Part shown: piece after piece, positions 1 through 64,000 of the stretch | Numbering within the stretch: the first letter of the stretch is position 1 | Layout: each line of letters starts with the position of its first letter | Assembly: GCF_005771435.1 (NCBI RefSeq) | Contig: NZ_VANI01000007.1 | Location: 1 to 64,000, forward strand | From: Microbulbifer harenosus | Lineage (GTDB): Bacteria; Pseudomonadota; Gammaproteobacteria; Pseudomonadales; Cellvibrionaceae | Direction of reading: 5' to 3' | Length of the DNA: 64,000 bases | Notes under the pieces: generated by a model | Database searches by the model: none | What the model was told of the DNA's origin: nothing | What the model saw: only the letters and a program-made list of their open reading frames with translations | Translations under genes and position numbers: made by a program

Positions 1-210
1 TTGCTCGGAATGCTGTACCTAGCCTCAGGATAAATCCTGAGATTTGGCGTAATTCATTGACATGAGTTACTTGCTTCCGATAAATCTTTTTCTGGCCCTT
101 CCCAATTAAGGTCAGGGGCAGATGTTCGATCCATCACTCCGCAAGCACCCACACATATTGCTTGATCGAATTTTTAAACAACTCAGCGTGACGCTCGGTC
201 ATCACTGGGG
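1..210 (-). other. 5' leader of a 16S rRNA transcript
   Basis: On the minus strand this stretch resembles the leader that precedes 16S rRNA in pseudomonads. It has an AT-rich boxA-like segment near 172-184, followed by a segment at about 141-168 reading like the conserved AAGCAAT...GTGGGTGCTTG leader. A hairpin with arms CTCAGGA and TCCTGAG lies at 24-41. The 16S gene itself would start just left of position 1 and is not in the window. The tyrS-rrn neighbourhood known from Pseudomonas supports this reading. No protein gene is supported here; two short open frames across it have no coding character. Confidence 0.75.
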
Positions 211-216
211 ACGCGT

Positions 217-370
217 ATTCTACACATCCGATCTGCTGAAGCAAGTGCTTTCTGGCAGACTTTTTTTGGCTTCGAAAACGTTAAACCTCAACGCTTTCGA
301 GCACCTCGGCCACCGCTTCCGGCGACCTTCGAAGTGGCGCGCATTATAGCGACCTCTTCGACCTTGGCAA
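217..370 (-). promoter_or_regulatory. Tandem rRNA operon promoters P1 and P2
   Basis: Two sigma70-type promoters point left, toward the rRNA leader. P1 has -35 TTGCCA (365-370) and -10 TATAAT (343-348), spacer 16. P2 has -35 TTGCTT (239-244) and -10 TAGAAT (217-222), spacer 16. An A-rich tract just upstream of P2 (about 257-270) could be an UP element. The two -10 boxes are 126 bp apart, close to the P1-P2 spacing of E. coli rrn operons. The stretch 371-561 up to the tyrS stop holds no gene I can support. Confidence 0.75.
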
Positions 371-561
371 GCGCTTTCTGAAATTCTTTTTCAGGGAAAA
401 CCCTTTGAAGATCAACAGCTTACTTTGCCATCCCGCCGCGCTTTGAGTTGCCTCGTCAGCGGCGAGGGCGCGAACTATACGAATCCGACCCCGCCGGCGC
501 AAGCACTTTTGTGACAAAACTGTAAAAAAGATTTTCCGCTTAAAAAACACTCAAAAACTGA

Positions 562-1872
562 TCAGGCGGAACGGTAGAAGAGGTGGTATTTCTTTTTCCC
601 CAGGCGAACAACATAGAAACGTTCGTGCATGGCCCTGCCACCTGCAAATACCTCTGCAGGAACGCCATTGCTGTCCATACCCACGTCAGCCCCATTCACC
701 AAAACCGCATTGCGGCCGAGGGCATCTTTCACCTGCTTTCCTGACGGTGCCATGCCGGCATCCACCAGCAACTGAATCAGACTTTGTTCAGCGGTGAACT
801 CGCGTGGCAACTCTGAGCTGGGCAGGCCGTCAAGGCGCAGCTGCTCCAGATCGCTCTGAGAAAGCTCTTCAATACCGCCGGAGAAAAGCGCCTGGGATAT
901 ACGCTCGGCAGCCTGAAGCCCCTCCTCACCGTGAACCAGACGAGTCACCTCTTTGGCGAGTACGCCCTGCGCTTCCGGGCGCCCCTGACGCTCCGCATCC
1001 GCCTTTTCAAGCGCGTCGATGGCGTCGACACTCAGGAAAGTAAAGTAGCGCAGGAACTTGTACACATCCGCGTCCGCCGTATTCAGCCAGAACTGGTAGA
1101 AGGCGTAGGGTGATGTGCGCTTTGGGTCGAGCCAGATGGTACCGCTTTCGGTTTTACCGAATTTGGTGCCATCCGCCTTGGTGACCAGCGGCAGGGTAAG
1201 GCCGAAGACTTTTCCGCGGTGCTGGCGACGGGTGAGATCCACGCCACCGGTAATATTGCCCCACTGATCAGACCCACCGATTTGCAGGGTGCACTGATAA
1301 CGCTTGTACAGCTCAGAGAAATCCATGGACTGCAGCAGGATGTAGGCAAATTCGGTGAAGGAAATACCCTCCCCTTCCCGCTGAAGCCGCTGCTTGACGG
1401 ACTCTTTGTTTACCATATTGTTGACGGAGAAGTGCTTACCCACGTCTCGCAGGAAGTCGAGCACACTCAGGTCTTTGGTCCAGTCCAGGTTGTTGACAAC
1501 AATGCCGGGGTTTTCAACAGCGTCGAAATCAACAAACGCGCTGACCTGCTGCTTGATTTTCTCCACCCAGCCAGCGACCACTTCCGGCGTATTGAGTGAA
1601 CGCTCCTGCGCTTTGAAGGAAGGGTCGCCAATCAGGCCGGTTGCGCCGCCAACCAGTGCGATCGGTTTGTGACCTGCCGCCTGAAACCTCTTGAGTGTCA
1701 GCAGGGGAACTAGACTCCCTATGTGAAGGGAATCCGCAGTGGGATCAAAGCCGCAATAGAGTGTGCGACTCGCTTCTGCCAGGTGCTGCTCCAGTTCGCC
1801 GTCACCGGTGGCCTGATTGACCAGCCCGCGGCGCGTAAGATCTTCCAGCAGTGTCGCATCCACTCCGGCCAT
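562..1872 (-). CDS. tyrS: Tyrosyl-tRNA synthetase
   Basis: It charges tRNA-Tyr with tyrosine in the cytoplasm. The 436-residue protein has the class I signature HIGS at about residue 50 and the second signature as KFGKT, the form found in E. coli-type TyrRS instead of KMSKS. The motif [11 protein letters not shown] lies between them and an S4-like RNA-binding domain closes the protein. I chose the ATG at 1872 because AAGGGG lies a few bases upstream; an in-frame start ten codons earlier has no such site. It is divergent from the M23 peptidase gene and ends 190 bp before the rRNA promoters, as in Pseudomonas. The 317 bp between the two genes contain only likely promoters. Confidence 0.96.
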
Positions 1873-2189
1873 TGTATCCCCTTGCAGTAAGTTCATTTGC
1901 ACTCAAAAGCCCCGGCAACTGGTTCCGGCGGCGAAAAATTGGGCTGCAAATGTACCGAATCCTGCGGCAAATACAAGCGCGGCCGGACGCTGGCGAACAA
2001 TGGCCAGCCCCCGGAGGCGGTGGCAAAAAACGCCGGCAAGACAGAGGAACCGAATCATGGACAGACAGGTCAATTACCCCGTGAACCACGGCGGGAATTT
2101 TGTTATAAAGCCCTCTTTGTGTTCGTTTTTTAGGCATGATCGCCGGGATCACATAACAATGACTATCAGCGCCACCACCGTATAAAGCC

Positions 2190-3572
2190 ATGCAAAATCA
2201 CCGCAAAAATCCACGCCTGCTGGGCGCCCTGGGCAAACATTTCCCGAGAACCCACGCACTGGCTGCCGGTGCCGCAAGCTTCGCGCTGGCGCTCACCCTG
2301 TTCGTATCCCCTCCAGATGTAGAGGCCAAGCGCACGGCGCTGGAAGTTTCCCTCAGCCTGCCCGAAGAAGCGGCTGCAGCACCGGCACCCCTAGCACCTC
2401 AGGACACTGCCCCTCAAAGCGTGATGGAAGGGCTGCGCATCGTGCAGGAAACCGTGCGCAACGGAGACACCCTCTCCGACCTGTTCCAGCGCGCCGGCCT
2501 CAGCAATGCGGAGATGTACCAATTGCTGTCCAGCGGCAAGGAAGCCAAGCAACTGGCCAAGCTGGTACCGGGTGAAAACCTCACGTTCCAGATCGACGGG
2601 AGTGGCAGCCTGCAGAGTCTCGAGCTGCACCGCGATCGCCTCAGCAAGGTGGAGTTCAGCCGCGACAGCTCCGACGAATACAAGTACGCCCTGCATCAAC
2701 GCGAAGCGGAGCGCTACACCGCGTTCCGACAGGGTGAAATCGAGAGCTCCTTGTTCGTAGACGGCAGTAAAGCTGGCCTCAGCAACAACCTGATCATGGA
2801 AATGGCCGATATCTTCGGCTCCGACATCGACTTTGCACTGGACATCCGCAAAGGCGACAGCTTCAGCGTGGTGTTTGACGAGGAGTTTCTCGACGGCGAG
2901 AAGATCGGCAACGGCGCCATTCAGGCGGTGACCTTCACCAACCAGGGCAAGACGTTCAGTGCGGTGCGCTACACCGACAGCAACGGTGACACCAACTACT
3001 ACACGCCGGAAGGCAAAAGCATGCGCAAGGCGTTCATCCGCACTCCAGTGGATATTGGCCGCATCAGCTCACATTTCAATCCGCGTCGCCTGCACCCCAT
3101 TTTCAAGACGCACCGCCCGCACAACGGCACCGATTACGCGGCTCCGACGGGAACACCGGTGTACTCCGCTGGTGACGGCAAAGTCATCAAGTCAGGGTAC
3201 AGTAAGGCCAACGGCAACTATGTGTTCGTACAGCATGGCGAGCGCTATGTAACCCGCTACCTGCATCTGCACAAGCGCAGTGTAAAGCAGGGGCAGCGCG
3301 TGAAGCAGCGCCAGGTCATTGGCACCGTGGGCTCCACCGGTTACGCCACCGGCCCGCACCTGCACTATGAATTCCTGGTGGACGGCCACCACCGCAATCC
3401 GGCCACCATCGTGCGCCAGCTGCCGAAGGCAAAGGCGATCGCCTCTTCAGAAATGGCGCGCTTCCAGGCCCAGACCCAGCCGCTGATGGCGCAGCTCGAG
3501 CGCTATGAGCAGCCGGCACTGGCCAAGAATGAAGACGACAAAAACAAAGACAAGAAGGACTCCGTAAACTGA
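2190..3572 (+). CDS. M23 family murein endopeptidase (MepM/YebA type)
   Basis: This is a predicted cell-wall DD-endopeptidase of 460 residues. It starts with an N-terminal signal or anchor segment (about residues 20-45), followed by a LysM/OapA-like domain (from about residue 85, ETVRNGDTLSDLFQRAG). The M23 domain is C-terminal, with zinc ligands in HNGTDYAAP and in HLHYEF. Family members cut peptide cross-links so that new murein can be inserted. It is followed without a gap by anmK, which recycles anhydro-muramic acid, so the pair links cleavage with recycling. The C-terminal tail is rich in Lys and Asp. No strong Shine-Dalgarno precedes the ATG, so the start could lie slightly elsewhere. 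Confidence 0.93.
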   Translation: MQNHRKNPRLLGALGKHFPRTHALAAGAASFALALTLFVSPPDVEAKRTALEVSLSLPEEAAAAPAPLAPQDTAPQSVMEGLRIVQETVRNGDTLSDLFQRAGLSNAEMYQLLSSGKEAKQLAKLVPGENLTFQIDGSGSLQSLELHRDRLSKVEFSRDSSDEYKYALHQREAERYTAFRQGEIESSLFVDGSKAGLSNNLIMEMADIFGSDIDFALDIRKGDSFSVVFDEEFLDGEKIGNGAIQAVTFTNQGKTFSAVRYTDSNGDTNYYTPEGKSMRKAFIRTPVDIGRISSHFNPRRLHPIFKTHRPHNGTDYAAPTGTPVYSAGDGKVIKSGYSKANGNYVFVQHGERYVTRYLHLHKRSVKQGQRVKQRQVIGTVGSTGYATGPHLHYEFLVDGHHRNPATIVRQLPKAKAIASSEMARFQAQTQPLMAQLERYEQPALAKNEDDKNKDKKDSVN

Positions 3573-4685
3573 ATGACGGATCTCTATATCGGTCTGATGT
3601 CCGGCACCAGTATCGACTCCATCGATGCGGTGCTGGTGGAGTTCTCTGAAACTGGCGACGCCCTGCAGTGCCAGACCCGGGCGGCACTCGGGTACCCTAT
3701 TTCTTCGGAAATGCGCGAGGCGATCCTCGCCCTCTGCGCGCCGGGGCCCTCGGAATTGGACCGGGCCGGTCAGCTCGACCGACAGCTCGGCCAGGAGTTT
3801 GCCGCCGCCGCGCTCGCCGTTTTAAAGCAAGCCGGAGTCGCGCCCTCTGCCGTCACTGCCATAGGCAGCCACGGCCAGACCGTGCGCCACCGGCCACCGG
3901 GCAGTGTCTCCATCCCCTTCTCCCTGCAACTTGGCGACCCCAATACCATTGCCGCCCTGACCGGCATTACCACCGTAGCGGACTTCCGCCGCCGGGATAT
4001 GGCATTGGGCGGTCAAGGAGCACCGCTAATGCCCGCCTTCCACAATGCGGTGTTCCGCGCCGACCGCGACCGCGCGGTAGTAAATATTGGCGGCATGGCA
4101 AACATTACCGAGCTGACAGCCAGCGGTGGCGTGCGCGGCTACGATACCGGCCCGGGCAACGCCCTTCTGGACTACTGGATCAAACTGCACCGGGGCACCG
4201 CATATGATGCCGACGGCGCCTGGGCCGCCAGCGGCAGTGTGCATCCTGAGCTTCTCAACCGGTTGATGGCCGATCCTTTTTTCGCCGCGCCAGCACCCAA
4301 GAGCACTGGCCGCGAAGCGTTCAACCCTAACTGGCTGGAGCTGGCCTGCGCCGGCATGGAACTGGCCCCCGCCGATGTCCAGGCGACACTGGCGGAAGTA
4401 ACCGCGGCATCCATTGCCAACGGGGTGCACGAATTTGCCCGCGGCGGTGAATTACTAGTGTGCGGCGGCGGTGCCCGCAACCAGGATCTGATGGAGCGCC
4501 TGCGCCGGCGTCTCCCCACCTGGTTGGTGGCAGCCACGGATCAGTACGGCATTGACGCAGACTGGGTGGAAGGCGCCGGCTTTGCATGGCTGGCGCGCCA
4601 GACCATACATGGGCTCAGCGGCAACTGCCCGGCAGTCACCGGCGCGGAAAAAGAAACTATCTTGGGAGGAATCTTTCCCGCCTGA
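3573..4685 (+). CDS. anmK: Anhydro-N-acetylmuramic acid kinase
   Basis: AnmK phosphorylates and hydrates 1,6-anhydroMurNAc to MurNAc-6-phosphate in murein recycling. The 370-residue length is normal for the family. It begins with the typical YIGLMSGTSIDSIDAVL nucleotide-binding segment, and it has the internal VNIGGMANIT and GYDTGPGNALLD motifs and a C-terminal CGGGARN motif. The ATG lies directly after the stop of the M23 peptidase gene, so the two are probably translated from one message. The same order (peptidase, anmK, then erpA on the other strand) is known in Pseudomonas. Confidence 0.96.
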   Translation: MTDLYIGLMSGTSIDSIDAVLVEFSETGDALQCQTRAALGYPISSEMREAILALCAPGPSELDRAGQLDRQLGQEFAAAALAVLKQAGVAPSAVTAIGSHGQTVRHRPPGSVSIPFSLQLGDPNTIAALTGITTVADFRRRDMALGGQGAPLMPAFHNAVFRADRDRAVVNIGGMANITELTASGGVRGYDTGPGNALLDYWIKLHRGTAYDADGAWAASGSVHPELLNRLMADPFFAAPAPKSTGREAFNPNWLELACAGMELAPADVQATLAEVTAASIANGVHEFARGGELLVCGGGARNQDLMERLRRRLPTWLVAATDQYGIDADWVEGAGFAWLARQTIHGLSGNCPAVTGAEKETILGGIFPA

Positions 4686-4771
4686 CGCGGCTGTGAATCG
4701 CGTAACCGATGGGAAAGGATGGCGCCCAATACAGGATTTTCCGGGCGCTCTCGATCTATCAGATTCAGGTC

Positions 4772-5125
4772 TCAGATAGAGAAGGATGAACCGCAACCAC
4801 AGGTGGAGGAGGCATTCGGGTTCTGCACCACAAAGCGGGAACCGGACAACCCCTCTTCATAGTCCACACTGGCACCCACCAGGTATGGGTAGCTCATGGC
4901 ATCGACCAGTACCTGGATGCCATCTTTCTCGATCACGGCGTCATCTTCCGCAACCAGCTCATCAAAGGTAAAGCCGTACTGGAAGCCGGAGCAGCCGCCG
5001 CCGGTCACAAATACCCGCAGCTTCAGATCGGGATTGCCTTCCTCTTCCAGCAATCCCCTGACCTTGGCAACGGCCTTTTCGGTCACCTGGACCGGATCGG
5101 GAGAAAAGGAAACAGCTTCAGACAT
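4772..5125 (-). CDS. erpA: Iron-sulfur cluster insertion protein ErpA
   Basis: This A-type carrier delivers Fe-S clusters to apoproteins. The 117-residue protein has the three conserved cysteines: one in [11 protein letters not shown] and two in the C-terminal CGCG. The N terminus ([18 protein letters not shown]) is typical of ErpA, and the neighbourhood (anmK on one side, bactofilin on the other) is that of Pseudomonas erpA, which separates it from IscA and SufA. It converges on anmK. The 86 bp between them hold a GC-rich dyad (GCGCCC/GGGCGC near 4720-4750) without a clear U-tract. Confidence 0.95.
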
Positions 5126-5265
5126 AGATAACTCTCGAAACAGATTCTCAGCCCCTGCCTGGGGCTGCCCACCACGAAAGGTGGTGGCGCGGGCGCATTA
5201 TGGGTAAAACCCAGCAAATGGGTCAAGTATTGCCAAATTTCCCGGGTTTCACCAATGGCCGCGAA

Positions 5266-5676
5266 TTATTCCGCTTCGGCGCTGGCTTCGGTGGAATAGC
5301 CCAACATCCGCGGCTCGCCGGCGTTGTCGACATCCACATTGGAAACCAAAGAGCCGTTGACCTGGGCACCCTTGACCATCTCGATCAGTTTGTAGTGCAC
5401 ATTTCCCTCGACAATAGCTTTGGAGGCAAGCTCCAGGTGGCCGCTGGCGTGCACGTCGCCTTTCACATTGCCGTTCACCACCACGTTGGGCACCCGGATC
5501 TCACCCTCGATGATACCGCCATCGACGATCTGCAGGCGCGCTTCGCTGTCGCTGTGGGCAGAGACATTGCCATTCACCCGGCCCTCGATCACCAGGTTAC
5601 CGCGAAAATGCAGATCACCGGTCACCTCGGTGTGGCGGGCGATCAGCGTCGTATTGTTACCGCCGGTGTTTGCCAT
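5266..5676 (-). CDS. Bactofilin family cytoskeletal protein
   Basis: Bactofilins are self-assembling beta-helical scaffolds that localise cell-wall enzymes. The protein has about 136 residues. Its core (residues 10-115) is a repeated pattern of short beta-turns rich in Gly, Asn and Val, such as GDLHFRGNLVIEGRVNGNV, with a flexible polar tail. I chose the inner ATG at 5676 because an AAAGAGAAA stretch precedes it; a start at 5700 would add MLKKKEKI. It lies downstream of the DUF6776 gene on the same strand, with 79-102 bp between them. Its neighbours suggest a role in envelope or cell shape, but no partner can be named from sequence. Confidence 0.88.
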   Translation of the reverse strand: MANTGGNNTTLIARHTEVTGDLHFRGNLVIEGRVNGNVSAHSDSEARLQIVDGGIIEGEIRVPNVVVNGNVKGDVHASGHLELASKAIVEGNVHYKLIEMVKGAQVNGSLVSNVDVDNAGEPRMLGYSTEASAEAE

Positions 5677-5778
5677 AATTTTCTCTTTCTTTTTCAACAT
5701 GATTCAACCAAAACCTCTTGAATGGAGCGGAGCCTGGTAACTCCAGTGACGCGCAGCTGCGCCCTCAGCTTCAGCAGC

Positions 5779-6522
5779 TCAACTCTGCTGCACCAGCCAG
5801 CCGTAGCGCTGGTCGATATTGAAACCATTGCGCTTGCTGGACTTGAGCGACAGTTCCACACCTTCCGGCACAAAGCCCTCAGGCAACTGCAGCTCTCCCT
5901 CGATATTCTGGAAATACTTGAACCGCAGGGGGATGGATTCGCTCTCTACCTGCGGCGACAAATCCGCCAAAGCGTAGCGGCGTGACTGACCGTCCAGCTG
6001 TCCGACAATGGTGAACTGCACCGCGCCGGTCACCACCTGATGACTTGCCGCGGACTGCTGCACCAGTAACTTGTATTGATAGCGGCGCTCACCGGCATCG
6101 GAAATGCTGAAACGACCGATGGAGACACCATCGCCGCCCTCAGACGGTGCCATAATCCCGCGGTAAAAGGAGATTTCCTGGCGCAGCTCGGCGATCTGGT
6201 TTTCCTTCGCCACCAGCTCCCCGCGCAAGGACTCCCCGGCCTGCTCGCCGATAGCCACGGACTGCTCGGCCGTGGCGGCACGCACCCTCAGGGCCTCGAT
6301 CTCCGCGCGCAGGTGCTCCACCTCATCCAGCGTTTTGGCATGAGCACGGGATTTTTCGTCCAGATTCCTGCTCAGCTGGTACTGGCCCGCAAAAAAGGCT
6401 CCGGCACTCGTAGAGAGCACCAGCAGGGTCACCCCCAGTACAGAGAAAACACCGTGAATGATGGGCCTGTGGGGCACCACCTTCATACGGTACTGTTTGC
6501 TGCCTTTCACTTTGCGTGTCAT
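5779..6522 (-). CDS. DUF6776 family membrane-anchored coiled-coil protein
   Basis: The function is not known. The 247-residue protein has a basic N terminus, one membrane helix at about residues 25-48, a coiled coil at about 50-120 (DEVEHLRAEIEALRVRAATA), and a C-terminal beta-rich domain of about 120 residues with the segment EISFYRGIM before it. The topology would place the C-terminal domain in the periplasm. It sits between argC and the bactofilin gene on the same strand, the conserved place of this family in relatives of Pseudomonas as I recall it. A link to bactofilin-dependent envelope organisation is inference from position only. Confidence 0.75.
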   Translation of the reverse strand: MTRKVKGSKQYRMKVVPHRPIIHGVFSVLGVTLLVLSTSAGAFFAGQYQLSRNLDEKSRAHAKTLDEVEHLRAEIEALRVRAATAEQSVAIGEQAGESLRGELVAKENQIAELRQEISFYRGIMAPSEGGDGVSIGRFSISDAGERRYQYKLLVQQSAASHQVVTGAVQFTIVGQLDGQSRRYALADLSPQVESESIPLRFKYFQNIEGELQLPEGFVPEGVELSLKSSKRNGFNIDQRYGWLVQQS

Positions 6523-6581
6523 TGGTCTGGAATGTACTGCCTGGGTGTCGTGTATTTTGTTGTTGCCTGACTGCGCCGATT

Positions 6582-7637
6582 CTAAGGCAGCAGTGCCGGG
6601 CTCTCTAGCCCCTGGTTCTCATTTAAACCAAACATGATGTTCATGTTCTGGATCGCTTGTGCGGATGCGCCCTTGGCCAGGTTATCGATGACCGACAGCA
6701 CCACCACAGTATCTCTCCCCTGCGGCCGCAGCACCGCCAGCCGGCACATGTTGGTGCCGCGCACGCTGCGGGTCTGTGGATGGCTGCCCGCGGGCATCAC
6801 ATCGACAAAGGGTTCGGACTGATAGCGCTGTTCGAACAGCTGTTGCAGCGATTCCTGGGCGGATTCCGCCGCTGCGGGATTCTCCAGTGTCGCGTACAGG
6901 GTGGCGTGAATACCGCGCACCATCGGTAGCAGGTGCGGCACAAACGTCAGCGCCACCGGGCCTCCGGCGGCGCGACTCAAACCCTGCTCGATTTCCGGCA
7001 GGTGGCGGTGGCCGGAGGCACCGTAGGCGCGGAAACTATCGTTATTCTCGGCAAACAGCAGATCTGTCTTGCCCTGGCGCCCGGCGCCGCTGGCGCCGCT
7101 GGCCGCATTCGCGATCAAACCGGTGGGTTCAATCAGCCCGGCCTCCAGCAGCGGCAGAAAGCCCAACTGAATGGACGTCGGATAGCAACCGGGGCACGCA
7201 ATGAGTTGCGCGCTGGCGATCTGCGCACGGTTCACTTCCGGCAGTCCGTATACCGCCTGCGCAGCGAGTTCCGGACAGGCGTGCTGCTGGCCGTACCATT
7301 TCTCCCACGCGGGGATATCCTGCAGGCGGAAATCCGCCGACAGATCGATGATCCGCACACCGCGCGCCACCAATTCCGGCACCTGCGCCTGGGCGACACC
7401 GTGGGGAGTGGCAAAAAACACCACATCGCACTGGGCCAGCTCGTCCACTTCCGGTGCGGTGAATTTCAGATCGTAATGACCGCGGAGGCTGGGAAAGAGT
7501 TCCGCCACCGGCGTACCGGCTTCCGCGCGGGAAGTGATCGCGGTGACCTTCACCCCCGAATGCCCGGACAACAGGCGCAACAGCTCCACACCTGTATAAC
7601 CTGTTCCCCCTACGATTGCCGCTTTGATGACGCTCAC
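6582..7637 (-). CDS. argC: N-acetyl-gamma-glutamyl-phosphate reductase
   Basis: ArgC carries out the NADPH-dependent third step of arginine synthesis, giving N-acetylglutamate semialdehyde. The 351-residue protein starts with the nucleotide-binding loop [16 protein letters not shown]. It has the catalytic cysteine in ACPGCYPTS and the conserved GASGAGR segment. I chose a GTG start at 7637 because GAGGAG lies five bases upstream and the Rossmann strand begins at once. An upstream extension would add about 49 residues of low-complexity translation. It is divergent from the CLC gene. Confidence 0.95.
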
Positions 7638-7770
7638 GCTCGCTCCTCGCTGATCATTTTCCCCAGGCTCGACGCCAGCCCCTGCTGGCGGGCGGTTGCC
7701 CCTGTATACTGAGCCGTGCACTCTACCATAAGCCAACCCGTTGACAGCCAAACACAAGTAAGGACACGCC

Positions 7771-9582
7771 GTGCGGCGCAGCAAGCAGCCTGATTCTTCC
7801 CCGTTTTCTCACACACGGCGCCGGCACGCCAGGCTGCTGGAGCAGCTGCAATTGCAACTGTCCTCGCAGCAGGCGCTCTCAGTGCTCATTCTGCTGGCGC
7901 TGATCATCGGCATCTGTGCAGGGCTGGTCGTCATTGGGTTCCGCCAACTGAGCGAGGCTCCCGCGATCCTGTACCTGCCGAGGGTCGACGATTTTGAATC
8001 CCTACCGGACACTTGGCGCTTCGGACTACCCGTGCTCGGCGCCCTAGTACTTGGCATCATATTTCACTGGATGGCCCCCTCCGGTCGCCCCACCGGTGTG
8101 GTCCACGTGCTCGACCGCCTGCACAATCACCAGGGCAAGATGCCGATGAAAAACGCTTTGCTGCAGTTTTTCGCCGGCGCGCTGGCGTTGCTGAGCGGTC
8201 AGTCCGTCGGCCGCGAAGGCCCCTCGGTACACCTCGGGGCCGCCACCGGCAGCTGGGTGGCGCACCGCCTGCGCCTGCCAAACAACTCGGTGCGCACTCT
8301 GCTGGCCTGCGGCGTGGCCGCAGCCATCGCGGCCTCCTTCAATACCCCGCTCGCGGGTGTGATTTTCGCAATGGAAGTGGTGATGCTGGAGTACACCGTG
8401 GCCGGCTTCCTGCCGGTGATGATCGCCGCCGTCAGCGGCACCGCGGCCAGCCGCCTGGCGTTCGGCCACCAGGCCGCATTCAGCGTACCCGCGTCGCAAC
8501 TGGAATCCCTGGCGGAGCTGCCAATTCTATTCGTCTGTGCACTGGTGATCGGCGCGCTGGCCGCGTTATTCATCATCAGCCAGCGCTATCTGGTGCCACT
8601 ACAGCAGCAACACTCTCCGCTGCTGCGCTTCACCCTGGTGGGCATCGCCACCGGCATTCTCGCGCTGTGGATTCCGGAAATCCTCGGCACCGGCTACGAC
8701 ACTTTGGAGCTGACAATGCTCGGCCAGTTGGGCGTCGCCGCGCTCGCCGTCATCGTGCTGGCGAAGCTGGCCGCCACTGCGCTCGCCACCGGCCTCGGAA
8801 TTCCCGGCGGTGTCATCGGTCCCAGCCTCATTCTCGGCGCATGTATTGGCGGCGGTGCCGGGCATCTGGCCAATCACTGGCTGGGCGCAGCCACCGCAAG
8901 CCCGGGGCTCTACGCCATGGTCGGCATGGCGGCGATGATGGCGGCCCTGCTGAACGCCCCATTGGCGGCCCTGCTTGCAATCCTGGAACTCACGTATAAC
9001 CCCAACGTACTGTTCCCGGCAATGATGACCATCGTGGTGGCATGCCTGGTGAGCCGACAGATCTTCGCCACCGAGGGCATTTACCAGGAATCCCTGCGGG
9101 CGCTGGGTAAGAGCGGTACCCCAAGCTGGCGTGCGCAGCTGCTGAGCCGGGTAGGCGTCACCAGTGTCATGGAACGCGCGGTGGCCATCACTCCGCCACT
9201 ACTCGAGCGCACCCAGGCCGAGCGGCTGATCGAGCGGCAGCCCGCGTGGCTGCTGGTGGGAGGCGAGGACACGCCGCAGGCGCTGCGCACCGCGGATCTG
9301 GCGAATTTCCTGCAGCGGCCGAAAAAGGACAGCGAGGACGCAGAACCGGACGGCAACAGCGAGGAAAAAATCGACTTGTTGCGTCTGCCGGGCGAACGCC
9401 TGCAAATGGCCCCGATCAGTTGGCGCGCCACCCTGCTGGAAGCCCAGCAACGGCTGGAAAAGCGTGGCGCCGGCGCTCTGTATGTCGGGCGCGACTATGA
9501 CCAGGGCAGCCCAGGTGTACTGGACAGCGACGTGGCGGGTATCATCCTGCCGCAACACATCGAGCATTATTACCGCCAGTGA
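7771..9582 (+). CDS. CLC-family chloride channel or Cl-/H+ antiporter
   Basis: This is an inner-membrane anion transporter of 603 residues. The first 430 residues hold the CLC fold with its marks. GREGP carries the gating glutamate, FAMEVV sits at the place of the internal proton glutamate, and [10 protein letters not shown] is the second anion-binding loop. The C-terminal 170 residues resemble a degenerate pair of CBS domains with an acidic insert (about residues 515-535). The GTG start has AAGGA at good distance. Whether it is an exchanger or a channel cannot be told safely, though the retained glutamates favour an exchanger. It is followed by hemJ at 74 bp. Confidence 0.9.
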
Positions 9583-9656
9583 CATGCAACCAGGCACCAC
9601 TGGCCACAAAAATCACAAGCCTTTAAGCCGGTTCAAATACCGGAACAGGAGCCTCC

Positions 9657-10079
9657 ATGCTTTGGGTAAAAGCCTTCCACATTGTGTCCATGGTCTGCTG
9701 GTTTGCTGCGCTGTTCTATCTGCCACGCCTGTTCGTTTACCACGTGGATGCCACCGATGCCCTGAGCAGAGACCGTTTTTCGATCATGGAGCGGCGCCTT
9801 TACCGGGGCATCGCCACCCCATCGATGATCGCAACCATTGTCTTCGGCGGCTGGCTGATCAGCTACAACGCCGATTACTACCTGTCCGCCGGCTGGCTGC
9901 ACGCCAAACTCACCGTGGTGGTGCTGCTGATCGGTTACCACCATATTTGCGGCCGCTATGTGAAGAAGTTTGCCGCCGGTACCGTACAAAAGAGCGGGCG
10001 TTTCTTCCGGGTGTTCAACGAGCTGCCGGTACTGGCGTTGCTGGCCATCGTGATACTCGCCGTGGTCAGGCCATTCTGA
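9657..10079 (+). CDS. hemJ: Protoporphyrinogen oxidase HemJ
   Basis: HemJ oxidises protoporphyrinogen IX to protoporphyrin IX, the penultimate step of haem synthesis, in the inner membrane. The 140-residue protein has four hydrophobic helices and begins MLWVKAFHIVSMVCWFAALFYLPRLFVYH, split here as LWVKAFHIVSMVCWF and ALFYLPRLFVYH. These are the family's conserved N-terminal His and the LPRLFVYH motif. AGGAG precedes the ATG. It lies near argC, as in Pseudomonas, and the window also holds hemL and hemB of the same pathway, though not in one operon. Confidence 0.92.
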   Translation: MLWVKAFHIVSMVCWFAALFYLPRLFVYHVDATDALSRDRFSIMERRLYRGIATPSMIATIVFGGWLISYNADYYLSAGWLHAKLTVVVLLIGYHHICGRYVKKFAAGTVQKSGRFFRVFNELPVLALLAIVILAVVRPF

Positions 10080-10208
10080 TTCACCCGCTGGCGGGCGCGG
10101 CAGCTCTCGCAATTCTGTAACAGGGGCGCGCGAGGCCACCCGCCAATGTCCCCCTGCAGAAGTACGGGGGCTAGAATTAGGAAACCCGCGCAACACTCCC
10201 GAAAGTTC

Positions 10209-11000
10209 ATGGATACACGCCAACCGATCGTCCTTACCGTTACCCATCACGACCCCAGCGGTAGTGCCGGTATCACGGCGGATACCGAAACAGCAGCCAG
10301 TCTCGGCTGCCACTGTGCCTCTGTGGTCACAGCGATTACCGTGGGCGACACCCGCGAGCTGATCGGCGTGGCACCGGTGGACGAGAATCTGCTGGTGGAA
10401 CAGGCGCGTGCGGTGCTCGAAGACATGCCGGTGGCCGCGATCAAGATTGGCTACCTCGGGTCCGTGGAGAATGCACATGCGTTGCACAGCGTGCTGCGGG
10501 ATTATCCCGACATCCCCATCGTCATCGACCCGGATGCCACCCTCGCCAACAAAGAGAGCCTGCTGGCGCCCCCCCTCTGGAAAGCCATGTGCGACCTGCT
10601 GCTGCCGCTGGCGACTCTGGTGGCGCCAAACAGACGCGAAGCGCGCGCCATGGCGGGTGAAGCGGACGTGCACGACGCACAGGCCCAGGAGCTGCTGGAG
10701 AGCGGCTGCCACTACCTGCTCTTAACCGGTGTGCCCGCCTGCGACCAACAGCTGGAAAACCGTCTGTACGACGTGCGCGGGCTGGTGCGCGAGTTCCGCT
10801 GGCAGCAGCTGCCGCCGGCCGCCTATGGTGTTTGCGGCACCCTCACCACCGCCATCGCCTGCCACATCGCCCACGGCCTGACCATACTGGAGGCAGTGAA
10901 CCGCAGCCAGCAGTTCACCTGGAGCGCCATCGCCGACAGCCGCCGCCTGGGCATGGGGCGCCCGGTGCCCAACCGGTTATTCTGGACCTGCAAAGACTAG
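10209..11000 (+). CDS. ThiD-like hydroxymethylpyrimidine (phosphate) kinase
   Basis: The ribokinase-like fold protein of 263 residues resembles ThiD, which phosphorylates HMP and HMP-P for thiamine synthesis. The N-terminal glycine-rich motif is [11 protein letters not shown], and an IDPD motif lies in the middle. The usual C-terminal GTGCTL motif reads GVCGTLTTA here, so the cysteine is moved by one position. It is therefore a divergent member and its substrate is uncertain. It stands directly upstream of hemL, as thiD-thiE does in Pseudomonas, but thiE is missing. I chose the ATG at 10209 because it matches family N termini; the longer frame adds low-quality sequence. Confidence 0.75.
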
Positions 11001-11140
11001 CGCGCAGCGCTCAAACCCTCTCTGCACCATTTTGCCGGCCGCACCGTTTGCGACTGCGGGCGCCGACGCGGATAATGCGCGCACATTCCATCGCGGAATT
11101 TCCCGTCACTTTCCAATTCCCAAGCGGTTTCCGAATCTTT

Positions 11141-12424
11141 ATGAGCAAATCCGAATCCCTCTTTGCCGAAGCCCAGAAAGTCATCCCCGGCGGCGTCAAC
11201 TCCCCGGTGCGCGCCTTCCGCGCGGTGGGCGGAACCCCGGTATTCATTGAGCGCGCCGAGGGCGCCTATCTTTTCGATGCCGACGAAAAACGCTACATCG
11301 ACTATGTCCAGTCCTGGGGCCCGATGGTGCTGGGCCACGCGCACCCGGATGTGATCGAAGCGGTCATCGAGCAGGCCCAGTCCGGCCTCAGCTTCGGCGC
11401 GCCGACGGAACTGGAAACCGAACTGGCGGAAGAACTCTGCCGCCTGTGGCCGAACATGGAGCTGGTGCGCTTCGTCAACTCCGGCACCGAAGCCACCATG
11501 AGCGCCATCCGCCTGGCCCGCGGCCACACCGGCCGCGACAAGATCGTCAAGTTCGAGGGCTGCTACCACGGCCACTCCGATTCCTTGCTGGTGAAAGCGG
11601 GCTCCGGTGCCCTGACCATGGGTGTGCCCTCCTCCCCCGGCGTGCCGGCGGCACTGGCGGATCACACTATTACCCTGACCTACAACGATATTGAGGGCGT
11701 GAAGCAGTGCTTTGCCGAGATCGGCGAGCAGATTGCCTGCATTATCGTCGAGCCGGTGGCAGGCAATATGAACTGTATTCCGCCGGTGCCGGGCTTTCTG
11801 GAAACCCTGCGCGAGGTGTGCGACCAGTCCGGTGCGGTGCTCATTCTGGACGAGGTCATGACCGGTTTCCGCGTGAGTCTCACCGGCGCCCAGGGTTACT
11901 ACGGCATTGAGGCGGACATCACCACTCTGGGCAAGGTGATCGGTGGCGGTATGCCGGTGGGTGCCTTCGGTGGCAAGCGCGAGATCATGGAAAAGATCGC
12001 ACCGCTCGGCCCGGTATACCAGGCGGGTACTTTGTCGGGCAACCCGATGGCGATGGTGGCGGGCCTCGAAACCCTGCAACTGATCCAGCAGCCAGGTCTG
12101 TACGATGAACTCACCGCCAAGACCGATCGCCTGGTGGACGGTGTGCTCGCGGCCGCCAAAGAGGCCGGTATTCCTCTCACCGCCAACAAGGTGGGCAGCA
12201 TGTTCGGTTTCTTCTTTACGGATGCGGAGCAGGTGAGCAACTACCAGCAGGTGATGGCCTGCGACACGGAGCGTTTCAACCGCTTCTTCCACGGCATGCT
12301 GGACGAGGGGGTGTACCTGGCCCCGGCCTCCTACGAAGCCGGCTTCATGTCCGCCGCCCACAGCGATGAGGACATCGACAATACCATCGCCGCCGCGCGT
12401 CGGGTGTTTGCCTCCCTATCCTGA
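11141..12424 (+). CDS. hemL: Glutamate-1-semialdehyde 2,1-aminomutase
   Basis: HemL converts glutamate-1-semialdehyde to 5-aminolevulinate in the C5 route of tetrapyrrole synthesis. The 427-residue PLP enzyme starts [20 protein letters not shown], typical of the family. It has [15 protein letters not shown], the Asp motif [11 protein letters not shown], and the PLP lysine in [17 protein letters not shown]. The ATG at 11141 was chosen by family length; the frame is open about 300 bp further upstream without coding likeness. Gene order with the ThiD-like gene matches Pseudomonas. A family A structured repeat follows directly. Confidence 0.97.
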
Positions 12425-12468
12425 CAACTAGCAACGTTTCTTAAGGAGCCCCGGTGGCGGTGACGCTA

Positions 12469-12562
12469 CCGGGTGGGGCCTTGCGAGACACGCCGTGAAC
12501 CCATCCATGGGGGCTCTTCCGCGAGGACCCTCTCGCGGAAGGTCTCGCAAGGCCCCACCCGG
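12469..12562. repeat. Structured intergenic repeat, family A, copy 1
   Basis: A perfect 20-bp outer stem joins 12469-12488 and 12543-12562. Inside lie a conserved unpaired core (12489-12515, reverse strand AGCCCCCATGGATGGGTT then CACGGCGTG) and a second hairpin with arms CTTCCGCGAG/CTCGCGGAAG at 12516-12541. The stem sequence differs from the other copies while its pairing is kept. It lies 3' of hemL and may act in transcript termination or 3'-end stability. Confidence 0.8.
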
Positions 12563-12623
12563 CATCGACACCTTCACACAGCCTTCTCTGCCACCACTAC
12601 CTATAAGTTTCCCAAGCCTCCTG

Positions 12624-12684
12624 TTGCGCAGGGAAATTGTTCCCGCTATAAAATGTATACATTTTTAACAGAGTATACATTTTA
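12624..12684 (+). promoter_or_regulatory. benE-gntR promoter with two operator dyads
   Basis: A promoter with -35 TTGCGC (12624-12629), spacer 17 and -10 TATAAA (12647-12652) precedes benE. Immediately after it are the palindrome AAATGTATACATTT (12651-12664) and a near copy, GAGTATACATTTTA (12671-12684), whose centre is 18 bp further on and which touches the benE start codon. TGTATACA-type sites suit GntR regulators of the FCD group. Binding there would block both RNA polymerase and ribosomes, so the GntR protein encoded downstream is the likely autoregulator. Confidence 0.7.
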
Positions 12685-13867
12685 TGGAGCAGGTCGCCCA
12701 ACGCTCCCTCAGAGCCGATACCACACTTTCCGCCGTCAGCGCCGGCTTTGCCGCGGTGCTGGTGGGCTTTGCCAGTTCCGTGGCGATTGTGCTGCAGGCG
12801 GCGGCAGCGGCCGGCGCCAGCGAGGCGCAGATGGTCTCGTGGATCGGCGCCCTCGGCCTGGGGATGGGGCTCACCTGTATCGGCTTTTCCTGGTACTACC
12901 GCGCACCCGTAGTCACCGCCTGGTCTACACCCGGTGCAGCCCTGCTGATAACCAGCCTGAGCGGGGTCTCCCTGCCAGAAGCGGTGGGGGCGTTCCTGTT
13001 CAGCGCACTGCTGACACTGGTGCTCGGACTCTCTGGCGCTTTCGAACGCATCGCGGCGCGGGTGCCACAGCCCATTGCCAGCGCCATGCTGGCGGGCATT
13101 CTGTTGCAGTTCGGACTGTCGATTTTTACCTCGCTGCAGGCGAACCCGCCGTTGGTTGGGGCAATGCTGGTGGCCTATCTCATCGGGCGGCGTTGGCTGC
13201 CGCGCTACAGTATCCTGTTGGTGCTGACCATGGGTTTTGCGACCAGCTGGCTGCAGGGTGAGGTTCACGCGGAACAACTGGACTGGTCCATCGGGCAACT
13301 GCAGTGGGTAACACCGGCATTCAATCTCCAGGTATTGCTGGGCGTGGGCCTGCCGCTGTTCATTGTCACCATGACCTCGCAGAACCTTCCCGGTATCGCG
13401 ACTCTGCGCGCCAGTGGTTACACGCGGGTACCGGTGTCACCGGTGATCGGTGGTACCGGCCTGATGTCCCTGCTGCTGGCGCCCTTCGGCGGATTTGCGT
13501 TCAATCTCGCCGCTATTTCCGCCGCCATCTGCACCGGCCCCGAAGCGCACCCGGACCCGGCGCGGCGCTATACCGCGGGAATCTACGCGGGGATTTTCTA
13601 TTTGCTCGCGGGACTGTTCGGCGCCAGCGTGGTGACACTGTTTGCCGCACTGCCCCAGGCGATGATTGCCGGTGTCGCCGGGCTGGCCCTGATCGGCGTC
13701 ATCGGCGCGAGTCTGGCCGGCGCCACCGCCGATACGGAGGGCCGCGAGGCCGCGGTGATCACCCTGCTGATCACCGCTTCGGGCGTCAGCTTCCTCGGCA
13801 TTGGCGCCGCCTTCTGGGGGCTTGTCGGTGGCCTCACCAGCCACTGGCTACTCAAAGGAAAACGCTG

Positions 13868-13868
<1 letters not shown>
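12684..13868 (+). CDS. benE: BenE family transporter (benzoate/H+ symporter type)
   Basis: This is an inner-membrane permease of 394 residues with about twelve hydrophobic segments. It matches the BenE family through its N-terminal SAGFAAVLVGFASSVAIVLQ, the APVVTAWSTPGAALL segment and the MTSQNLPGIATLRASGY motif. Known members import benzoate, but no aromatic degradation genes occur in the window, so the substrate is open. The start codon lies inside the second operator dyad and has no evident Shine-Dalgarno site, so the leader is very short. The stop overlaps the gntR start (TGATG), which implies coupled translation. Confidence 0.88.
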
Positions 13869-15678
<1,810 letters not shown>

Positions 15679-15699
15679 ATCGCAGCAGACCCAGGTTGA

Positions 15700-16080
15700 T
15701 CAGACCAGGCCGAGCACGGTACAGCGGGTGATCAGCTGCCCGGCATTGCGGCAGCCGGACTTGCGCAGGATGTTCTTGCGGTGGTTCTTCACCGTGTGCA
15801 CGGAGATGTGCAACTGCCCGGCGATCTCCACACTGGTGGCGCCGGCTGCAATCCGCGCCAGAATCTCCAGTTCCCGCACACTAAAATGAAGGGGCTCCGG
15901 CCCAGTGTACGGCGCAGCCATTACACCCTCCGCGCAGCGCTCACGCTGCGCCGGCGCATTGGCGGCCGGCGCAGCCATCAGTGTCTGCACGCGGCACTCC
16001 AGCGAGTTTGCCGCAGGTTTCCGTCCAGTCCCCTCGGCATCGGGGTAAAGCACCAGCCCGGCCAACCCTGTCCCCAACAT
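15700..16080 (-). CDS. LuxR-type helix-turn-helix regulator
   Basis: The 126-residue protein ends in a LuxR C-terminal domain (about residues 60-122). The motif is FSVRELEILARIAAGATSVEIAGQLHISVHTVKNHRKNILRK, with its key turns EIAGQLHISVHTVKNH and NILRKSG. The N-terminal half is short and of low complexity, and I recognise no receiver or sensor domain. It may be a stand-alone DNA-binding protein or the remnant of a longer regulator. The ATG at 16080 has AGAGG seven bases upstream. It converges on hemB and shares its strand with the following wHTH protein. Confidence 0.75.
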   Translation of the reverse strand: MLGTGLAGLVLYPDAEGTGRKPAANSLECRVQTLMAAPAANAPAQRERCAEGVMAAPYTGPEPLHFSVRELEILARIAAGATSVEIAGQLHISVHTVKNHRKNILRKSGCRNAGQLITRCTVLGLV

Positions 16081-16304
16081 ATCTAACCTCTGCCTTTTCG
16101 ATTTTCCCGTTCGCCGTGGCTTGCGTAAAAGCACCAGCGCTGCCGTGCCCCGCGTCGTCCCGGGCACTGGTCGACCACCGCAGTTGGCAACAGGAAAAAG
16201 GTACCGGCTCGGCGCCAGCGAAGTCTTTGAATGCTTGTGAATGTTTTTGAAGTCCCGAAATCCGGGGGCTGGCAGGCAGTCAGGAAAAATCTGGCGCGGG
16301 CCGA

Positions 16305-17234
16305 TCAGCGCCCAGCGGGCGCGGCGGAATCTTCCGCAAACAGCGGCAAGACCAGGCTGAAAAGCTCATCAGAGGTTACCGCCACGCCGTTGCCACCGCG
16401 CTGCTGGACCAGCTGCCGCTGGGTGTCAGAGGGCATGATGGTGTAGAGGAAATACGGGGTCTCGTCGCGGCGTGCGCGCATGCGCTCCATCAGTTTGAAA
16501 CCGGCGAGTGGTTCGTCGCCGCGCCCCATATCCGAGATCACCGCCTGGTAGCGATACATGGACAGCAGCGTCAGTGCATCTTCCGTATTGGTGACGATGT
16601 AAACCGCAATACCGCGGGCTTCGAAGTCGTGACGCTCGGCCAGATTGTTGCCGGGATTGTCGTCCACCCACAGAATCCGGCCGCGCACATCCGCCGCCTC
16701 GCCGATAACCAGTGGCACACCCTCGTCGGGAATCCGTCGCGCGGTGATGAAATACACCGTGGCGGCCGTGACGAGCAACAGCAGGCCCATTACACCGCAC
16801 AGACGCCAGAACGAAGCGTGCGTGGTTACCGGTCGGGTTTCGGCGGCGACAGGGTGCGCTGGTGCGGTATCCGCCGCCGGAGAATTGATCGCGGGGCGCG
16901 CGGATGCCGCCGGCACTTCGCGCAGCTGGGCTACCAGTTCCGGCGCCAGGCGGTAGCCGCGCCCATGCAAGGTCTGAATCAGAGGCCCTTCATAACCCAG
17001 GTTGCGGAACAGCTTGCGGGTATCCGATACCAACCGCCCGGCAGACCAGTGCGATACCACCGTGTCTGGCCACAACCTCTCCAGCAACAGCTGCTGGCTG
17101 CAGGGTTCGGGATAGGAGTCGATCAACAGGCGCAACAGCTGCAGTTGGCGGGCATCTGCATCCACGGGGACACCGCTGGCAGTGAGATACAACTGCGCCG
17201 TATCCAGTGTGAAATTGTAGAAGCGGTATTGCAT
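16305..17234 (-). CDS. Membrane protein with N-terminal wHTH and C-terminal receiver-like domain
   Basis: The 309-residue protein joins three parts. Residues 1-97 are a Trans_reg_C winged helix as in CadC and ToxR, ending in IQTLHGRGYRL. A proline- and alanine-rich linker follows, then one membrane helix at about 144-165. Residues 186-300 resemble a response-regulator receiver: ILWVDDNPGNN carries the acidic pair (Asp191, Asp192), and VISDMGR places Asp235 where the phosphate-accepting Asp lies. CadC-type topology would put the receiver in the periplasm, which is odd. No kinase is adjacent. The target is unknown. About 266 bp upstream, before mrcB, hold its promoter region only. Confidence 0.7.
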   Translation of the reverse strand: MQYRFYNFTLDTAQLYLTASGVPVDADARQLQLLRLLIDSYPEPCSQQLLLERLWPDTVVSHWSAGRLVSDTRKLFRNLGYEGPLIQTLHGRGYRLAPELVAQLREVPAASARPAINSPAADTAPAHPVAAETRPVTTHASFWRLCGVMGLLLLVTAATVYFITARRIPDEGVPLVIGEAADVRGRILWVDDNPGNNLAERHDFEARGIAVYIVTNTEDALTLLSMYRYQAVISDMGRGDEPLAGFKLMERMRARRDETPYFLYTIMPSDTQRQLVQQRGGNGVAVTSDELFSLVLPLFAEDSAAPAGR

Positions 17235-17500
17235 GGAACTGCCCGACTCACCCGTTTCCCGACCGGGGGCCTGTTATGCCCCGGCAATGCGCAATGGATT
17301 ATGCCCCAATTGCGCACGGGACCGGAAAACCGGTAACACGCCCGGCCTGCACCGCGGCGGTTGCCTTCCCGCCGTCGAGACCGGGCGGTGTTATTGCGGA
17401 TCGCTTTTGTCGCGAGATTTAGCCCGCCGCCATGACATGGCATTACAGTGCGGGACACAGCGGATGGGTTCGCCAACGGCGTGCAGATAACAAATGGCTG

Positions 17501-20230
17501 CTAAGGCCACTGGTCGTCGGCTTGCGGTGACCAGGGCTGGGCCTCTTCTACCGGCGCGCCGCGGCGCTGTTCTTCCTCCCTGCGCAGACGCTCTTCGAGT
17601 ACGCGCCGCTCCTCCTCCGCACGGCGCTCCTCTTCAAGGTAGCGCTCCTCCTGCAGACGGCCGGATTCCTCCAGCCGGCGCTGCCGCTCTTCCTCCATCT
17701 GGGGTACTTGCTGCGGCTCTTCCCGGTAGTCTTCCCGGTACTCTTCCCGATATTCTGGCGGCGGCTCCTGGGGAACGCCCTGCTCGTCCTGCCACTGCTC
17801 CTGCTCCAGCTGTTCGCGCAACTGGCGCTCACGCTGGCGCTGCTGTTCCTCCCTGCGCTGCTGTTCCGGGTCTATGCCCCAGCCGGGAGTCATATCCTCC
17901 CGCGGCGCCACCTCCCTGTCGTCGCGGTCGAACCAGTTGCGGAACCAGCCGCGGCTCTGGCAGCGGGGGTCGGTCTGCAGGCGGCTTTCGTCGGAGATCG
18001 GCAGCTCGCGGCCGCCCTGGCAGTGCTTCGGGTCCATGTATTCGCCCTTGTCGTTCAGCGGCTTCCACTCCACCCCGCGCGGGGGCTGGATGCGGCCGTG
18101 GCGATGGGGCAGCTTGCGCATAATGTCGGTCCACACCGTGAGCGCGCCGGTGGCGCCGGTGAGGCTGGTGCGCTGGTTGTCGTCGCGCCCCAGCCATACC
18201 ACCGCTGTCACTCCGGGGCTGAAACCGGCAAACCAGCTGTCGCGATAGTCGTTGGTAGTGCCGGTCTTGCCGGCAAACGGCACGCTGTTGGGCAGGCGCC
18301 GGTAGGCGCTCTTGGCGGTGCCCTCGCGCATCACCTGCTCGAGGCCGTAGCGCAACAGGTACACCGGCACCTCATCTACACCGCGGTTGGATTTGGAGCG
18401 GAAACGCTGCACCTGGGATCCGTCGGCATCGGACACCGCCAGCAGCGTGCGCGGTTCCACATGCTCACCGCCGTTGGCGAGGGTCTGATACATGCTGGCC
18501 ACCTCAAACGGGGTCAACTCCGCGGTGCCGAGAAACAGCGACGGCACCCGCGGCAGGTCGGACTGTACTCCGAGCCTGCGCATGGTCTGGCGCACATTCT
18601 CGATACCGAGATCGAGACCCAGTCGCGCGGTGGCGAGGTTGTAGGAGCGCGACAGCGCCACATACAGCGGCACCAGACCGTGGCTGCGGTTGCCAAAGTT
18701 GGACGGCATCCACACCTGGCCATCTGCGGCCACTTCGCGAATCGGCGCATCGTCGATCAAGGTACCCAGGTTGTACTGGTGCGCCCGCTCCAGGGCGGTG
18801 AGATACACCGCGGGTTTGACCAGCGAACCGATCTGGCGACGCGCCTCCAGCGCGCGGTTGAAGCCCGGGTAGTGCGGGCGGCGGTCACCCACCATCGCCA
18901 GTACGTTGCCGGTGTGGTTTTCCAGAATCACCGTGGCGGCCTGCAGGGAATCCTTCTGGATGCCGCGGTCTTTCTCCAGTTGGCTCACGCCCTGGCTCAC
19001 GGCTTTTTCCGCCAGATCCTGGATCGACGGTGCCAGCGTGGTGTAGACGCGCAGGCCCGCGGTGCGCAGTTCCTCTACGGAATAGTAGGGGCGGAGCTCC
19101 TCCAGCAGGCGCTCGGTGAACGCCGGATAGGGATTCTGCGCGGTGTCGCCGGCGGAGACCACTTCCAGCGGTTTCTTGATCAGGCGGGCGTGCTGCTCGG
19201 GAGTAATCAGCTCCTGCTCCAGCATCACATCCAATACGGTGTTGCGACGCTCCAGTGCGCGCTTGGGATTGCGCCAGGGATTGTAATAGGACGCGCCCTT
19301 GGCGAGGCCCACCAGCAAAGCAATCTGGTGCGGCTCCAGCTGGTTCAGGGGCTTCTGGAAATAGAACTCGGAGGCGAGGCCAAACCCGTAAATCGCGCGG
19401 CTGCCCTGCTGCCCCAGCCACACCTCATTGATGTACTCCTGCAGGATATAGGCCTTGTCGTAATGGACCTCCATCAGGATCGCCATCAGCGCTTCATTGA
19501 ATTTGCGCCACAGGCTGGGTTTGTGGTCGAAGAAAATGTTCTTCACCAGCTGCTGGGTGATGGTAGAACCGCCCTGTACCACGCCGCCGGCCTTGACGTT
19601 GGCCACCATGGCGCGCGCGATACCGCGGGGCGACACCCCGAAGTGGTGCACGAAATCCTGGTCCTCCACCGCGATCAGGGTGGCGCCGAGCAGCGGCGGA
19701 ATCTCCTCGATCCGCACCGGATTGCGATCGTCGCCGCCGCCCAGCAGGGTGCCGATGGGCGCCGCGTCAAGGCGGAACTCCTTGATACGGGCGCCGCTCT
19801 CGTCGCGCAGGTTGCTCAGTTCGTCATTGCGCAGGCGGAACTGCACCTTGGCCGCAGCCTCGCGCTTGTCCGCGTGAATAAAGTCCCGGCGCCATACCAG
19901 GTATTCCATGCCGTCGCGCTGCCACTGTCCGGGCTCCTCGACCTGCGCGACTTTTTTGTAATTGAGCGCGGCAAACTCGGATTCCAGTTCGTCCGGGCGC
20001 ATCACCATACCTTCCCGCAGGACCAGCGGGCGCGCGAACACCCGCGCCGGCAATTGGTATTGGCGGCTGTCGAGACGCTCGCGCAGCTGCACATCCAGCC
20101 ACACCATATACGCGGCCAGGGCCAGCACCCCGAGCAGGGCCAACACCGCCAGGCGTCCGATCCAGCGCCGCAGCCGGCCAGAAGAATGATTTTGACGTTT
20201 CTCGTTAGAACGTCGCTTGTTTGATGCCAT
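17501..20230 (-). CDS. mrcB: Penicillin-binding protein 1B
   Basis: This bifunctional murein synthase polymerises glycan strands and cross-links peptides. Of its 909 residues, the parts are a basic cytoplasmic tail, a membrane helix at about 26-46, a UB2H-like region, and a GT51 glycosyltransferase domain with the catalytic EDQDF at 189-193 and GGSTITQQLVKN. The transpeptidase has SLVK (469-472), SYN (529-531) and KTGT (655-658). Lengths near 770-850 are usual; here a tail of about 120 residues (790-909), almost entirely Glu, Gln and Arg, is added. The lipoprotein activator LpoB is not seen nearby. It is divergent from the adenosine kinase gene. Confidence 0.95.
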   Translation of the reverse strand: MASNKRRSNEKRQNHSSGRLRRWIGRLAVLALLGVLALAAYMVWLDVQLRERLDSRQYQLPARVFARPLVLREGMVMRPDELESEFAALNYKKVAQVEEPGQWQRDGMEYLVWRRDFIHADKREAAAKVQFRLRNDELSNLRDESGARIKEFRLDAAPIGTLLGGGDDRNPVRIEEIPPLLGATLIAVEDQDFVHHFGVSPRGIARAMVANVKAGGVVQGGSTITQQLVKNIFFDHKPSLWRKFNEALMAILMEVHYDKAYILQEYINEVWLGQQGSRAIYGFGLASEFYFQKPLNQLEPHQIALLVGLAKGASYYNPWRNPKRALERRNTVLDVMLEQELITPEQHARLIKKPLEVVSAGDTAQNPYPAFTERLLEELRPYYSVEELRTAGLRVYTTLAPSIQDLAEKAVSQGVSQLEKDRGIQKDSLQAATVILENHTGNVLAMVGDRRPHYPGFNRALEARRQIGSLVKPAVYLTALERAHQYNLGTLIDDAPIREVAADGQVWMPSNFGNRSHGLVPLYVALSRSYNLATARLGLDLGIENVRQTMRRLGVQSDLPRVPSLFLGTAELTPFEVASMYQTLANGGEHVEPRTLLAVSDADGSQVQRFRSKSNRGVDEVPVYLLRYGLEQVMREGTAKSAYRRLPNSVPFAGKTGTTNDYRDSWFAGFSPGVTAVVWLGRDDNQRTSLTGATGALTVWTDIMRKLPHRHGRIQPPRGVEWKPLNDKGEYMDPKHCQGGRELPISDESRLQTDPRCQSRGWFRNWFDRDDREVAPREDMTPGWGIDPEQQRREEQQRQRERQLREQLEQEQWQDEQGVPQEPPPEYREEYREDYREEPQQVPQMEEERQRRLEESGRLQEERYLEEERRAEEERRVLEERLRREEEQRRGAPVEEAQPWSPQADDQWP

Positions 20231-20470
20231 ATCGCTACAGATTAACTCTTTGCTATGAATTCAATATAGATGTGCGGCAGGTGCGAAGTGACCGCAACCG
20301 GGGCAGTTATAGCCGGCATTTATAAGGTCGGCCCCGTACAAGTCAAATCCGACCGGTCACAGACCGTGAGCGGCACGCACTTGCACTGGCCCCATCCCTC
20401 GCCATAATGCGGCGAACGCCCGCAACCCGGGCCAGATATCGCAACAGTTCAGAATCGCAACGGAATTACT

Positions 20471-21475
20471 ATGCACCAGTACGACCTCTACGGCATCGGC
20501 GCCGCCCTTCTCGATACGGAAATTGAAGTCACCGACAGCGACCTCGCGTCCCTCGGCGTCGACAAGGGAGTCATGACACTGGTGGACGACGCGCGCCAGC
20601 AGCAACTGGTGAACGACCTCAGCGACCACATGGTCACCGCCAGCCACGCCTGCGGCGGCTCCGGCGCCAACACCGTCATCGCCGCCAGCTACTTCGGCCT
20701 CAGCACCTTCTATTCCTGCAAAGTGGCCGACGACGACAACGGCGACTTCTACCGCGACAACCTCGCCGCCGCCGGGGTCGACTACCCCAAAGCCCTGCAC
20801 AACGCCGACACCGGCACCACCGGCAAATGCCTGGTACTCATCACCCCCGACGCCGAGCGCAGCATGAACACCTACCTCGGCATCAGCGCCGAGCTCTCGG
20901 TAGCAGAAATCGACTCAGACGCCCTCACCCAGTCCCGCTGGATCTACCTCGAAGGCTACCTCGTCTCCTCCCCCACCGGCCGCGCCGCCGCCATCGCACT
21001 GCGCAAGCAAGCCGAAACCGCCGGCGTAAAAACTGCCCTGAGCCTATCCGACCCCATGATGGTGCAACTGTTCCACGACGGCCTCAAAGAAATGATCGGC
21101 GAGCGCGTCGACCTACTGTTCTGCAACCGCGACGAAGCCCTCAAATTCAGCCAGACCGATTCCCTAGACCAGGCCGCCCAGACCCTGCGCAACCACAGCC
21201 GCGCCTTCGCCATCACCCTCGGCGCCGACGGCGCCCTGCTGTGGGACGGCGAACAGGAATACCGGGTCACCGCCCCCAAGGTCAAAGCCATCGACACCAA
21301 CGGCGCCGGCGACATGTTCGCGGGTGCGTTCCTGTACGGAATCAATCGGGAAATGGGTTTTGTGGAAGCCGGCGAACTCGCCTGTCGTGCCGCCGCACAG
21401 GTAGTCAGTCAGTATGGGCCGAGATTGCGCCCGGAGCAGCACAGGGAGCTGCTGGCGCAGGCGGTAAATATTTAA
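20471..21475 (+). CDS. PfkB family carbohydrate/adenosine kinase
   Basis: The 334-residue ribokinase-fold protein phosphorylates a sugar or nucleoside with ATP. It has the PfkB signature 1-like segment GGSGANTVIAASYFG and the C-terminal signature DTNGAGDMFAGAFLYG, whose Asp is the catalytic base. Overall likeness is to bacterial adenosine kinase-like proteins, so adenosine is the best substrate guess, but sequence alone cannot exclude other nucleosides or sugars. The 240-bp divergent space with mrcB holds both promoters. A family B repeat follows the gene. Confidence 0.88.
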   Translation: MHQYDLYGIGAALLDTEIEVTDSDLASLGVDKGVMTLVDDARQQQLVNDLSDHMVTASHACGGSGANTVIAASYFGLSTFYSCKVADDDNGDFYRDNLAAAGVDYPKALHNADTGTTGKCLVLITPDAERSMNTYLGISAELSVAEIDSDALTQSRWIYLEGYLVSSPTGRAAAIALRKQAETAGVKTALSLSDPMMVQLFHDGLKEMIGERVDLLFCNRDEALKFSQTDSLDQAAQTLRNHSRAFAITLGADGALLWDGEQEYRVTAPKVKAIDTNGAGDMFAGAFLYGINREMGFVEAGELACRAAAQVVSQYGPRLRPEQHRELLAQAVNI

Positions 21476-21510
21476 GAAAGATGCTAACGAAGTAAAAACT
21501 CAAAAGCGAA

Positions 21511-21622
21511 GGCAGAGTGCCGGGTAAGGGTTTTCAGGATCGTCGGCAACAGGGATGTTGCCGACGAAGCGTACAGGGATGTATTCACAGCGGTCCTGAA
21601 AACCCTTACCCGGTGCTCTGCC
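21511..21622. repeat. Structured intergenic repeat, family B, copy 1
   Basis: A 29-bp outer stem (21511-21539 with 21594-21622) pairs at 27 positions. It encloses a perfect hairpin with arms CGTCGGCAAC/GTTGCCGACG and loop AGGGAT (21541-21566), then the core AAGCGTACAGGGATGTATTC at 21567-21586. It lies between two convergent genes, where a two-way terminator is expected. The core matches the copy at 30471-30582 in reverse orientation. Confidence 0.8.
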
Positions 21623-21655
21623 GCCACCGGGCCAGCTTCAAAAAACACCCAAAAG

Positions 21656-23428
21656 TCAGTTCACGGAAGAGGAAGGCCGGGGCCCACTGATCTCAGGCAG
21701 ACAGGCGGCAGCGGCAATACCAAATCCCTGCGCATAATCCACCCCCATCAAGCGCAGCTTCTCCAGCAATTCCGGCGTCTCCGCAAACTCCGCAATGGTG
21801 CTGATCCCCATGCGCTTCGCCAAGTGATCCACCGTACTCACCATCGCACTGTCGATCTCATCCTCCAGCATATTGCGCACAAAGGAACCGTCGATCTTCA
21901 GATAATCCACCGGCAACTGCCGCAGATACGCCAGCGACGACGCCCCGCGGCCAAAATCATCCAACGCAAAACTGCACCCCGCCGCACGCAACTTGTGAAT
22001 AAACACCAGCGCCCGATCCAGATTATTGATCGCACTCGTCTCAGTAATCTCAAACTGCACCCGCGACGGCGCCACCCCAGCCTCCGTCAGCTCCCGCAAC
22101 ACAAAATCCGCAAACAACTCATCGCCGAGACTAATGCCCGAAATATTAATCGCATAATGGAAACCCGCCGCCCCACTGCTCTGCTCCAGCGCCATATAGC
22201 GGAAAATCTTGCGGATCACCCAGCGGTCCACCTCATCGATAATCCCATAGCGCTCCGCCGCCGGCAGGAACAGCCCCGGCGAAATCACATCGCCATCGCG
22301 CCCCTGCATACGCACCAGCACTTCATAGTGGTGCACCCGATTCTTATCCTGCAGCGCCACCACCGGCTGGCGGTACAGCAACAACCGGTCCTCGCGGATC
22401 GCAGCGTGTATCTCCGCAAGCCACGTACTTTCACGCCGCTTCGCCAGCGCCTTGCGCGAATCTCCGAAAAACTTCACCCGGTTGCGGCCCTGATCCCGCG
22501 CCGCGCTGCAGGCATCATTAGCCGAAGCCAACAGCTGACTGGCGGGCGGCGCGCGGTGATCCACGCTCACCGCACCAATCGACAGCGCCGGCCGGGTTTC
22601 GCTGTCTTCCCACTGGAACACAAACCCGTTCACCGCCTCGCGTAAACGGGTGACGATGCGCTTGGCCTCCTCCAGAGTGCAGTCCCTCAATAGCAGAGCG
22701 AATTCATCACTACCGACGCGGCCGAGCAGGTCGCCCTCGCCCAGACAGCGAGTGAGAATTTTCGTCAGCGCGATCAACAGCGCATCGCCGGCGCTGTAGC
22801 CCAAGGTATCGTTGACCACCTTGAACTGATAGACATCGAGATACAGCAGGATATGGTGCTGGCGGGGACTGGCACCGGAACCGAGCAGCTGTTGCAACGC
22901 GTGCTCGAACGTCTGTCGATTCGGGAGATGGGTTAACGCATCGTGGCTGCTCTGCCAGCTGAGCCGGGAGGAAATGCGGCGCACTTCCGAGGTGTGGCGC
23001 AACACCAGCACATAACCTTTTAGATTTACCCCCTCCCGCAGACAGTGGATCACCACACTCACTTCAAGCAACGTGCCGCCTTCCCGGCGAATATTGCCGC
23101 GCAGCTCGCGCCGGCTGGGAATGCTGCCCGCCGCCACGCCGGAATCCAGCCCCAGATCCAAGCGCTCACCGCCATCGCCATAGAGCAGCAGACTGCTGGC
23201 GAGCAGCTGCCCCGGCAGCAACCCCACCAGACTGCCACACAGTTCACTGGCCAGAGGATTGCTGTAGCGGATGCGGCCGTATGGGTCGGTGACCACCACG
23301 CCATCGGCCACTTCACCCAACGCCAGCTCTGCGGCCGCAGGGCAAAGATAGCCACCGTCAGGCTCACCTTCATCAGTGTCTGCCAGCAGGCTGTGAAATG
23401 CGGCGTTTTTCGGTGTGAACTCAGTCAA
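21656..23428 (-). CDS. PAS-GGDEF-EAL protein, probable c-di-GMP phosphodiesterase
   Basis: The 590-residue signalling protein has a PAS-like domain (about 35-145), a GGDEF domain (about 155-320) and an EAL domain (about 335-580). The GGDEF signature is VGSDEF (238-243), a degenerate form suggesting no cyclase activity, though GTP binding may remain. In the EAL domain the signature is EVL, and the metal- and substrate-site segments NISGISLGD, ITETSAI and DDFGRG are kept, so phosphodiesterase activity is likely. No membrane segment is seen. The TTG start at 23428 is uncertain. A perfect CRP-type site lies 163 bp upstream. Confidence 0.88.
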   Translation of the reverse strand: MTEFTPKNAAFHSLLADTDEGEPDGGYLCPAAAELALGEVADGVVVTDPYGRIRYSNPLASELCGSLVGLLPGQLLASSLLLYGDGGERLDLGLDSGVAAGSIPSRRELRGNIRREGGTLLEVSVVIHCLREGVNLKGYVLVLRHTSEVRRISSRLSWQSSHDALTHLPNRQTFEHALQQLLGSGASPRQHHILLYLDVYQFKVVNDTLGYSAGDALLIALTKILTRCLGEGDLLGRVGSDEFALLLRDCTLEEAKRIVTRLREAVNGFVFQWEDSETRPALSIGAVSVDHRAPPASQLLASANDACSAARDQGRNRVKFFGDSRKALAKRRESTWLAEIHAAIREDRLLLYRQPVVALQDKNRVHHYEVLVRMQGRDGDVISPGLFLPAAERYGIIDEVDRWVIRKIFRYMALEQSSGAAGFHYAINISGISLGDELFADFVLRELTEAGVAPSRVQFEITETSAINNLDRALVFIHKLRAAGCSFALDDFGRGASSLAYLRQLPVDYLKIDGSFVRNMLEDEIDSAMVSTVDHLAKRMGISTIAEFAETPELLEKLRLMGVDYAQGFGIAAAACLPEISGPRPSSSVN

Positions 23429-23590
23429 TGGAATTCCATCAGAACCGGCATTGGCGTCCGGTCTTTGCCGTGGCGGCCCCAGAGGGGACCGCAGATTTTT
23501 TTGTCACCAGGAACATTGTTTTTCGTTGCAGAAAAATAATAACGGCATATTCGCTGGCGCGGAAACCTCTCTGATTACCCTGCGGCCTTT

Positions 23591-23606
23591 TGTGATTCGA
23601 GTCACA
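23591..23606. promoter_or_regulatory. CRP/Vfr-type site inside a larger dyad
   Basis: TGTGATTCGAGTCACA matches the CRP consensus TGTGA-N6-TCACA at all ten fixed positions. It is nested in a further inverted repeat, CCCTGCGGC (23578-23586) with GCCGCAGGG (23607-23615). It lies upstream of the GGDEF-EAL gene and after the yajG gene. A crp gene of Vfr type is in the same window. The outer arms could also form a terminator stem for yajG, but no U-tract follows. Confidence 0.6.
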
Positions 23607-23645
23607 GCCGCAGGGTTCCAGGGGCCTCATCCGCGCCACTTGCGA

Positions 23646-24224
23646 TTACAGGTGCTGGCGCAGGAAGGACTTCAGTTTTTCATCTTCAAAAGCACGCTGC
23701 AGGGTAGCACTCAACAACTGGTTGAGGTTTGCTTCCACTTCCTCGCGGCTCGGCTTGATCAGGTTGCGGTCCTTGCCACTGGTACTGTAGTTGCCGTAGA
23801 AGGTCGCCCCTTTCACCGACACCTGCAGCTGAATGGACGCACCGGAGTCCACCTTGGTGGTATACAGCTTGTTGGGACTGTCGTAGCTCAGATCCGTCAG
23901 ATTCGCCACTACCTGCACATCGCCGCCGCTCTGCACGCCGCGGAAAGACCAGGCCTCCAGCCCCTGATACAAAGCCGTGGCCATGGCCTGCTCGATATCG
24001 TTGCCCAGGGTGACATTGGAAGAATCTGCGTAAATGCCGCCGAGGGAGCCGAGCCCACCACCGGCCAGCTGGTTGGCACCGCGGGCATACACCGTGTAGC
24101 CGGCACCGATATTGTCCGGAGCCACCTGCACTTCCGGTTTCACCACAACCTGCACCGGGCTGTGGGCACAGGCGCCGAGCATGACAGCAAAACCCGTCAC
24201 CAGTACTGCGGCCAGTTTTTTCAT
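23646..24224 (-). CDS. YajG family lipoprotein
   Basis: The 192-residue precursor has a lipoprotein signal peptide with lipobox MLGAC, so the mature protein begins with a lipid-modified Cys near residue 19. The rest matches the YajG family, which has no firm biochemical role: VVVKPEVQ, the central NDIEQAMATALYQGL, and the C-terminal NLNQLLSATLQRAF. The ATG at 24224 has GGGGAG upstream. It precedes the GGDEF-EAL gene and follows the copper chaperone gene on the same strand, so the three could be one transcript. Confidence 0.82.
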   Translation of the reverse strand: MKKLAAVLVTGFAVMLGACAHSPVQVVVKPEVQVAPDNIGAGYTVYARGANQLAGGGLGSLGGIYADSSNVTLGNDIEQAMATALYQGLEAWSFRGVQSGGDVQVVANLTDLSYDSPNKLYTTKVDSGASIQLQVSVKGATFYGNYSTSGKDRNLIKPSREEVEANLNQLLSATLQRAFEDEKLKSFLRQHL

Positions 24225-24284
24225 GATCAACTCTCCCCTACTCCTTAAATGGTTCACAAATTCGACGCTTAATCCCCGTCACGG

Positions 24285-24827
24285 TCATCCGTGGTGGTGT
24301 CCGCGATGGTGTTCTTCCTCTTTTCCATTGGCCGCCGGCGACTTATCTGCCTGTGCAAGTCCGTGCACCGGCAGCGTCACCTCGCGGGCGGAACCGTCGG
24401 CAAACACCAGGCGCAGGGTCAGGGATTGCCCCGCCCTCAGCGCTACACCGCGGATCATCAGATGGGTTGCGCCGGGGCGCATTTCAATGGCGCCATGTCC
24501 CGGCAGAGGAATTTCCTTCAGTGCGCGCATGCGACTCACCCCCGCCACCTCCTCGGTGGTGTGCAGCTCGACACTGGCCTGCGGATGTGCCGGCAGCTCC
24601 ACCCGCCGGAGCACCCGCGCCCGCCCGGAGAGTTCGCGCAGGGACAGATAAGCGGCCCCCATGGGCGCACCCGGGGGCATTTCGCGGGCATAGCCACTTG
24701 CCTCAATCTCCCCAACCAGCCCGGTTTCCGCAGCCGCGACGCCCACCCCAGCGAGCAGGCTGCACAGCAGTAACGTGCACATTTTTTTCAACACCGCTGT
24801 TTTCTGATCCGCGGAAATTCTGCTCAC
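24285..24827 (-). CDS. Periplasmic PCu(A)C copper chaperone
   Basis: PCu(A)C proteins bind Cu(I) in the periplasm and deliver it to cytochrome oxidase. The 180-residue precursor has a signal peptide ending near VGVAAA. The metal motif H-(M)-X-M...H-X-M appears as VELHTTEEVAGVSRM and, after the GHGAIEM segment, THLM. The C terminus is His-rich (EEEHHRGHHHG), which adds metal binding. A GTG start at 24827 has a GGGGGCGG stretch upstream; an inner ATG at 24782 would also leave a signal peptide. DsbD nearby would suit handling of the oxidised cysteine partners of copper assembly. Confidence 0.82.
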   Translation of the reverse strand: MSRISADQKTAVLKKMCTLLLCSLLAGVGVAAAETGLVGEIEASGYAREMPPGAPMGAAYLSLRELSGRARVLRRVELPAHPQASVELHTTEEVAGVSRMRALKEIPLPGHGAIEMRPGATHLMIRGVALRAGQSLTLRLVFADGSAREVTLPVHGLAQADKSPAANGKEEEHHRGHHHG

Positions 24828-24863
24828 TGCCGCCCCCTTTTCAGTTTGCCGTACGGCTGGAAG

Positions 24864-25685
24864 TCACTGGCTCTTTTGTAACAGTAATCGCGGCGCATTG
24901 CCGAGCTTTATATCACCGCGCACCCGGTATCCGGGCACCGCCTCGCGCAGCTGGCTGTACACCCAGCGTCCTTCGGCATCATTGCGGGCGACGATGATGA
25001 CCCGCAAATCGTGCGCGCGAATGCGCTCCGCCACGCTTTTCAGCATCTGCACCATCTCATCGGAGCGCGCGGTTAACGGCGCCACCGGCAGCGTCACGGT
25101 CTGTGCGCCCGGCCCTTCAAGGGCGATATCCTGCTCCGCGCGGCGCTGTTCCCGCTGCAGCTGGCTGCGCACCTCTTTCGATAATGGATTGCCGGGGGCA
25201 ATCTGGTCCGCGGTGTTGAGTAGGCTGCCCGCGCGCCCGAACGCGCGCTGGCGCAGCGCGTCGCGGGCCTGCTCCACCAACTGCATCACCAGAGTCTGGA
25301 TGCCGGCGGCGGCCTGGGTATTGCCCGGATCCAGCTGCTGCACCTGCAGATAGAAGTCATAGGCGCTGGCACCCGCGGGCATGGTGATAAAGCCTTCTCG
25401 CTGCGCCTCCTCTGCGCGCTGCAGGAAATGGCGCACGGTGCGTTCACGGATTTCCTCCGGTGTCGGCCCCGCCGGCCGCGAGGGTTCGGGCGGCGGTAGT
25501 ACCGGTGCCGGGGCGGGCGGCGGCGTGGTGCAGCCGGCCGCCAGGGTCAGCAACAACGCCCCAGATACTGAGACCACGCACCGCCACCGCTGTGGGCTTA
25601 CGCGGGCTACACCGAGTCTTTCGACGGAGAATCGGTTATTTACGGAATATGCGATCGGATTCACTTTTCTGACGTCTACCTTCAC
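24864..25685 (-). CDS. Predicted lipoprotein with TPR-like helical region
   Basis: I do not recognise a named family. The product has a lipobox (LTLAAGC), a proline-rich linker, then helices with the pattern ASAYDFYLQVQQLDPGNTQAA and DALRQRAFGRAGSLLNTADQIAPGNP, which read like tetratricopeptide units (shown here as ASAYDFYLQVQQLDPGNTQ and FGRAGSLLNTADQIAPGNP). A C-terminal 90-residue domain ends in RGDIKLGNAPRLLLQ. The start is unsure: GTG at 25685 gives 273 residues with a long N region, and GTG at 25577 gives 237. It is divergent from dsbD and lies upstream of the PCu(A)C gene on the same strand. Confidence 0.6.
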   Translation of the reverse strand: MKVDVRKVNPIAYSVNNRFSVERLGVARVSPQRWRCVVSVSGALLLTLAAGCTTPPPAPAPVLPPPEPSRPAGPTPEEIRERTVRHFLQRAEEAQREGFITMPAGASAYDFYLQVQQLDPGNTQAAAGIQTLVMQLVEQARDALRQRAFGRAGSLLNTADQIAPGNPLSKEVRSQLQREQRRAEQDIALEGPGAQTVTLPVAPLTARSDEMVQMLKSVAERIRAHDLRVIIVARNDAEGRWVYSQLREAVPGYRVRGDIKLGNAPRLLLQKSQ

Positions 25686-25823
25686 GCTGCAGACCGGCTG
25701 CCGCCAACTGTTGTTTTTTTGTACCGCAGGCACCGCTATACTGCGCCTACGCTGGAGCCACCAGGGAACGGCAGCCCGCAAAACCAGTCCAAACTCGCCT
25801 GACTATAAAGAATTTTGTTGCCA

Positions 25824-27713
25824 ATGACTGCGAAGACTTCCGGCTTGCGAAAAAAATATCTCCCCGCACGGCCAGCCAATCCGCTGCCGGTACTGCTCTG
25901 TGCGCTGCTGTTCGTGGGCGCTTGGCTGAGCACCCAGCCGGTCAGTGCGAGCAACGGGCTCTCACCATCATCTTCATCTTCGTCGCCCTTTGGCGCCGCA
26001 AGTTCCGGCCAGGATGATTTCCTGCCGGTGGACCAGGCCTATCAACTGGATTTCCTGTTCAGCGACGCCGGCGCCAGTGCATTGTTCCAGATTGCACCTG
26101 AATACTACCTGTACCGCGACAAATTAAAGCTGCTGCTGATCCGGGACGGCGAGAAGTCCACCCTGCCCCTCAACCTGGAGCCGGGCGAGGTGATCTGGGA
26201 CGACTACTTCGAAAAGGAAACCGAGGTCTACCGCTGGCAATTGGAAATCCCACTGGACACACCATCGCTGCCCGCGCGGACGGCACAGATCCAGGTGCAC
26301 TACCAGGGCTGCGCCGACGCCGGCCTCTGTTACCCGCCGCAGGTGCGCAACTTTGCGTTGGATTTCACCGACAGGACCGCCACCCCGATTGACGGCACCG
26401 GTGGCAGCTCCGGCCCCCTGGGCAATGCCACCTCCAGCGGAGCAAAGCCCGGCACGGTATCCGCAACCGCGTCCGGCAGCCTGCTGCTCGCGCTGGCGCT
26501 GGCGTTCGGCGGCGGCCTGTTGCTGAACCTGATGCCCTGTGTATTCCCGGTGCTCTCGATCAAAGCACTCGCCATCACTCACGCCGGCGAACGCCAGCGG
26601 CTGCACGGCTGGGCCTATACCGCGGGAGTGATCGCCACTTTCGTGCTGATCGCCGCGGTCATGCTCGGCCTGCGCAGTGCCGGCGAGGCAGTGGGCTGGG
26701 GCTTCCAGCTGCAATCGCCGGTGGTGGTGGCAGCACTGGTATATCTGTTTTTCGCCATGGGGCTTAGCCTGTCCGGGGTCACCGAGTTCGGCGGCCGTTT
26801 GATGGGACTGGGCGCCGGCAATGCGCGAAATAGCGGACTCGGCGGCTCTTTCTCGACCGGTGCCCTGGCGACGGTGGTGGCAAGTCCCTGCACCGCGCCA
26901 CTGATGGGCTCGGCGCTGGGTTTTGCGGTAACCCAACCGCCCTTCGTCGCGCTGTCGGTGTTCGCCGCGCTCGGCGCCGGCATGGCCGCCCCCTTCCTGC
27001 TGCTTACCTATATTCCAGCGCTGGCGAACAAACTGCCTCGCCCAGGTGCCTGGATGGAAACCCTGAAGCAGCTGCTGGCCTTCCCCATGTACCTCACCGC
27101 GGTGTGGTTGTTGTGGGTGCTGGGGCGCCAGACCGGCAGCGACGGCGTGGCACTGGTGCTGGCGGGCGCGGTGGCCGTGGCCTTCGCCCTGTGGCTGTGG
27201 CCACGCCCAACGGATAGCGTGGGGAAAACGCGCTGGCTGCGCAGCGCCTGCGCGATCTTTGCTCTGGTTGGCGCCGCCTGGGCGCTGCCACAACTGGACG
27301 GCAAACCGCGGCAGCTGGCCACCACTGGCGCCAGCGACTACTGGCAGCCCTACTCACCACAGGCACTGGACGCGGCCCGCAGCCAGGGGCAGCCGGTACT
27401 CATCAACATGACGGCGGCCTGGTGTATCACCTGCCTCGCGAATGAGAAGGTGGTGCTATCCAGCGACGCCGTGCGCGCTGCGGTGGGCGATCTCGGGATC
27501 GTCGCCCTCAAGGGCGACTGGACCAACCAGGACCCTCAGATTACCGAGTTGCTGAGCCGCTACGGCCGCTCCAGTGTGCCGCTGTACCTGCTGTTCCCAG
27601 CCGATGGCGGCGAACCCCAGATTCTGCCGCAGATTCTCTCCCGCGACGGCCTGCTCACCGCCATGCGCGGTGCCGCCGGCCGCGAGGCCCTGGTCGACTC
27701 CACCGGGAAATAA
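25824..27713 (+). CDS. dsbD: Thiol:disulfide interchange protein DsbD
   Basis: DsbD moves reducing power from cytoplasmic thioredoxin to periplasmic DsbC, DsbG and cytochrome c assembly. The 629-residue precursor has a signal peptide, an alpha domain with the cysteine pair in GCADAGLCYPPQ, and a membrane domain of about eight helices with its two cysteines in NLMPCVFPVLS and ASPCTAPLMGSA. A C-terminal thioredoxin-like domain has WCITC at about residue 532. All three redox pairs are present, so it should be functional. The ATG at 25824 follows a weak TTG alternative. The 373 bp after it hold no gene or clear terminator; the promoter of aroQ must lie there. Confidence 0.95.
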   Translation: MTAKTSGLRKKYLPARPANPLPVLLCALLFVGAWLSTQPVSASNGLSPSSSSSSPFGAASSGQDDFLPVDQAYQLDFLFSDAGASALFQIAPEYYLYRDKLKLLLIRDGEKSTLPLNLEPGEVIWDDYFEKETEVYRWQLEIPLDTPSLPARTAQIQVHYQGCADAGLCYPPQVRNFALDFTDRTATPIDGTGGSSGPLGNATSSGAKPGTVSATASGSLLLALALAFGGGLLLNLMPCVFPVLSIKALAITHAGERQRLHGWAYTAGVIATFVLIAAVMLGLRSAGEAVGWGFQLQSPVVVAALVYLFFAMGLSLSGVTEFGGRLMGLGAGNARNSGLGGSFSTGALATVVASPCTAPLMGSALGFAVTQPPFVALSVFAALGAGMAAPFLLLTYIPALANKLPRPGAWMETLKQLLAFPMYLTAVWLLWVLGRQTGSDGVALVLAGAVAVAFALWLWPRPTDSVGKTRWLRSACAIFALVGAAWALPQLDGKPRQLATTGASDYWQPYSPQALDAARSQGQPVLINMTAAWCITCLANEKVVLSSDAVRAAVGDLGIVALKGDWTNQDPQITELLSRYGRSSVPLYLLFPADGGEPQILPQILSRDGLLTAMRGAAGREALVDSTGK

Positions 27714-28086
27714 CGGGATTGCGGCGAACGTGGTGGCGGGTCGCACAAAGAGGGCACCCCGCCATCGCCAGCGGCCCACTCACTTCCCGCCCTCTGTATA
27801 TCTTATGCAATCCGCCTAGTTGGCCATTCACACAGGTGAAAAGGCCATCTCGCACACAACTTTGCGGCAAATTGGGCGTTAAGTTCGGCGAACTGCGCGC
27901 AACGTCTCTATTTCTCAATTTGGGGCATGGACAGAGGGTCACTTTTGCGGCAAACTCGCGCCCAATTTCGGCAAATCCGCTGCTTGGCGCCGTTTACCGG
28001 CACGTTATCTGACTTTTAGCGGATTTTAGTCACAAATTCGCGCGCCTACTCCAACACCTAAGGCGAGACAAAGAGCGAGGCACAGA

Positions 28087-28521
28087 ATGGCTAAACTACT
28101 GCTGTTGCACGGCCCCAATCTGAACCTGCTTGGCACACGCGAGCCCCAGATTTACGGCTCCACCACCCTCGACGAGATCAATGCGTCGGCCCGCGCCCAA
28201 TGCGCCGACGCCGGCTGCGAGTTCGACTGCCTGCAGAGCAACAGCGAAGCCGAACTGGTGGAGCGCATCCACCGCGCCTACGCCGACAAGGTCGATTTCA
28301 TCGTCATTAACCCCGCCGCCTTTACCCACACCAGCGTCGCCCTGCGCGATGCCCTGGCCGGCGTTGCCATACCGTTTATCGAGGTGCACCTCTCCAACCC
28401 TCACGCCCGCGAGGCTTTCCGCCACCACTCTTACCTGTCGGATCTGGCAGTGGGGGTTATCTGCGGGTTCGGTGCAGATAGTTACACTTTGGCGCTGCAA
28501 GCGGCGCTGAAACGGCTTTAA
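28087..28521 (+). CDS. aroQ: Type II 3-dehydroquinate dehydratase
   Basis: AroQ dehydrates 3-dehydroquinate to 3-dehydroshikimate in the shikimate pathway. The 144-residue protein is of usual length, with [20 protein letters not shown] at the start (the catalytic Tyr closes this segment), [13 protein letters not shown], and the HVAL-like segment [17 protein letters not shown] and [17 protein letters not shown]. It stands upstream of accB, the widespread aroQ-accB-accC order. The gap of 70 bp to accB suggests one transcript. Confidence 0.97.
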
Positions 28522-28591
28522 CAACTGAATTTTTCATTCGCGGGCTGCGCGTCCGCGAGCGTGGTTACACAAGATCGAGAGTGACAAAATT

Positions 28592-29065
28592 ATGGATATC
28601 CGCAAAATCAAGAAACTGATCGAACTGCTTGAAGAGTCCGATATCGGCGAGCTGGAGATTAAAGAAGGTGAAGAGTCCGTGCGCATCAGCCGCGGCGTGA
28701 GCGGCGCCTCCTTTCAGATGCCGCAGATGATGCAGATGCCGATGGCACCTGCGGCCGCAGCTCCGGCCGCCGCACCGGCACCTGCGGCCGCGCCGGCGGA
28801 AGCCAAGGCGGAATCCGTGCCCGCAATGACCGGCCACCCGGTGAAATCCCCCATGGTGGGCACCTACTACGCCGCCTCCAGCCCCGGCGCCGAGCCCTTC
28901 GTGAAGGTCGGCCAGCAGGTAAAAGCGGGCGACGTGATCTGCATCGTCGAAGCCATGAAGATGATGAACCAGATCGAAGCCGACAAGGCCGGCACCATCG
29001 AAGCCATCCTGGTGGAAGACGGCCAGCCGGTAGAGTACGACCAGCCGCTCGTGATCATTTCCTGA
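28592..29065 (+). CDS. accB: Biotin carboxyl carrier protein of acetyl-CoA carboxylase
   Basis: AccB carries biotin between the carboxylase and carboxyltransferase centres in the first step of fatty acid synthesis. The 157-residue protein has an N-terminal region [20 protein letters not shown], an Ala/Pro-rich flexible linker (about 45-75), and a C-terminal biotinyl domain with the thumb segment and the biotin-accepting lysine in EAMKMMN. It is followed by accC at 15 bp and preceded by aroQ, as in most gammaproteobacteria. Confidence 0.97.
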
Positions 29066-29080
29066 GCAGGGTGAGTACGC

Positions 29081-30424
29081 ATGTTTGAAAAAATCCTGAT
29101 TGCCAACCGCGGCGAGATTGCACTGCGCGTGTTGCGAGCCTGTAAAGAAATGGGCATCGCCACCGTGGCGGTGCACTCGCAGATCGACCGCGACCTCAAG
29201 CACGTTCGCCTGGCGGACGAGGCCGTATGCATCGGCCCCAACCCGTCCCCCCAAAGCTACCTCAACATCCCCGCCATCATCGCGGCGATGGAAATCACCG
29301 ATGCGATGGCAGTGCACCCCGGCTACGGCTTCCTCGCGGAAAACGCCGACTTTGCCGAGCAGGTGCAGAAGAGCGGTTTCACCTTTATCGGCCCTGATGC
29401 TGACACCATCCGCCTGATGGGCGACAAAGTGTCCGCGATTGCGGCGATGAAGAAGGCCGGCGTTCCCACCGTGCCCGGCTCCGATGGCCCCCTGCCCGCG
29501 GACGGCGACAAGTGCCTGGAAATCGCGCGCAAGATCGGTTTCCCCGTGATCATCAAGGCCGCGGCCGGCGGCGGTGGCCGCGGTATGCGCGTGGTGCACA
29601 GCGAAGGCTCGCTGCTGAACTCCATCTCCGTGACCAAGTCCGAGGCCGCCGCGGCCTTCGGCGACAGCACGGTGTACATGGAAAAATTCCTGCAGAACCC
29701 GCGCCATGTGGAAATCCAGGTGATGTCCGACGGTCAGGGCAACGCGGTGCACTTTGGCGATCGCGACTGCTCCCTGCAGCGCCGCCACCAGAAGGTGCTT
29801 GAAGAAGCCCCGGCGCCGGGTATTCCCGACAAGGTGCGCAAGGATGTGCAGGATGCCTGTGTACAGGCATGTATCGACATCGGCTACCGCGGTGCGGGTA
29901 CTTTCGAGTTCCTGTACGAGGACGAGCGCTTCTACTTCATCGAAATGAATACCCGTATCCAGGTGGAGCACCCGGTGTCCGAGATGGTGACCGGTGTGGA
30001 CCTGATCAAGGAGCAGATCCGCGTGTGCGCGGGCGAGAAGCTGTCATTCAAGCAGGAAGACATCGTGATCCGCGGCCACGCCTTCGAGTGCCGGATCAAC
30101 GCCGAGGACCCGAAGACCTTCTTCCCGAGTCCGGGCAAAGTGGACACCTTCCACGCCCCCGGCGGCCTGGGTGTGCGGGTGGACTCCCACCTCTACTCCG
30201 GCTACACGGTACCGCCGAACTACGATTCCATGATTGCCAAGATCATCACCTACGCCGAGGACCGCGAGACCGCGCTGGCGCGTATGCGTGTGGCCCTGAG
30301 CGAGATGATCATCACCGGTATCAAGACCAACATTCCTCTGCAGGAGCAGTTGGTGCGGGATGAGGCGTTCGCCAAGGGTGGGGTGAATATCCACTATCTC
30401 GAGAAGAAGCTTGGGATGGAGTGA
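29081..30424 (+). CDS. accC: Biotin carboxylase subunit of acetyl-CoA carboxylase
   Basis: AccC uses ATP and bicarbonate to carboxylate biotin on AccB. The 447-residue protein has normal length, with an N-terminal domain [20 protein letters not shown], the ATP-grasp loop [12 protein letters not shown], the [17 protein letters not shown] segment, and the active-site region [18 protein letters not shown]. It lies 15 bp behind accB. Two structured repeats, one of each family, fill the 390-bp gap to prmA. Confidence 0.97.
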
Positions 30425-30470
30425 CTTTCTCCCTCCCCTCTTACAGAACCGACTAAGCCGGCTCTGTGGC

Positions 30471-30582
30471 GGCAAAGCACCGGGGATCCGTTTTTGAAAC
30501 CGCTGTGAATACGTCCCTGTACGCTGCGTCGCAAACATCCCTGTTTGCGACGCTTTCAAAAACGGATCCCCGGCACTTTGCC
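30471..30582. repeat. Structured intergenic repeat, family B, copy 2
   Basis: The outer stem is 29 bp (30471-30499 with 30554-30582) with the same two-base mismatch, at the same place, as the copy at 21511-21622. The core CCGCTGTGAATACGTCCCTG (30500-30519) is followed by a perfect hairpin with arms GCGTCGCAAAC/GTTTGCGACGC and loop ATCCCT (30526-30553). Stem bases differ from copy 1 but pair equally well. It lies 47 bp after accC. Confidence 0.8.
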
Positions 30583-30660
30583 TTCCGCACGACCTTTCCT
30601 ACCCTGTTAGCGTTTCCGAAAGTTCTTTATACACTCAGGACTTTGATTTGCAGGTGCCGC

Positions 30661-30756
30661 TGCCGGTAAGGCTTTGCGAGACCTTCTAAAACAGGGATGT
30701 TTTAGAAGAGCCCCCAGGGATGGGTTCACGGCGTGTCTCGCAAAGCCTTACCGGCA
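30661..30756. repeat. Structured intergenic repeat, family A, copy 2
   Basis: A perfect 22-bp outer stem joins 30661-30682 and 30735-30756. Inside are a hairpin with arms CTTCTAAAAC/GTTTTAGAAG and loop AGGGAT (30683-30708), then the core AGCCCCCAGGGATGGGTT and CACGGCGT (about 30709-30734). Copy 1 at 12469-12562 has the same parts in reverse order. It lies 60 bp before prmA and only 78 bp after a family B copy. Confidence 0.8.
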
Positions 30757-30815
30757 GTGGTACCGCCACGGACTCGCCAAGAACCACCCTTCAAAAAAAC
30801 CCGGAATAACCACAA

Positions 30816-31706
30816 GTGCCCTGGCTCCAATTACGCGTAAACACCACCCGCGATCAGGCGGAAAAAATCGAGAATGCCCTGCTGTTCGCCGGCGCCGTCT
30901 CAGTAACCCTGGAAGACAACGCCGACCAGCCGATCCTCGAACCGGGCCTAGGCGAGACCCCGCTGTGGGACCAGACCCTGGTCACCGGCCTGTTCGACGC
31001 CGAAGTCGACACCGGCGTCACCGAAGCCAAAATCTCCTCCTACCTGTGCGAACTCTTTACCGGCGCCCGCTGGGAACAGCTCGAAGACAAGGACTGGGAG
31101 CGGGAATGGATGAGCCACTACAAGCCCATCCAATGTGGCGACAACCTGTGGATCTGCCCCAGCTGGTGCGAGCCGCCGGCGCCGGGCGCCGTCAACCTCA
31201 TGCTCGACCCCGGCCTCGCCTTCGGCACCGGCACCCACCCCACCACCTTCCTGTGCCTGCAGTGGCTCGCCCGCGAACCGGTACAAGGCAAGACCGCCAT
31301 CGACTACGGCTGCGGCTCCGGCATTCTCGGCATTGCCGCACTGCTGCTCGGTGCCGATCGCGCACTCGGCACCGACATCGACCCCCAGGCCCTGCTCGCC
31401 AGTCGCGACAATGCCGTGCGCAACGGTATTGATCCCGAGCGCTTCCCAGTCTACCTGCCCGAAAAAACCCCGCCGGCGAGTGAAGCGAGCGCGGACATCA
31501 TGCTCGCCAACATCCTCGCCGGCCCGCTGGTGGAACTGGCCCCGCAGCTGATCGAGCGCACGAAAGTAGGCGGCCGGATCTGTCTGTCCGGCATTCTTGC
31601 CAGCCAGGCGGAGCGGGTGAAATCCGCTTATAGCCAGTGGATCGACTTTGACGCGGATGCGGAGAAGGAAGAGTGGGTGCGCCTCAGCGGCACCAGGGTC
31701 AGATAA
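30816..31706 (+). CDS. prmA: Ribosomal protein L11 methyltransferase
   Basis: PrmA trimethylates ribosomal protein L11 using S-adenosylmethionine. The 296-residue protein has the N-terminal substrate domain with WEREWMSHYKPIQCG, the conserved LDPGLAFGTGTHPTT segment, SAM motif I in AIDYGCGSGILGIAALLLGA, and the DIMLANILAGPL active-site segment. It starts with GTG at 30816 (MPWLQLRVNT), typical for the family. The position between accC and dusB-fis matches other gammaproteobacteria. Confidence 0.95.
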   Translation: MPWLQLRVNTTRDQAEKIENALLFAGAVSVTLEDNADQPILEPGLGETPLWDQTLVTGLFDAEVDTGVTEAKISSYLCELFTGARWEQLEDKDWEREWMSHYKPIQCGDNLWICPSWCEPPAPGAVNLMLDPGLAFGTGTHPTTFLCLQWLAREPVQGKTAIDYGCGSGILGIAALLLGADRALGTDIDPQALLASRDNAVRNGIDPERFPVYLPEKTPPASEASADIMLANILAGPLVELAPQLIERTKVGGRICLSGILASQAERVKSAYSQWIDFDADAEKEEWVRLSGTRVR

Positions 31707-31771
31707 GCGCACTACGCCCGACGGCGAGGGACTGATAAACTCCCCCGCCAAAGCAATAATCGTCGAATACC

Positions 31772-33070
31772 ATGTCGCAACTGGTCACCCGCTGTCCTCA
31801 CTGCAGCACCTCGTTCCACGTCACCGAGCAGCAACTGCGAGCCGCGCGCGGCGCCGTGCGTTGCGGCTCCTGCCTGCAGGTGTTCCGCGCAGACGAGAAT
31901 ATCGTCTTCAATGAGGATGACCCGCAGCCGGCCGGCAAAAAGGCCATCGAAGAACTGCTTGAAGACGACGATTTCCTGATCCACGACGACATTGAGCTGG
32001 AAGGCGAAGAGGCGCGCGACGACGAACTCCCCAGGTCCCGCCCGAGCCGAAGTCAGGAGGACACAGCAAAACACGATCAAACCCGCCAAAGCCCGCTGAT
32101 TGACGACGCCTTCGGCGAACAGCAGTGGCAGGATCTCGGCAGCGAGGACGCACAGCAAGACCTGGATCTGCGACGTGAGCTGGAATCCGAACTGGATGAA
32201 TTGAGCGGCGTGGACGACCCCTGGGCTGCGGAAATTGCACAAGAGGAATCCACCGGCAACCGGAAGTCCGCTGGGCACCGCAACCTGGAGTCCCCGGACG
32301 AGCGCGAGGAAGACCTGTTCGCCGCGGACCTGCTGAGAGAAGAGGAGAGAGACGAGGGCGACACCACTCTGGTGGCGGGCAGCGCTTCCGCGGACATCGC
32401 CGGCGACCAGTTCACAGCGGAAGATATGCAGCGTATTGCCGGCAGCGGCGCCCACAGGGGCGCCAGGCCGAACGCGACCGACAGCCTGGACCCGCACCAG
32501 TTGGACGAGGCACCGCTGCTGCCCCGCGACCAGCTGATATCCGCCATCGGCCCCGCCCCCATCGAAGTCACCTGGCAACCCAAACGCCACCGCCGAGTGC
32601 CGACCTGGCTGTGGGCGCTGGGTGCACTGCTGCTGGCGCTCGGCCTGGTGGCCCAAACAGCCTACTTTCGCTTCGACACCCTGAGCAAGCGCGAGCCCTG
32701 GCGCCAGCTGTACGCGGCGGTGTGCCCGCTCGCCGGCTGCAAACTGCCGGCACAGGTCGACCTTACTGCCATCCACACCTCAAACCTTGTGGTGCGCAGC
32801 CACCCACAGACCGCCAATGCGCTGGCAGTGGAAGCCGTGCTGCTGAACCGCGCCCCCTTTGACCAGCCTTTCCCGACGCTGCAGCTGCGCTTTACCGACC
32901 TCAAGAATGCACCCGTGGCCAGCCGTCGCTTCGGCCCAGCGGACTACCTCAAGGGTGAGCTGTCCGGGCGCCGACTCATGCCCGCCGGCAACCCGGTGCA
33001 CATTGCATTGGAAATCGTCGACCCGGGCAGTGAAGCGGTGAACTACGAGCTGCGCATCGTGCCGCAGTGA
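31772..33070 (+). CDS. DUF3426 zinc-ribbon membrane protein
   Basis: The protein has 432 residues. An N-terminal MJ0042-type zinc ribbon has four cysteines (8, 11, 31, 34), a long acidic and disordered region runs from about 45 to 265, one membrane helix lies near 277-298, and a C-terminal DUF3426 domain of about 130 residues ends the protein. The C-terminal part would be periplasmic and the ribbon cytoplasmic. The function of DUF3426 proteins is not known; genes for them regularly lie between prmA and dusB, as here. The acidic middle region is longer than I would expect. Confidence 0.85.
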   Translation: MSQLVTRCPHCSTSFHVTEQQLRAARGAVRCGSCLQVFRADENIVFNEDDPQPAGKKAIEELLEDDDFLIHDDIELEGEEARDDELPRSRPSRSQEDTAKHDQTRQSPLIDDAFGEQQWQDLGSEDAQQDLDLRRELESELDELSGVDDPWAAEIAQEESTGNRKSAGHRNLESPDEREEDLFAADLLREEERDEGDTTLVAGSASADIAGDQFTAEDMQRIAGSGAHRGARPNATDSLDPHQLDEAPLLPRDQLISAIGPAPIEVTWQPKRHRRVPTWLWALGALLLALGLVAQTAYFRFDTLSKREPWRQLYAAVCPLAGCKLPAQVDLTAIHTSNLVVRSHPQTANALAVEAVLLNRAPFDQPFPTLQLRFTDLKNAPVASRRFGPADYLKGELSGRRLMPAGNPVHIALEIVDPGSEAVNYELRIVPQ

Positions 33071-33241
33071 GCCAGTGGCCATTTGCCGCTGGCGTCCATC
33101 ACCACACAATATTGCACAAAGTTCACCCTAAACGGCCAGCCATCGAACAATTTGCGCGCTTTTTCGCTTTTCCAGTGGCCGACCAGCCGCTATCATAGCC
33201 GCTCTTTGACACCCATGAGACCAGACCCGCGGGAGGGCGAG

Positions 33242-34252
33242 TTGCCCACGGAATTGCCAAGCAGCTTCGCCATCGGCCCCTATAACATCGGCGCGCCCGT
33301 CATTCTGGCGCCCATGGCCGGCGTTACCGATCGCCCCTTCCGCAGCCTGTGCCGCGAGCTCGGCGCCGGTCTGGTGGTCTCCGAAATGGTCACCTCAGAT
33401 ACCAGCCTGTGGGACAGCCGCAAATCGAGAACGCGCCTGGATCACGCCGGTGAGAGCGGTCCGATTTCGGTACAGATTGCCGGCGGCGACCCGGAGATGA
33501 TGGCCAATGCGGCGCGGGAAAACGTCCGGCGCGGCGCCCAGATCATCGATATCAATATGGGTTGTCCGGCAAAAAAAGTGTGTAAAAAAGCAGCGGGTTC
33601 CGCCCTGCTGCGCGACGAAAAACTGGTCGCCGACATTCTGGAAGCGGTGGTTTCATCCGTCTCAGTACCAGTGACGCTGAAAATTCGCACTGGCTGGTGT
33701 CCGGATTCCCGCAACGGTTTGACGGTGGCCAAGATGGCCGAGGATCTCGGTGTCTCCGCCCTGGCAGTTCACGGCCGCACCCGCGCCTGTGGCTACCATG
33801 GCCAGGCCGAATTCGATACCATTGCCGAGATTGTGTCGGCGGTGAAGATACCTGTCTTTGCCAACGGCGACATCACCGGCGCGGAAAAGGCCCGCAAGGT
33901 GTTGGACTACACCGGTGCTGCCGCGGTCATGATTGGCCGGGCGGCTCAGGGACGTCCATGGATTTTCCGGGAAATCGCTCACTACCTCGCAACGGGGGAG
34001 CAATTGCCGGAGCCCTCACTGGATGAAGTCAGGGACATATTAATCACTCACTTGAGTGAGCTACACCGTTTCTACGGTGCGGTTATGGGGGTACGTATCG
34101 CCCGCAAACATGTGGGTTGGTACGTGAAAACACTCGCGGACAGCGACGACTTTCGCAAGACCTTTAACCAACTCGATTGCGCAGAAGCACAACATGCCAG
34201 CGTTCGTGAGTGGTTTGAACGCCGAATAACTAGAGGGGCAAAAGCGGCATGA
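33242..34252 (+). CDS. dusB: tRNA-dihydrouridine synthase B
   Basis: DusB reduces uridine to dihydrouridine in the tRNA D-loop with FMN and NADPH. The protein has [20 protein letters not shown] at its start, the segment [20 protein letters not shown] with the catalytic cysteine, and IRTGW and ANGDI further on. I favour the TTG at 33242 (336 residues) because GGGAGG lies six bases before it. The ATG at 33215 has no such site and would leave almost no leader after a likely -10 TATCAT at 33191-33196. The gene overlaps fis by four bases, the classic dusB-fis operon. Confidence 0.93.
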
Positions 34253-34548
34253 ATAACGAAGCACTGATTCCGGACACCAGCGATGTGGTGTCCGCTGGGG
34301 GACAGGTTCAATTGCAGCAACCGCAGGCACTGCGCGATGCGGTTGAACAGGCGATGGAAAACTACTTCCGTCACCTGGATGGTCAGATGGTGACCGAAGT
34401 CTACGATATGGTGCTGTCTGAGATCGAAGCGCCGATGCTGGAAGTGGTGATGAAACACACCCGCCACAACCAGACCCGCGCCGCGCAGCTGCTGGGCCTC
34501 AACCGGGGAACCCTGCGCAAGAAGCTCAAGCGCTACGGTCTGCTGTAA
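34249..34548 (+). CDS. fis: Nucleoid protein Fis
   Basis: Fis bends DNA, organises the nucleoid and activates rRNA promoters in fast growth. The 99-residue protein has the C-terminal helix-turn-helix [20 protein letters not shown] (about residues 70-90), which is nearly invariant, and the beta-hairpin arm region before it. It overlaps the dusB stop (ATGA), which implies coupled translation. The rRNA promoters at the left edge of the window are natural targets. Confidence 0.96.
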
Positions 34549-34603
34549 GGCGACATGCCGCCCCGGGCAACACAGTACAGTGACGACCGGGCGGTAAAAT
34601 TTC

Positions 34604-34640
34604 AGCGAGGGGGGATGGGTTGAACCCATCCCCCCTCGCT
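34604..34640. repeat. Perfect 18-bp inverted repeat after fis
   Basis: AGCGAGGGGGGATGGGTT (34604-34621) pairs with AACCCATCCCCCCTCGCT (34623-34640) around one central base. In RNA the closing loop would open to several bases. It lies 55 bp after fis. No U-tract follows on either strand, so a simple intrinsic terminator is doubtful. GGGATGGGTT also occurs in the family A repeat core. Confidence 0.6.
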
Positions 34641-34785
34641 ACTTTCTACCTATGATGAAATGGCTCGGTCCGGCCGCTTCAACGCGGCGCCTTCGGCCCA
34701 TGATCCATTTCATCGTCGCCCCCGAAATGCTGGCGCAGATGTGTGAATCTTCTGGCATTCCGGTGGCTCGCGCGGCTTAGGCCGC

Positions 34786-34817
34786 GGCGGCACATCCATG
34801 TGCCGCACCAGCTCTTT
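34786..34817 (+). terminator. Hairpin with trailing U-rich stretch in the purH leader
   Basis: GCGGCACAT (34786-34794) and ATGTGCCGC (34797-34805) form a 9-bp stem, and after eight bases a run of T (34813-34817) follows. It ends 25 bp before the purH ATG. It could terminate the fis transcript or act as an attenuator for purH, but the gap between stem and T-run is longer than usual. A second dyad (GATGAAATGG/CCATTTCATC, about 34654-34710) lies upstream. Confidence 0.4.
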
Positions 34818-34842
34818 TTAAACTTCAGATGGACGATGCGAT

Positions 34843-36417
34843 ATGACTGACAAGGTGGCCGTTCGCCGCGCGCTGATCAGCGTTTCTGACAAAACCGGGA
34901 TTGTGGAATTTGCCCGCGAACTCTCCAACATGGGCGTGGAAATCCTGTCCACCGGCGGCACCTACCGCCAACTCGGTGAAGCCGGTATCCCAGTGGTGGA
35001 AGTCTCCGACTACACCGGCTTCCCGGAAATGATGGACGGACGCGTAAAGACCCTGCACCCGAAAGTGCACGGCGGTATTCTTGGCCGTCGCGGTAAAGAC
35101 GACGCGGTAATGACCGAACACGGCATCAAGCCCATCGACATGGTCGTGGTCAACCTCTACCCCTTCAAGGCCACCGTCGCCAACCCCAACTGCGACCTGC
35201 CCACCGCCATCGAAAACATCGACATCGGCGGCCCCACCATGGTCCGCTCCGCCGCCAAGAATCACAAAGACGTCGCCATCGTGGTCAACGCCCACAGCTA
35301 CGACACCGTGATCGAGGAAATGAAAGCTAACGACGGCCAGCTCGGTTACGAGACCCGCTACGACCTCATGGTGCAAGCCTTCGAACACACCGCCCAATAC
35401 GACGGCATGATCGCCAACCACTTCGGCGCGCGTAACACGTCCAACGAAGCCCGCGAGTTCCCCAACACCTTCAACGTCCAGTTCGAAAAAGCCCAGGACA
35501 TGCGCTACGGCGAGAACCCGCATCAAAAAGCGGCCTTCTACGTGGAAGCAGACGCCGAGGAAGCCTCCGTCTCCACTGCCACCCAGCTGCAGGGCAAGGA
35601 ACTCTCCTTCAACAACGTCGCCGACACCGACGCCGCGCTTGAGACCGTCAAACTGTTCGACGAGCCCGCCTGCGTCATCGTCAAGCACGCCAACCCCTGC
35701 GGCGTCGCCGTAGCCGCAGACATCAAGACCGCCTACGAACTGGCCTTCGCCACCGACCCGGAATCCGCCTTCGGCGGCATCATTGCCTTCAACCGCGAAC
35801 TGGACGCCGAAACCGCCCAGCTCATCGTCGACAAGCAGTTCTCCGAAGTCATCATCGCGCCCAAGGTATCCGAAGGCGCCGCCAAAGCCGTATCCGCCAA
35901 GCAAAACGTACGCCTGCTGGAATGCGGCGAATGGGGTAGCGAACGCCCGGCGGCCTTCGACTACAAGCGCGTCACCGGCGGCCTGCTGATCCAGGAAAAA
36001 GACAACGGCATGGTTGCCAAGGAAGACCTGAAAGTCGTCACCAAGGTCCAGCCCTCTGACGAGCAACTGGACGAACTGCTGTTCGCCTGGAAAGTCGCCA
36101 AGATGGTCAAATCCAACGCCATCATCTACGCCAAAGACGGCCGCACCATCGGCGTCGGCGCCGGCCAGATGAGCCGTGTCAACTCCGCCCGCATCGCCGC
36201 CATCAAGGCCGAACACGCCGGCCTCGAAGTAAAAGGCGCGGTCATGGCCTCTGACGCCTTCTTCCCCTTCCGCGACGGCATCGACAATGCCGCCAAGGTA
36301 GGCATCAGCGCGGTCATCCAGCCCGGCGGCTCCATGCGCGACGACGAAGTCATCGCTGCAGCGGACGAGCACGGCATGGCGATGGTGTTTACCGGCATGC
36401 GTCACTTCCGTCACTGA
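34843..36417 (+). CDS. purH: Bifunctional AICAR transformylase/IMP cyclohydrolase
   Basis: PurH performs the last two steps of IMP synthesis. The 524-residue protein starts with the cyclohydrolase domain ([20 protein letters not shown], then STGGTYRQL and the [20 protein letters not shown] segment). It ends with the transformylase domain ([24 protein letters not shown], and [12 protein letters not shown]). All are typical. Upstream lie fis and a structured leader; downstream is a family A repeat and then purD, the pathway partner, on the same strand. Confidence 0.97.
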
Positions 36418-36462
36418 TCTGTCACTGACCTAGCGATTTAATATTCGCGCGTTATATGGGAA

Positions 36463-36574
36463 GGCCCTGTGGCTGGGGCCCCTTCCCGAGACCGTCTGCG
36501 GCCCGGATGGCCGCAGCCGAGCCCCCATGGATGGGTTTACGGCGTGTCTCGGGAAGGGGCACCAGCCACAGGGC
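36463..36574. repeat. Structured intergenic repeat, family A, copy 3
   Basis: The outer stem is 30 bp (36463-36492 with 36545-36574) with one mismatch. Inside are a hairpin with arms CTGCGGCC/GGCCGCAG and loop CGGAT (36496-36516), then GAGCCCCCATGGATGGGTTT and ACGGCGT (about 36519-36545). Order and core match copy 2 at 30661-30756, while stem bases are different. It fills the purH-purD gap. Confidence 0.8.
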
Positions 36575-36694
36575 CGCCACAGGACCGGCTTACGAAGCAC
36601 TCAAATTTGCCCGCCTCCCCCGGTTACTGCCCAGCAATACTGCGCGCGATGCTAAACTAGCCCACCTAAATAACAGGCACGGGGAAACTCAAGA

Positions 36695-37990
36695 ATGAAT
36701 ATCCTGGTAATCGGCTCTGGTGGCCGCGAACACGCACTGGCCTGGAAGGCCGCGCAAAACCCCGCCGTAGACACCGTCTTCGTCGCACCGGGCAACGCCG
36801 GCACCGCCCGCGAACCCAAACTCCAGAACGTCAACATCGGCACCGACAACTTCTCCGCCCTGTCTGACTTCGTCGAAGAAAAAGGCATCACCCTCACCAT
36901 CGTCGGCCCCGAAGCCCCACTGGTGGACGGCATCGTCGACTTCTTCAACAGCCGCGGCCACAACATCTTCGGCCCCGAAAAAGCCGCCGCCCAACTCGAA
37001 GGCTCCAAAGCCTTCACCAAAGAGTTTTTGGAACGCCACGGCATCCCCACCGCCGCCTATCAGAACTTCACCGAAGTCGAACCGGCGATCGAATACATCC
37101 GCGCCCAGGGCGCCCCCATCGTCGTCAAGGCCGACGGCCTCGCCGCCGGTAAAGGCGTCATCGTTGCCGAAACCATCGAACAGGCCGAGCTGGCCGTGCG
37201 CGACATGCTCAGCGGCAACGCCTTCGGCGACGCCGGCTGCCGCGTCGTAGTCGAGGAATTCCTCACCGGCGAAGAAGCCAGCTTCATCGTCATGGTCGAC
37301 GGCGAACACATCCTGCCCATGGCCACCAGCCAGGACCACAAGCGCGTCGGCGACGGCGACACCGGCCCCAACACCGGCGGCATGGGCGCCTACTCCCCGG
37401 CACCGGTAGTGACCCAGGACGTGTACGAGCGCGTGATGAAAGAAGTCATCGAGCCCACCGTCAAAGGCCTCGCATCCGAAGGCATGCCCTACACCGGCTT
37501 CCTGTATGCCGGCCTGATGATCAACGCAGAGGGGGCGCCCAAGGTCATCGAATACAACTGCCGCTTCGGCGACCCCGAAACCCAGCCGATCATGATGCGC
37601 CTCAAATCCGACCTGGTGGAGCTGTGCATGGCCGCAGTGGAAAAGCGCCTCGACAAGGTCACCGCCGAGTGGGACCCTCGCCCGGCGCTGGGTGTAGTGC
37701 TTGCCGCCCACGGCTATCCCGGCAGCTACCGCAAAGGCGACGCCATTTCCGGCCTGGACAAGGCCGATGGTGAAAATGCCAAGGTATTCCACGCCGGCAC
37801 CGCGCTCGACGGCGAGCGCGTGGTCACCAGCGGCGGCCGCGTACTCTGCGCCACCGCCGTGGGCGAAACTGTGGCCGAAGCCCAGGAAAACGCCTACGAG
37901 TGCGCGCGCAAGATCTACTGGGAAGGCGCCTTCTACCGCAAGGACATCGGCTATCGCGCGGTAGAGCGGGAACAGTCCGAAAACGCGTAG
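36695..37990 (+). CDS. purD: Phosphoribosylamine-glycine ligase
   Basis: PurD joins glycine to phosphoribosylamine with ATP, the second step of purine synthesis. The 431-residue protein starts [20 protein letters not shown] and has the ATP-grasp features [13 protein letters not shown], the [20 protein letters not shown] segment and [13 protein letters not shown]. The length is usual. It follows purH with a family A repeat between them and precedes coq7 at 22 bp. Confidence 0.97.
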
Positions 37991-38012
37991 TCAGTCTTTG
38001 AGGAATACGCCG

Positions 38013-38660
38013 ATGAGCAGCCAACGCCAATTGACCGGACTCGACCGCCTGCTGCTGCAGGCGGATCGCGCCCTGCGCACCCTGAGCCCCGGCTCACCCT
38101 GTCACGAGCGGCTGTCGCCGGCCAGATCCGTCGATGAAGCGGAACTGTCGGACAGCGAGCGCCGCCACGCGGCAGGCCTGATGCGGGTCAATCACAGCGG
38201 CGAGGTGTGTGCCCAGGCGCTATACCAGGGGCAGGCGCTGACCGCCAAACTGCCGCAGGTGCGCGAGGAAATGGAACACGCGGCCGACGAGGAGATCGAT
38301 CACCTGGCCTGGTGCGAGCAGCGCCTGCGGGAACTCGACAGCCGCCCGAGCCTGCTCAACCCTCTCTGGTACAGCCTGTCCTTTGGGATAGGCGCCGCGG
38401 CGGGCAAGATCAGCGACCGGGTCAGCCTCGGCTTTGTTGCGGCCACCGAGGAGCAGGTGTGCAAGCACCTGGAGAGCCATTTGCAGAAGCTGCCGGCGCA
38501 GGACGAGAAAAGCCGCGCAGTGGTGGAGCAGATGCTGGTGGACGAGGCCAGGCACCAGCACGCTGCACTGGACGCCGGCGGCGCACGCTTTCCCGGCCCG
38601 GTAAAAGGCCTGATGACCCTGGTCTCCAGGGCGATGACGTCGGCCAGTTACCGGGTTTAG
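38013..38660 (+). CDS. coq7: 2-polyprenyl-3-methyl-6-methoxy-1,4-benzoquinone monooxygenase
   Basis: Coq7 (UbiF-equivalent) hydroxylates the ubiquinone ring with a di-iron centre at the membrane. The 215-residue protein has the two-fold repeat of iron ligands: [15 protein letters not shown], then [11 protein letters not shown]-like [14 protein letters not shown], and later [15 protein letters not shown] and [15 protein letters not shown]. It is the Pseudomonas-type enzyme used in place of UbiF. The ATG at 38013 has GAGG upstream; a TTG five codons earlier is less likely. Confidence 0.94.
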
Positions 38661-38689
38661 CTACCGGGTCTAAGTCCCCGCCGCCAATA

Positions 38690-38722
38690 AAAAACCCCGA
38701 GTCTCAGCGAGGTTCGGGGTTT
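38690..38722. terminator. Bidirectional intrinsic terminator
   Basis: AAAACCCCGA (38690-38699) pairs with TCGGGGTTTT (38713-38722), with A-rich sequence before and T-rich sequence after. It serves the convergent genes coq7 and the OsmC gene on both strands. Confidence 0.85.
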
Positions 38723-38753
38723 TCTGTATCTGGTCGGGAGGAGACCTGAAACG

Positions 38754-39176
38754 TCAGATCTCTTCAATCCGGTAGGAGTGCACGATCTCCACTCCCGCCT
38801 TGCCCAGCATGATGGAGGCGGAACAGTACTTCTCCGCGGACAGCTCCACCGCCCGCGCCACCTGCGCCTCCTTGATATTGCGACCGCGCACCACAAACTC
38901 CATCTCGATCTTTTCGAACGGCGCCGGGACCGTGTCCGGGCGGTGTCCCTTGAGTTCCACATGGCAACCGATCACGTCCTGGCGGGCCTTCTCCAGGATA
39001 CTCACCACGTCGTAGGAGGCGCAGCCGCCCACGCCCAGCAGGATCATTTCCATCGGGCGCACACCGTTGTTCTTCTGGCCGCCTTCCATTACCACGGCAT
39101 TGCCACTGCCAGATTCGCCCAAGAATGTCAGACCATTCACCCAGGTCACCCGACCCTGCATAACACCGCCCGCCAT
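38754..39176 (-). CDS. OsmC family protein
   Basis: The 140-residue protein belongs to the OsmC/Ohr superfamily, whose members reduce organic peroxides with two cysteines. The two expected cysteines are present in LLGVGGCASYDVVSIL and, later, near KYCSASIMLG. The segment order matches the OsmC-like group often found beside crp or vfr in Pseudomonas relatives. Whether it acts on peroxides is not shown. It is divergent from crp. The 300-bp space (39177-39483) holds both promoters; I see no further gene there. Confidence 0.88.
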   Translation of the reverse strand: MAGGVMQGRVTWVNGLTFLGESGSGNAVVMEGGQKNNGVRPMEMILLGVGGCASYDVVSILEKARQDVIGCHVELKGHRPDTVPAPFEKIEMEFVVRGRNIKEAQVARAVELSAEKYCSASIMLGKAGVEIVHSYRIEEI

Positions 39177-39483
39177 GGAACTCTCTCCTTCAGATTTGAT
39201 GAGGGCCGGGAGCTTATCACACCCGTCGCCGGATTCCGCGACACAGCGTGTTCCTGGACTATCGTACTACCTTCTGCACCATAGTAAGCCTTTACTTACG
39301 GTGGTTGTAAGCGCCGTCTACAACCGCTATAAACAACACCCGACCCAGCCCTTCGCAAATAGTGGCCCAGATCACATTGCGGAGCTTTGCCACGCCCAGC
39401 CCCTGTTGGCACCGGTGTTTTAGCGGGATAATCATTTTTTACCCGGGATCAGGCACAAAAAATTCTAGAAAAGGAGTAGATCC

Positions 39484-40119
39484 GTGACGGTCGCTACCGA
39501 AGATACCCTGTCTACTGGCAACATTGAGGACTTCCTCGCCCATTGCCACCGCCGCCGCTACCCGGCCAAGAGCACCATCATCTACGCCGGTGATCGCTGC
39601 GAATCCCTGTATTTCATCATGCGCGGCTCGGTGACCGTGCTGATCGAAGACGACGAAGGCCGCGAAATGATCGTCGCCTACCTGAACGACGGCGACTTCT
39701 TCGGTGAAATGGGTCTGTTCGACCAGGACACCCGCAGCGCCTGGGTGCGCACCAAGACCGAGTGTGAAGTGGCGGAAATTTCCTACAACAAGTTCCAGGA
39801 ACTGAGCCGTCAACATCCGGAATTCCTGTTTGCTCTGGCCACCCAGATGGCCGGCCGCCTGCGCAACACCACCCGCAAGGTCGGTGACCTGGCGTTCCTC
39901 GATGTCACTGGCCGCGTGGCCCGCACCCTGCTCGACCTGTGCAACGAGCCGGACGCGATGACCCATCCGGAAGGCATGCAGATCAAGATCACCCGCCAGG
40001 AAATCGGCCGTATCGTCGGCTGCTCCCGCGAGATGGTCGGCCGTGTGCTGAAGACCCTGGAAGAGCAGGGACTGGTGTCGGTAAAGGGCAAGACCATGGT
40101 GGTCTACGGCACCCGCTGA
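39484..40119 (+). CDS. crp: CRP/Vfr family cAMP-responsive regulator
   Basis: The 211-residue regulator has an N-terminal cyclic-nucleotide domain with the cAMP-binding segment [19 protein letters not shown] (the Glu and the R-S-A contact residues are kept) and a C-terminal winged helix with [20 protein letters not shown]. The sequence is close to Vfr of Pseudomonas, so it should bind TGTGA-N6-TCACA sites. The GTG start has AAGGAG at proper distance. One perfect site is found in this window at 23591-23606. A strong terminator follows. Confidence 0.95.
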
Positions 40120-40141
40120 CCATAGCGCGCTTCCGGGTACG

Positions 40142-40169
40142 AAGGCGATCCACTGGGATCGCCTTTTTT
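40142..40169 (+). terminator. Intrinsic terminator of crp
   Basis: AAGGCGATCC (40142-40151) pairs with GGATCGCCTT (40156-40165) around a four-base loop, followed by a T-run. It ends the crp transcript 23 bp after the stop. Confidence 0.9.
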
Positions 40170-40259
40170 GTATCCGTCGCCGGTGGGCTCCAAGACCGTG
40201 GCGGTGACTCACGAGCCGCGACACTAGAATTCCGTCAAGGAAGTCCGAGGGACTCATCT

Positions 40260-42464
40260 ATGCGGAATCGTTACGGGTCTGTTCAACGGTATTGCGCTGT
40301 ATCGCTTTTTGCGATGCTCATTCTGCTACTTGTCTCCGCCTGCGGCAGGCAGGCGGAGACAGACAGACCCGCCTACCCTGACGGTGTCCCCTTTATCAAT
40401 TACATCGAGACCGGTGATCTCAGTGAGATCAAGAAGCGTGGGATTATTCGCTTCGTCAATATATCCGGTCCCGAGGAAGACATGCTGCCGCGCGACAGTA
40501 TAGTCACCCTCAGGAGTCTTGAGCTCGCCAACAAGCTGGCGGAAAAGTTGAAGCTCGAACCTCAGTGGGTCAAAGCCGATTCCCCCCAGCAAGCGCTCGA
40601 ACTGGTGCAGGCCGGCAAGGCCGACGTGGCGGCCTATACCCTGACCGACACACCGGCGCACCGGGAGCTGGTGGATTTTACCGTGCCGCTGATGCAAGCC
40701 CGCCACAAACTGGTTACCGGTAAAGATGGTCCGGACATCAACGATCCCAAGCGGCTCCACGACGTCGAACTGATCGTACATCCGGGCTCTTCCTACGTGG
40801 ATACCGCCAACCGCCTGCTTGCGGAGTTACCTCAGGCAAATCTGTCCATTGTGAAAGTGGCGACCTATGAGAATCGCGATGTCCTGGCGGATCTACTGAA
40901 CGAAAAAGACAACCGCGTAGCCATCCTCGATGACTTTATCGCCGATGATATGCGTAATTATCGAGACGATGTACGCATCGGGGCCAACGTCTCGGAGAGT
41001 GAAAACATCGCCTGGGCAGTGCGCAAGGATTCAAAGCAACTGCTCGCTACCGTCAACAACTTCCTCACCAGGAACCTGGTCAAAGCGCCGAATGATCGCA
41101 TTGCCAATTGGAAAGAGATCAAACAGTCCGGCGTCATCCGTTTTCTGACCTATAACCGCCCCTCGGTGTACTACCTCTGGAAAGGCGTGCTGATGGGCAT
41201 TGATTACGACCTCGCCAAGGCCTTCGCCGATAAACACGGGTTGCAGCTGCAGGTGATCGTCGTCCCCTATGACGAAACACTTATCGACTGGCTGAAAGCC
41301 GGTCGCGGGGACTTTGCCGGCGCCCTCAAAAATATCACCCAGGAGCGCATAGACCAGGGCATTGCTTTCACCACGTCCTACCGGGAAACCCCGGAACAGG
41401 TGGTGAGCAACCGCAAGAAACCCAAGATCGAACAGGTCCAGGATCTGGCCGGGCGCACGCTGACCCTGCGCGCCTATTCACCGTTCATCGCCACCGGTCG
41501 CGCGCTGGAACGCAGCGGCATCGACGTGAACGTCGAAGTTGCGCCACCGGAAATGTCCATTGCGGAGATCGTCGCCAAGATTGCCGCGGGGGAGCTCGAT
41601 GCCACCATCATCGACTCCGACGACATCCTGATGGCCGCGTCACTGCAAGCCGATCTGCTGCCGGGCACCCTGGTCAGCGACCCGAGACCCCAGGGCTGGA
41701 TGGTGATGCCGCAGAACCGGGAGCTGCTGAAAAAGCTCGATATCTTCCTGGCCAAATACCGCAAGACAGAGCAGTACCAGCAGAAAATTGCCGCCTATTT
41801 CGAACCGAATAAGCGATTTACCCAACGGGTTTCCGCGCGGGTTATTCCGGGCAAAGATCTGTCGCCCTACGACGAGCTGGTAAAAAATTCCTCCGTGGAG
41901 CACGGATTCGACTGGCGCCTTCTCGTCGCGCAGATGTGGCAGGAAAGCAACTTCAATCCCAAGGCCGTCTCGCCGGTGGGTGCACAGGGCCTGATGCAGG
42001 TAATGCCGGCAACGGGAGAGGAAATGGGTTACCCACCGCCGCTGTTCGAACCGGACCGCAATATCCAGGCCGGCGTTAAATACCTGCACTGGGTGCGCGA
42101 TCGCTTTGAACCGACACTGCCGACCATCGAGAAACTCTGGTTTACCCTCGCCTCCTACAATGCGGGCTATGGCCATCTGCTCGACGCCCGTCGGCTGGCG
42201 GCGGAGTTGGGGCTGGATCCGAATGTATGGTTCGGCAATGTCGAGGTGGCGATGCTGAAACTGTCTGAGCCCCAATACTTTACCAAGGCCCGCTACGGCT
42301 ACGTGCGCGGTGCGGAACCGGCCCAGTATGTGCGCAATATCAGCGGTCTTTACAACGCCTATGCCGACATCGCCAGTGGCGACATCAGCGTACATGAACC
42401 TCAGCCTTTCTTTGGCGCGCCGACAGTGACGCCCCCATGGCGCTCCCAACGGCAACAGCCTTAA
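40260..42464 (+). CDS. MltF-like lytic transglycosylase with two solute-binding domains
   Basis: The predicted lipoprotein of 734 residues has lipobox LLVSAC (Cys28), a first type 3 solute-binding-like domain (about 55-280), a second one (about 285-515), and a C-terminal SLT lysozyme-like domain (about 540-700). The catalytic glutamate is Glu562 in MWQESNFNPKAV, followed by GAQGLMQVMPATG. MltF of E. coli has only one binding domain before the SLT domain. Lytic transglycosylases cut glycan strands to anhydroMurNAc ends, the substrate source for AnmK. The start at 40260 lies nine bases after GAGG. Confidence 0.85.
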   Translation: MRNRYGSVQRYCAVSLFAMLILLLVSACGRQAETDRPAYPDGVPFINYIETGDLSEIKKRGIIRFVNISGPEEDMLPRDSIVTLRSLELANKLAEKLKLEPQWVKADSPQQALELVQAGKADVAAYTLTDTPAHRELVDFTVPLMQARHKLVTGKDGPDINDPKRLHDVELIVHPGSSYVDTANRLLAELPQANLSIVKVATYENRDVLADLLNEKDNRVAILDDFIADDMRNYRDDVRIGANVSESENIAWAVRKDSKQLLATVNNFLTRNLVKAPNDRIANWKEIKQSGVIRFLTYNRPSVYYLWKGVLMGIDYDLAKAFADKHGLQLQVIVVPYDETLIDWLKAGRGDFAGALKNITQERIDQGIAFTTSYRETPEQVVSNRKKPKIEQVQDLAGRTLTLRAYSPFIATGRALERSGIDVNVEVAPPEMSIAEIVAKIAAGELDATIIDSDDILMAASLQADLLPGTLVSDPRPQGWMVMPQNRELLKKLDIFLAKYRKTEQYQQKIAAYFEPNKRFTQRVSARVIPGKDLSPYDELVKNSSVEHGFDWRLLVAQMWQESNFNPKAVSPVGAQGLMQVMPATGEEMGYPPPLFEPDRNIQAGVKYLHWVRDRFEPTLPTIEKLWFTLASYNAGYGHLLDARRLAAELGLDPNVWFGNVEVAMLKLSEPQYFTKARYGYVRGAEPAQYVRNISGLYNAYADIASGDISVHEPQPFFGAPTVTPPWRSQRQQP

Positions 42465-42614
42465 TGACAGCCTTAATGGATGGACGCTGCGGTACCTGAA
42501 AAGTAGCAGGCCGGGCGTGGGTGCCTCTCAGCGTTCGCCGCCTCATCTCCAGCCGCAGGTCGCAGAAACGATAACAACAATTGCCATTTGCAGTGGCGTT
42601 GCCGCCTCACAAGT

Positions 42615-42629
42615 TGATATGATGTATCA
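42615..42629. promoter_or_regulatory. Putative Zur box 1, before the first TonB receptor
   Basis: TGATATGATGTATCA fits TGnTA-N5-TATCn. The wider stretch 42617-42632 is a dyad with arms ATATGAT/ATCATAT. It lies 26 bp before the receptor ATG, where binding would block transcription. A zur-like gene is in this window and two related sites occur at 49855 and 63028. Assignment to Zur is inference; Fur would favour a different 19-bp pattern. Confidence 0.55.
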
Positions 42630-42654
42630 TATTTTTAAATCAACGGCGCCACCA

Positions 42655-44790
42655 ATGTCCCAACACGTGCAATTTTTCCACTTACCAACGATGACCACCG
42701 CCGCTCTTCTCCTTGGCCTCTGGCAAAGCGCCTGCGCCCAGGAAACAGACAACGACGACAGGGTTGAGGAAGAAGTTGTCGTCATTGCGCAAAAGCAGCC
42801 CTACCGCGGTGACGTTAACCCTGAGTCCCTGCCGCAGTCTGTGCAGATCCTTTCCGGCGACTTGCTCGCCGCGCAGGGCATTACGGACCTGCAGTCCGCC
42901 CTGGATCTCGCGGGGAGCGTGGCGCGGCAGAATGATCTCGGCGGCATCCAGACCACCTATGCGATCCGCGGATTTGCCGGGGATGAAAGCATGCCCAGTG
43001 GTTATCTGGTCAATGGTTTTAGCGCGGGGCGCGGCTTTAGCGGACTCAGAGACGTCTCGAACGTCGAGCGGATGGAAATAATGAAAGGGCCGGGATCCGC
43101 GCTCTATGGACGCAGTGAACCCGGTGGCACCATCAATCTCGTCACCAAGAAACCGCAGTTTACAACCGAAGGTTACCTGCAGGCTTCAGCGGGCAGCTAC
43201 GACAGCTACCGCCTGGAAGGCGACTATACCGGGCCGCTGAACGAGAACATCGCCTACCGTATCAACGGTGCCGTTGCCGATTCCACCGGTTTCCGCCATA
43301 CCCAACCGCGCAAATACGCACTGGCCCCCTCCGTGCTGTTCCATCTCTCCGAGCACACGACACTCTCCTACGAACTGGAACTGGTGCGGCAACAGGCACT
43401 GTTCGACCGCGGTATTGTCGCAGTCGGTGGCGACCCGGATGTATTGCCGGTCACCCGATATCTTGGTGATCCGGAAAACGGCCCCTCGGAAATCCGTGCG
43501 GCGGGCCACCAGATGGTGCTTCAGCACGAACTGCAAAACGGGTGGACGCTGCTCGGCGGCCTGGGCTACCGGGATTCAACGCTGACCAGTTACTCGGCGG
43601 ATGCAGAACTTTCCGACGGCCGGCAGCTCCTGTTGACCGATGGCCGCACCCTGACCCGCCAGCGCCGCTCGCGAGATTACGCCGCGGACGATCTTTCCGG
43701 CAGACTGGAACTGACCGGCAGCCTCGCCACCGGGCCGTTGACCCACCACCTGCTGCTGGGCGCCGATGCCTATGAATTCGAACTCGACTTTTCCCTCGGC
43801 CGCTGGCGCGTGGATTACGGATCCATGGATCCCACCTATGCCATCGATATCTTTAACCCGGACTACACCGGTGTGCGTCCACAGCCGGCACCCCAGATCA
43901 ATCAACTGCAGGTGCAGCGCACCCGTGGGATCTACCTCCAGGACCAGATAGACCTGACGGACCAGTGGAAAATGCTGCTGGGCGTACGCTTTGATGATTT
44001 CGACCAGAGCATCGACGACCGCCTGAGTGGGCTGCGCAGTACCATGGCACAGACCGCTACCAGCCCCCGCGCCGGACTGGTGTTTGAAGCCACACCCGAG
44101 CTGTCGATTTACGCCAGTTTCTCCGAGGGATTCCGCCCCAACACAGGCTCCGATTACTACGGCACCGCGTTCGATCCGGAGGAGAGCAGTTCCTATGAAA
44201 CCGGAATCAAGGCCGCCACCGAAGACGGCCGTACCACCGCTACCCTGGCCCTGTTCCGCGCCAAGAAATCCAATGTACTGACCGCGGATCCCGCTAACCC
44301 GGGTTTTTCCGCCGCGCTGGGTGAGGCCCAGAGTGAAGGGGTGGAAGTGGATCTGAGTGCAGAGCTCGCGCGCAACCTGAACCTGATATTCTCCTACGCC
44401 TATGTCGACGCAGAAACCAGTAACGATGTGGTCAATCTGGACTGGGGTGTGGAAATTCCAGCGGGCAGCCGCCTGATCAATATTCCACAGCACGCCGGTC
44501 ATCTGTCACTATCGCAGGACTTTACCATTGCCGGCGCGCCGGCTTCCGTGCGCCTGGGTGTGCAATATGTAGACGAGCGCCTGGGGGAAACTGTGGATCC
44601 GGATTATGTGCTGCCGGCCTACACACTGCTCAACCTGTCGGGTTCGTACACACCCGCCGCCAAGGTGGCGCTGTTTGCCCATATCGACAACCTGCTGGAT
44701 GAGCGCCATTACGTCAGTTCCTATCACAAGTTGTGGACCATGCCGGGAGCACCGCGCACATTCAGCGTCGGCATCCGCTACGATCTGTAG
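42655..44790 (+). CDS. TonB-dependent siderophore/metallophore receptor 1
   Basis: The outer-membrane receptor has 711 residues. It has a signal peptide ending in CAQ, a TonB-box-like EEEVVVIA, and a plug domain with QSVQILSGDLLAAQGITDLQ, IRGFAG and the strong RMEIMKGPGSALYGRSEPGG motif. A 22-strand barrel with C-terminal aromatic-type ending follows (FSVGIRYDL). It belongs to the siderophore-receptor group. The ATG at 42655 follows a possible Zur box, so the cargo is more likely a zinc complex than ferric siderophore. It is followed at 36 bp by the DUF1624 gene. Confidence 0.9.
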   Translation: MSQHVQFFHLPTMTTAALLLGLWQSACAQETDNDDRVEEEVVVIAQKQPYRGDVNPESLPQSVQILSGDLLAAQGITDLQSALDLAGSVARQNDLGGIQTTYAIRGFAGDESMPSGYLVNGFSAGRGFSGLRDVSNVERMEIMKGPGSALYGRSEPGGTINLVTKKPQFTTEGYLQASAGSYDSYRLEGDYTGPLNENIAYRINGAVADSTGFRHTQPRKYALAPSVLFHLSEHTTLSYELELVRQQALFDRGIVAVGGDPDVLPVTRYLGDPENGPSEIRAAGHQMVLQHELQNGWTLLGGLGYRDSTLTSYSADAELSDGRQLLLTDGRTLTRQRRSRDYAADDLSGRLELTGSLATGPLTHHLLLGADAYEFELDFSLGRWRVDYGSMDPTYAIDIFNPDYTGVRPQPAPQINQLQVQRTRGIYLQDQIDLTDQWKMLLGVRFDDFDQSIDDRLSGLRSTMAQTATSPRAGLVFEATPELSIYASFSEGFRPNTGSDYYGTAFDPEESSSYETGIKAATEDGRTTATLALFRAKKSNVLTADPANPGFSAALGEAQSEGVEVDLSAELARNLNLIFSYAYVDAETSNDVVNLDWGVEIPAGSRLINIPQHAGHLSLSQDFTIAGAPASVRLGVQYVDERLGETVDPDYVLPAYTLLNLSGSYTPAAKVALFAHIDNLLDERHYVSSYHKLWTMPGAPRTFSVGIRYDL

Positions 44791-44826
44791 ACCCGATTTC
44801 GAAACAACGGTACCAAGAAGCTCAAA

Positions 44827-46008
44827 ATGACCGCTGTATCCACGTTTTCTGCAAGCACCGGTGCTGGCGCAGTTGTGAATAAATCGCGTATTGCCTCTAT
44901 CGATATCATGCGCGGTCTGGTGATCGTGCTGATGCTGATCGACCATGTGCGCGAACGGTTCTATCTGCACATGCAGGTATCCGATCCCATGGACGTGCCC
45001 AATACCGATCCCGCGTTGTTCTTTACCCGGCTGTCTGCACATATCTGTGCGCCGACCTTCGTATTTCTGACCGGACTCTCGGCCTGGCTGTATGCCCATC
45101 CGAGCCGGGGTGGGGTGCGCTCGCCCAGCGGGTTTCTGTTCAAACGCGGATTGTTCCTGGTTTTGCTGGAAGTGACCCTGGTGAACTTTTCCTGGGCCGG
45201 AAGCTTCGGCACGTTCTGGCTGCAGGTAATCTGGGCAATCGGCCTCAGCATGATGGCCCTGTCCCTGATCGTGAAATGTCCGCGCTGGGCAATCGGGGCA
45301 ATCGGCTTCGCCATCGTGTTTGGCCACAATCTGCTTACACCGGTTGGCTTCCAGCCCGGTGAGTTTGGCTACAGCCTGTGGACCATACTGCACGACCGCG
45401 GTTTCCTGCTGGACACCGGGGCACTGCGGATCAAGATCAGTTATCCGCTATTGCCGTGGATCGGGGTGATTGCGCTGGGGTACTTTGCCGGACCCCTGTA
45501 TGCGCGTACCACAGATGCGTTTGCCCGCCGCAAAACGTTGGTAGCCATGGGATTGGGTTGCCTGGCACTGTTGCTGGTGTTGCGCGGTTTCAATATTTAC
45601 GGTGAAACCCTGCCGTGGGTGGCCGGCGAAACCGCTCTGCAGACCGCAATGTCGTTCGTCAACTTCACCAAGTATCCACCTTCCCTGGACTTCCTGTTGC
45701 TGACACTGGGCATTGCCTTCCTGTTGCTGGCCTGGTTTGAAAACCGACAGGGCAAATTGATGGACGTGCTGGAAGTGTTCGGCTCAGCCCCGATGTTTTT
45801 CTATATCCTCCATCTCTATGTACTGCTTATTCTCTATCAGATAGTGATCGCGGTAGCCGGACCCAATCACGGTGACCTGTTTGGCGTCGACCATATCTGG
45901 TGGGTCTGGATCATCTCCGCGGCGCTTACTCTGGTGCTCTATTTCCCCACGAAAGCCTTCGCGCGCTTCAAACACTCGACCAGTATGGGCTGGGTAAAGT
46001 ACTTCTGA
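44827..46008 (+). CDS. DUF1624 (HGSNAT-like) membrane protein
   Basis: The polytopic protein of 393 residues has about ten membrane helices. It matches DUF1624, related to heparan-alpha-glucosaminide N-acetyltransferase, with its start IASIDIMRGLVIVLMLIDHV, the FTRLSAHICAPTFVFLTGLS segment and the C-terminal FYILHLYVLLI. Members are thought to move acyl groups across the membrane. It is the second gene behind receptor 1 and probably shares its control. A role in modifying an envelope component or a metallophore under zinc starvation is only inference. Confidence 0.8.
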   Translation: MTAVSTFSASTGAGAVVNKSRIASIDIMRGLVIVLMLIDHVRERFYLHMQVSDPMDVPNTDPALFFTRLSAHICAPTFVFLTGLSAWLYAHPSRGGVRSPSGFLFKRGLFLVLLEVTLVNFSWAGSFGTFWLQVIWAIGLSMMALSLIVKCPRWAIGAIGFAIVFGHNLLTPVGFQPGEFGYSLWTILHDRGFLLDTGALRIKISYPLLPWIGVIALGYFAGPLYARTTDAFARRKTLVAMGLGCLALLLVLRGFNIYGETLPWVAGETALQTAMSFVNFTKYPPSLDFLLLTLGIAFLLLAWFENRQGKLMDVLEVFGSAPMFFYILHLYVLLILYQIVIAVAGPNHGDLFGVDHIWWVWIISAALTLVLYFPTKAFARFKHSTSMGWVKYF

Positions 46009-46036
46009 GCGGTGACGATTAGCGATCCGCGCGGAA

Positions 46037-46088
46037 CGCTCGGTAACAACGGAAAAAACCAAAGCCTTCACGCCGAGCGTTAAAAAAA
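46037..46088 (+). terminator. Terminator-like dyads between convergent genes
   Basis: AACGCTCGG (46037-46045) pairs with CCGAGCGTT (46073-46081), followed by an A-run, which makes it a terminator on the minus strand and a weak one on the plus strand. A further stem, GCGCCTC/GAGGCGC (46125-46150), lies next to the permease stop. Both sit between the DUF1624 gene and the ABC operon. Confidence 0.5.
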
Positions 46089-46167
46089 CAGCCTGTTAAA
46101 ACCGCTGAACCGGGCCAGTGGATCGCGCCTCACCCTTCCCGGCGAGGCGCGAGTTCCAAAGTAAAAA

Positions 46168-47592
46168 TTAAGCGACCCTGTCGATCACCGCCAAATCCGC
46201 TTCGACCCTTCGTGAGTGGTGCCGCTTCGAAACCGCGCCACTGGCGTCTAACCAACGCAGGCGCGCCATCCCGATCAAGAACACGATCCCCCCCAGCAGC
46301 ATTACCCCCAGCAACTGTGCGCCAATGGATACCGTATCCGTTGCGCGCGGCGCAAACACCGGGCGCGAGGAGAAGTCCTCTCGCTGGAGAGGTTTATCGG
46401 TAAACAGATAGCCGTAGAAAAATTGACGAATCTCCCGGTGAAATTCCGCAATTCGATCCTGGTAGGCCAGTTGCGCTGTCAGGTCTGTTGCGGCTATGCG
46501 ATGCAAAGCCGCCTGTGCGCCGACGCTCGGCAACAGCCAACCAAGATGCTCGGTCCACCGCTGGCGCGCTTCCAGGCCAGTGCGGTAGGCCCGTACTTTT
46601 TCCGCGACGCTCTCGTCCCCCACCTGATGGAATGCCAGATACCATTTCCAGTGAAAACCCTCCGGTAGCGGAGCGGTATCTCGCCACTGCGGGTGGTGCT
46701 CAAAGAACTGCTGCATCGTCTCCTGCCGCGGTACTTCCCAGGCACCGTGCACAGTTTCGCGTTGCGCAAGCATCAGATCGACCCCCTGCTGTACCGGGAT
46801 ACTGCGGGTAATCGCCATATTGGCAAGGGTCGGCAGCACAAGGGTCAGCAGCGTCCAGGCGCCCATCAGTGCCGTGGCATTGGCGGCGGAGGACCAGCCG
46901 CGGGACGACACCCACAGTGACAACCCGACACAGAACGCCAGGTAACTGGCCGTAATCAACAGCGCAACAGCGATGGCAACCGTGGCGGTACCGGATGCCA
47001 GTGCGCCCACGAGTAACGGTAGCGCCAGCGCGGCAAACAGCAATCCATAGCGCAGTGCGGCGCGACGCCGCCACAGGACACCCGCGCCAGGTATCGACAG
47101 CAATAGGCGGAGGCGCCCGGACTGGCGCTCGCCGGAAACCAGGTCGTGCAACAGCGCAATGGCGAACAGCGGCGACAGATAGATCAGCACGAAAGCAAAA
47201 TCGAACCGGCCCGGCAGGGCGAGTTCGGGGTTGAATGTTTCGCCATCGTAAATCTGCGCCTGCAATCCCAACGCACGGATGCGCAGTACGTAGGGCGCCA
47301 CGTCGCGCATGCCCATTGCCATATACGCCGCATCCGAGGGCGGATCCCAGGTATTAAAAAAGGTGTAGTAGGCAAAGCTGCCGGCATCGCCACTGTCCGC
47401 GTAACGATCCGCAACCGCTTCGGCGTCTTTCTGTTGTAATTCCGCCAACCGCTCGATGGTGTGGCGCTGCTGCGCCACCTGCTGCAGCCCCAGCCACACC
47501 GCCAGCGAGGATAACAGCAGCAGTAACAGCAGCGCGCACGACGAGAGTCGCGAACGGAAAATCAGTCGCAACTCATTGGAAAGTAATTTCAT
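46168..47592 (-). CDS. ABC-2 type permease, DUF3526 group (second permease)
   Basis: The inner-membrane protein of 474 residues has six or more helices and a large loop between helix 1 and 2 (about residues 35-170) that would lie in the periplasm, the pattern of DUF3526 permeases. It starts MKLLSNELRLIFRSRLSSC. The ATG overlaps the stop of the preceding permease gene (ATGA), so it is the third gene of a tight operon: ATPase, permease, permease. The two permeases are similar in plan and probably form a heterodimer. The substrate is not known. Confidence 0.85.
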   Translation of the reverse strand: MKLLSNELRLIFRSRLSSCALLLLLLLSSLAVWLGLQQVAQQRHTIERLAELQQKDAEAVADRYADSGDAGSFAYYTFFNTWDPPSDAAYMAMGMRDVAPYVLRIRALGLQAQIYDGETFNPELALPGRFDFAFVLIYLSPLFAIALLHDLVSGERQSGRLRLLLSIPGAGVLWRRRAALRYGLLFAALALPLLVGALASGTATVAIAVALLITASYLAFCVGLSLWVSSRGWSSAANATALMGAWTLLTLVLPTLANMAITRSIPVQQGVDLMLAQRETVHGAWEVPRQETMQQFFEHHPQWRDTAPLPEGFHWKWYLAFHQVGDESVAEKVRAYRTGLEARQRWTEHLGWLLPSVGAQAALHRIAATDLTAQLAYQDRIAEFHREIRQFFYGYLFTDKPLQREDFSSRPVFAPRATDTVSIGAQLLGVMLLGGIVFLIGMARLRWLDASGAVSKRHHSRRVEADLAVIDRVA

Positions 47593-49019
47593 CTTGCCAT
47601 CCTCCCCAGGCGAGTACCTGCCACGCGAATCAACATCGCAAATGCCATCAGCCAACACAACAACACCAAGCCCGCCGGCAGTGCGCGGTCGAGGACATTG
47701 CCTGGCGGCGCAGGACGAAATTCAAACTCCGGGAATGCCTGCCAATGAGTATGTGAAATGCGATTTTCTTTCTTCGGATTGGTATCGTCGGCGTAAACCA
47801 GTTCATCCACCTGCAGCTGGTTGAGCCCCTGGATCAGCTGGTAACGGTAATCCTCTCCCTGGCGGAGAAACCGCTGGAAGTTTTCCAGATCGGTTCCCGC
47901 AGCCGTCATCGACAACCGGCGCAAGGCCAGCGTCGGGCTAAGCCAGGAAAAGTGATCCACCAGTGCATTCTGCTGACGCTGAAGTTCGAACAATGCCTCC
48001 GCATAGCGGTTGAACAGCGCGCTGGAAGCGCGCTCCCCCTCCATACCCACCAGTCCCTTGTAGTTGACTGGAAGATCCTCAATGCGCGTCACCCCGTATT
48101 TTTCCAATACCTGTGCGCGAAAAGCGGAGAAGTATGGATCGTCGGGATTGTGAGCGTCACCGAGTTCCTTGTACTCGCGCTCGGCGTTGATCGCGCTTTC
48201 AAAGCGCGTCGGCAACGGCACGCTAGTATTCACCAGATCCGGAAGCCAGCGAGGTAACAGAATCACCAACACGGCCCAGGCCACCAGCAGAGCGAGCAGC
48301 GCATCGCGACCCCGCTGGAACTGGCTGGAAACTACCACGACCACCAGTGCCCACAGCAACAACCAACCGACATAGGCCACAGCCAGCAACAGTGCCTGCT
48401 CCCACGGCGCGTGCCCACTCACCCCAAGCCAGCCCAGTGCAAACAGGGCCGGCAGCACCGCCAGGCCGGCAAAGCCGCTGAGTGCAAGCAGCTTGCCTGC
48501 GACGATCTGCCTGCCAGCAATGCCCTGAGCCAGCAGCACCCGCAGTGTGCCGGACTCCCGTTCGCGCGCGACCGAGGCATGGCCGACAAAAATCAACAAC
48601 AGCGGCGCCAGTACCTGCAGCACAAAAGCCGGACTCAACAGACCGAAGCGCAGCAGCAGCGAAGACTGGCGGACATCGCCAAAGTTCGCCGTGTTCTGCC
48701 GATGCCCTTCCAGAAACAACGTATTGCCGGTGTACGCATCAATGCCGGGGTCGAAGGCCGCCAGCGGATTGACCGGACGGAACACAAAATGTCCGTAGTG
48801 CACGACCCGGTGCGGGTGCCGGTCCGGTTGCGCCTCAAACGCATGATTGGCCTGCGCCTGGTAATGGGCGCGCTCTGCGTTGGCACTGCGCTGATGCTCG
48901 TAGGCATTCAGTGCCGCGACCAGTGTCAGCAACACCAGGAGCAACAGCCCTGAAATTGCCACCCTGTCACGCAGCAGTAATCGCCATTCCTCGCGGGCGA
49001 TACGCGTCACCACCGTCAT
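47589..49019 (-). CDS. ABC-2 type permease, DUF3526 group (first permease)
   Basis: The 476-residue permease has an N-terminal helix in a segment starting VTRIAREEWRLLLRDRVAIS, a large periplasmic loop (about 40-130), and a membrane domain with ARERESGTLRVLLAQGIAGRQI at the cytoplasmic coupling region (given here as RERESGTLRVLLAQG). It overlaps the ATPase gene upstream and the second permease downstream by four bases each. DUF3526 ABC systems commonly neighbour TonB receptors for metallophores, as here; they are likely exporters or envelope-remodelling pumps more than importers. Confidence 0.85.
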   Translation of the reverse strand: MTVVTRIAREEWRLLLRDRVAISGLLLLVLLTLVAALNAYEHQRSANAERAHYQAQANHAFEAQPDRHPHRVVHYGHFVFRPVNPLAAFDPGIDAYTGNTLFLEGHRQNTANFGDVRQSSLLLRFGLLSPAFVLQVLAPLLLIFVGHASVARERESGTLRVLLAQGIAGRQIVAGKLLALSGFAGLAVLPALFALGWLGVSGHAPWEQALLLAVAYVGWLLLWALVVVVVSSQFQRGRDALLALLVAWAVLVILLPRWLPDLVNTSVPLPTRFESAINAEREYKELGDAHNPDDPYFSAFRAQVLEKYGVTRIEDLPVNYKGLVGMEGERASSALFNRYAEALFELQRQQNALVDHFSWLSPTLALRRLSMTAAGTDLENFQRFLRQGEDYRYQLIQGLNQLQVDELVYADDTNPKKENRISHTHWQAFPEFEFRPAPPGNVLDRALPAGLVLLCWLMAFAMLIRVAGTRLGRMAR

Positions 49020-49795
49020 GCCGCCTGCCCCGCGTAGCGCCGGTGCAGGTTGCGTACATCAAAACGTTCGCTACCTGTCGCGCCCTGTGCCGCAACCTCT
49101 TCCTGCAGAATTCCGGCATTGAGGAAACCGATACGGTCCGCCACCTCCGAAGCACTGAGCAGGTCGTGGGTTACCATCAGTGTGGCAATGCCTCTCGCTC
49201 GCAACAGCTCCAGCAGGCGATTAAATTCGTAGGTCGCCTTCGGGTCCAGACCCGATGTGGGTTCATCCAGAAGTAATGCCGGTACTCGCCGCGCGAGCGC
49301 CAGGGCAATGGCAACTTTTTGGCGCATCCCCTTGGAAAAGCCACCCATACGGCGGTCGAAAGCTGCGGCATCCAGTCCAGCGGCCAGCAGCGCCTGGTCG
49401 ATTTCCCCGGAGCCTGCACTCTGCCCTGCCAGATCGAGCAGATAGACCAGATTCTCGCGGGCACTAAGCTGCTCGTAAAAGGCCACATTCTCGGGAATAT
49501 ACGCCAGCTGACGCCGTGCGTCGGCCGCGCGCGCTACCGGATCAATACCGTTGACCCGCACACGTCCCGAGTCCGGCACCAAAAATCCGAGAAACAGGCT
49601 CAGAGTGGTGCTTTTGCCTGCGCCGTTGGCCCCCAGCAATGCGTAGACCTCACCGGGGCGAACGCTCAGGTCAAGCGACTGCAAGATTGGGCGGGCCCCA
49701 TAACTCGCGGAAACCCCAGCGGCTTCGAGGACATTCGAGGGCGTGTCGAGCGGGACCTTTTTCCCCGCGGTAAAAGTCGAGTGCTCAGAATTCAT
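49016..49795 (-). CDS. ABC transporter ATP-binding protein
   Basis: The ATPase subunit has 259 residues. It has Walker A GANGAGKST, signature FSKGMRQKVAIA (a variant of LSGGQ), Walker B ALLLDEPTSGLDP and the switch His in MVTHDLL. It belongs to the CcmA/NatA-like group that drives ABC-2 permeases. It is the first gene of the operon and is divergent from receptor 2; the shared space holds Zur box 2, which could control both directions. Confidence 0.92.
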   Translation of the reverse strand: MNSEHSTFTAGKKVPLDTPSNVLEAAGVSASYGARPILQSLDLSVRPGEVYALLGANGAGKSTTLSLFLGFLVPDSGRVRVNGIDPVARAADARRQLAYIPENVAFYEQLSARENLVYLLDLAGQSAGSGEIDQALLAAGLDAAAFDRRMGGFSKGMRQKVAIALALARRVPALLLDEPTSGLDPKATYEFNRLLELLRARGIATLMVTHDLLSASEVADRIGFLNAGILQEEVAAQGATGSERFDVRNLHRRYAGQAA

Positions 49796-49854
49796 GATGT
49801 TGCGCCTTTGTTCTCCGTGCCAGCACGTTGGTATTGCATTTACTCAATCAGAAA

Positions 49855-49869
49855 TGTTATATCATATCT
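49855..49869. promoter_or_regulatory. Putative Zur box 2, between ABC operon and second receptor
   Basis: TGTTATATCATATCT fits TGnTA-N5-TATCn. The overlapping 13-mer GTTATATCATATC matches the gammaproteobacterial Zur consensus GTTATA-N-TATAAC at ten of twelve fixed positions, the best of the three sites. It lies 60 bp before the ABC ATPase start and 87 bp before the receptor start, fitting divergent control. Confidence 0.65.
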
Positions 49870-49955
49870 TAATCGCGACAGGCCATACCTGAGTTACCGG
49901 CTCGAAAAATCACGCCTCGCCGCAACCATCGAAAATTTACAGGGATGTTACATAC

Positions 49956-52094
49956 ATGCAGGTGCGCGCATATCTCCCCCAACTACTGCTGGCTGGTGCC
50001 ATTTCGACGAGCGTGACCGAGTTCACCCTCGCACAGGATACAACCGGGGAACTGGAAAATGTCACCGTCACTGCCACACCGTTGAATGACGCCTTTCAGG
50101 TCAGCGCCGGCGCCTTCGGCGATAAAGGCACTATGGAAGTGCCGCTGGCGATCAAAAGTTATGGTGCAGACACCATCGCCGAAACCTCACCGCGCACAGC
50201 GCTCGATCTGCTCGCGGTAGATCCCTCGGTGCTCAACTCCTCCTACGGTGGCGGTTTCGACAATTTCCGTCTTCGCGGCTTCGTGATGGATAATTTCAAC
50301 ACCATTCGCCGCGACGGCCTCGCGCTGGCACCGCATTACGACATGCCACTGGAATTGATTGAGCGCGTGGACGTACTCAAAGGTCCCTCGGGTTTTCTGT
50401 ACGGTTTCAACTCGCCGGGCGGCACCATCAACTACATCCCCAAGCGCCCCACCCGCGATCCCTTTACCTGCATCACGTTACAGGGTAGCTCTCTACAGGA
50501 TCGCTATCTCACGGTAGATACCAGTGCCGCTGTGGCCGAAAACACTATTGGTTACCGACTGAATGCGGGTTATCAAAAGACTGGCGATTTTGATCACCTG
50601 GGCGACCTGGAGCGAAAATTCGCCGGCCTGGCGGCGGACTTTCGTTTGAATGAGCGCGCATTGCTGCAGCTCAATACAGACTGGGCACTGAAAAGCGCGA
50701 TGACCGACCCGCTGCTGCGAGCCGACCAGAGCGGCCGCACGGACCCGCTGGACCCGTCGAGTTTTGTATTGCCTCCCGAAGTGGATCGCCGCGACGGGCT
50801 GTCGCCCTCCTGGTATCAGCACGAGACCGAGGCCCACAATCTTGAAGCCAAGCTCGACTACCGACTCAACGACGACTGGACCTCAATCACCCAGGCCAAC
50901 TACTCGCGGGTAGAGCGCCACGGCGGCTACGCCGATATTTTCGATGTGCAGCCCAATGGCGATATCGGCTATGCCGATCTCTATGCTTCACGCGGCGAAG
51001 TGTTCACGAACTGGTCCGTGCAATCCTACCTCGCCGGCGCGTTTGTCGCGGCCGGGCTGCAGCACGATTTGTTCGCGGGTGCAGCCTACCGACAATTCCG
51101 CGACCGCAGCCCCTTCTGGGATTTTGTCGACAGTACCGGCGGTATCAGCGTCGGCGATATTTCCGTAGGCAATATCCTCGAACCGATTCAGCCGCCTCGC
51201 TGGAATTTCGGCCCCGAGCAGGAAATCGATTTCAATGCCAGCATCCGCGAGCGCTCCCTGTTCGCCAGCGATCTCATCACCCTCGACGAGCGCTTTCAAT
51301 TGCTGCTGGGAGGCCGCCAGATTTGGTACTCCGCGCGCGAACTCTCCGCAGCGGCACCACCACAGGATGAAAGTGTATTCGTGCCCACCGGAGCACTGAT
51401 GTACCGCCCGGCAGCCCCGGTTATGGCTTATGTGAGTTACTCGCGCGGCTTCGAAAAAGGAGAATACTCTCCATACAATGCCAACAACCCCAACCAGCCA
51501 ACCGATGCCATAGCGTCGGAACAAGTCGAGATCGGTCTGAAGGTAGGTTTACACCAGGACTTCAATGCGGGCGTCGCGCTGTTCGATATCCGGCGCGACG
51601 CCAGTTACCTGAACACCAATAATGATTTCGTCAGCAGTGGCCGCTTCCATCACCGCGGCATCGAACTGGATGCCACTGCAAATGTGAACAGCAACTTCAC
51701 CCTGCTCGGCAACATCGCCTATCTGGATACCGAGCTGGAAGATGTGATCGACCCCGCCACGTTGGGCAAGCGCAGTGAGGGGGCGCCGCGTTGGAAAAGC
51801 ACACTCAGTGCCCGCTATGCATTCACCGCGCTACCCGGATTTTCGCTGGACTCGACGCTCAGATACGTCGGCAGCCGCCCAGTAGATACACAAAACAGCG
51901 GCTTTATCCCCGGCTACACACTCTGGGATGCCGGCGCCAGCTACGAAACCAGCCTCGGCGATACCCCGACGACCTTCCGCCTGCACGGAAAGAACCTCAC
52001 CGACAAATATTACTACCCCGGCGTTATCTACAGTGGCGGCCTGGAAGTCGGGCGGATGCGGGAAATATTCCTATCGGCACGATTCGATATCTAG
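49956..52094 (+). CDS. TonB-dependent siderophore/metallophore receptor 2
   Basis: The outer-membrane receptor has 712 residues: signal peptide to about residue 26, TonB-box-like ENVTVTATPL, a plug with FRLRGFVMDNF and RVDVLKGPSGFLYGFNSPGG, and a barrel ending in IFLSARFDI. It heads the biosynthetic cluster, and the next start is 40 bp after its stop. This suggests it imports the compound the cluster makes. No ExbB, ExbD or TonB gene is adjacent, so it relies on a shared system elsewhere. Confidence 0.9.
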   Translation: MQVRAYLPQLLLAGAISTSVTEFTLAQDTTGELENVTVTATPLNDAFQVSAGAFGDKGTMEVPLAIKSYGADTIAETSPRTALDLLAVDPSVLNSSYGGGFDNFRLRGFVMDNFNTIRRDGLALAPHYDMPLELIERVDVLKGPSGFLYGFNSPGGTINYIPKRPTRDPFTCITLQGSSLQDRYLTVDTSAAVAENTIGYRLNAGYQKTGDFDHLGDLERKFAGLAADFRLNERALLQLNTDWALKSAMTDPLLRADQSGRTDPLDPSSFVLPPEVDRRDGLSPSWYQHETEAHNLEAKLDYRLNDDWTSITQANYSRVERHGGYADIFDVQPNGDIGYADLYASRGEVFTNWSVQSYLAGAFVAAGLQHDLFAGAAYRQFRDRSPFWDFVDSTGGISVGDISVGNILEPIQPPRWNFGPEQEIDFNASIRERSLFASDLITLDERFQLLLGGRQIWYSARELSAAAPPQDESVFVPTGALMYRPAAPVMAYVSYSRGFEKGEYSPYNANNPNQPTDAIASEQVEIGLKVGLHQDFNAGVALFDIRRDASYLNTNNDFVSSGRFHHRGIELDATANVNSNFTLLGNIAYLDTELEDVIDPATLGKRSEGAPRWKSTLSARYAFTALPGFSLDSTLRYVGSRPVDTQNSGFIPGYTLWDAGASYETSLGDTPTTFRLHGKNLTDKYYYPGVIYSGGLEVGRMREIFLSARFDI

Positions 52095-52134
52095 CGATCG
52101 GAACGATAACCCCAAGGGAAAGGAAATCCCGCAC

Positions 52135-53568
52135 ATGGACAACATTGAATATCTTGAGAGCGCAGAGAGCAATCGGCACGCGACACCGCCATCACCTTTC
52201 GGTGCGGTGCCTTCGCGCCCCTTCCCGCTAAGCGCCCGCCAGCACCCCGCGGTCGCCGCGCTTCTGCGAAAACATCCTTGTTTCCTTAGCCGGCTGGCGG
52301 ACGGTCTCGGCTCACCACTGCACGTATTGCTGCCGCAGGTATTTGCCGAGAATGTCCGCTGCATGCGCGAGGTATTCAGGGAACACGGGCTGGAAAACCA
52401 GATCCTTTACGCCAAGAAAGCCAACAAGGCCGACTGTTTTGTACATACCGCCGCACAACTGGGTATCGGTGTGGATGTCGCCAGCAGCGGTGAATTCGCG
52501 CGGACGCTGGCCGCCGGCATCCCCGGTGACAGGATCGGCGTGTCGGGTCCAGAGAAAGATGATGCCTTGCTGACCCTGTCGTTACAGCACCGCGCCCTGA
52601 TCGCCATCGATACTCCGGGCGAACTGGAGCGCCTGGCACAGTTGGCCTATCACAACGGTACCGTCGCGTCGGTATTACTGCGCTGCCGGATCGCTAGCCA
52701 GAGTAACAGCCGTTTCGGATTATCGCCCGCGGAACGCAATGCCGCCGTCGACCTGTGCCTGTCCCACAGGGGTGCGGTGCAACTGGAGGGGTTCTCGTTT
52801 CACCTGGGTGGCTACGCTACAGACGAGCGGGCGCGCGCGGCAAACGCCATGATCGACCACTGCCTCGACGCGCGTTCACGCGGCCTGACGGGGTGCAGCC
52901 AGGTAAATATCGGCGGCGGCCTGCCAGTGCAGTACGTGGATCCGCAGCAGTGGGCCGATTTCCTGCGCCGCGACGCCCGCGATCACTATCATGCACACAA
53001 GGTCTTTGGCGGCTTCTATCCCTACGGCGCGGCGCGTGCCGGCGCGCAGGCGCTGCACGACATCCTGCAATACCGCACCAACACCGGGGAGAGTCTCTCG
53101 GCGCGGGCTAAGCGGCACGGCATCTGCTTTATTGCCGAACCCGGGCGCGCGCTGCTGGACCAGGCGGGTTTTACCCTGTTTCGGGTGCAGGCAGTAAAGG
53201 ATCGTCACGCTGCCGAGGGCTACGCGATCCTAAGCGTGCAAGGCAGCAGCCTGAGCCTGTCCGAGCAGTGGTTCAACAGCGAGTACCTACCGGACCCGGT
53301 TCTGTTGAAACCGGGGCAGCCTGCCCCCGAACCCTTTGTTGCCTGCGTCGCCGGTTCTACCTGTCTGGAGAGTGACATGCTGACCTGGCGCAAGATCGGC
53401 TTTCCGCGCGCCGTGTTGCCGGGCGACCAGCTGGTGTACATCAACACGGCCGGCTACCAGATGGATTCGAATGAATCCCCATTCCACGAGGCCCGCCTGC
53501 CATCGAAGGTGGTGCTTGATTATCGCGAAGACGAACAACAGCCGCAGTGGCGACTGGACGGGATCTGA
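52135..53568 (+). CDS. Y4yA-like type III PLP-dependent decarboxylase family enzyme
   Basis: The protein of 477 residues has the alanine racemase-like barrel and a C-terminal beta domain, as in ornithine and diaminopimelate decarboxylases. It has the PLP lysine in YAKKANKADCF, FSFHLGGYATDERA, the glycine loop VNIGGGLPVQY, the phosphate-site EPGRALLDQ, and the C-terminal cysteine segment TCLESDMLTW. It resembles the Y4yA family known from rhizobia and, more distantly, SbnH, which decarboxylates a diaminopropionate intermediate in staphyloferrin B synthesis. The ATG at 52135 follows AAAGGA. It overlaps nothing upstream and leads into sbnB. Confidence 0.82.
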   Translation: MDNIEYLESAESNRHATPPSPFGAVPSRPFPLSARQHPAVAALLRKHPCFLSRLADGLGSPLHVLLPQVFAENVRCMREVFREHGLENQILYAKKANKADCFVHTAAQLGIGVDVASSGEFARTLAAGIPGDRIGVSGPEKDDALLTLSLQHRALIAIDTPGELERLAQLAYHNGTVASVLLRCRIASQSNSRFGLSPAERNAAVDLCLSHRGAVQLEGFSFHLGGYATDERARAANAMIDHCLDARSRGLTGCSQVNIGGGLPVQYVDPQQWADFLRRDARDHYHAHKVFGGFYPYGAARAGAQALHDILQYRTNTGESLSARAKRHGICFIAEPGRALLDQAGFTLFRVQAVKDRHAAEGYAILSVQGSSLSLSEQWFNSEYLPDPVLLKPGQPAPEPFVACVAGSTCLESDMLTWRKIGFPRAVLPGDQLVYINTAGYQMDSNESPFHEARLPSKVVLDYREDEQQPQWRLDGI

Positions 53569-53594
53569 GTATCCAACAACAGCGAGTTGAGAAA

Positions 53595-54587
53595 ATGGAA
53601 AAGCATTATGCGGAACCGGGGGATCTGTGGCTCCTCCCCCAGGCCGAACTCGAGGGCCTGGGTGTGCGTTATACCGAAGTACTGCAGATTGTAGAGCGCG
53701 CTTTTATCGCCCTGCGCAATGGCGACTCCGAGAATCCCCTCAAGACCGTCGTGCAGCCCCGCGATCTGCGTTCAATCGGCTATTCGATGGTAGGCCGGGA
53801 CGGCGCCAGCAATACCGTTGGCTTCAAGGTCGTCTACGAGTTCGACCCGCAACGCAACCGCGATGCCTACAACTTCCACTCGTTCCTGTTTCTGTGCGAC
53901 GACACCAGCGGCAAACCCGTCGCACTGATGGATGTGGTCAAGCTGGGTCCGCTGCGCACTTCGGCCACCTCCGCGCTGATGGCGCGCGCCGCACACCCGG
54001 ACGCCCGCAGTGCGCTGGTGGTGGGTACCGGCGTGCAGGGACGCATCGCACTGCCCATGCTGCTGGCAGCCCTGCCGGATTTAGAACATCTGCGGGTTTA
54101 CGGCCAACACCAAGCGGGCCTGCAGGCGGTGCGCGAGGAAGTCCGCCGCATGTACCCGGATCGCGACGTCGAGATTGTATCGGATCTGCCCCGCGCCGCC
54201 GCACAGTCGGATATCGTCATCGGCGCCGCCGGTCTCTCCGCGCGGCAACAGGTCAAGCGCGCTTGGTTAAAGCCGGGCGCGGTCGCCGTGCTGCTCGGAT
54301 ACGGTGTGGATGCCGATGTGCTGCACGGTGCCGACTACCGCATTACCACAGATAGAGCGCAGATGAGCGTCACCTGTGGCGACCTTGCCGATGCCGACGG
54401 CAATATCCCGCCGGTCGACGCAGAGCTGCCGGATATCCTGCTGGGACAGGTGCCGGCGCGACGCAAAAAAGACGACCTGGTGTTCGCCTACAACAGCGGC
54501 ATGGTGGTTTCCGACGTGGCGTTGGGACGCTACCTCGCGGACCTGGCACTTGCGGAGGGGCGCGGCATGAGGACAAGGCTATGGTGA
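53595..54587 (+). CDS. sbnB: SbnB-like dehydrogenase (2,3-diaminopropionate synthesis)
   Basis: The 330-residue protein belongs to the ornithine cyclodeaminase/mu-crystallin family and resembles SbnB. SbnB oxidises N-(1-amino-1-carboxy-2-ethyl)-glutamate with NAD to release L-2,3-diaminopropionate and 2-oxoglutarate. It has the nucleotide loop ALVVGTGVQGRIALPML, the KLGPLRTSATSALMA segment and a conserved C-terminal YNSGMVVSDVALG. It begins 26 bp after the decarboxylase stop and overlaps the MATE gene by seven bases. The SbnA-like partner is three genes downstream, which makes the assignment firmer than for the family alone. Confidence 0.85.
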   Translation: MEKHYAEPGDLWLLPQAELEGLGVRYTEVLQIVERAFIALRNGDSENPLKTVVQPRDLRSIGYSMVGRDGASNTVGFKVVYEFDPQRNRDAYNFHSFLFLCDDTSGKPVALMDVVKLGPLRTSATSALMARAAHPDARSALVVGTGVQGRIALPMLLAALPDLEHLRVYGQHQAGLQAVREEVRRMYPDRDVEIVSDLPRAAAQSDIVIGAAGLSARQQVKRAWLKPGAVAVLLGYGVDADVLHGADYRITTDRAQMSVTCGDLADADGNIPPVDAELPDILLGQVPARRKKDDLVFAYNSGMVVSDVALGRYLADLALAEGRGMRTRLW

Positions 54588-55996
54588 GCACAGCGCAAAA
54601 AAGCGCGCCCCGGCTACCGCACTGGCGCGGCGAGGCCCGCACCATTGCGATACTGGCATTGCCACTGATCCTGACCAATTTCGCGCATGTGGCACTGACC
54701 ACTATCGACATCGTGGTGCTGGGCACCCTGGGTACGCTTGAAATTGCCGCGGGCGGCCTGGCGATCGCGTTGTTCAATCAGCTGCGTACCACGGGAAGTG
54801 GCCTGGTCACCGGCGTTAGCAACCTGGTGGCCGAGGCACAGGCGCGCGGTGAACAGCAGCGCGTTCGCGACCTTCTCGTGGCCGGGTTCTTCTGGGCCAC
54901 GGTAAGCGGCGTCGTTTTCGCGGCCACCCTGCCACTGATAGAGGCGCCATTGGTGTGGCTGGGACAGGATCCGATTGTTGCGGCTGCGGCCGTCCACTTT
55001 CTGCAGATCGCCGCACCGGGGCTGGTTCCCTGCCTCTGGTTTCAAGTACTGCGGCACTTCACCGTGGGCCTCAAGCACCCGGGCCCACTGCTGGCTATCA
55101 CACTGATTTCCATTGCCCTCACTGCCGGACTGAACTACCTGCTGGTGTACGGCAAGTTCGGCCTGCCAGCGCTGGGGCTCCTCGGTGTCGCGCTGGCTAC
55201 CAGTGCAGTCTTTTTGTTGTCGTTCCTGATGTTTCTGACAGTGGTGCTCAGAAGTCCGGTATTGGGGCCATATTTTTCCCGCTCCGGGCTGCGCTGGTCC
55301 TCGGATGCGGTGGGCGCAGTCTGGCGGCTGGGATTGCCGATCGCCGGCACCTACACGTCAGAAGCGGGCTTTTTCAGCGTGCTGACACTGCTGATCGGTA
55401 CTCTGGGTATGGAGGCTCTGGCCGCGCAGACGGTGCTTAACCAGATCATCTACATCGTGTTCATGATTTCCGCCGGCATTTCCCACGCAGCTTCGATCCA
55501 TATCAGTGAAGCCTGCGGTACCGGCGATTTCCGTCGGGCACAGAGGCTGGGACTCGTCAGCCTGGCTCTGGGCATCGTCGCCATGCTTGCTATCGCCCTG
55601 CCCTACATGGTGATACCAGAGACCATAGTGTCTCTGTTTATCTCCGCCGACCAGCAGGCGAACGCCACCACCCTGGCACTGGCTGCCTCCGGCCTGTTAA
55701 TCGCCGCGTTACTGCAAATCTTCGATGCCGGTCAGAACATCGGCAACGGCCTGCTGCGCGGTACCGGCGATACCGCGGGCCCCTTCCGCATCTCGCTTGT
55801 CGGCTACTGGCTGGTGGGCCTGCCGGCAGCCTACCTGCTCGGTATTGCCGCTGATTACGGCATCTACGGCGTGTGGATCGGCCAGACATTTGGCCTGGCT
55901 TCCACCGCCGCACTACTGGTGATCTCGTTCCGTCGGCGCCTGCAACATTTGGCGCTGCGAACGACACCGAACCTGGCCGCATCCAATCCACTGTAA
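54581..55996 (+). CDS. MATE family efflux transporter
   Basis: The inner-membrane exporter of 471 residues has twelve hydrophobic helices in two halves (ILALPLILTNFAHVALTTID begins the first half; LGLPIAGTYTSEAGFFSVL begins the second). MATE pumps export small cationic or polar compounds with H+ or Na+. The start overlaps the sbnB stop, so it is translated with the biosynthetic genes. The most direct explanation is export of the compound made by the cluster. Confidence 0.9.
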   Translation: MVSTAQKSAPRLPHWRGEARTIAILALPLILTNFAHVALTTIDIVVLGTLGTLEIAAGGLAIALFNQLRTTGSGLVTGVSNLVAEAQARGEQQRVRDLLVAGFFWATVSGVVFAATLPLIEAPLVWLGQDPIVAAAAVHFLQIAAPGLVPCLWFQVLRHFTVGLKHPGPLLAITLISIALTAGLNYLLVYGKFGLPALGLLGVALATSAVFLLSFLMFLTVVLRSPVLGPYFSRSGLRWSSDAVGAVWRLGLPIAGTYTSEAGFFSVLTLLIGTLGMEALAAQTVLNQIIYIVFMISAGISHAASIHISEACGTGDFRRAQRLGLVSLALGIVAMLAIALPYMVIPETIVSLFISADQQANATTLALAASGLLIAALLQIFDAGQNIGNGLLRGTGDTAGPFRISLVGYWLVGLPAAYLLGIAADYGIYGVWIGQTFGLASTAALLVISFRRRLQHLALRTTPNLAASNPL

Positions 55997-56011
55997 AACC
56001 AAGGAACGGAA

Positions 56012-57163
56012 ATGGAGATGGAAACAGAAGGCGTAAACAGTTATTCGCCCGCGGTGCGGGCGCTGGTGCGCCCGGAGGTACACCGCCTGCCAGCCTACGA
56101 TCCCGGCGCCGATCCCGAAGCCGTGGCGCGTGACTTTCACTTGCCGCGGGTCATCAAATTATCCAACAACGAGAATCCCTACGGCATCTCTCCCGCTGCC
56201 GCCGCTGCCATTCATCGACGACTGGCCAAGGGCATGGGCCGCTATCCGGATCCTGCGGGAGAAGCGCTTTGCACGGTTTTAGCGGATCGTCATTGTGTCG
56301 AACGGAAGCGAGTGCTTATCGGCAATGGCTCAGAAAACATTCTTGAACTGTTGTGCCAGGCATTTATCAACGCCGGCGACACAGTGGTTACCCAATCACC
56401 GTGCTTCGGCCTGCACGAGATATTTCCGCTGATGATGGGCGCACGGCTGCATAAGGTCCCATTGCGCGCAGACTTCCGCTTCGACGCGCCGCGCTGGCGG
56501 GCAGCGCTGGACGGGCCGGTAAAGCTCGTGCTGGTCAGCCACCCCTGCAACCCATCCGGAACGGTGTTCAGTGGTGATCAATTGGAGTATCTGATCCATC
56601 ACACACCAGACTCCGCCCTTCTCGTTGTGGACGAGGCCTATTTCGAATACGCGCGGGTGGACGCCTGCTACGCGGACGCGCTCGAAGCGTTGCGTCACCG
56701 CAGCCGCCCGTGGCTGGTGTTGCGGACCTTTTCCAAGGCCTATGGACTCGCGGGGTTACGTGTCGGTTACGGCATCGCCTCCCATGTCAACCTGATCGAG
56801 GCCCTGCATCGCGTGCGCACGCCCTATAACGTCAATCAGTTGGCCCAGGACGCGGCCATCGCGGCACTGGACGATAGCGCCCACCTGCAAAAAAGCGCGC
56901 GTCTGGTCAGGGGCGAGCGCACCCGGATCACGGCCGCGTTGCGCGATGCGGGTTTTCGGGTCGCGCCCTCACTGGCCAATTTCCTTTTTATCGACACCGA
57001 TGGCGATGCCTTGAGCATCGTGCGGGACCTCCAGCGCGTGGGCGTTATTGTCAAGGCCTGGCGCGAGCCCGGCTACGAAAGCTACATCCGCGCCTCGCTG
57101 GCGCTGCCGGCAGAGAACGATGCCTTTCTGCAAGCACTGCTGCGCACCCGGGTCGGTGCGTAA
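56012..57163 (+). CDS. HisC-like class I/II aminotransferase
   Basis: The PLP enzyme has 383 residues. Its marks are KLSNNENPYGISPAA at the start, NGSENILELLCQAF, the Asn of SHPCNPSGTV, the Asp and Tyr of VVDEAYFEYA, the PLP lysine in RTFSKAYGLAGLRVGYG, and a C-terminal Arg in IRASLAL. It resembles histidinol-phosphate aminotransferase, but no other his gene is here. It is more likely a cluster-specific enzyme acting on an amino acid such as diaminopropionate or its derivative. CobD-like decarboxylation is another option. It lies 15 bp after the MATE gene. Confidence 0.82.
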   Translation: MEMETEGVNSYSPAVRALVRPEVHRLPAYDPGADPEAVARDFHLPRVIKLSNNENPYGISPAAAAAIHRRLAKGMGRYPDPAGEALCTVLADRHCVERKRVLIGNGSENILELLCQAFINAGDTVVTQSPCFGLHEIFPLMMGARLHKVPLRADFRFDAPRWRAALDGPVKLVLVSHPCNPSGTVFSGDQLEYLIHHTPDSALLVVDEAYFEYARVDACYADALEALRHRSRPWLVLRTFSKAYGLAGLRVGYGIASHVNLIEALHRVRTPYNVNQLAQDAAIAALDDSAHLQKSARLVRGERTRITAALRDAGFRVAPSLANFLFIDTDGDALSIVRDLQRVGVIVKAWREPGYESYIRASLALPAENDAFLQALLRTRVGA

Positions 57164-57243
57164 CTCCCGCAGACTGTTTGGAATCCAGACATAAAGAAAA
57201 CCGATTGTGCCCATGTGAATTGCGAATTTTCAGGAGACCAGTC

Positions 57244-58320
57244 ATGCCCCCTATTGCATCCCATTCCCCGATAAAAACCCGTATATCAGATTTGATCGGT
57301 CAGTCGCCGCTGCTCGAACTGCCTGTGGCTGCAAACGGTGCTCGTGTGTTGCTGAAGCTTGAGCAGTTTAACCCCACTGGCAGCGCCAAAATCAGGATGG
57401 CACGGCAGATGATAGAAGAGGCCGAAGCACAAGGGAGACTCGGGCCCGGTGGCTGGATCGTGGAATCGACCTCGGGCAATACCGGTCTCGGTCTCGCGCT
57501 ACTGGCGGCGGAACGCGGCTATCGTTTTACCGCAGTGGTCGACCACCACGCCAGTGCCGACAAACTGCGCGGCATGCGGGCCTACGGTGCCGAGTTAATA
57601 CAGGTTGGCAGTGCCGACGGCAGCCTGGCGACCGCGGATCGCGATGCCACCGCCGAACAGTTAGCGCAGCAGCACGACGCCTTCTGGACCCAGCAGCACA
57701 ACAATCCCGGCAATGCGAATGGTTACCACGGGCTCGCCGATGAACTGCGTCAGGCGCTGGGCGACGATATCCATTTCCTGTTCGGCGCGGTGGGCACCGG
57801 TGGCTCCCTGTGCGGCACCGGCCGGGCACTCAGGCAGCATATTCCGAATTTGCGAATTGTCGGCGTTGAACCTGAGGGCTCGGTAATTTTTGGCGGTGAC
57901 GGCGCTCCCTATCACCAGTCAGGTACAGGCACTCCGGCTGGTGCGGAAATCGGCGGGTTGATCGACTACGAGCTGATCGACGAGGGACTCAGGGTCAGTG
58001 ACGCGGAAGCGTTCGAAACGGCTCGCTATCTTGCGCGCCGGCACGCCGTTCTGGTGGGAGGCTCTGCCGGCGGTGTGATTTACAAGGCATTGCAACACGC
58101 CCGAACTTTAGATGCGGGCAGCACGGTCGTAGTGCTGGTTTGCGACGGGGGCGAAAAATACCTGGATACGGTCTTTAACGACGAATGGATGGCGGCAAAC
58201 GATCTCTACAGTGAAAGGGTGGTGAGGGAGCTGGATAGCCTGCTGCAGTCGCCGACATCGCGGAAGCCGCCGACAACATCGCCCGCGAATACGCAACCCG
58301 CGCTGGCACAGGAGGTTTAA
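57244..58320 (+). CDS. sbnA: SbnA-like cysteine synthase family enzyme (2,3-diaminopropionate synthesis)
   Basis: The 358-residue PLP enzyme of the cysteine synthase fold resembles SbnA, which joins O-phosphoserine and glutamate to N-(1-amino-1-carboxy-2-ethyl)-glutamate. It has the PLP lysine in LEQFNPTGSAKIRMARQM, where the usual Asp after Lys-X is replaced, the substrate loop ESTSGNTGLGLALL, the phosphate loop GTGGSLCGTGRAL, and the C-terminal segment VLVCDGGEKYLDTV. The ATG at 57244 has AGGAG eight bases upstream. It is the last gene of the cluster and converges on the M3 peptidase gene. Confidence 0.85.
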   Translation: MPPIASHSPIKTRISDLIGQSPLLELPVAANGARVLLKLEQFNPTGSAKIRMARQMIEEAEAQGRLGPGGWIVESTSGNTGLGLALLAAERGYRFTAVVDHHASADKLRGMRAYGAELIQVGSADGSLATADRDATAEQLAQQHDAFWTQQHNNPGNANGYHGLADELRQALGDDIHFLFGAVGTGGSLCGTGRALRQHIPNLRIVGVEPEGSVIFGGDGAPYHQSGTGTPAGAEIGGLIDYELIDEGLRVSDAEAFETARYLARRHAVLVGGSAGGVIYKALQHARTLDAGSTVVVLVCDGGEKYLDTVFNDEWMAANDLYSERVVRELDSLLQSPTSRKPPTTSPANTQPALAQEV

Positions 58321-58378
58321 TGCGAAATATGGGCGATATGCGCTCAGACAGTGCGCTTCCCTGCGCACAGCTCCGTTA

Positions 58379-60559
58379 TTACTTGCTTTCTGGTTTCAGC
58401 CCGCGGCGGATGAGCAGGGCATCGGTGCTCGGTTCCTTGCCCCGGAACTTGACGTAGGACGTCATCGGCGGGCGGGAATTACCCACTTCAAGGATGTGCT
58501 TGCGATACAGGTCACCATTCTTCCGCGTCAAGCCACCGCGATCACGCAGATAGGCGAAGGCGTCGGCGGCCAGAATTTCACTCCACATATAAGCGTAGTA
58601 ACCGGCGGAGTATCCGCCGCCAATGGAGTGGGCAAAATACGTAGACTTGTAACGCGGCGGCACCGCCGGCAGGTCGACGCCGTGCTTCGCCAGCGCCTCG
58701 GCTTCAAACTGCTCTACATCCTGCTGCGGCGCATCGGCTGGCAGTGAATGCCATTCCATATCCAGCAGCGCAGCCGACATATACTCCAGGGTGTCGAATC
58801 CCATATTGAAGTTCTTGGCCCTCAGCACCTTGTCCAGCAGCGCTTTGGGAATGGGCTCTCCCGTCTTGTAGTGGTAGGCATAATTGGCCAGCACTTCTGG
58901 ATCGCTCGCCCAGTCTTCTTCAAAGGTGGAGGGGAACTCAACGAAATCCCGGGATACGTTGGTGCCAGCAAGGCTCGGATAATGCACCTTGGAGAACATG
59001 CCGTGGAGTCCGTGCCCAAGCTCGTGAAACATGGTGGTGACATGATCAAAGCTGACCAGCGTCGGTTCACCCTCGGGGCCTTTGGGAATGTTCATCACGT
59101 TGACGACTACCGGCTTCTGTTCCAGCAGCTCCGACTGCCCCACAAAGGAACTCATCCATGCGCCACCGCGTTTGCCCTCGCGCGCAAAATAATCCGCATA
59201 AAATATTGCCAGACTCTTGCCGTCGTGATCGAACAGTTCATACGCTTTTACATCCGCGTGGTAAACCGGTAGATCCGGGCGCGGCTCAAAGCGCACACCG
59301 TACAAGCGGTTCATGGTGTAAAACAGTCCGTCGTTCAGAACCCGGTTGAACTCGAAGTAGTTGCGTACCTCACTTTCATCCAGATCATACTTTTCCTGAC
59401 GGACTTTCTCTGCGTAGTAGGCCCAGTCCCACGGTTGTACGTCAAAATCACCGCCTTCACGCGCGATCAAGGCCTGAATATCGGCCTGCTCGGCTTTGGT
59501 ATTTTTAACCACGGCTGGCACCATGGAGTTCAACATGCTGAAGACGTTTTCCGGCTTCTCCGCCATAGTGCTATCCAACTGGTACTCGGCCCAGTTGTCG
59601 TATCCCAGCAGGTCCGCTTTTTGCGCCCGGATCTGCACCAGGCGCTGGACCAGCGGGCGGTTGTCCAGCTCACCGGATGTGCCGCGCCGGGCAGAGGCTT
59701 CCCAGATACGCTGACGCAAGCCGCGATTGTTCAATGAGGCGAGTACCGGCTGACGTGTCGTGTTGGTAATGCTGATCAGGTACTTGCCTTCGTAACCAGC
59801 ATCGGCAGCCGCCTCTGACGCAGCTTTGATTTCGCTTTCCGAAAGGCCATCCAACTCGTTTTTGTCTTCCACAACCACAGCGATCTCTTTGCTGAGTTTC
59901 AGCAAATTCTGGCTGAATTCCGTGGTGAGCTTGGAGTGTTCTTCATTCAATGCACGCAGCGTAGCTTTCTGCTCAGCGGAAAGCTTCGCGCCCGCCTTGA
60001 CGAAATTATCGTAGTACTCTTCCAGCAAACGTTGCGACTCCGCATCCAGCTCTTTAGCGACGCGCTGCTTGTAGAGCGTTTCAACTCGCTTAAACAGCTC
60101 GGCATTCAGATAAATGCTGTCGGAATGTGCCGCGAGCATCGGGGCCAATTCACTCTGCAGAGTCCGGCGGGCTTCGTTACTATCGGTACCGACCATGTTG
60201 AAGAAGACGCGGGATACCCGTGTCAGCAGCGAGCCGGCTTGCTCCATCGCCACAATCGTGTTGTTGAAACTGGCAGGTTCAGGATTTCCGACAATGGCCT
60301 GGATTTCCCGCAGGTGTTCGGCCATGCCCTGCTCAAAAGCAGGTTTAAAGTGCACATCTTCAATCTGGTTGAAGTTCGGCGCCTGGTATTGGAGGGAGCT
60401 TGAACGCAGTAGCGGATTATTTTCTATTACCGGAGCGGTTTGATCTCCAGCCATCTGTGTCTTCTCGGATGCCGGTGCCACTTTTTCGGAGCCCGTTTCA
60501 GACGGTTCTGAACACCCAGCCATCGTTACTATGGCTACCGCGAGCAGGGATTTGCGCAT
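58379..60559 (-). CDS. M3 family zinc metallopeptidase (Dcp-like), lipoprotein
   Basis: The 726-residue peptidase has a lipoprotein signal (VTMAGC) and a long helical domain. The zinc site HELGH is at 512-516 in TMFHELGHGLHGMF, with a further ligand Glu about 28 residues later in VEFPSTFEEDW. It belongs to the Dcp/oligopeptidase A family, which removes dipeptides or cleaves short peptides; the lipobox places it in the periplasm. It converges on the sbnA gene and is probably not part of the metal regulon. About 280 bp upstream hold no clear Zur box and no further gene. Confidence 0.88.
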   Translation of the reverse strand: MRKSLLAVAIVTMAGCSEPSETGSEKVAPASEKTQMAGDQTAPVIENNPLLRSSSLQYQAPNFNQIEDVHFKPAFEQGMAEHLREIQAIVGNPEPASFNNTIVAMEQAGSLLTRVSRVFFNMVGTDSNEARRTLQSELAPMLAAHSDSIYLNAELFKRVETLYKQRVAKELDAESQRLLEEYYDNFVKAGAKLSAEQKATLRALNEEHSKLTTEFSQNLLKLSKEIAVVVEDKNELDGLSESEIKAASEAAADAGYEGKYLISITNTTRQPVLASLNNRGLRQRIWEASARRGTSGELDNRPLVQRLVQIRAQKADLLGYDNWAEYQLDSTMAEKPENVFSMLNSMVPAVVKNTKAEQADIQALIAREGGDFDVQPWDWAYYAEKVRQEKYDLDESEVRNYFEFNRVLNDGLFYTMNRLYGVRFEPRPDLPVYHADVKAYELFDHDGKSLAIFYADYFAREGKRGGAWMSSFVGQSELLEQKPVVVNVMNIPKGPEGEPTLVSFDHVTTMFHELGHGLHGMFSKVHYPSLAGTNVSRDFVEFPSTFEEDWASDPEVLANYAYHYKTGEPIPKALLDKVLRAKNFNMGFDTLEYMSAALLDMEWHSLPADAPQQDVEQFEAEALAKHGVDLPAVPPRYKSTYFAHSIGGGYSAGYYAYMWSEILAADAFAYLRDRGGLTRKNGDLYRKHILEVGNSRPPMTSYVKFRGKEPSTDALLIRRGLKPESK

Positions 60560-60841
60560 TTCATTCTCCAGAATTGAATTTCGACCGTTGCGTCAAAAAC
60601 CAAAACGGAGTCCTTGCCAGTTCGAAGATCAGTCCACTCGACGGGAAACAGGTTTTTGTGATACACAACTTCACATGACTGCATGTCATCGCAACAATAT
60701 ATCATCCCGGCGCTCAGCGGAAATTCCGCCTTCCACCATTTATCGCGCTAATAGGGCGATTCATCTCGGCAGTGTACTTGCGAGCTTTCAGTCACCTACG
60801 CTGCCGAGCGGCCAAAATGCAGGTGTAGACGAACCGACCAG

Positions 60842-61843
60842 TCAATCAGCGCTCAACGCATTGAGCAAGGCTGATTCCAGCGCGCACCAGTTCCGAGGTT
60901 CCTGAACAATTACTTCCACTCGGCTGTCAATTGCATCATCCAAATCCATGACACTCAGGACGTCACCGGATTTATTAAAGCCGAAAACACCCTGCCCGGT
61001 AATGAAGACACCTTTTACCCGCTCTGCATCCGCACCACTAATCAGTGCAAACAGCTGATCGTAATCAAATACCATCATCGGATCAAAACGCCAACCACAA
61101 CTGTAGTAGCCGCCTCCCCGGTTTTCCTTGCGCAAGTAGCCGCACTCGGGAAGCGTTTCATCTTCAACAGAAGGTAGCGATTGATGTATGTGAGGGTAAT
61201 TTTCTTCAACTTGAAAATTACTGGGCCCGTGTAACCACTCCAGTTGGATACGACCCTGTTCAACGGTTAGCAGTGACTCCTCAGCATCCTTTCCCAGAAA
61301 TCCGAGAAAGCGGCTGAGATTTTCCAGCTCCCGCTCACCGTAGAGATCCACTTTGTTGGCAACCACCAGATCGGCGACCTCCAGTTGCTGCCGGAAGGTG
61401 TCGCTCTTCAGGTAGCGGTCGTCCTCGATGCAACGCGCATCCACCAGGGTGAGCGTAGCGCGCAGATCCAGAACGCCGCTCGCTACCTGGCCGGCGAGCG
61501 TACCCAGCACTTCCTGCGGGTGACCGAGACCAGTGGGTTCAATCAGTAAACGGTGCGGCCTGGCTCTGGTCAGCAGCTGATTCAGTGCAACCTGCATTGG
61601 CAGGCCGGCGCTACAGCACATGCAGCCGCCGGGCACTTCCCGGATAAAGAGTTCTCCATCCCGGGAGGAACCAAACAACCCGCCATCGACACCCACCTCG
61701 CCGAATTCATTGACGAGTACCGCCCAGCGCTCACCCGAAGGCTTTTTGTTCAGCAGATGACGGATGGCGGTAGTCTTGCCGACCCCGAGAAACCCGGTAA
61801 TGACATTGACCGGTACGCCACGAATCGCCTCCCGTTTCTGCAC
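60842..61843 (-). CDS. CobW/COG0523 GTPase metallochaperone 1
   Basis: The G3E GTPase of about 333 residues has the P-loop GFLGVGKTT near residues 17-25, the metal-binding CxCC in GGCMCCSAGL, the guanine-specific NKVD, and a C-terminal CobW_C-like domain. Such proteins supply zinc to client enzymes under starvation. I chose a GTG start at 61843 that shares a base with the zur stop (TAGTG), so translation is coupled; a TTG 13 codons upstream would run inside zur. It is the last gene of the merC-zrgA-zur-cobW run. Confidence 0.88.
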   Translation of the reverse strand: MQKREAIRGVPVNVITGFLGVGKTTAIRHLLNKKPSGERWAVLVNEFGEVGVDGGLFGSSRDGELFIREVPGGCMCCSAGLPMQVALNQLLTRARPHRLLIEPTGLGHPQEVLGTLAGQVASGVLDLRATLTLVDARCIEDDRYLKSDTFRQQLEVADLVVANKVDLYGERELENLSRFLGFLGKDAEESLLTVEQGRIQLEWLHGPSNFQVEENYPHIHQSLPSVEDETLPECGYLRKENRGGGYYSCGWRFDPMMVFDYDQLFALISGADAERVKGVFITGQGVFGFNKSGDVLSVMDLDDAIDSRVEVIVQEPRNWCALESALLNALSAD

Positions 61844-62313
61844 TAGGCAGCACTCCGCTCTGCACAGTCGTCGCAGAGGCAATCCAGCTCCAGTTGCGAT
61901 GTCTGCAGACGATAGCCAGCCCCCTCGACGGTCTCCCGCAGGGCGGCGATTACTTCGGGCTTGATACCGATTTCCCGCACTTTGTTGCAGCGACTGCAGA
62001 TCAGGAACTGCGGCGTCTGGTGGCTGTGGTCACAGGCAATATGAGCACAGGCGAGGTACTTGTTTTCAGAATTGAGCTTGTGGGCCAGATTCTCTTCGGC
62101 CAGAAAGTCCAACATTCTGTATACCGACATAGCGGGGATAGACTCACCGTAATCGCGACCGTACTGCTCCGCGATTTCGTAGGCGGAGAGTGGTGTCTTG
62201 GAGCGCAGCAATATGGCGAGCACATTCTTGCGCTTCTCGGTCAGACGGGCGCCGGAGGTACGGCAGCTCTGCTCGGCAGCCCCCAGGGTGCGTTTGAGTT
62301 GGGATGCTTTCAT
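61843..62313 (-). CDS. zur: Zur-type Fur family transcriptional repressor
   Basis: The 156-residue regulator has an N-terminal winged helix with SIPAMSVYRMLDFLAEENLA as the recognition region and a C-terminal dimer and metal domain. Structural zinc cysteines are Cys106/Cys109 (ICSRCNK) and the C-terminal CLCDDC (145-150). The regulatory-site segment ACDHSHQTPQFL has the Cys and His pair typical of Zur, not of Fur. Zinc-loaded Zur represses uptake genes. Its place with CobW, MerC and ZrgA-like genes strengthens the assignment. The ATG follows the zrgA remnant stop by three bases. Confidence 0.87.
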   Translation of the reverse strand: MKASQLKRTLGAAEQSCRTSGARLTEKRKNVLAILLRSKTPLSAYEIAEQYGRDYGESIPAMSVYRMLDFLAEENLAHKLNSENKYLACAHIACDHSHQTPQFLICSRCNKVREIGIKPEVIAALRETVEGAGYRLQTSQLELDCLCDDCAERSAA

Positions 62314-62316
62314 GGG

Positions 62317-62571
62317 CTATTTCAGTTGCAGCTGGTTGTGTTGTGCGGTGAGCGTGGTGGCTCCCTGTCTCTCAGGGGTCAACCACTGCACCTTGATCTC
62401 GTGAATGTCGGGAAAGCTCAAAAACAGCGCCATATTGACACCACTGAGCTGCGCCAGATTATCACACTGGAAGCGGTAACTGACACGGAAACTGGCGTGT
62501 CCGCCCAGCCCCCTGCCAGCGAGAGGTACATCTACCCGGGCACACCACAGGCGACCGCCGGCCCGTTGGCT
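62317..62571 (-). pseudogene. 5'-truncated ZrgA (DUF2796) remnant
   Basis: An open frame of 84 codons without a good start codon reads ...HASFRVSYRFQCDNL..., SFPDIHEIKVQWLTPE and GATTLTAQHNQLQLK. This matches the C-terminal half of ZrgA/DUF2796 zinc-uptake proteins: a beta-strand pair around a conserved Cys, then the QGAxLT motif. The N-terminal half with its signal peptide and His-rich loop is missing; the frame closes with a stop at 62572-62574 just after the merC gene. An inner ATG at 62433 would give only 38 residues. It looks like a deletion remnant. Confidence 0.65.
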
Positions 62572-62593
62572 CTAAGCAGGCTGCCCCTCGTGT

Positions 62594-62956
62594 TTAATCG
62601 CTACACAGCAGGCGGCGGTTTGCCCAGTGAGCAGCCACCAACAGACTGGCGCCGATTGTGCTGACCACCAATTCCCAGTGCCCTTCAAGTCCCAAGGCCA
62701 CCGCAAGCATCAGTATCGACACCCCGGAAAAGCCAGCAATCATCACTGCGGGACGCCGATGTTGGCGACAAGCCGCAGGAAAGCTCACCAAAGCAATGAG
62801 TACTGCCAGCGCCAGCAGCACCAAGTGCAGCATCTCGTCTTATACAACGGCACTCAGCACTCCCGCGCCTCCCAGCACAACAAGTAGTGGCGCTGTCAGG
62901 CAGTGCAGCAAGCACAGACCTGTAACAAAAATGCCCGCGGTATCTTTCATCTTCAT
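62594..62956 (-). pseudogene. merC: MerC-family membrane protein gene with in-frame TAA
   Basis: Two open segments in the same frame together give a MerC-like protein of about 120 residues. The first (62956 to 62843) has the start MKMKDTAGIFVTGLCLLHCL with the cysteine pair. The second (62839 to 62594) has the last helices and the final AHWANRRLL. A TAA at 62840-62842 interrupts them between VLSAVV and DEMLHLVLLALA. A single base change from a Tyr codon would explain it. MerC-family proteins move metal ions. It is the first gene left of Zur box 3. Confidence 0.7.
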
Positions 62957-63027
62957 TTCTCCGCTTAGCAATGGGATAACAGGGCTTGGTGTAGATCGGG
63001 CGTTACACGATGATTCCCACACAAGTA

Positions 63028-63042
63028 TGATACAGTGTATCA
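63028..63042. promoter_or_regulatory. Putative Zur box 3, between merC and cobW 2
   Basis: TGATACAGTGTATCA fits TGnTA-N5-TATCn. It is the centre of a perfect dyad with 9-bp arms, TATGATACA-G-TGTATCATA (63026-63044), the most symmetric of the three sites. It lies 72 bp before the merC start and 109 bp before the second cobW start, fitting divergent control of both. Confidence 0.65.
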
Positions 63043-63150
63043 TATCAATCAGGAGATGAAAGCGGTCTCGGCGTCCCCCCTCTGGACATCGCCGAGACTG
63101 CCAATAAACACGTGGCGACGCCACCTTCAGCCCAATATGGAGATCCCCGC

Positions 63151-64000
63151 ATGCGAGAGCGCCTGCCCGTCACCGTTCTTTCCGGCTTTTTAGGCGCCGG
63201 CAAAACCACCCTGTTGAATCAAATTCTCAACAATCGCGACGCCCTGCGCGTAGCGGTAATCGTCAATGACATGAGCGACGTCAATATCGATGCCGGGCTC
63301 GTCAACAATGAAATACGCCTCAACCGCACAGAGGAAAAGCTCGTCGAAATGAGCAATGGCTGCATCTGCTGCACACTGCGGGAAGACCTGCTGGTAGAGG
63401 TCGCGAGACTGGCGGAAGAAGGTCGCTTTGACTGCCTGGTAATTGAATCCACCGGCATTTCCGAACCTCTGCCAGTTGCGGAAACCTTTACTTTCGCGGA
63501 TGAAGAGGGGAATAGCCTCTCCGAAATTGCACGGCTGGACACGATGGTCACAGTAGTCGACGGGGCGAATTTCCTCCGGGATTACCGCGCGGCGCAGTCA
63601 TTGAAGGAAGCTGGCGAATACCTGAGCGATGAGGATGAGCGCAATGTAGCCGATCTGCTTGTAGACCAGGTTGAGTTCTGCGATATCCTGCTCATCAGTA
63701 AAGTCGATTTGATTGATGCACAACACCTGGAGGAGTTAAAGGCGGTGCTGCGCGGCCTCAATACCCGCGCGGAAATCCTGCCGATGGAGAAAGGCAATAT
63801 ACCCATCGACAAAGTCGTGAACACCGGAAAATTCAATTTTGAACAGGCGCAACAGGCACCGGGATGGCTGAAAGAAATGCGCGGAGAACATATTCCGGAG
63901 AGTGAAGAATACGGAATTACCAGCTTTACCTACCGCGCGCGCCGTCCGTTCCATCCGCAACGCGTGCACGACTTCTTTACCAATCCGCAACTCAGTGGTC
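63151..64000 (+). CDS. CobW/COG0523 GTPase metallochaperone 2 (ZigA/YciC-like), partial
   Basis: The gene runs off the right edge; 283 codons are seen. It has the P-loop [10 protein letters not shown] (residues 11-20), the CxCC motif CICC (71-74) in [12 protein letters not shown], the ESTGISEP switch segment and SKVDLID as the base-specificity loop. This is the subgroup of Zur-controlled zinc chaperones such as ZigA and YciC. The ATG at 63151 lies behind Zur box 3. The C-terminal CobW_C domain begins near the edge. Confidence 0.9.

Follow-up and report, generated by a model that had tools for sequence, protein, structure and literature searches.

Gene content of the cluster

As judged from its genes and its putative operator, an operon of Microbulbifer harenosus probably makes, exports and re-imports a zinc-binding aminopolycarboxylate of the ethylenediamine type, a relative of EDDS and EDHA. 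It lies in the window, i.e., the whole stretch of 64,000 nucleotides that was analysed, where ORF calling gave six intact ORFs on the + strand, in the sequence given by the earlier note. Families were assigned using NCBIfam models with their cut-offs, plus Pfam profiles. The first gene (49,956-52,094) encodes a TonB-dependent receptor of the siderophore type (TIGR01783, 260.3 bits for a cut-off of 223.5; Pfam plug and barrel). It is followed by genes for a Y4yA-type fold-III PLP decarboxylase (52,135-53,568; Pfam Orn_Arg_deC_N, 82.4 bits), an NAD(P) enzyme resembling SbnB and ornithine cyclodeaminases (53,595-54,587; Pfam OCD_Mu_crystall, 96.7 bits), a MATE exporter (54,581-55,996; TIGR00797, 204.5 bits for a cut-off of 147.4), a HisC-like class I/II aminotransferase that marks a subtype (56,012-57,163; TIGR01141, 288.9 bits for a cut-off of 276.55), and a PLP enzyme resembling SbnA and cysteine synthases (57,244-58,320; Pfam PALP, 237.4 bits). 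All the protein types that the earlier note had named were recovered, encoded in one direction. Its description of starts and stops as overlapping or nearly touching was also borne out, the SbnB-like and MATE ORFs overlapping by 7 nt and the remaining gaps measuring 40, 26, 15, and 80 nt, given ATG starts at 52,135 and 57,244.

The SbnA-like and SbnB-like proteins belong to the same enzyme superfamilies as those of staphyloferrin B synthesis, but both score under the NCBI equivalog cut-offs (256.8 bits versus 349.95 for TIGR03945, and 86.1 bits versus 326.9 for TIGR03944), which rules out true equivalogs. Free diaminopropionate, from which the earlier note derived the product, is therefore not established as an intermediate. 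Also unlike the staphyloferrin B system, neither the cluster nor the whole genome contains an IucA/IucC NIS synthetase, in agreement with the earlier note, so that staphyloferrin B or another NIS siderophore is ruled out.

Aligned with seven family members, the Y4yA-like protein is 40-43% identical to them, and the KKANK, EPGR, and CxExD positions, which we take to be catalytic, are invariant. In a phylum-wide search, the best two matches after the window itself reached 277 and 265 bits; the next had at most 79 bits, were mostly partial, and are taken to be ordinary decarboxylases. The SbnB-like protein is at most 76% identical to cassette members elsewhere, and the SbnA-like protein is 35-54% identical to six of them. 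Among the HisC-like proteins, for which nine of the 12 HisC loci and the window were aligned, the motif KxWREPGY is found in 10/10 cluster proteins, while its Lys is an Arg in four solved relatives and in two paralogues encoded by the same genome.

Relation to known metallophores

By sequence, the cluster core matches the aminopolycarboxylic acid metallophores (EDDS, EDHA; AesA-D), a class that antiSMASH 7 includes. The genes that mark an aes-type cluster, coding for CysK/SbnA-like, OCD/SbnB-like, and diaminopimelate decarboxylase-like enzymes, are present together with the MATE gene. Clusters combining a cysteine synthase, a diaminopimelate decarboxylase, and an ornithine cyclodeaminase have already been published, one of them with a MATE gene; the class is thus not new, and its established core already includes the decarboxylase and the MATE protein. 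The earlier note had proposed an undescribed metallophore. This has to be narrowed to the HisC-bearing branch, for which no description was found in the literature searched and which, as far as the searches reached, is the new, uncharacterised part. Its guess of a zinc-binding aminocarboxylate related to EDDS holds as a predicted product, of a class already known.

As cited in other papers, [S,S]-EDDS of Amycolatopsis japonicum (Spohn 2016) is repressed by zinc through Zur, and EDHA (ethylenediaminesuccinic acid hydroxyarginine; Spohn 2018) is made by a four-gene, iron-responsive AesA-D operon. The window resembles the EDDS cluster in its predicted Zur-controlled aminopolycarboxylate and in its core cassette, which also occurs in related Amycolatopsis species and is presumably the EDDS locus there. 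Unlike these Amycolatopsis loci, which have no HisC, it adds a HisC-like enzyme and a TonB receptor, has another gene order, and falls in a separate clade. With the EDHA clusters it shares the AesA-D core and the antiSMASH class; in contrast to them, it carries a Zur-type site but none of the DtxR type, and no arginine hydroxylase or other hydroxyarginine source (VioC- or MppP-type) is encoded by its six genes. The accessible part of a paper on zinc starvation in Burkholderia reports no comparable cluster.

Predicted operator and neighbouring genes

The Zur-like dyad that had been noticed in front of the cluster was located at 49,851-49,868 (+ strand). This predicted Zur-type operator, GAAATGTTATATCATATC, lies in the intergenic region shared with a divergent ABC operon, and a site of this type before the biosynthetic genes is what would be expected of an EDDS-type cluster. 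It falls within a 23-nt run identical in a congener, G016, where identity outside the run is 65% (simulated P 0.002). None of 1000 shuffles matched an assumed Zur consensus as well as the operator does. Two genome-wide pattern searches in the window genome did not exceed their reversed controls (2 matches versus 3, and 15 versus 28), and the zigA and znuA dyads of this genome resemble the cluster site only loosely.

The divergent operon (46,168-49,795, - strand) adjoins the operator region and codes for an ABC-2 type exporter, with an ATPase and two membrane proteins. It is kept together with the operator in G016, which is devoid of the cluster, and its link to the cluster is uncertain. Beyond the cluster, a G3E (CobW-type) GTPase and a Zur-like Fur-family regulator are encoded at 60,842-62,313 on the - strand (Pfam cobW, 147.6 bits; FUR, 52.3 bits). 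The best NCBIfam model for the regulator is Zur, at 79.6 bits for a cut-off of 167. Of the zur, cobW, and merC genes reported as close by, cobW was thus found, and zur as a regulator scoring under the model cut-off; the ORF called merC-like in the earlier note is interrupted by an in-frame stop. A second Zur-like dyad, without assigned strand, lies at 63,025-63,046 between the merC/zur side and zigA and is partly conserved in G016. The zigA gene, for a zinc metallochaperone GTPase (NF038288, 678.9 bits for a cut-off of 600), is represented by its 5' part (63,112-64,000, + strand) and extends beyond the window end.

In G016, the promoter is retained along with the first codons of the TonB gene, which adjoin a cobW gene that is otherwise whole, and the fetched stretch has no match to the M3 peptidase or to the remaining five cluster proteins. 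For this reason, a loss in G016 was preferred over a recent insertion in the window genome.

Distribution of the cassette and the HisC branch

Loci were fetched by the SbnB-like family, and the best 80 of 103 were analysed with mechanical ORF calling and score thresholds. In 75/80 of these, SbnB-like, Y4yA-type, SbnA/CysK-like, and MATE genes were all present, the hosts being actinobacteria and alpha-, beta-, and gammaproteobacteria. Some loci are not independent: L085 and L086 are two ends of one contig with identical SbnB, L118 and L119 are identical, and L130 and L131 nearly so. L066 has no SbnB and was omitted from the tree. The window belongs to one clade (14/88 tree rows) marked by the HisC-like aminotransferase, which sits on a single branch (FastTree local support 100) together with some pseudomonads and some actinobacteria. 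HisC is not found in every member, as it is reduced to a remnant in the Xylophilus locus L074 (residues 338-378, 61%, E 3e-10); a candidate TonB remnant in this locus is not significant (19 residues, E 0.23). The exact gene order of the window recurs in six Pseudomonas loci, so the six genes are not grouped by chance. The conservation that the earlier note had proposed to check by a neighbourhood search holds both for the core and for the HisC-bearing set.

We tentatively propose that an undescribed zincophore is the product of the HisC-marked branch, with an ethylenediamine core and one arm set by an acid that comes from the aminotransferase, within a modular chelator family. In such a family, a constant three-enzyme core would be combined with one swapped building-block gene (none, VioC-type, HisC, or HisC with MppP), the metal regulator (Zur or DtxR) being swapped with it. 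The arm might bear an imidazole, or be 4-hydroxyarginine where MppP is present (L075 and L076, 2/80 of the best 80 of 103 loci). A rule by which the arm could be read from the appended gene has counter-examples. VioC-type and MppP-type genes are both absent within the fetched stretches of L090 (B. anthina) and L130/L131 (N. brasiliensis), although these species have been assigned to EDHA in the literature. This weakens the equation of a VioC-type gene with EDHA, makes a hydroxyarginine-source gene doubtful as a mark of EDHA, and led us to rate the arm-swapping reading lower.

It is rather doubtful that the operon makes EDDS itself, with the HisC-like enzyme topping up a precursor, either oxaloacetate or O-phosphoserine from phosphohydroxypyruvate, in which case the product would not be a new one. 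The core equals that of Amycolatopsis loci with Zur-type sites, and HisC is a fixed feature of the clade, unlike MppP, which varies. A gene for a SerK-like ParB protein, which might supply O-phosphoserine, was present in 17/68 other loci versus 0/12 HisC loci (best 80 of 103), and binding of phospho-amino acids is known for relatives of HisC such as CobD. However, the HisC clade stands well apart from the plain clade and its HisC has a signature of its own, and the plain Amycolatopsis cassette is only presumed to be the EDDS locus.

Predicted regulatory sites in relatives

Zinc control of the operon via Zur is supported by the predicted sites in related loci. In the HisC clade, a Zur-type site was present in 11/12 loci and a DtxR (iron) site in 0/12; no site was called at L075 and L074. 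An element equivalent to the cluster operator precedes the TonB gene in 6/6 Pseudomonas loci. Allowing one mismatch at most, it had 12 matches in three Pseudomonas genomes versus 2 in the reversed control: three at clusters, three before ZnuD-like receptors, four in folE2/amidase intergenic regions, and two unassigned. Zur-type sites were also found at four Amycolatopsis plain-cassette loci (L137, L139, L141, and L146). Operon starts were set by script guess; the DtxR-like sites of L097 and L104 (Rhodococcus/Amycolatopsis) under an earlier start rule are gone under the later one, and the site called at L132 is an artefact, its matches having at least 8 mismatches.

An iron siderophore, or a dual iron/zinc chelator like EDHA with the Zur-like element secondary, is unlikely. 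Many cassette relatives do look iron-controlled, with DtxR sites in 4/5 TauD loci and 6/36 plain actinobacterial loci (best 80 of 103), EDHA is called iron-responsive, and the receptor is of the siderophore type. Moreover, a Fur-like sequence, GATAACGATTCTCA, adjoins the Zur-like element in Pseudomonas promoters, so iron may matter as well; the 7-1-7 pattern threshold was reached in 2/6 of these, a pattern that does not by itself separate Zur from Fur. Against this stand the lack of DtxR sites in the HisC loci and the recurrence of the Pseudomonas element upstream of folE2 and of genes for ZnuD-like proteins. In the M. harenosus cluster promoter, no Fur-type 7-1-7 site was called (shuffle share 0.68), and the best DtxR-type match had 8 mismatches, equalled in 61% of shuffles.

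The earlier statement that there is no NRPS holds for the cluster; elsewhere in the genome, contig C9 carries one NRPS-type ORF of 2069 aa. That the enzymes make only diaminopropionate or the like for a product assembled elsewhere, e.g., by this NRPS, is nevertheless very improbable: SbnA/SbnB-type pairs often feed NRPS pathways according to the literature, but here the equivalog cut-offs are missed and the set comes with a dedicated exporter, to which the window adds a dedicated receptor.

Proposed pathway and significance

For a zinc-binding aminopolycarboxylate, the SbnA-like enzyme would couple an amino acid (e.g., L-Asp), through its amino group, to aminoacrylate derived from O-phosphoserine or O-acetylserine, to give an N-(2-amino-2-carboxyethyl) amino acid. 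Decarboxylation of the newly formed amino-acid end by the Y4yA-type enzyme would yield an N-(2-aminoethyl) amino acid, whose amine the SbnB-like enzyme would link with a 2-oxo acid through imine reduction, which would finish the chelator without need of an NIS synthetase. The HisC-like enzyme would supply a building block: a 2-oxo acid, an amino acid, or O-phosphoserine. The chelator would leave through the MATE protein and its zinc complex would enter the periplasm through the TonB receptor, a predicted cycle of export and re-uptake that the gene content supports, as the earlier note had suggested. When zinc is plentiful, Zur would repress the operon. Zincophores of the pseudopaline/staphylopine type likewise have an exporter and a TonB receptor, with no dedicated inner-membrane importer in the cluster. 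They are also reported to be under Zur control, as is predicted for the window. Unlike the window, they use other enzymes, and no CntL/CntM-type family was among the family matches of the six cluster proteins.

EDDS, an actinomycete product, is one of the few dedicated zincophores known. The HisC branch would extend the Zur-linked type, here equipped with a TonB receptor, to Gram-negatives, including Pseudomonas species amenable to culture and mutation. There is practical interest in biodegradable EDTA substitutes. If the arm can be told from the adjoining gene and the metal from the operator, many clusters so far unread would become readable.

Six-gene cluster and its surroundings

All six ORFs of the earlier note were found in the window in the arrangement that it gave, on the forward strand: a TonB receptor (49956-52094), a Y4yA-like protein (52135-53568), an SbnB-like protein (53595-54587), a MATE transporter (54581-55996), a HisC-like protein (56012-57163) and an SbnA-like protein (57244-58320). 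The locus is real and coherent. Scores exceed the NCBI family cut-offs for the TonB receptor, the MATE transporter and the HisC-like protein. The names SbnA and SbnB hold at the family level but not as equivalogs: both proteins fall below the NCBI equivalog cut-offs, so that the names mean family membership only. An alignment of eight family members shows the Y4yA-like protein to have invariant KKANK, EPGR and CxExD positions, which we take to be catalytic in fold-III PLP decarboxylases.

An ABC-2 type exporter operon (46168-49795) is divergent to the cluster and has a common operator region with it; its two membrane proteins are poorly classified, and relatives of one were present in only three of 47 other congeners. 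The region 42517-46008 encodes another TonB receptor of siderophore type and, after it, an acyltransferase/HGSNAT-like membrane protein. Beside zur, a putative merC-like ORF (62594-62956, reverse strand) is interrupted in frame by a stop after 38 codons, and its counterpart in the congener genome G016 is uninterrupted. On contig C9 of the same genome as the window, an NRPS-type ORF of 2069 aa (191938-197262) gave condensation-domain matches.

The SbnB-like protein had some match in 48 of 194 other genomes, the best with 65 bits versus 728 for itself, and therefore no close homologue among the 194 genomes searched. G016 has the ABC operon, with one membrane protein at 80%, joined to a whole cobW (71%) and zur-zigA. 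The promoter there has a 23-nt run in common with the window (simulated P 0.002; identity outside the run is 65%), and a frame there begins MQVR, as the window TonB gene does; in the 25 kb fetched, neither the M3 peptidase nor any of the remaining five cluster proteins had a match. The simplest reading is that the cluster was present in the common ancestor and was lost in G016.

Conservation of the cassette

Searched against plasmids, the SbnB-like protein returned 88 records and the Y4yA-like protein 180. SbnB-like, Y4yA and CysK-like genes were clustered in six of the seven annotated plasmid regions that we inspected, with MATE in five of them; the seventh (L066) held Y4yA and MATE without SbnB. 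In an eighth, unannotated region (L068), all four genes were seen in our own ORF scan. A ParB-type gene stood ahead of the cassette in all four alphaproteobacterial plasmid regions; the sole NCBIfam match of one such protein (L062) was the serine kinase SerK, at 39 bits, under the cut-off of 380. This is a hint of O-phosphoserine supply.

An SbnB alignment of seven members, scanned against genome_contigs, detected 103 relatives, and the analysis continued with the best 80. The full four-gene cassette lay inside 10 kb in 75 of these 80 loci. Among the five exceptions, an ABC exporter pair replaces MATE in L078 and L079, L085 is cut by a contig end, the SbnA of L132 is a fragment under threshold, and L102, on a Ti plasmid, has no MATE. 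The three-enzyme cassette without MATE was seen on two Agrobacterium Ti plasmids, L102 and L063 (4250-12403), coming in L063 after a phosphoenolpyruvate-mutase gene set.

HisC clade and other kinds of cassette

When 88 SbnB rows were placed in a tree with FastTree, the window grouped with 12 HisC-bearing loci and L074 in one clade; its support was 100, a local value and not a bootstrap. The window's gene order, TonB-Y4yA-SbnB-MATE-HisC-SbnA, recurs unchanged in six Pseudomonas loci (L069-L073, L083), although the Y4yA frame of L083 appears split in two. Four of the six actinobacterial HisC loci keep this order minus TonB, and the other two (L078, L079) lack both TonB and MATE; in L079, from Amycolatopsis azurea (13028-17672), a methyltransferase accompanies the exporter pair. 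The Xylophilus ampelinus locus L074 (8357-13729) is decaying, without a TonB gene and with a HisC remnant of 41 residues.

All ten aligned cluster HisC-like proteins have KxWREPGY in common, and Arg replaces its Lys in two same-genome paralogues and four solved relatives. Even with this distinct signature, the window protein scores above the HisC equivalog cut-off, so that its activity may be that of HisC or another. An MppP-like arginine hydroxylase occurs in two of the best 80 loci, L075 and L076, both of the HisC clade (235 and 241 bits, cut-off 450; 299 bits for L076 against solved MppP), each locus also having a further aminotransferase. Since HisC is constant within the clade and MppP variable, a role of HisC in supply fits as well as one in arm-setting. 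We infer the order of the biosynthetic steps in our best explanation on chemical grounds.

A TauD-type gene marks a second kind (18 of the best 80 loci). Comparison with solved structures covered two of the TauD-type proteins: the closest solved structure was an L-arginine beta-hydroxylase for the plasmid locus L065 (180.6 bits) and a "non-heme iron hydroxylase" for L081 (226.9 bits), followed by L-arginine hydroxylases (206). The remaining loci, with neither HisC nor a TauD-type gene, form a third, plain kind. A SerK-like gene was present in 17 of 68 non-HisC loci versus none of 12 HisC loci, which suggests, albeit weakly, that SerK-like genes and HisC exclude each other.

Predicted metal control

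Three operator patterns were scored over a stretch reaching from 300 nt upstream to 90 nt downstream of the presumed start of the leading cassette gene, with 200 mononucleotide shuffles each for comparison (threshold 0.01). A gamma-Zur-like element was found in all six HisC Pseudomonas loci and a 7-1-7 Zur-type site in five of six HisC actinobacterial loci; no DtxR site was called in these 12, and none of the three patterns gave a site in L074. TauD actinobacteria had DtxR sites in four of five loci and Zur-type sites in none, and TauD proteobacteria a 7-1-7 site, for which Fur or Zur are both possible, in four of 13. The plain actinobacteria (n=36) divided into 10 Zur-type, six DtxR, one artefact and 19 without a site; in plain proteobacteria a site was called in two of 13. 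Overall, these patterns called no site in 42 of the best 80 loci.

With at most one mismatch, the gamma-Zur-like element occurred 12 times in three Pseudomonas genomes versus twice in the reversed control: three times at the clusters, three ahead of ZnuD-like receptors, four in folE2/amidase intergenic regions and two at unassigned places. Both znuD and folE2 are Zur targets. One FolE2 scored 330.2 (cut-off 215) and one ZnuD-like receptor, on a cut-off protein, 304.6 bits (cut-off 950); the remaining neighbours were matched by eye from their first residues. In the window's own genome, two operator pattern searches did no better than reversed controls.

Relation to known metallophores

According to the respective reports, antiSMASH 7 includes aminopolycarboxylic acid metallophores as a class, EDDS is zinc-repressed via Zur, a Nocardia mangyaensis cluster of this class has MATE and a DmdR1 (iron) site, and a Corynebacterium striatum cluster is likened to EDDS. 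The Burkholderia anthina paper assigns, by sequence similarity, the AesA-D operon of clade II to EDHA and names Nocardia brasiliensis among further species. The EDHA family is reported from 24 genera. No VioC-type or MppP-type gene was found in the fetched stretches of B. anthina (L090) or N. brasiliensis (L130, L131). These loci speak against the simple rule that a VioC-type gene marks EDHA.

The earlier note called the metallophore undescribed. This does not stand for the class, already in antiSMASH 7, but may for the HisC-type branch: no description of this type or of a Pseudomonas member was found in the literature searched, in which subscription journals were thinly covered. Judged from its sequence, the window cluster is very probably an aminopolycarboxylate zincophore locus under Zur control and a new branch within a known class, not a new class.
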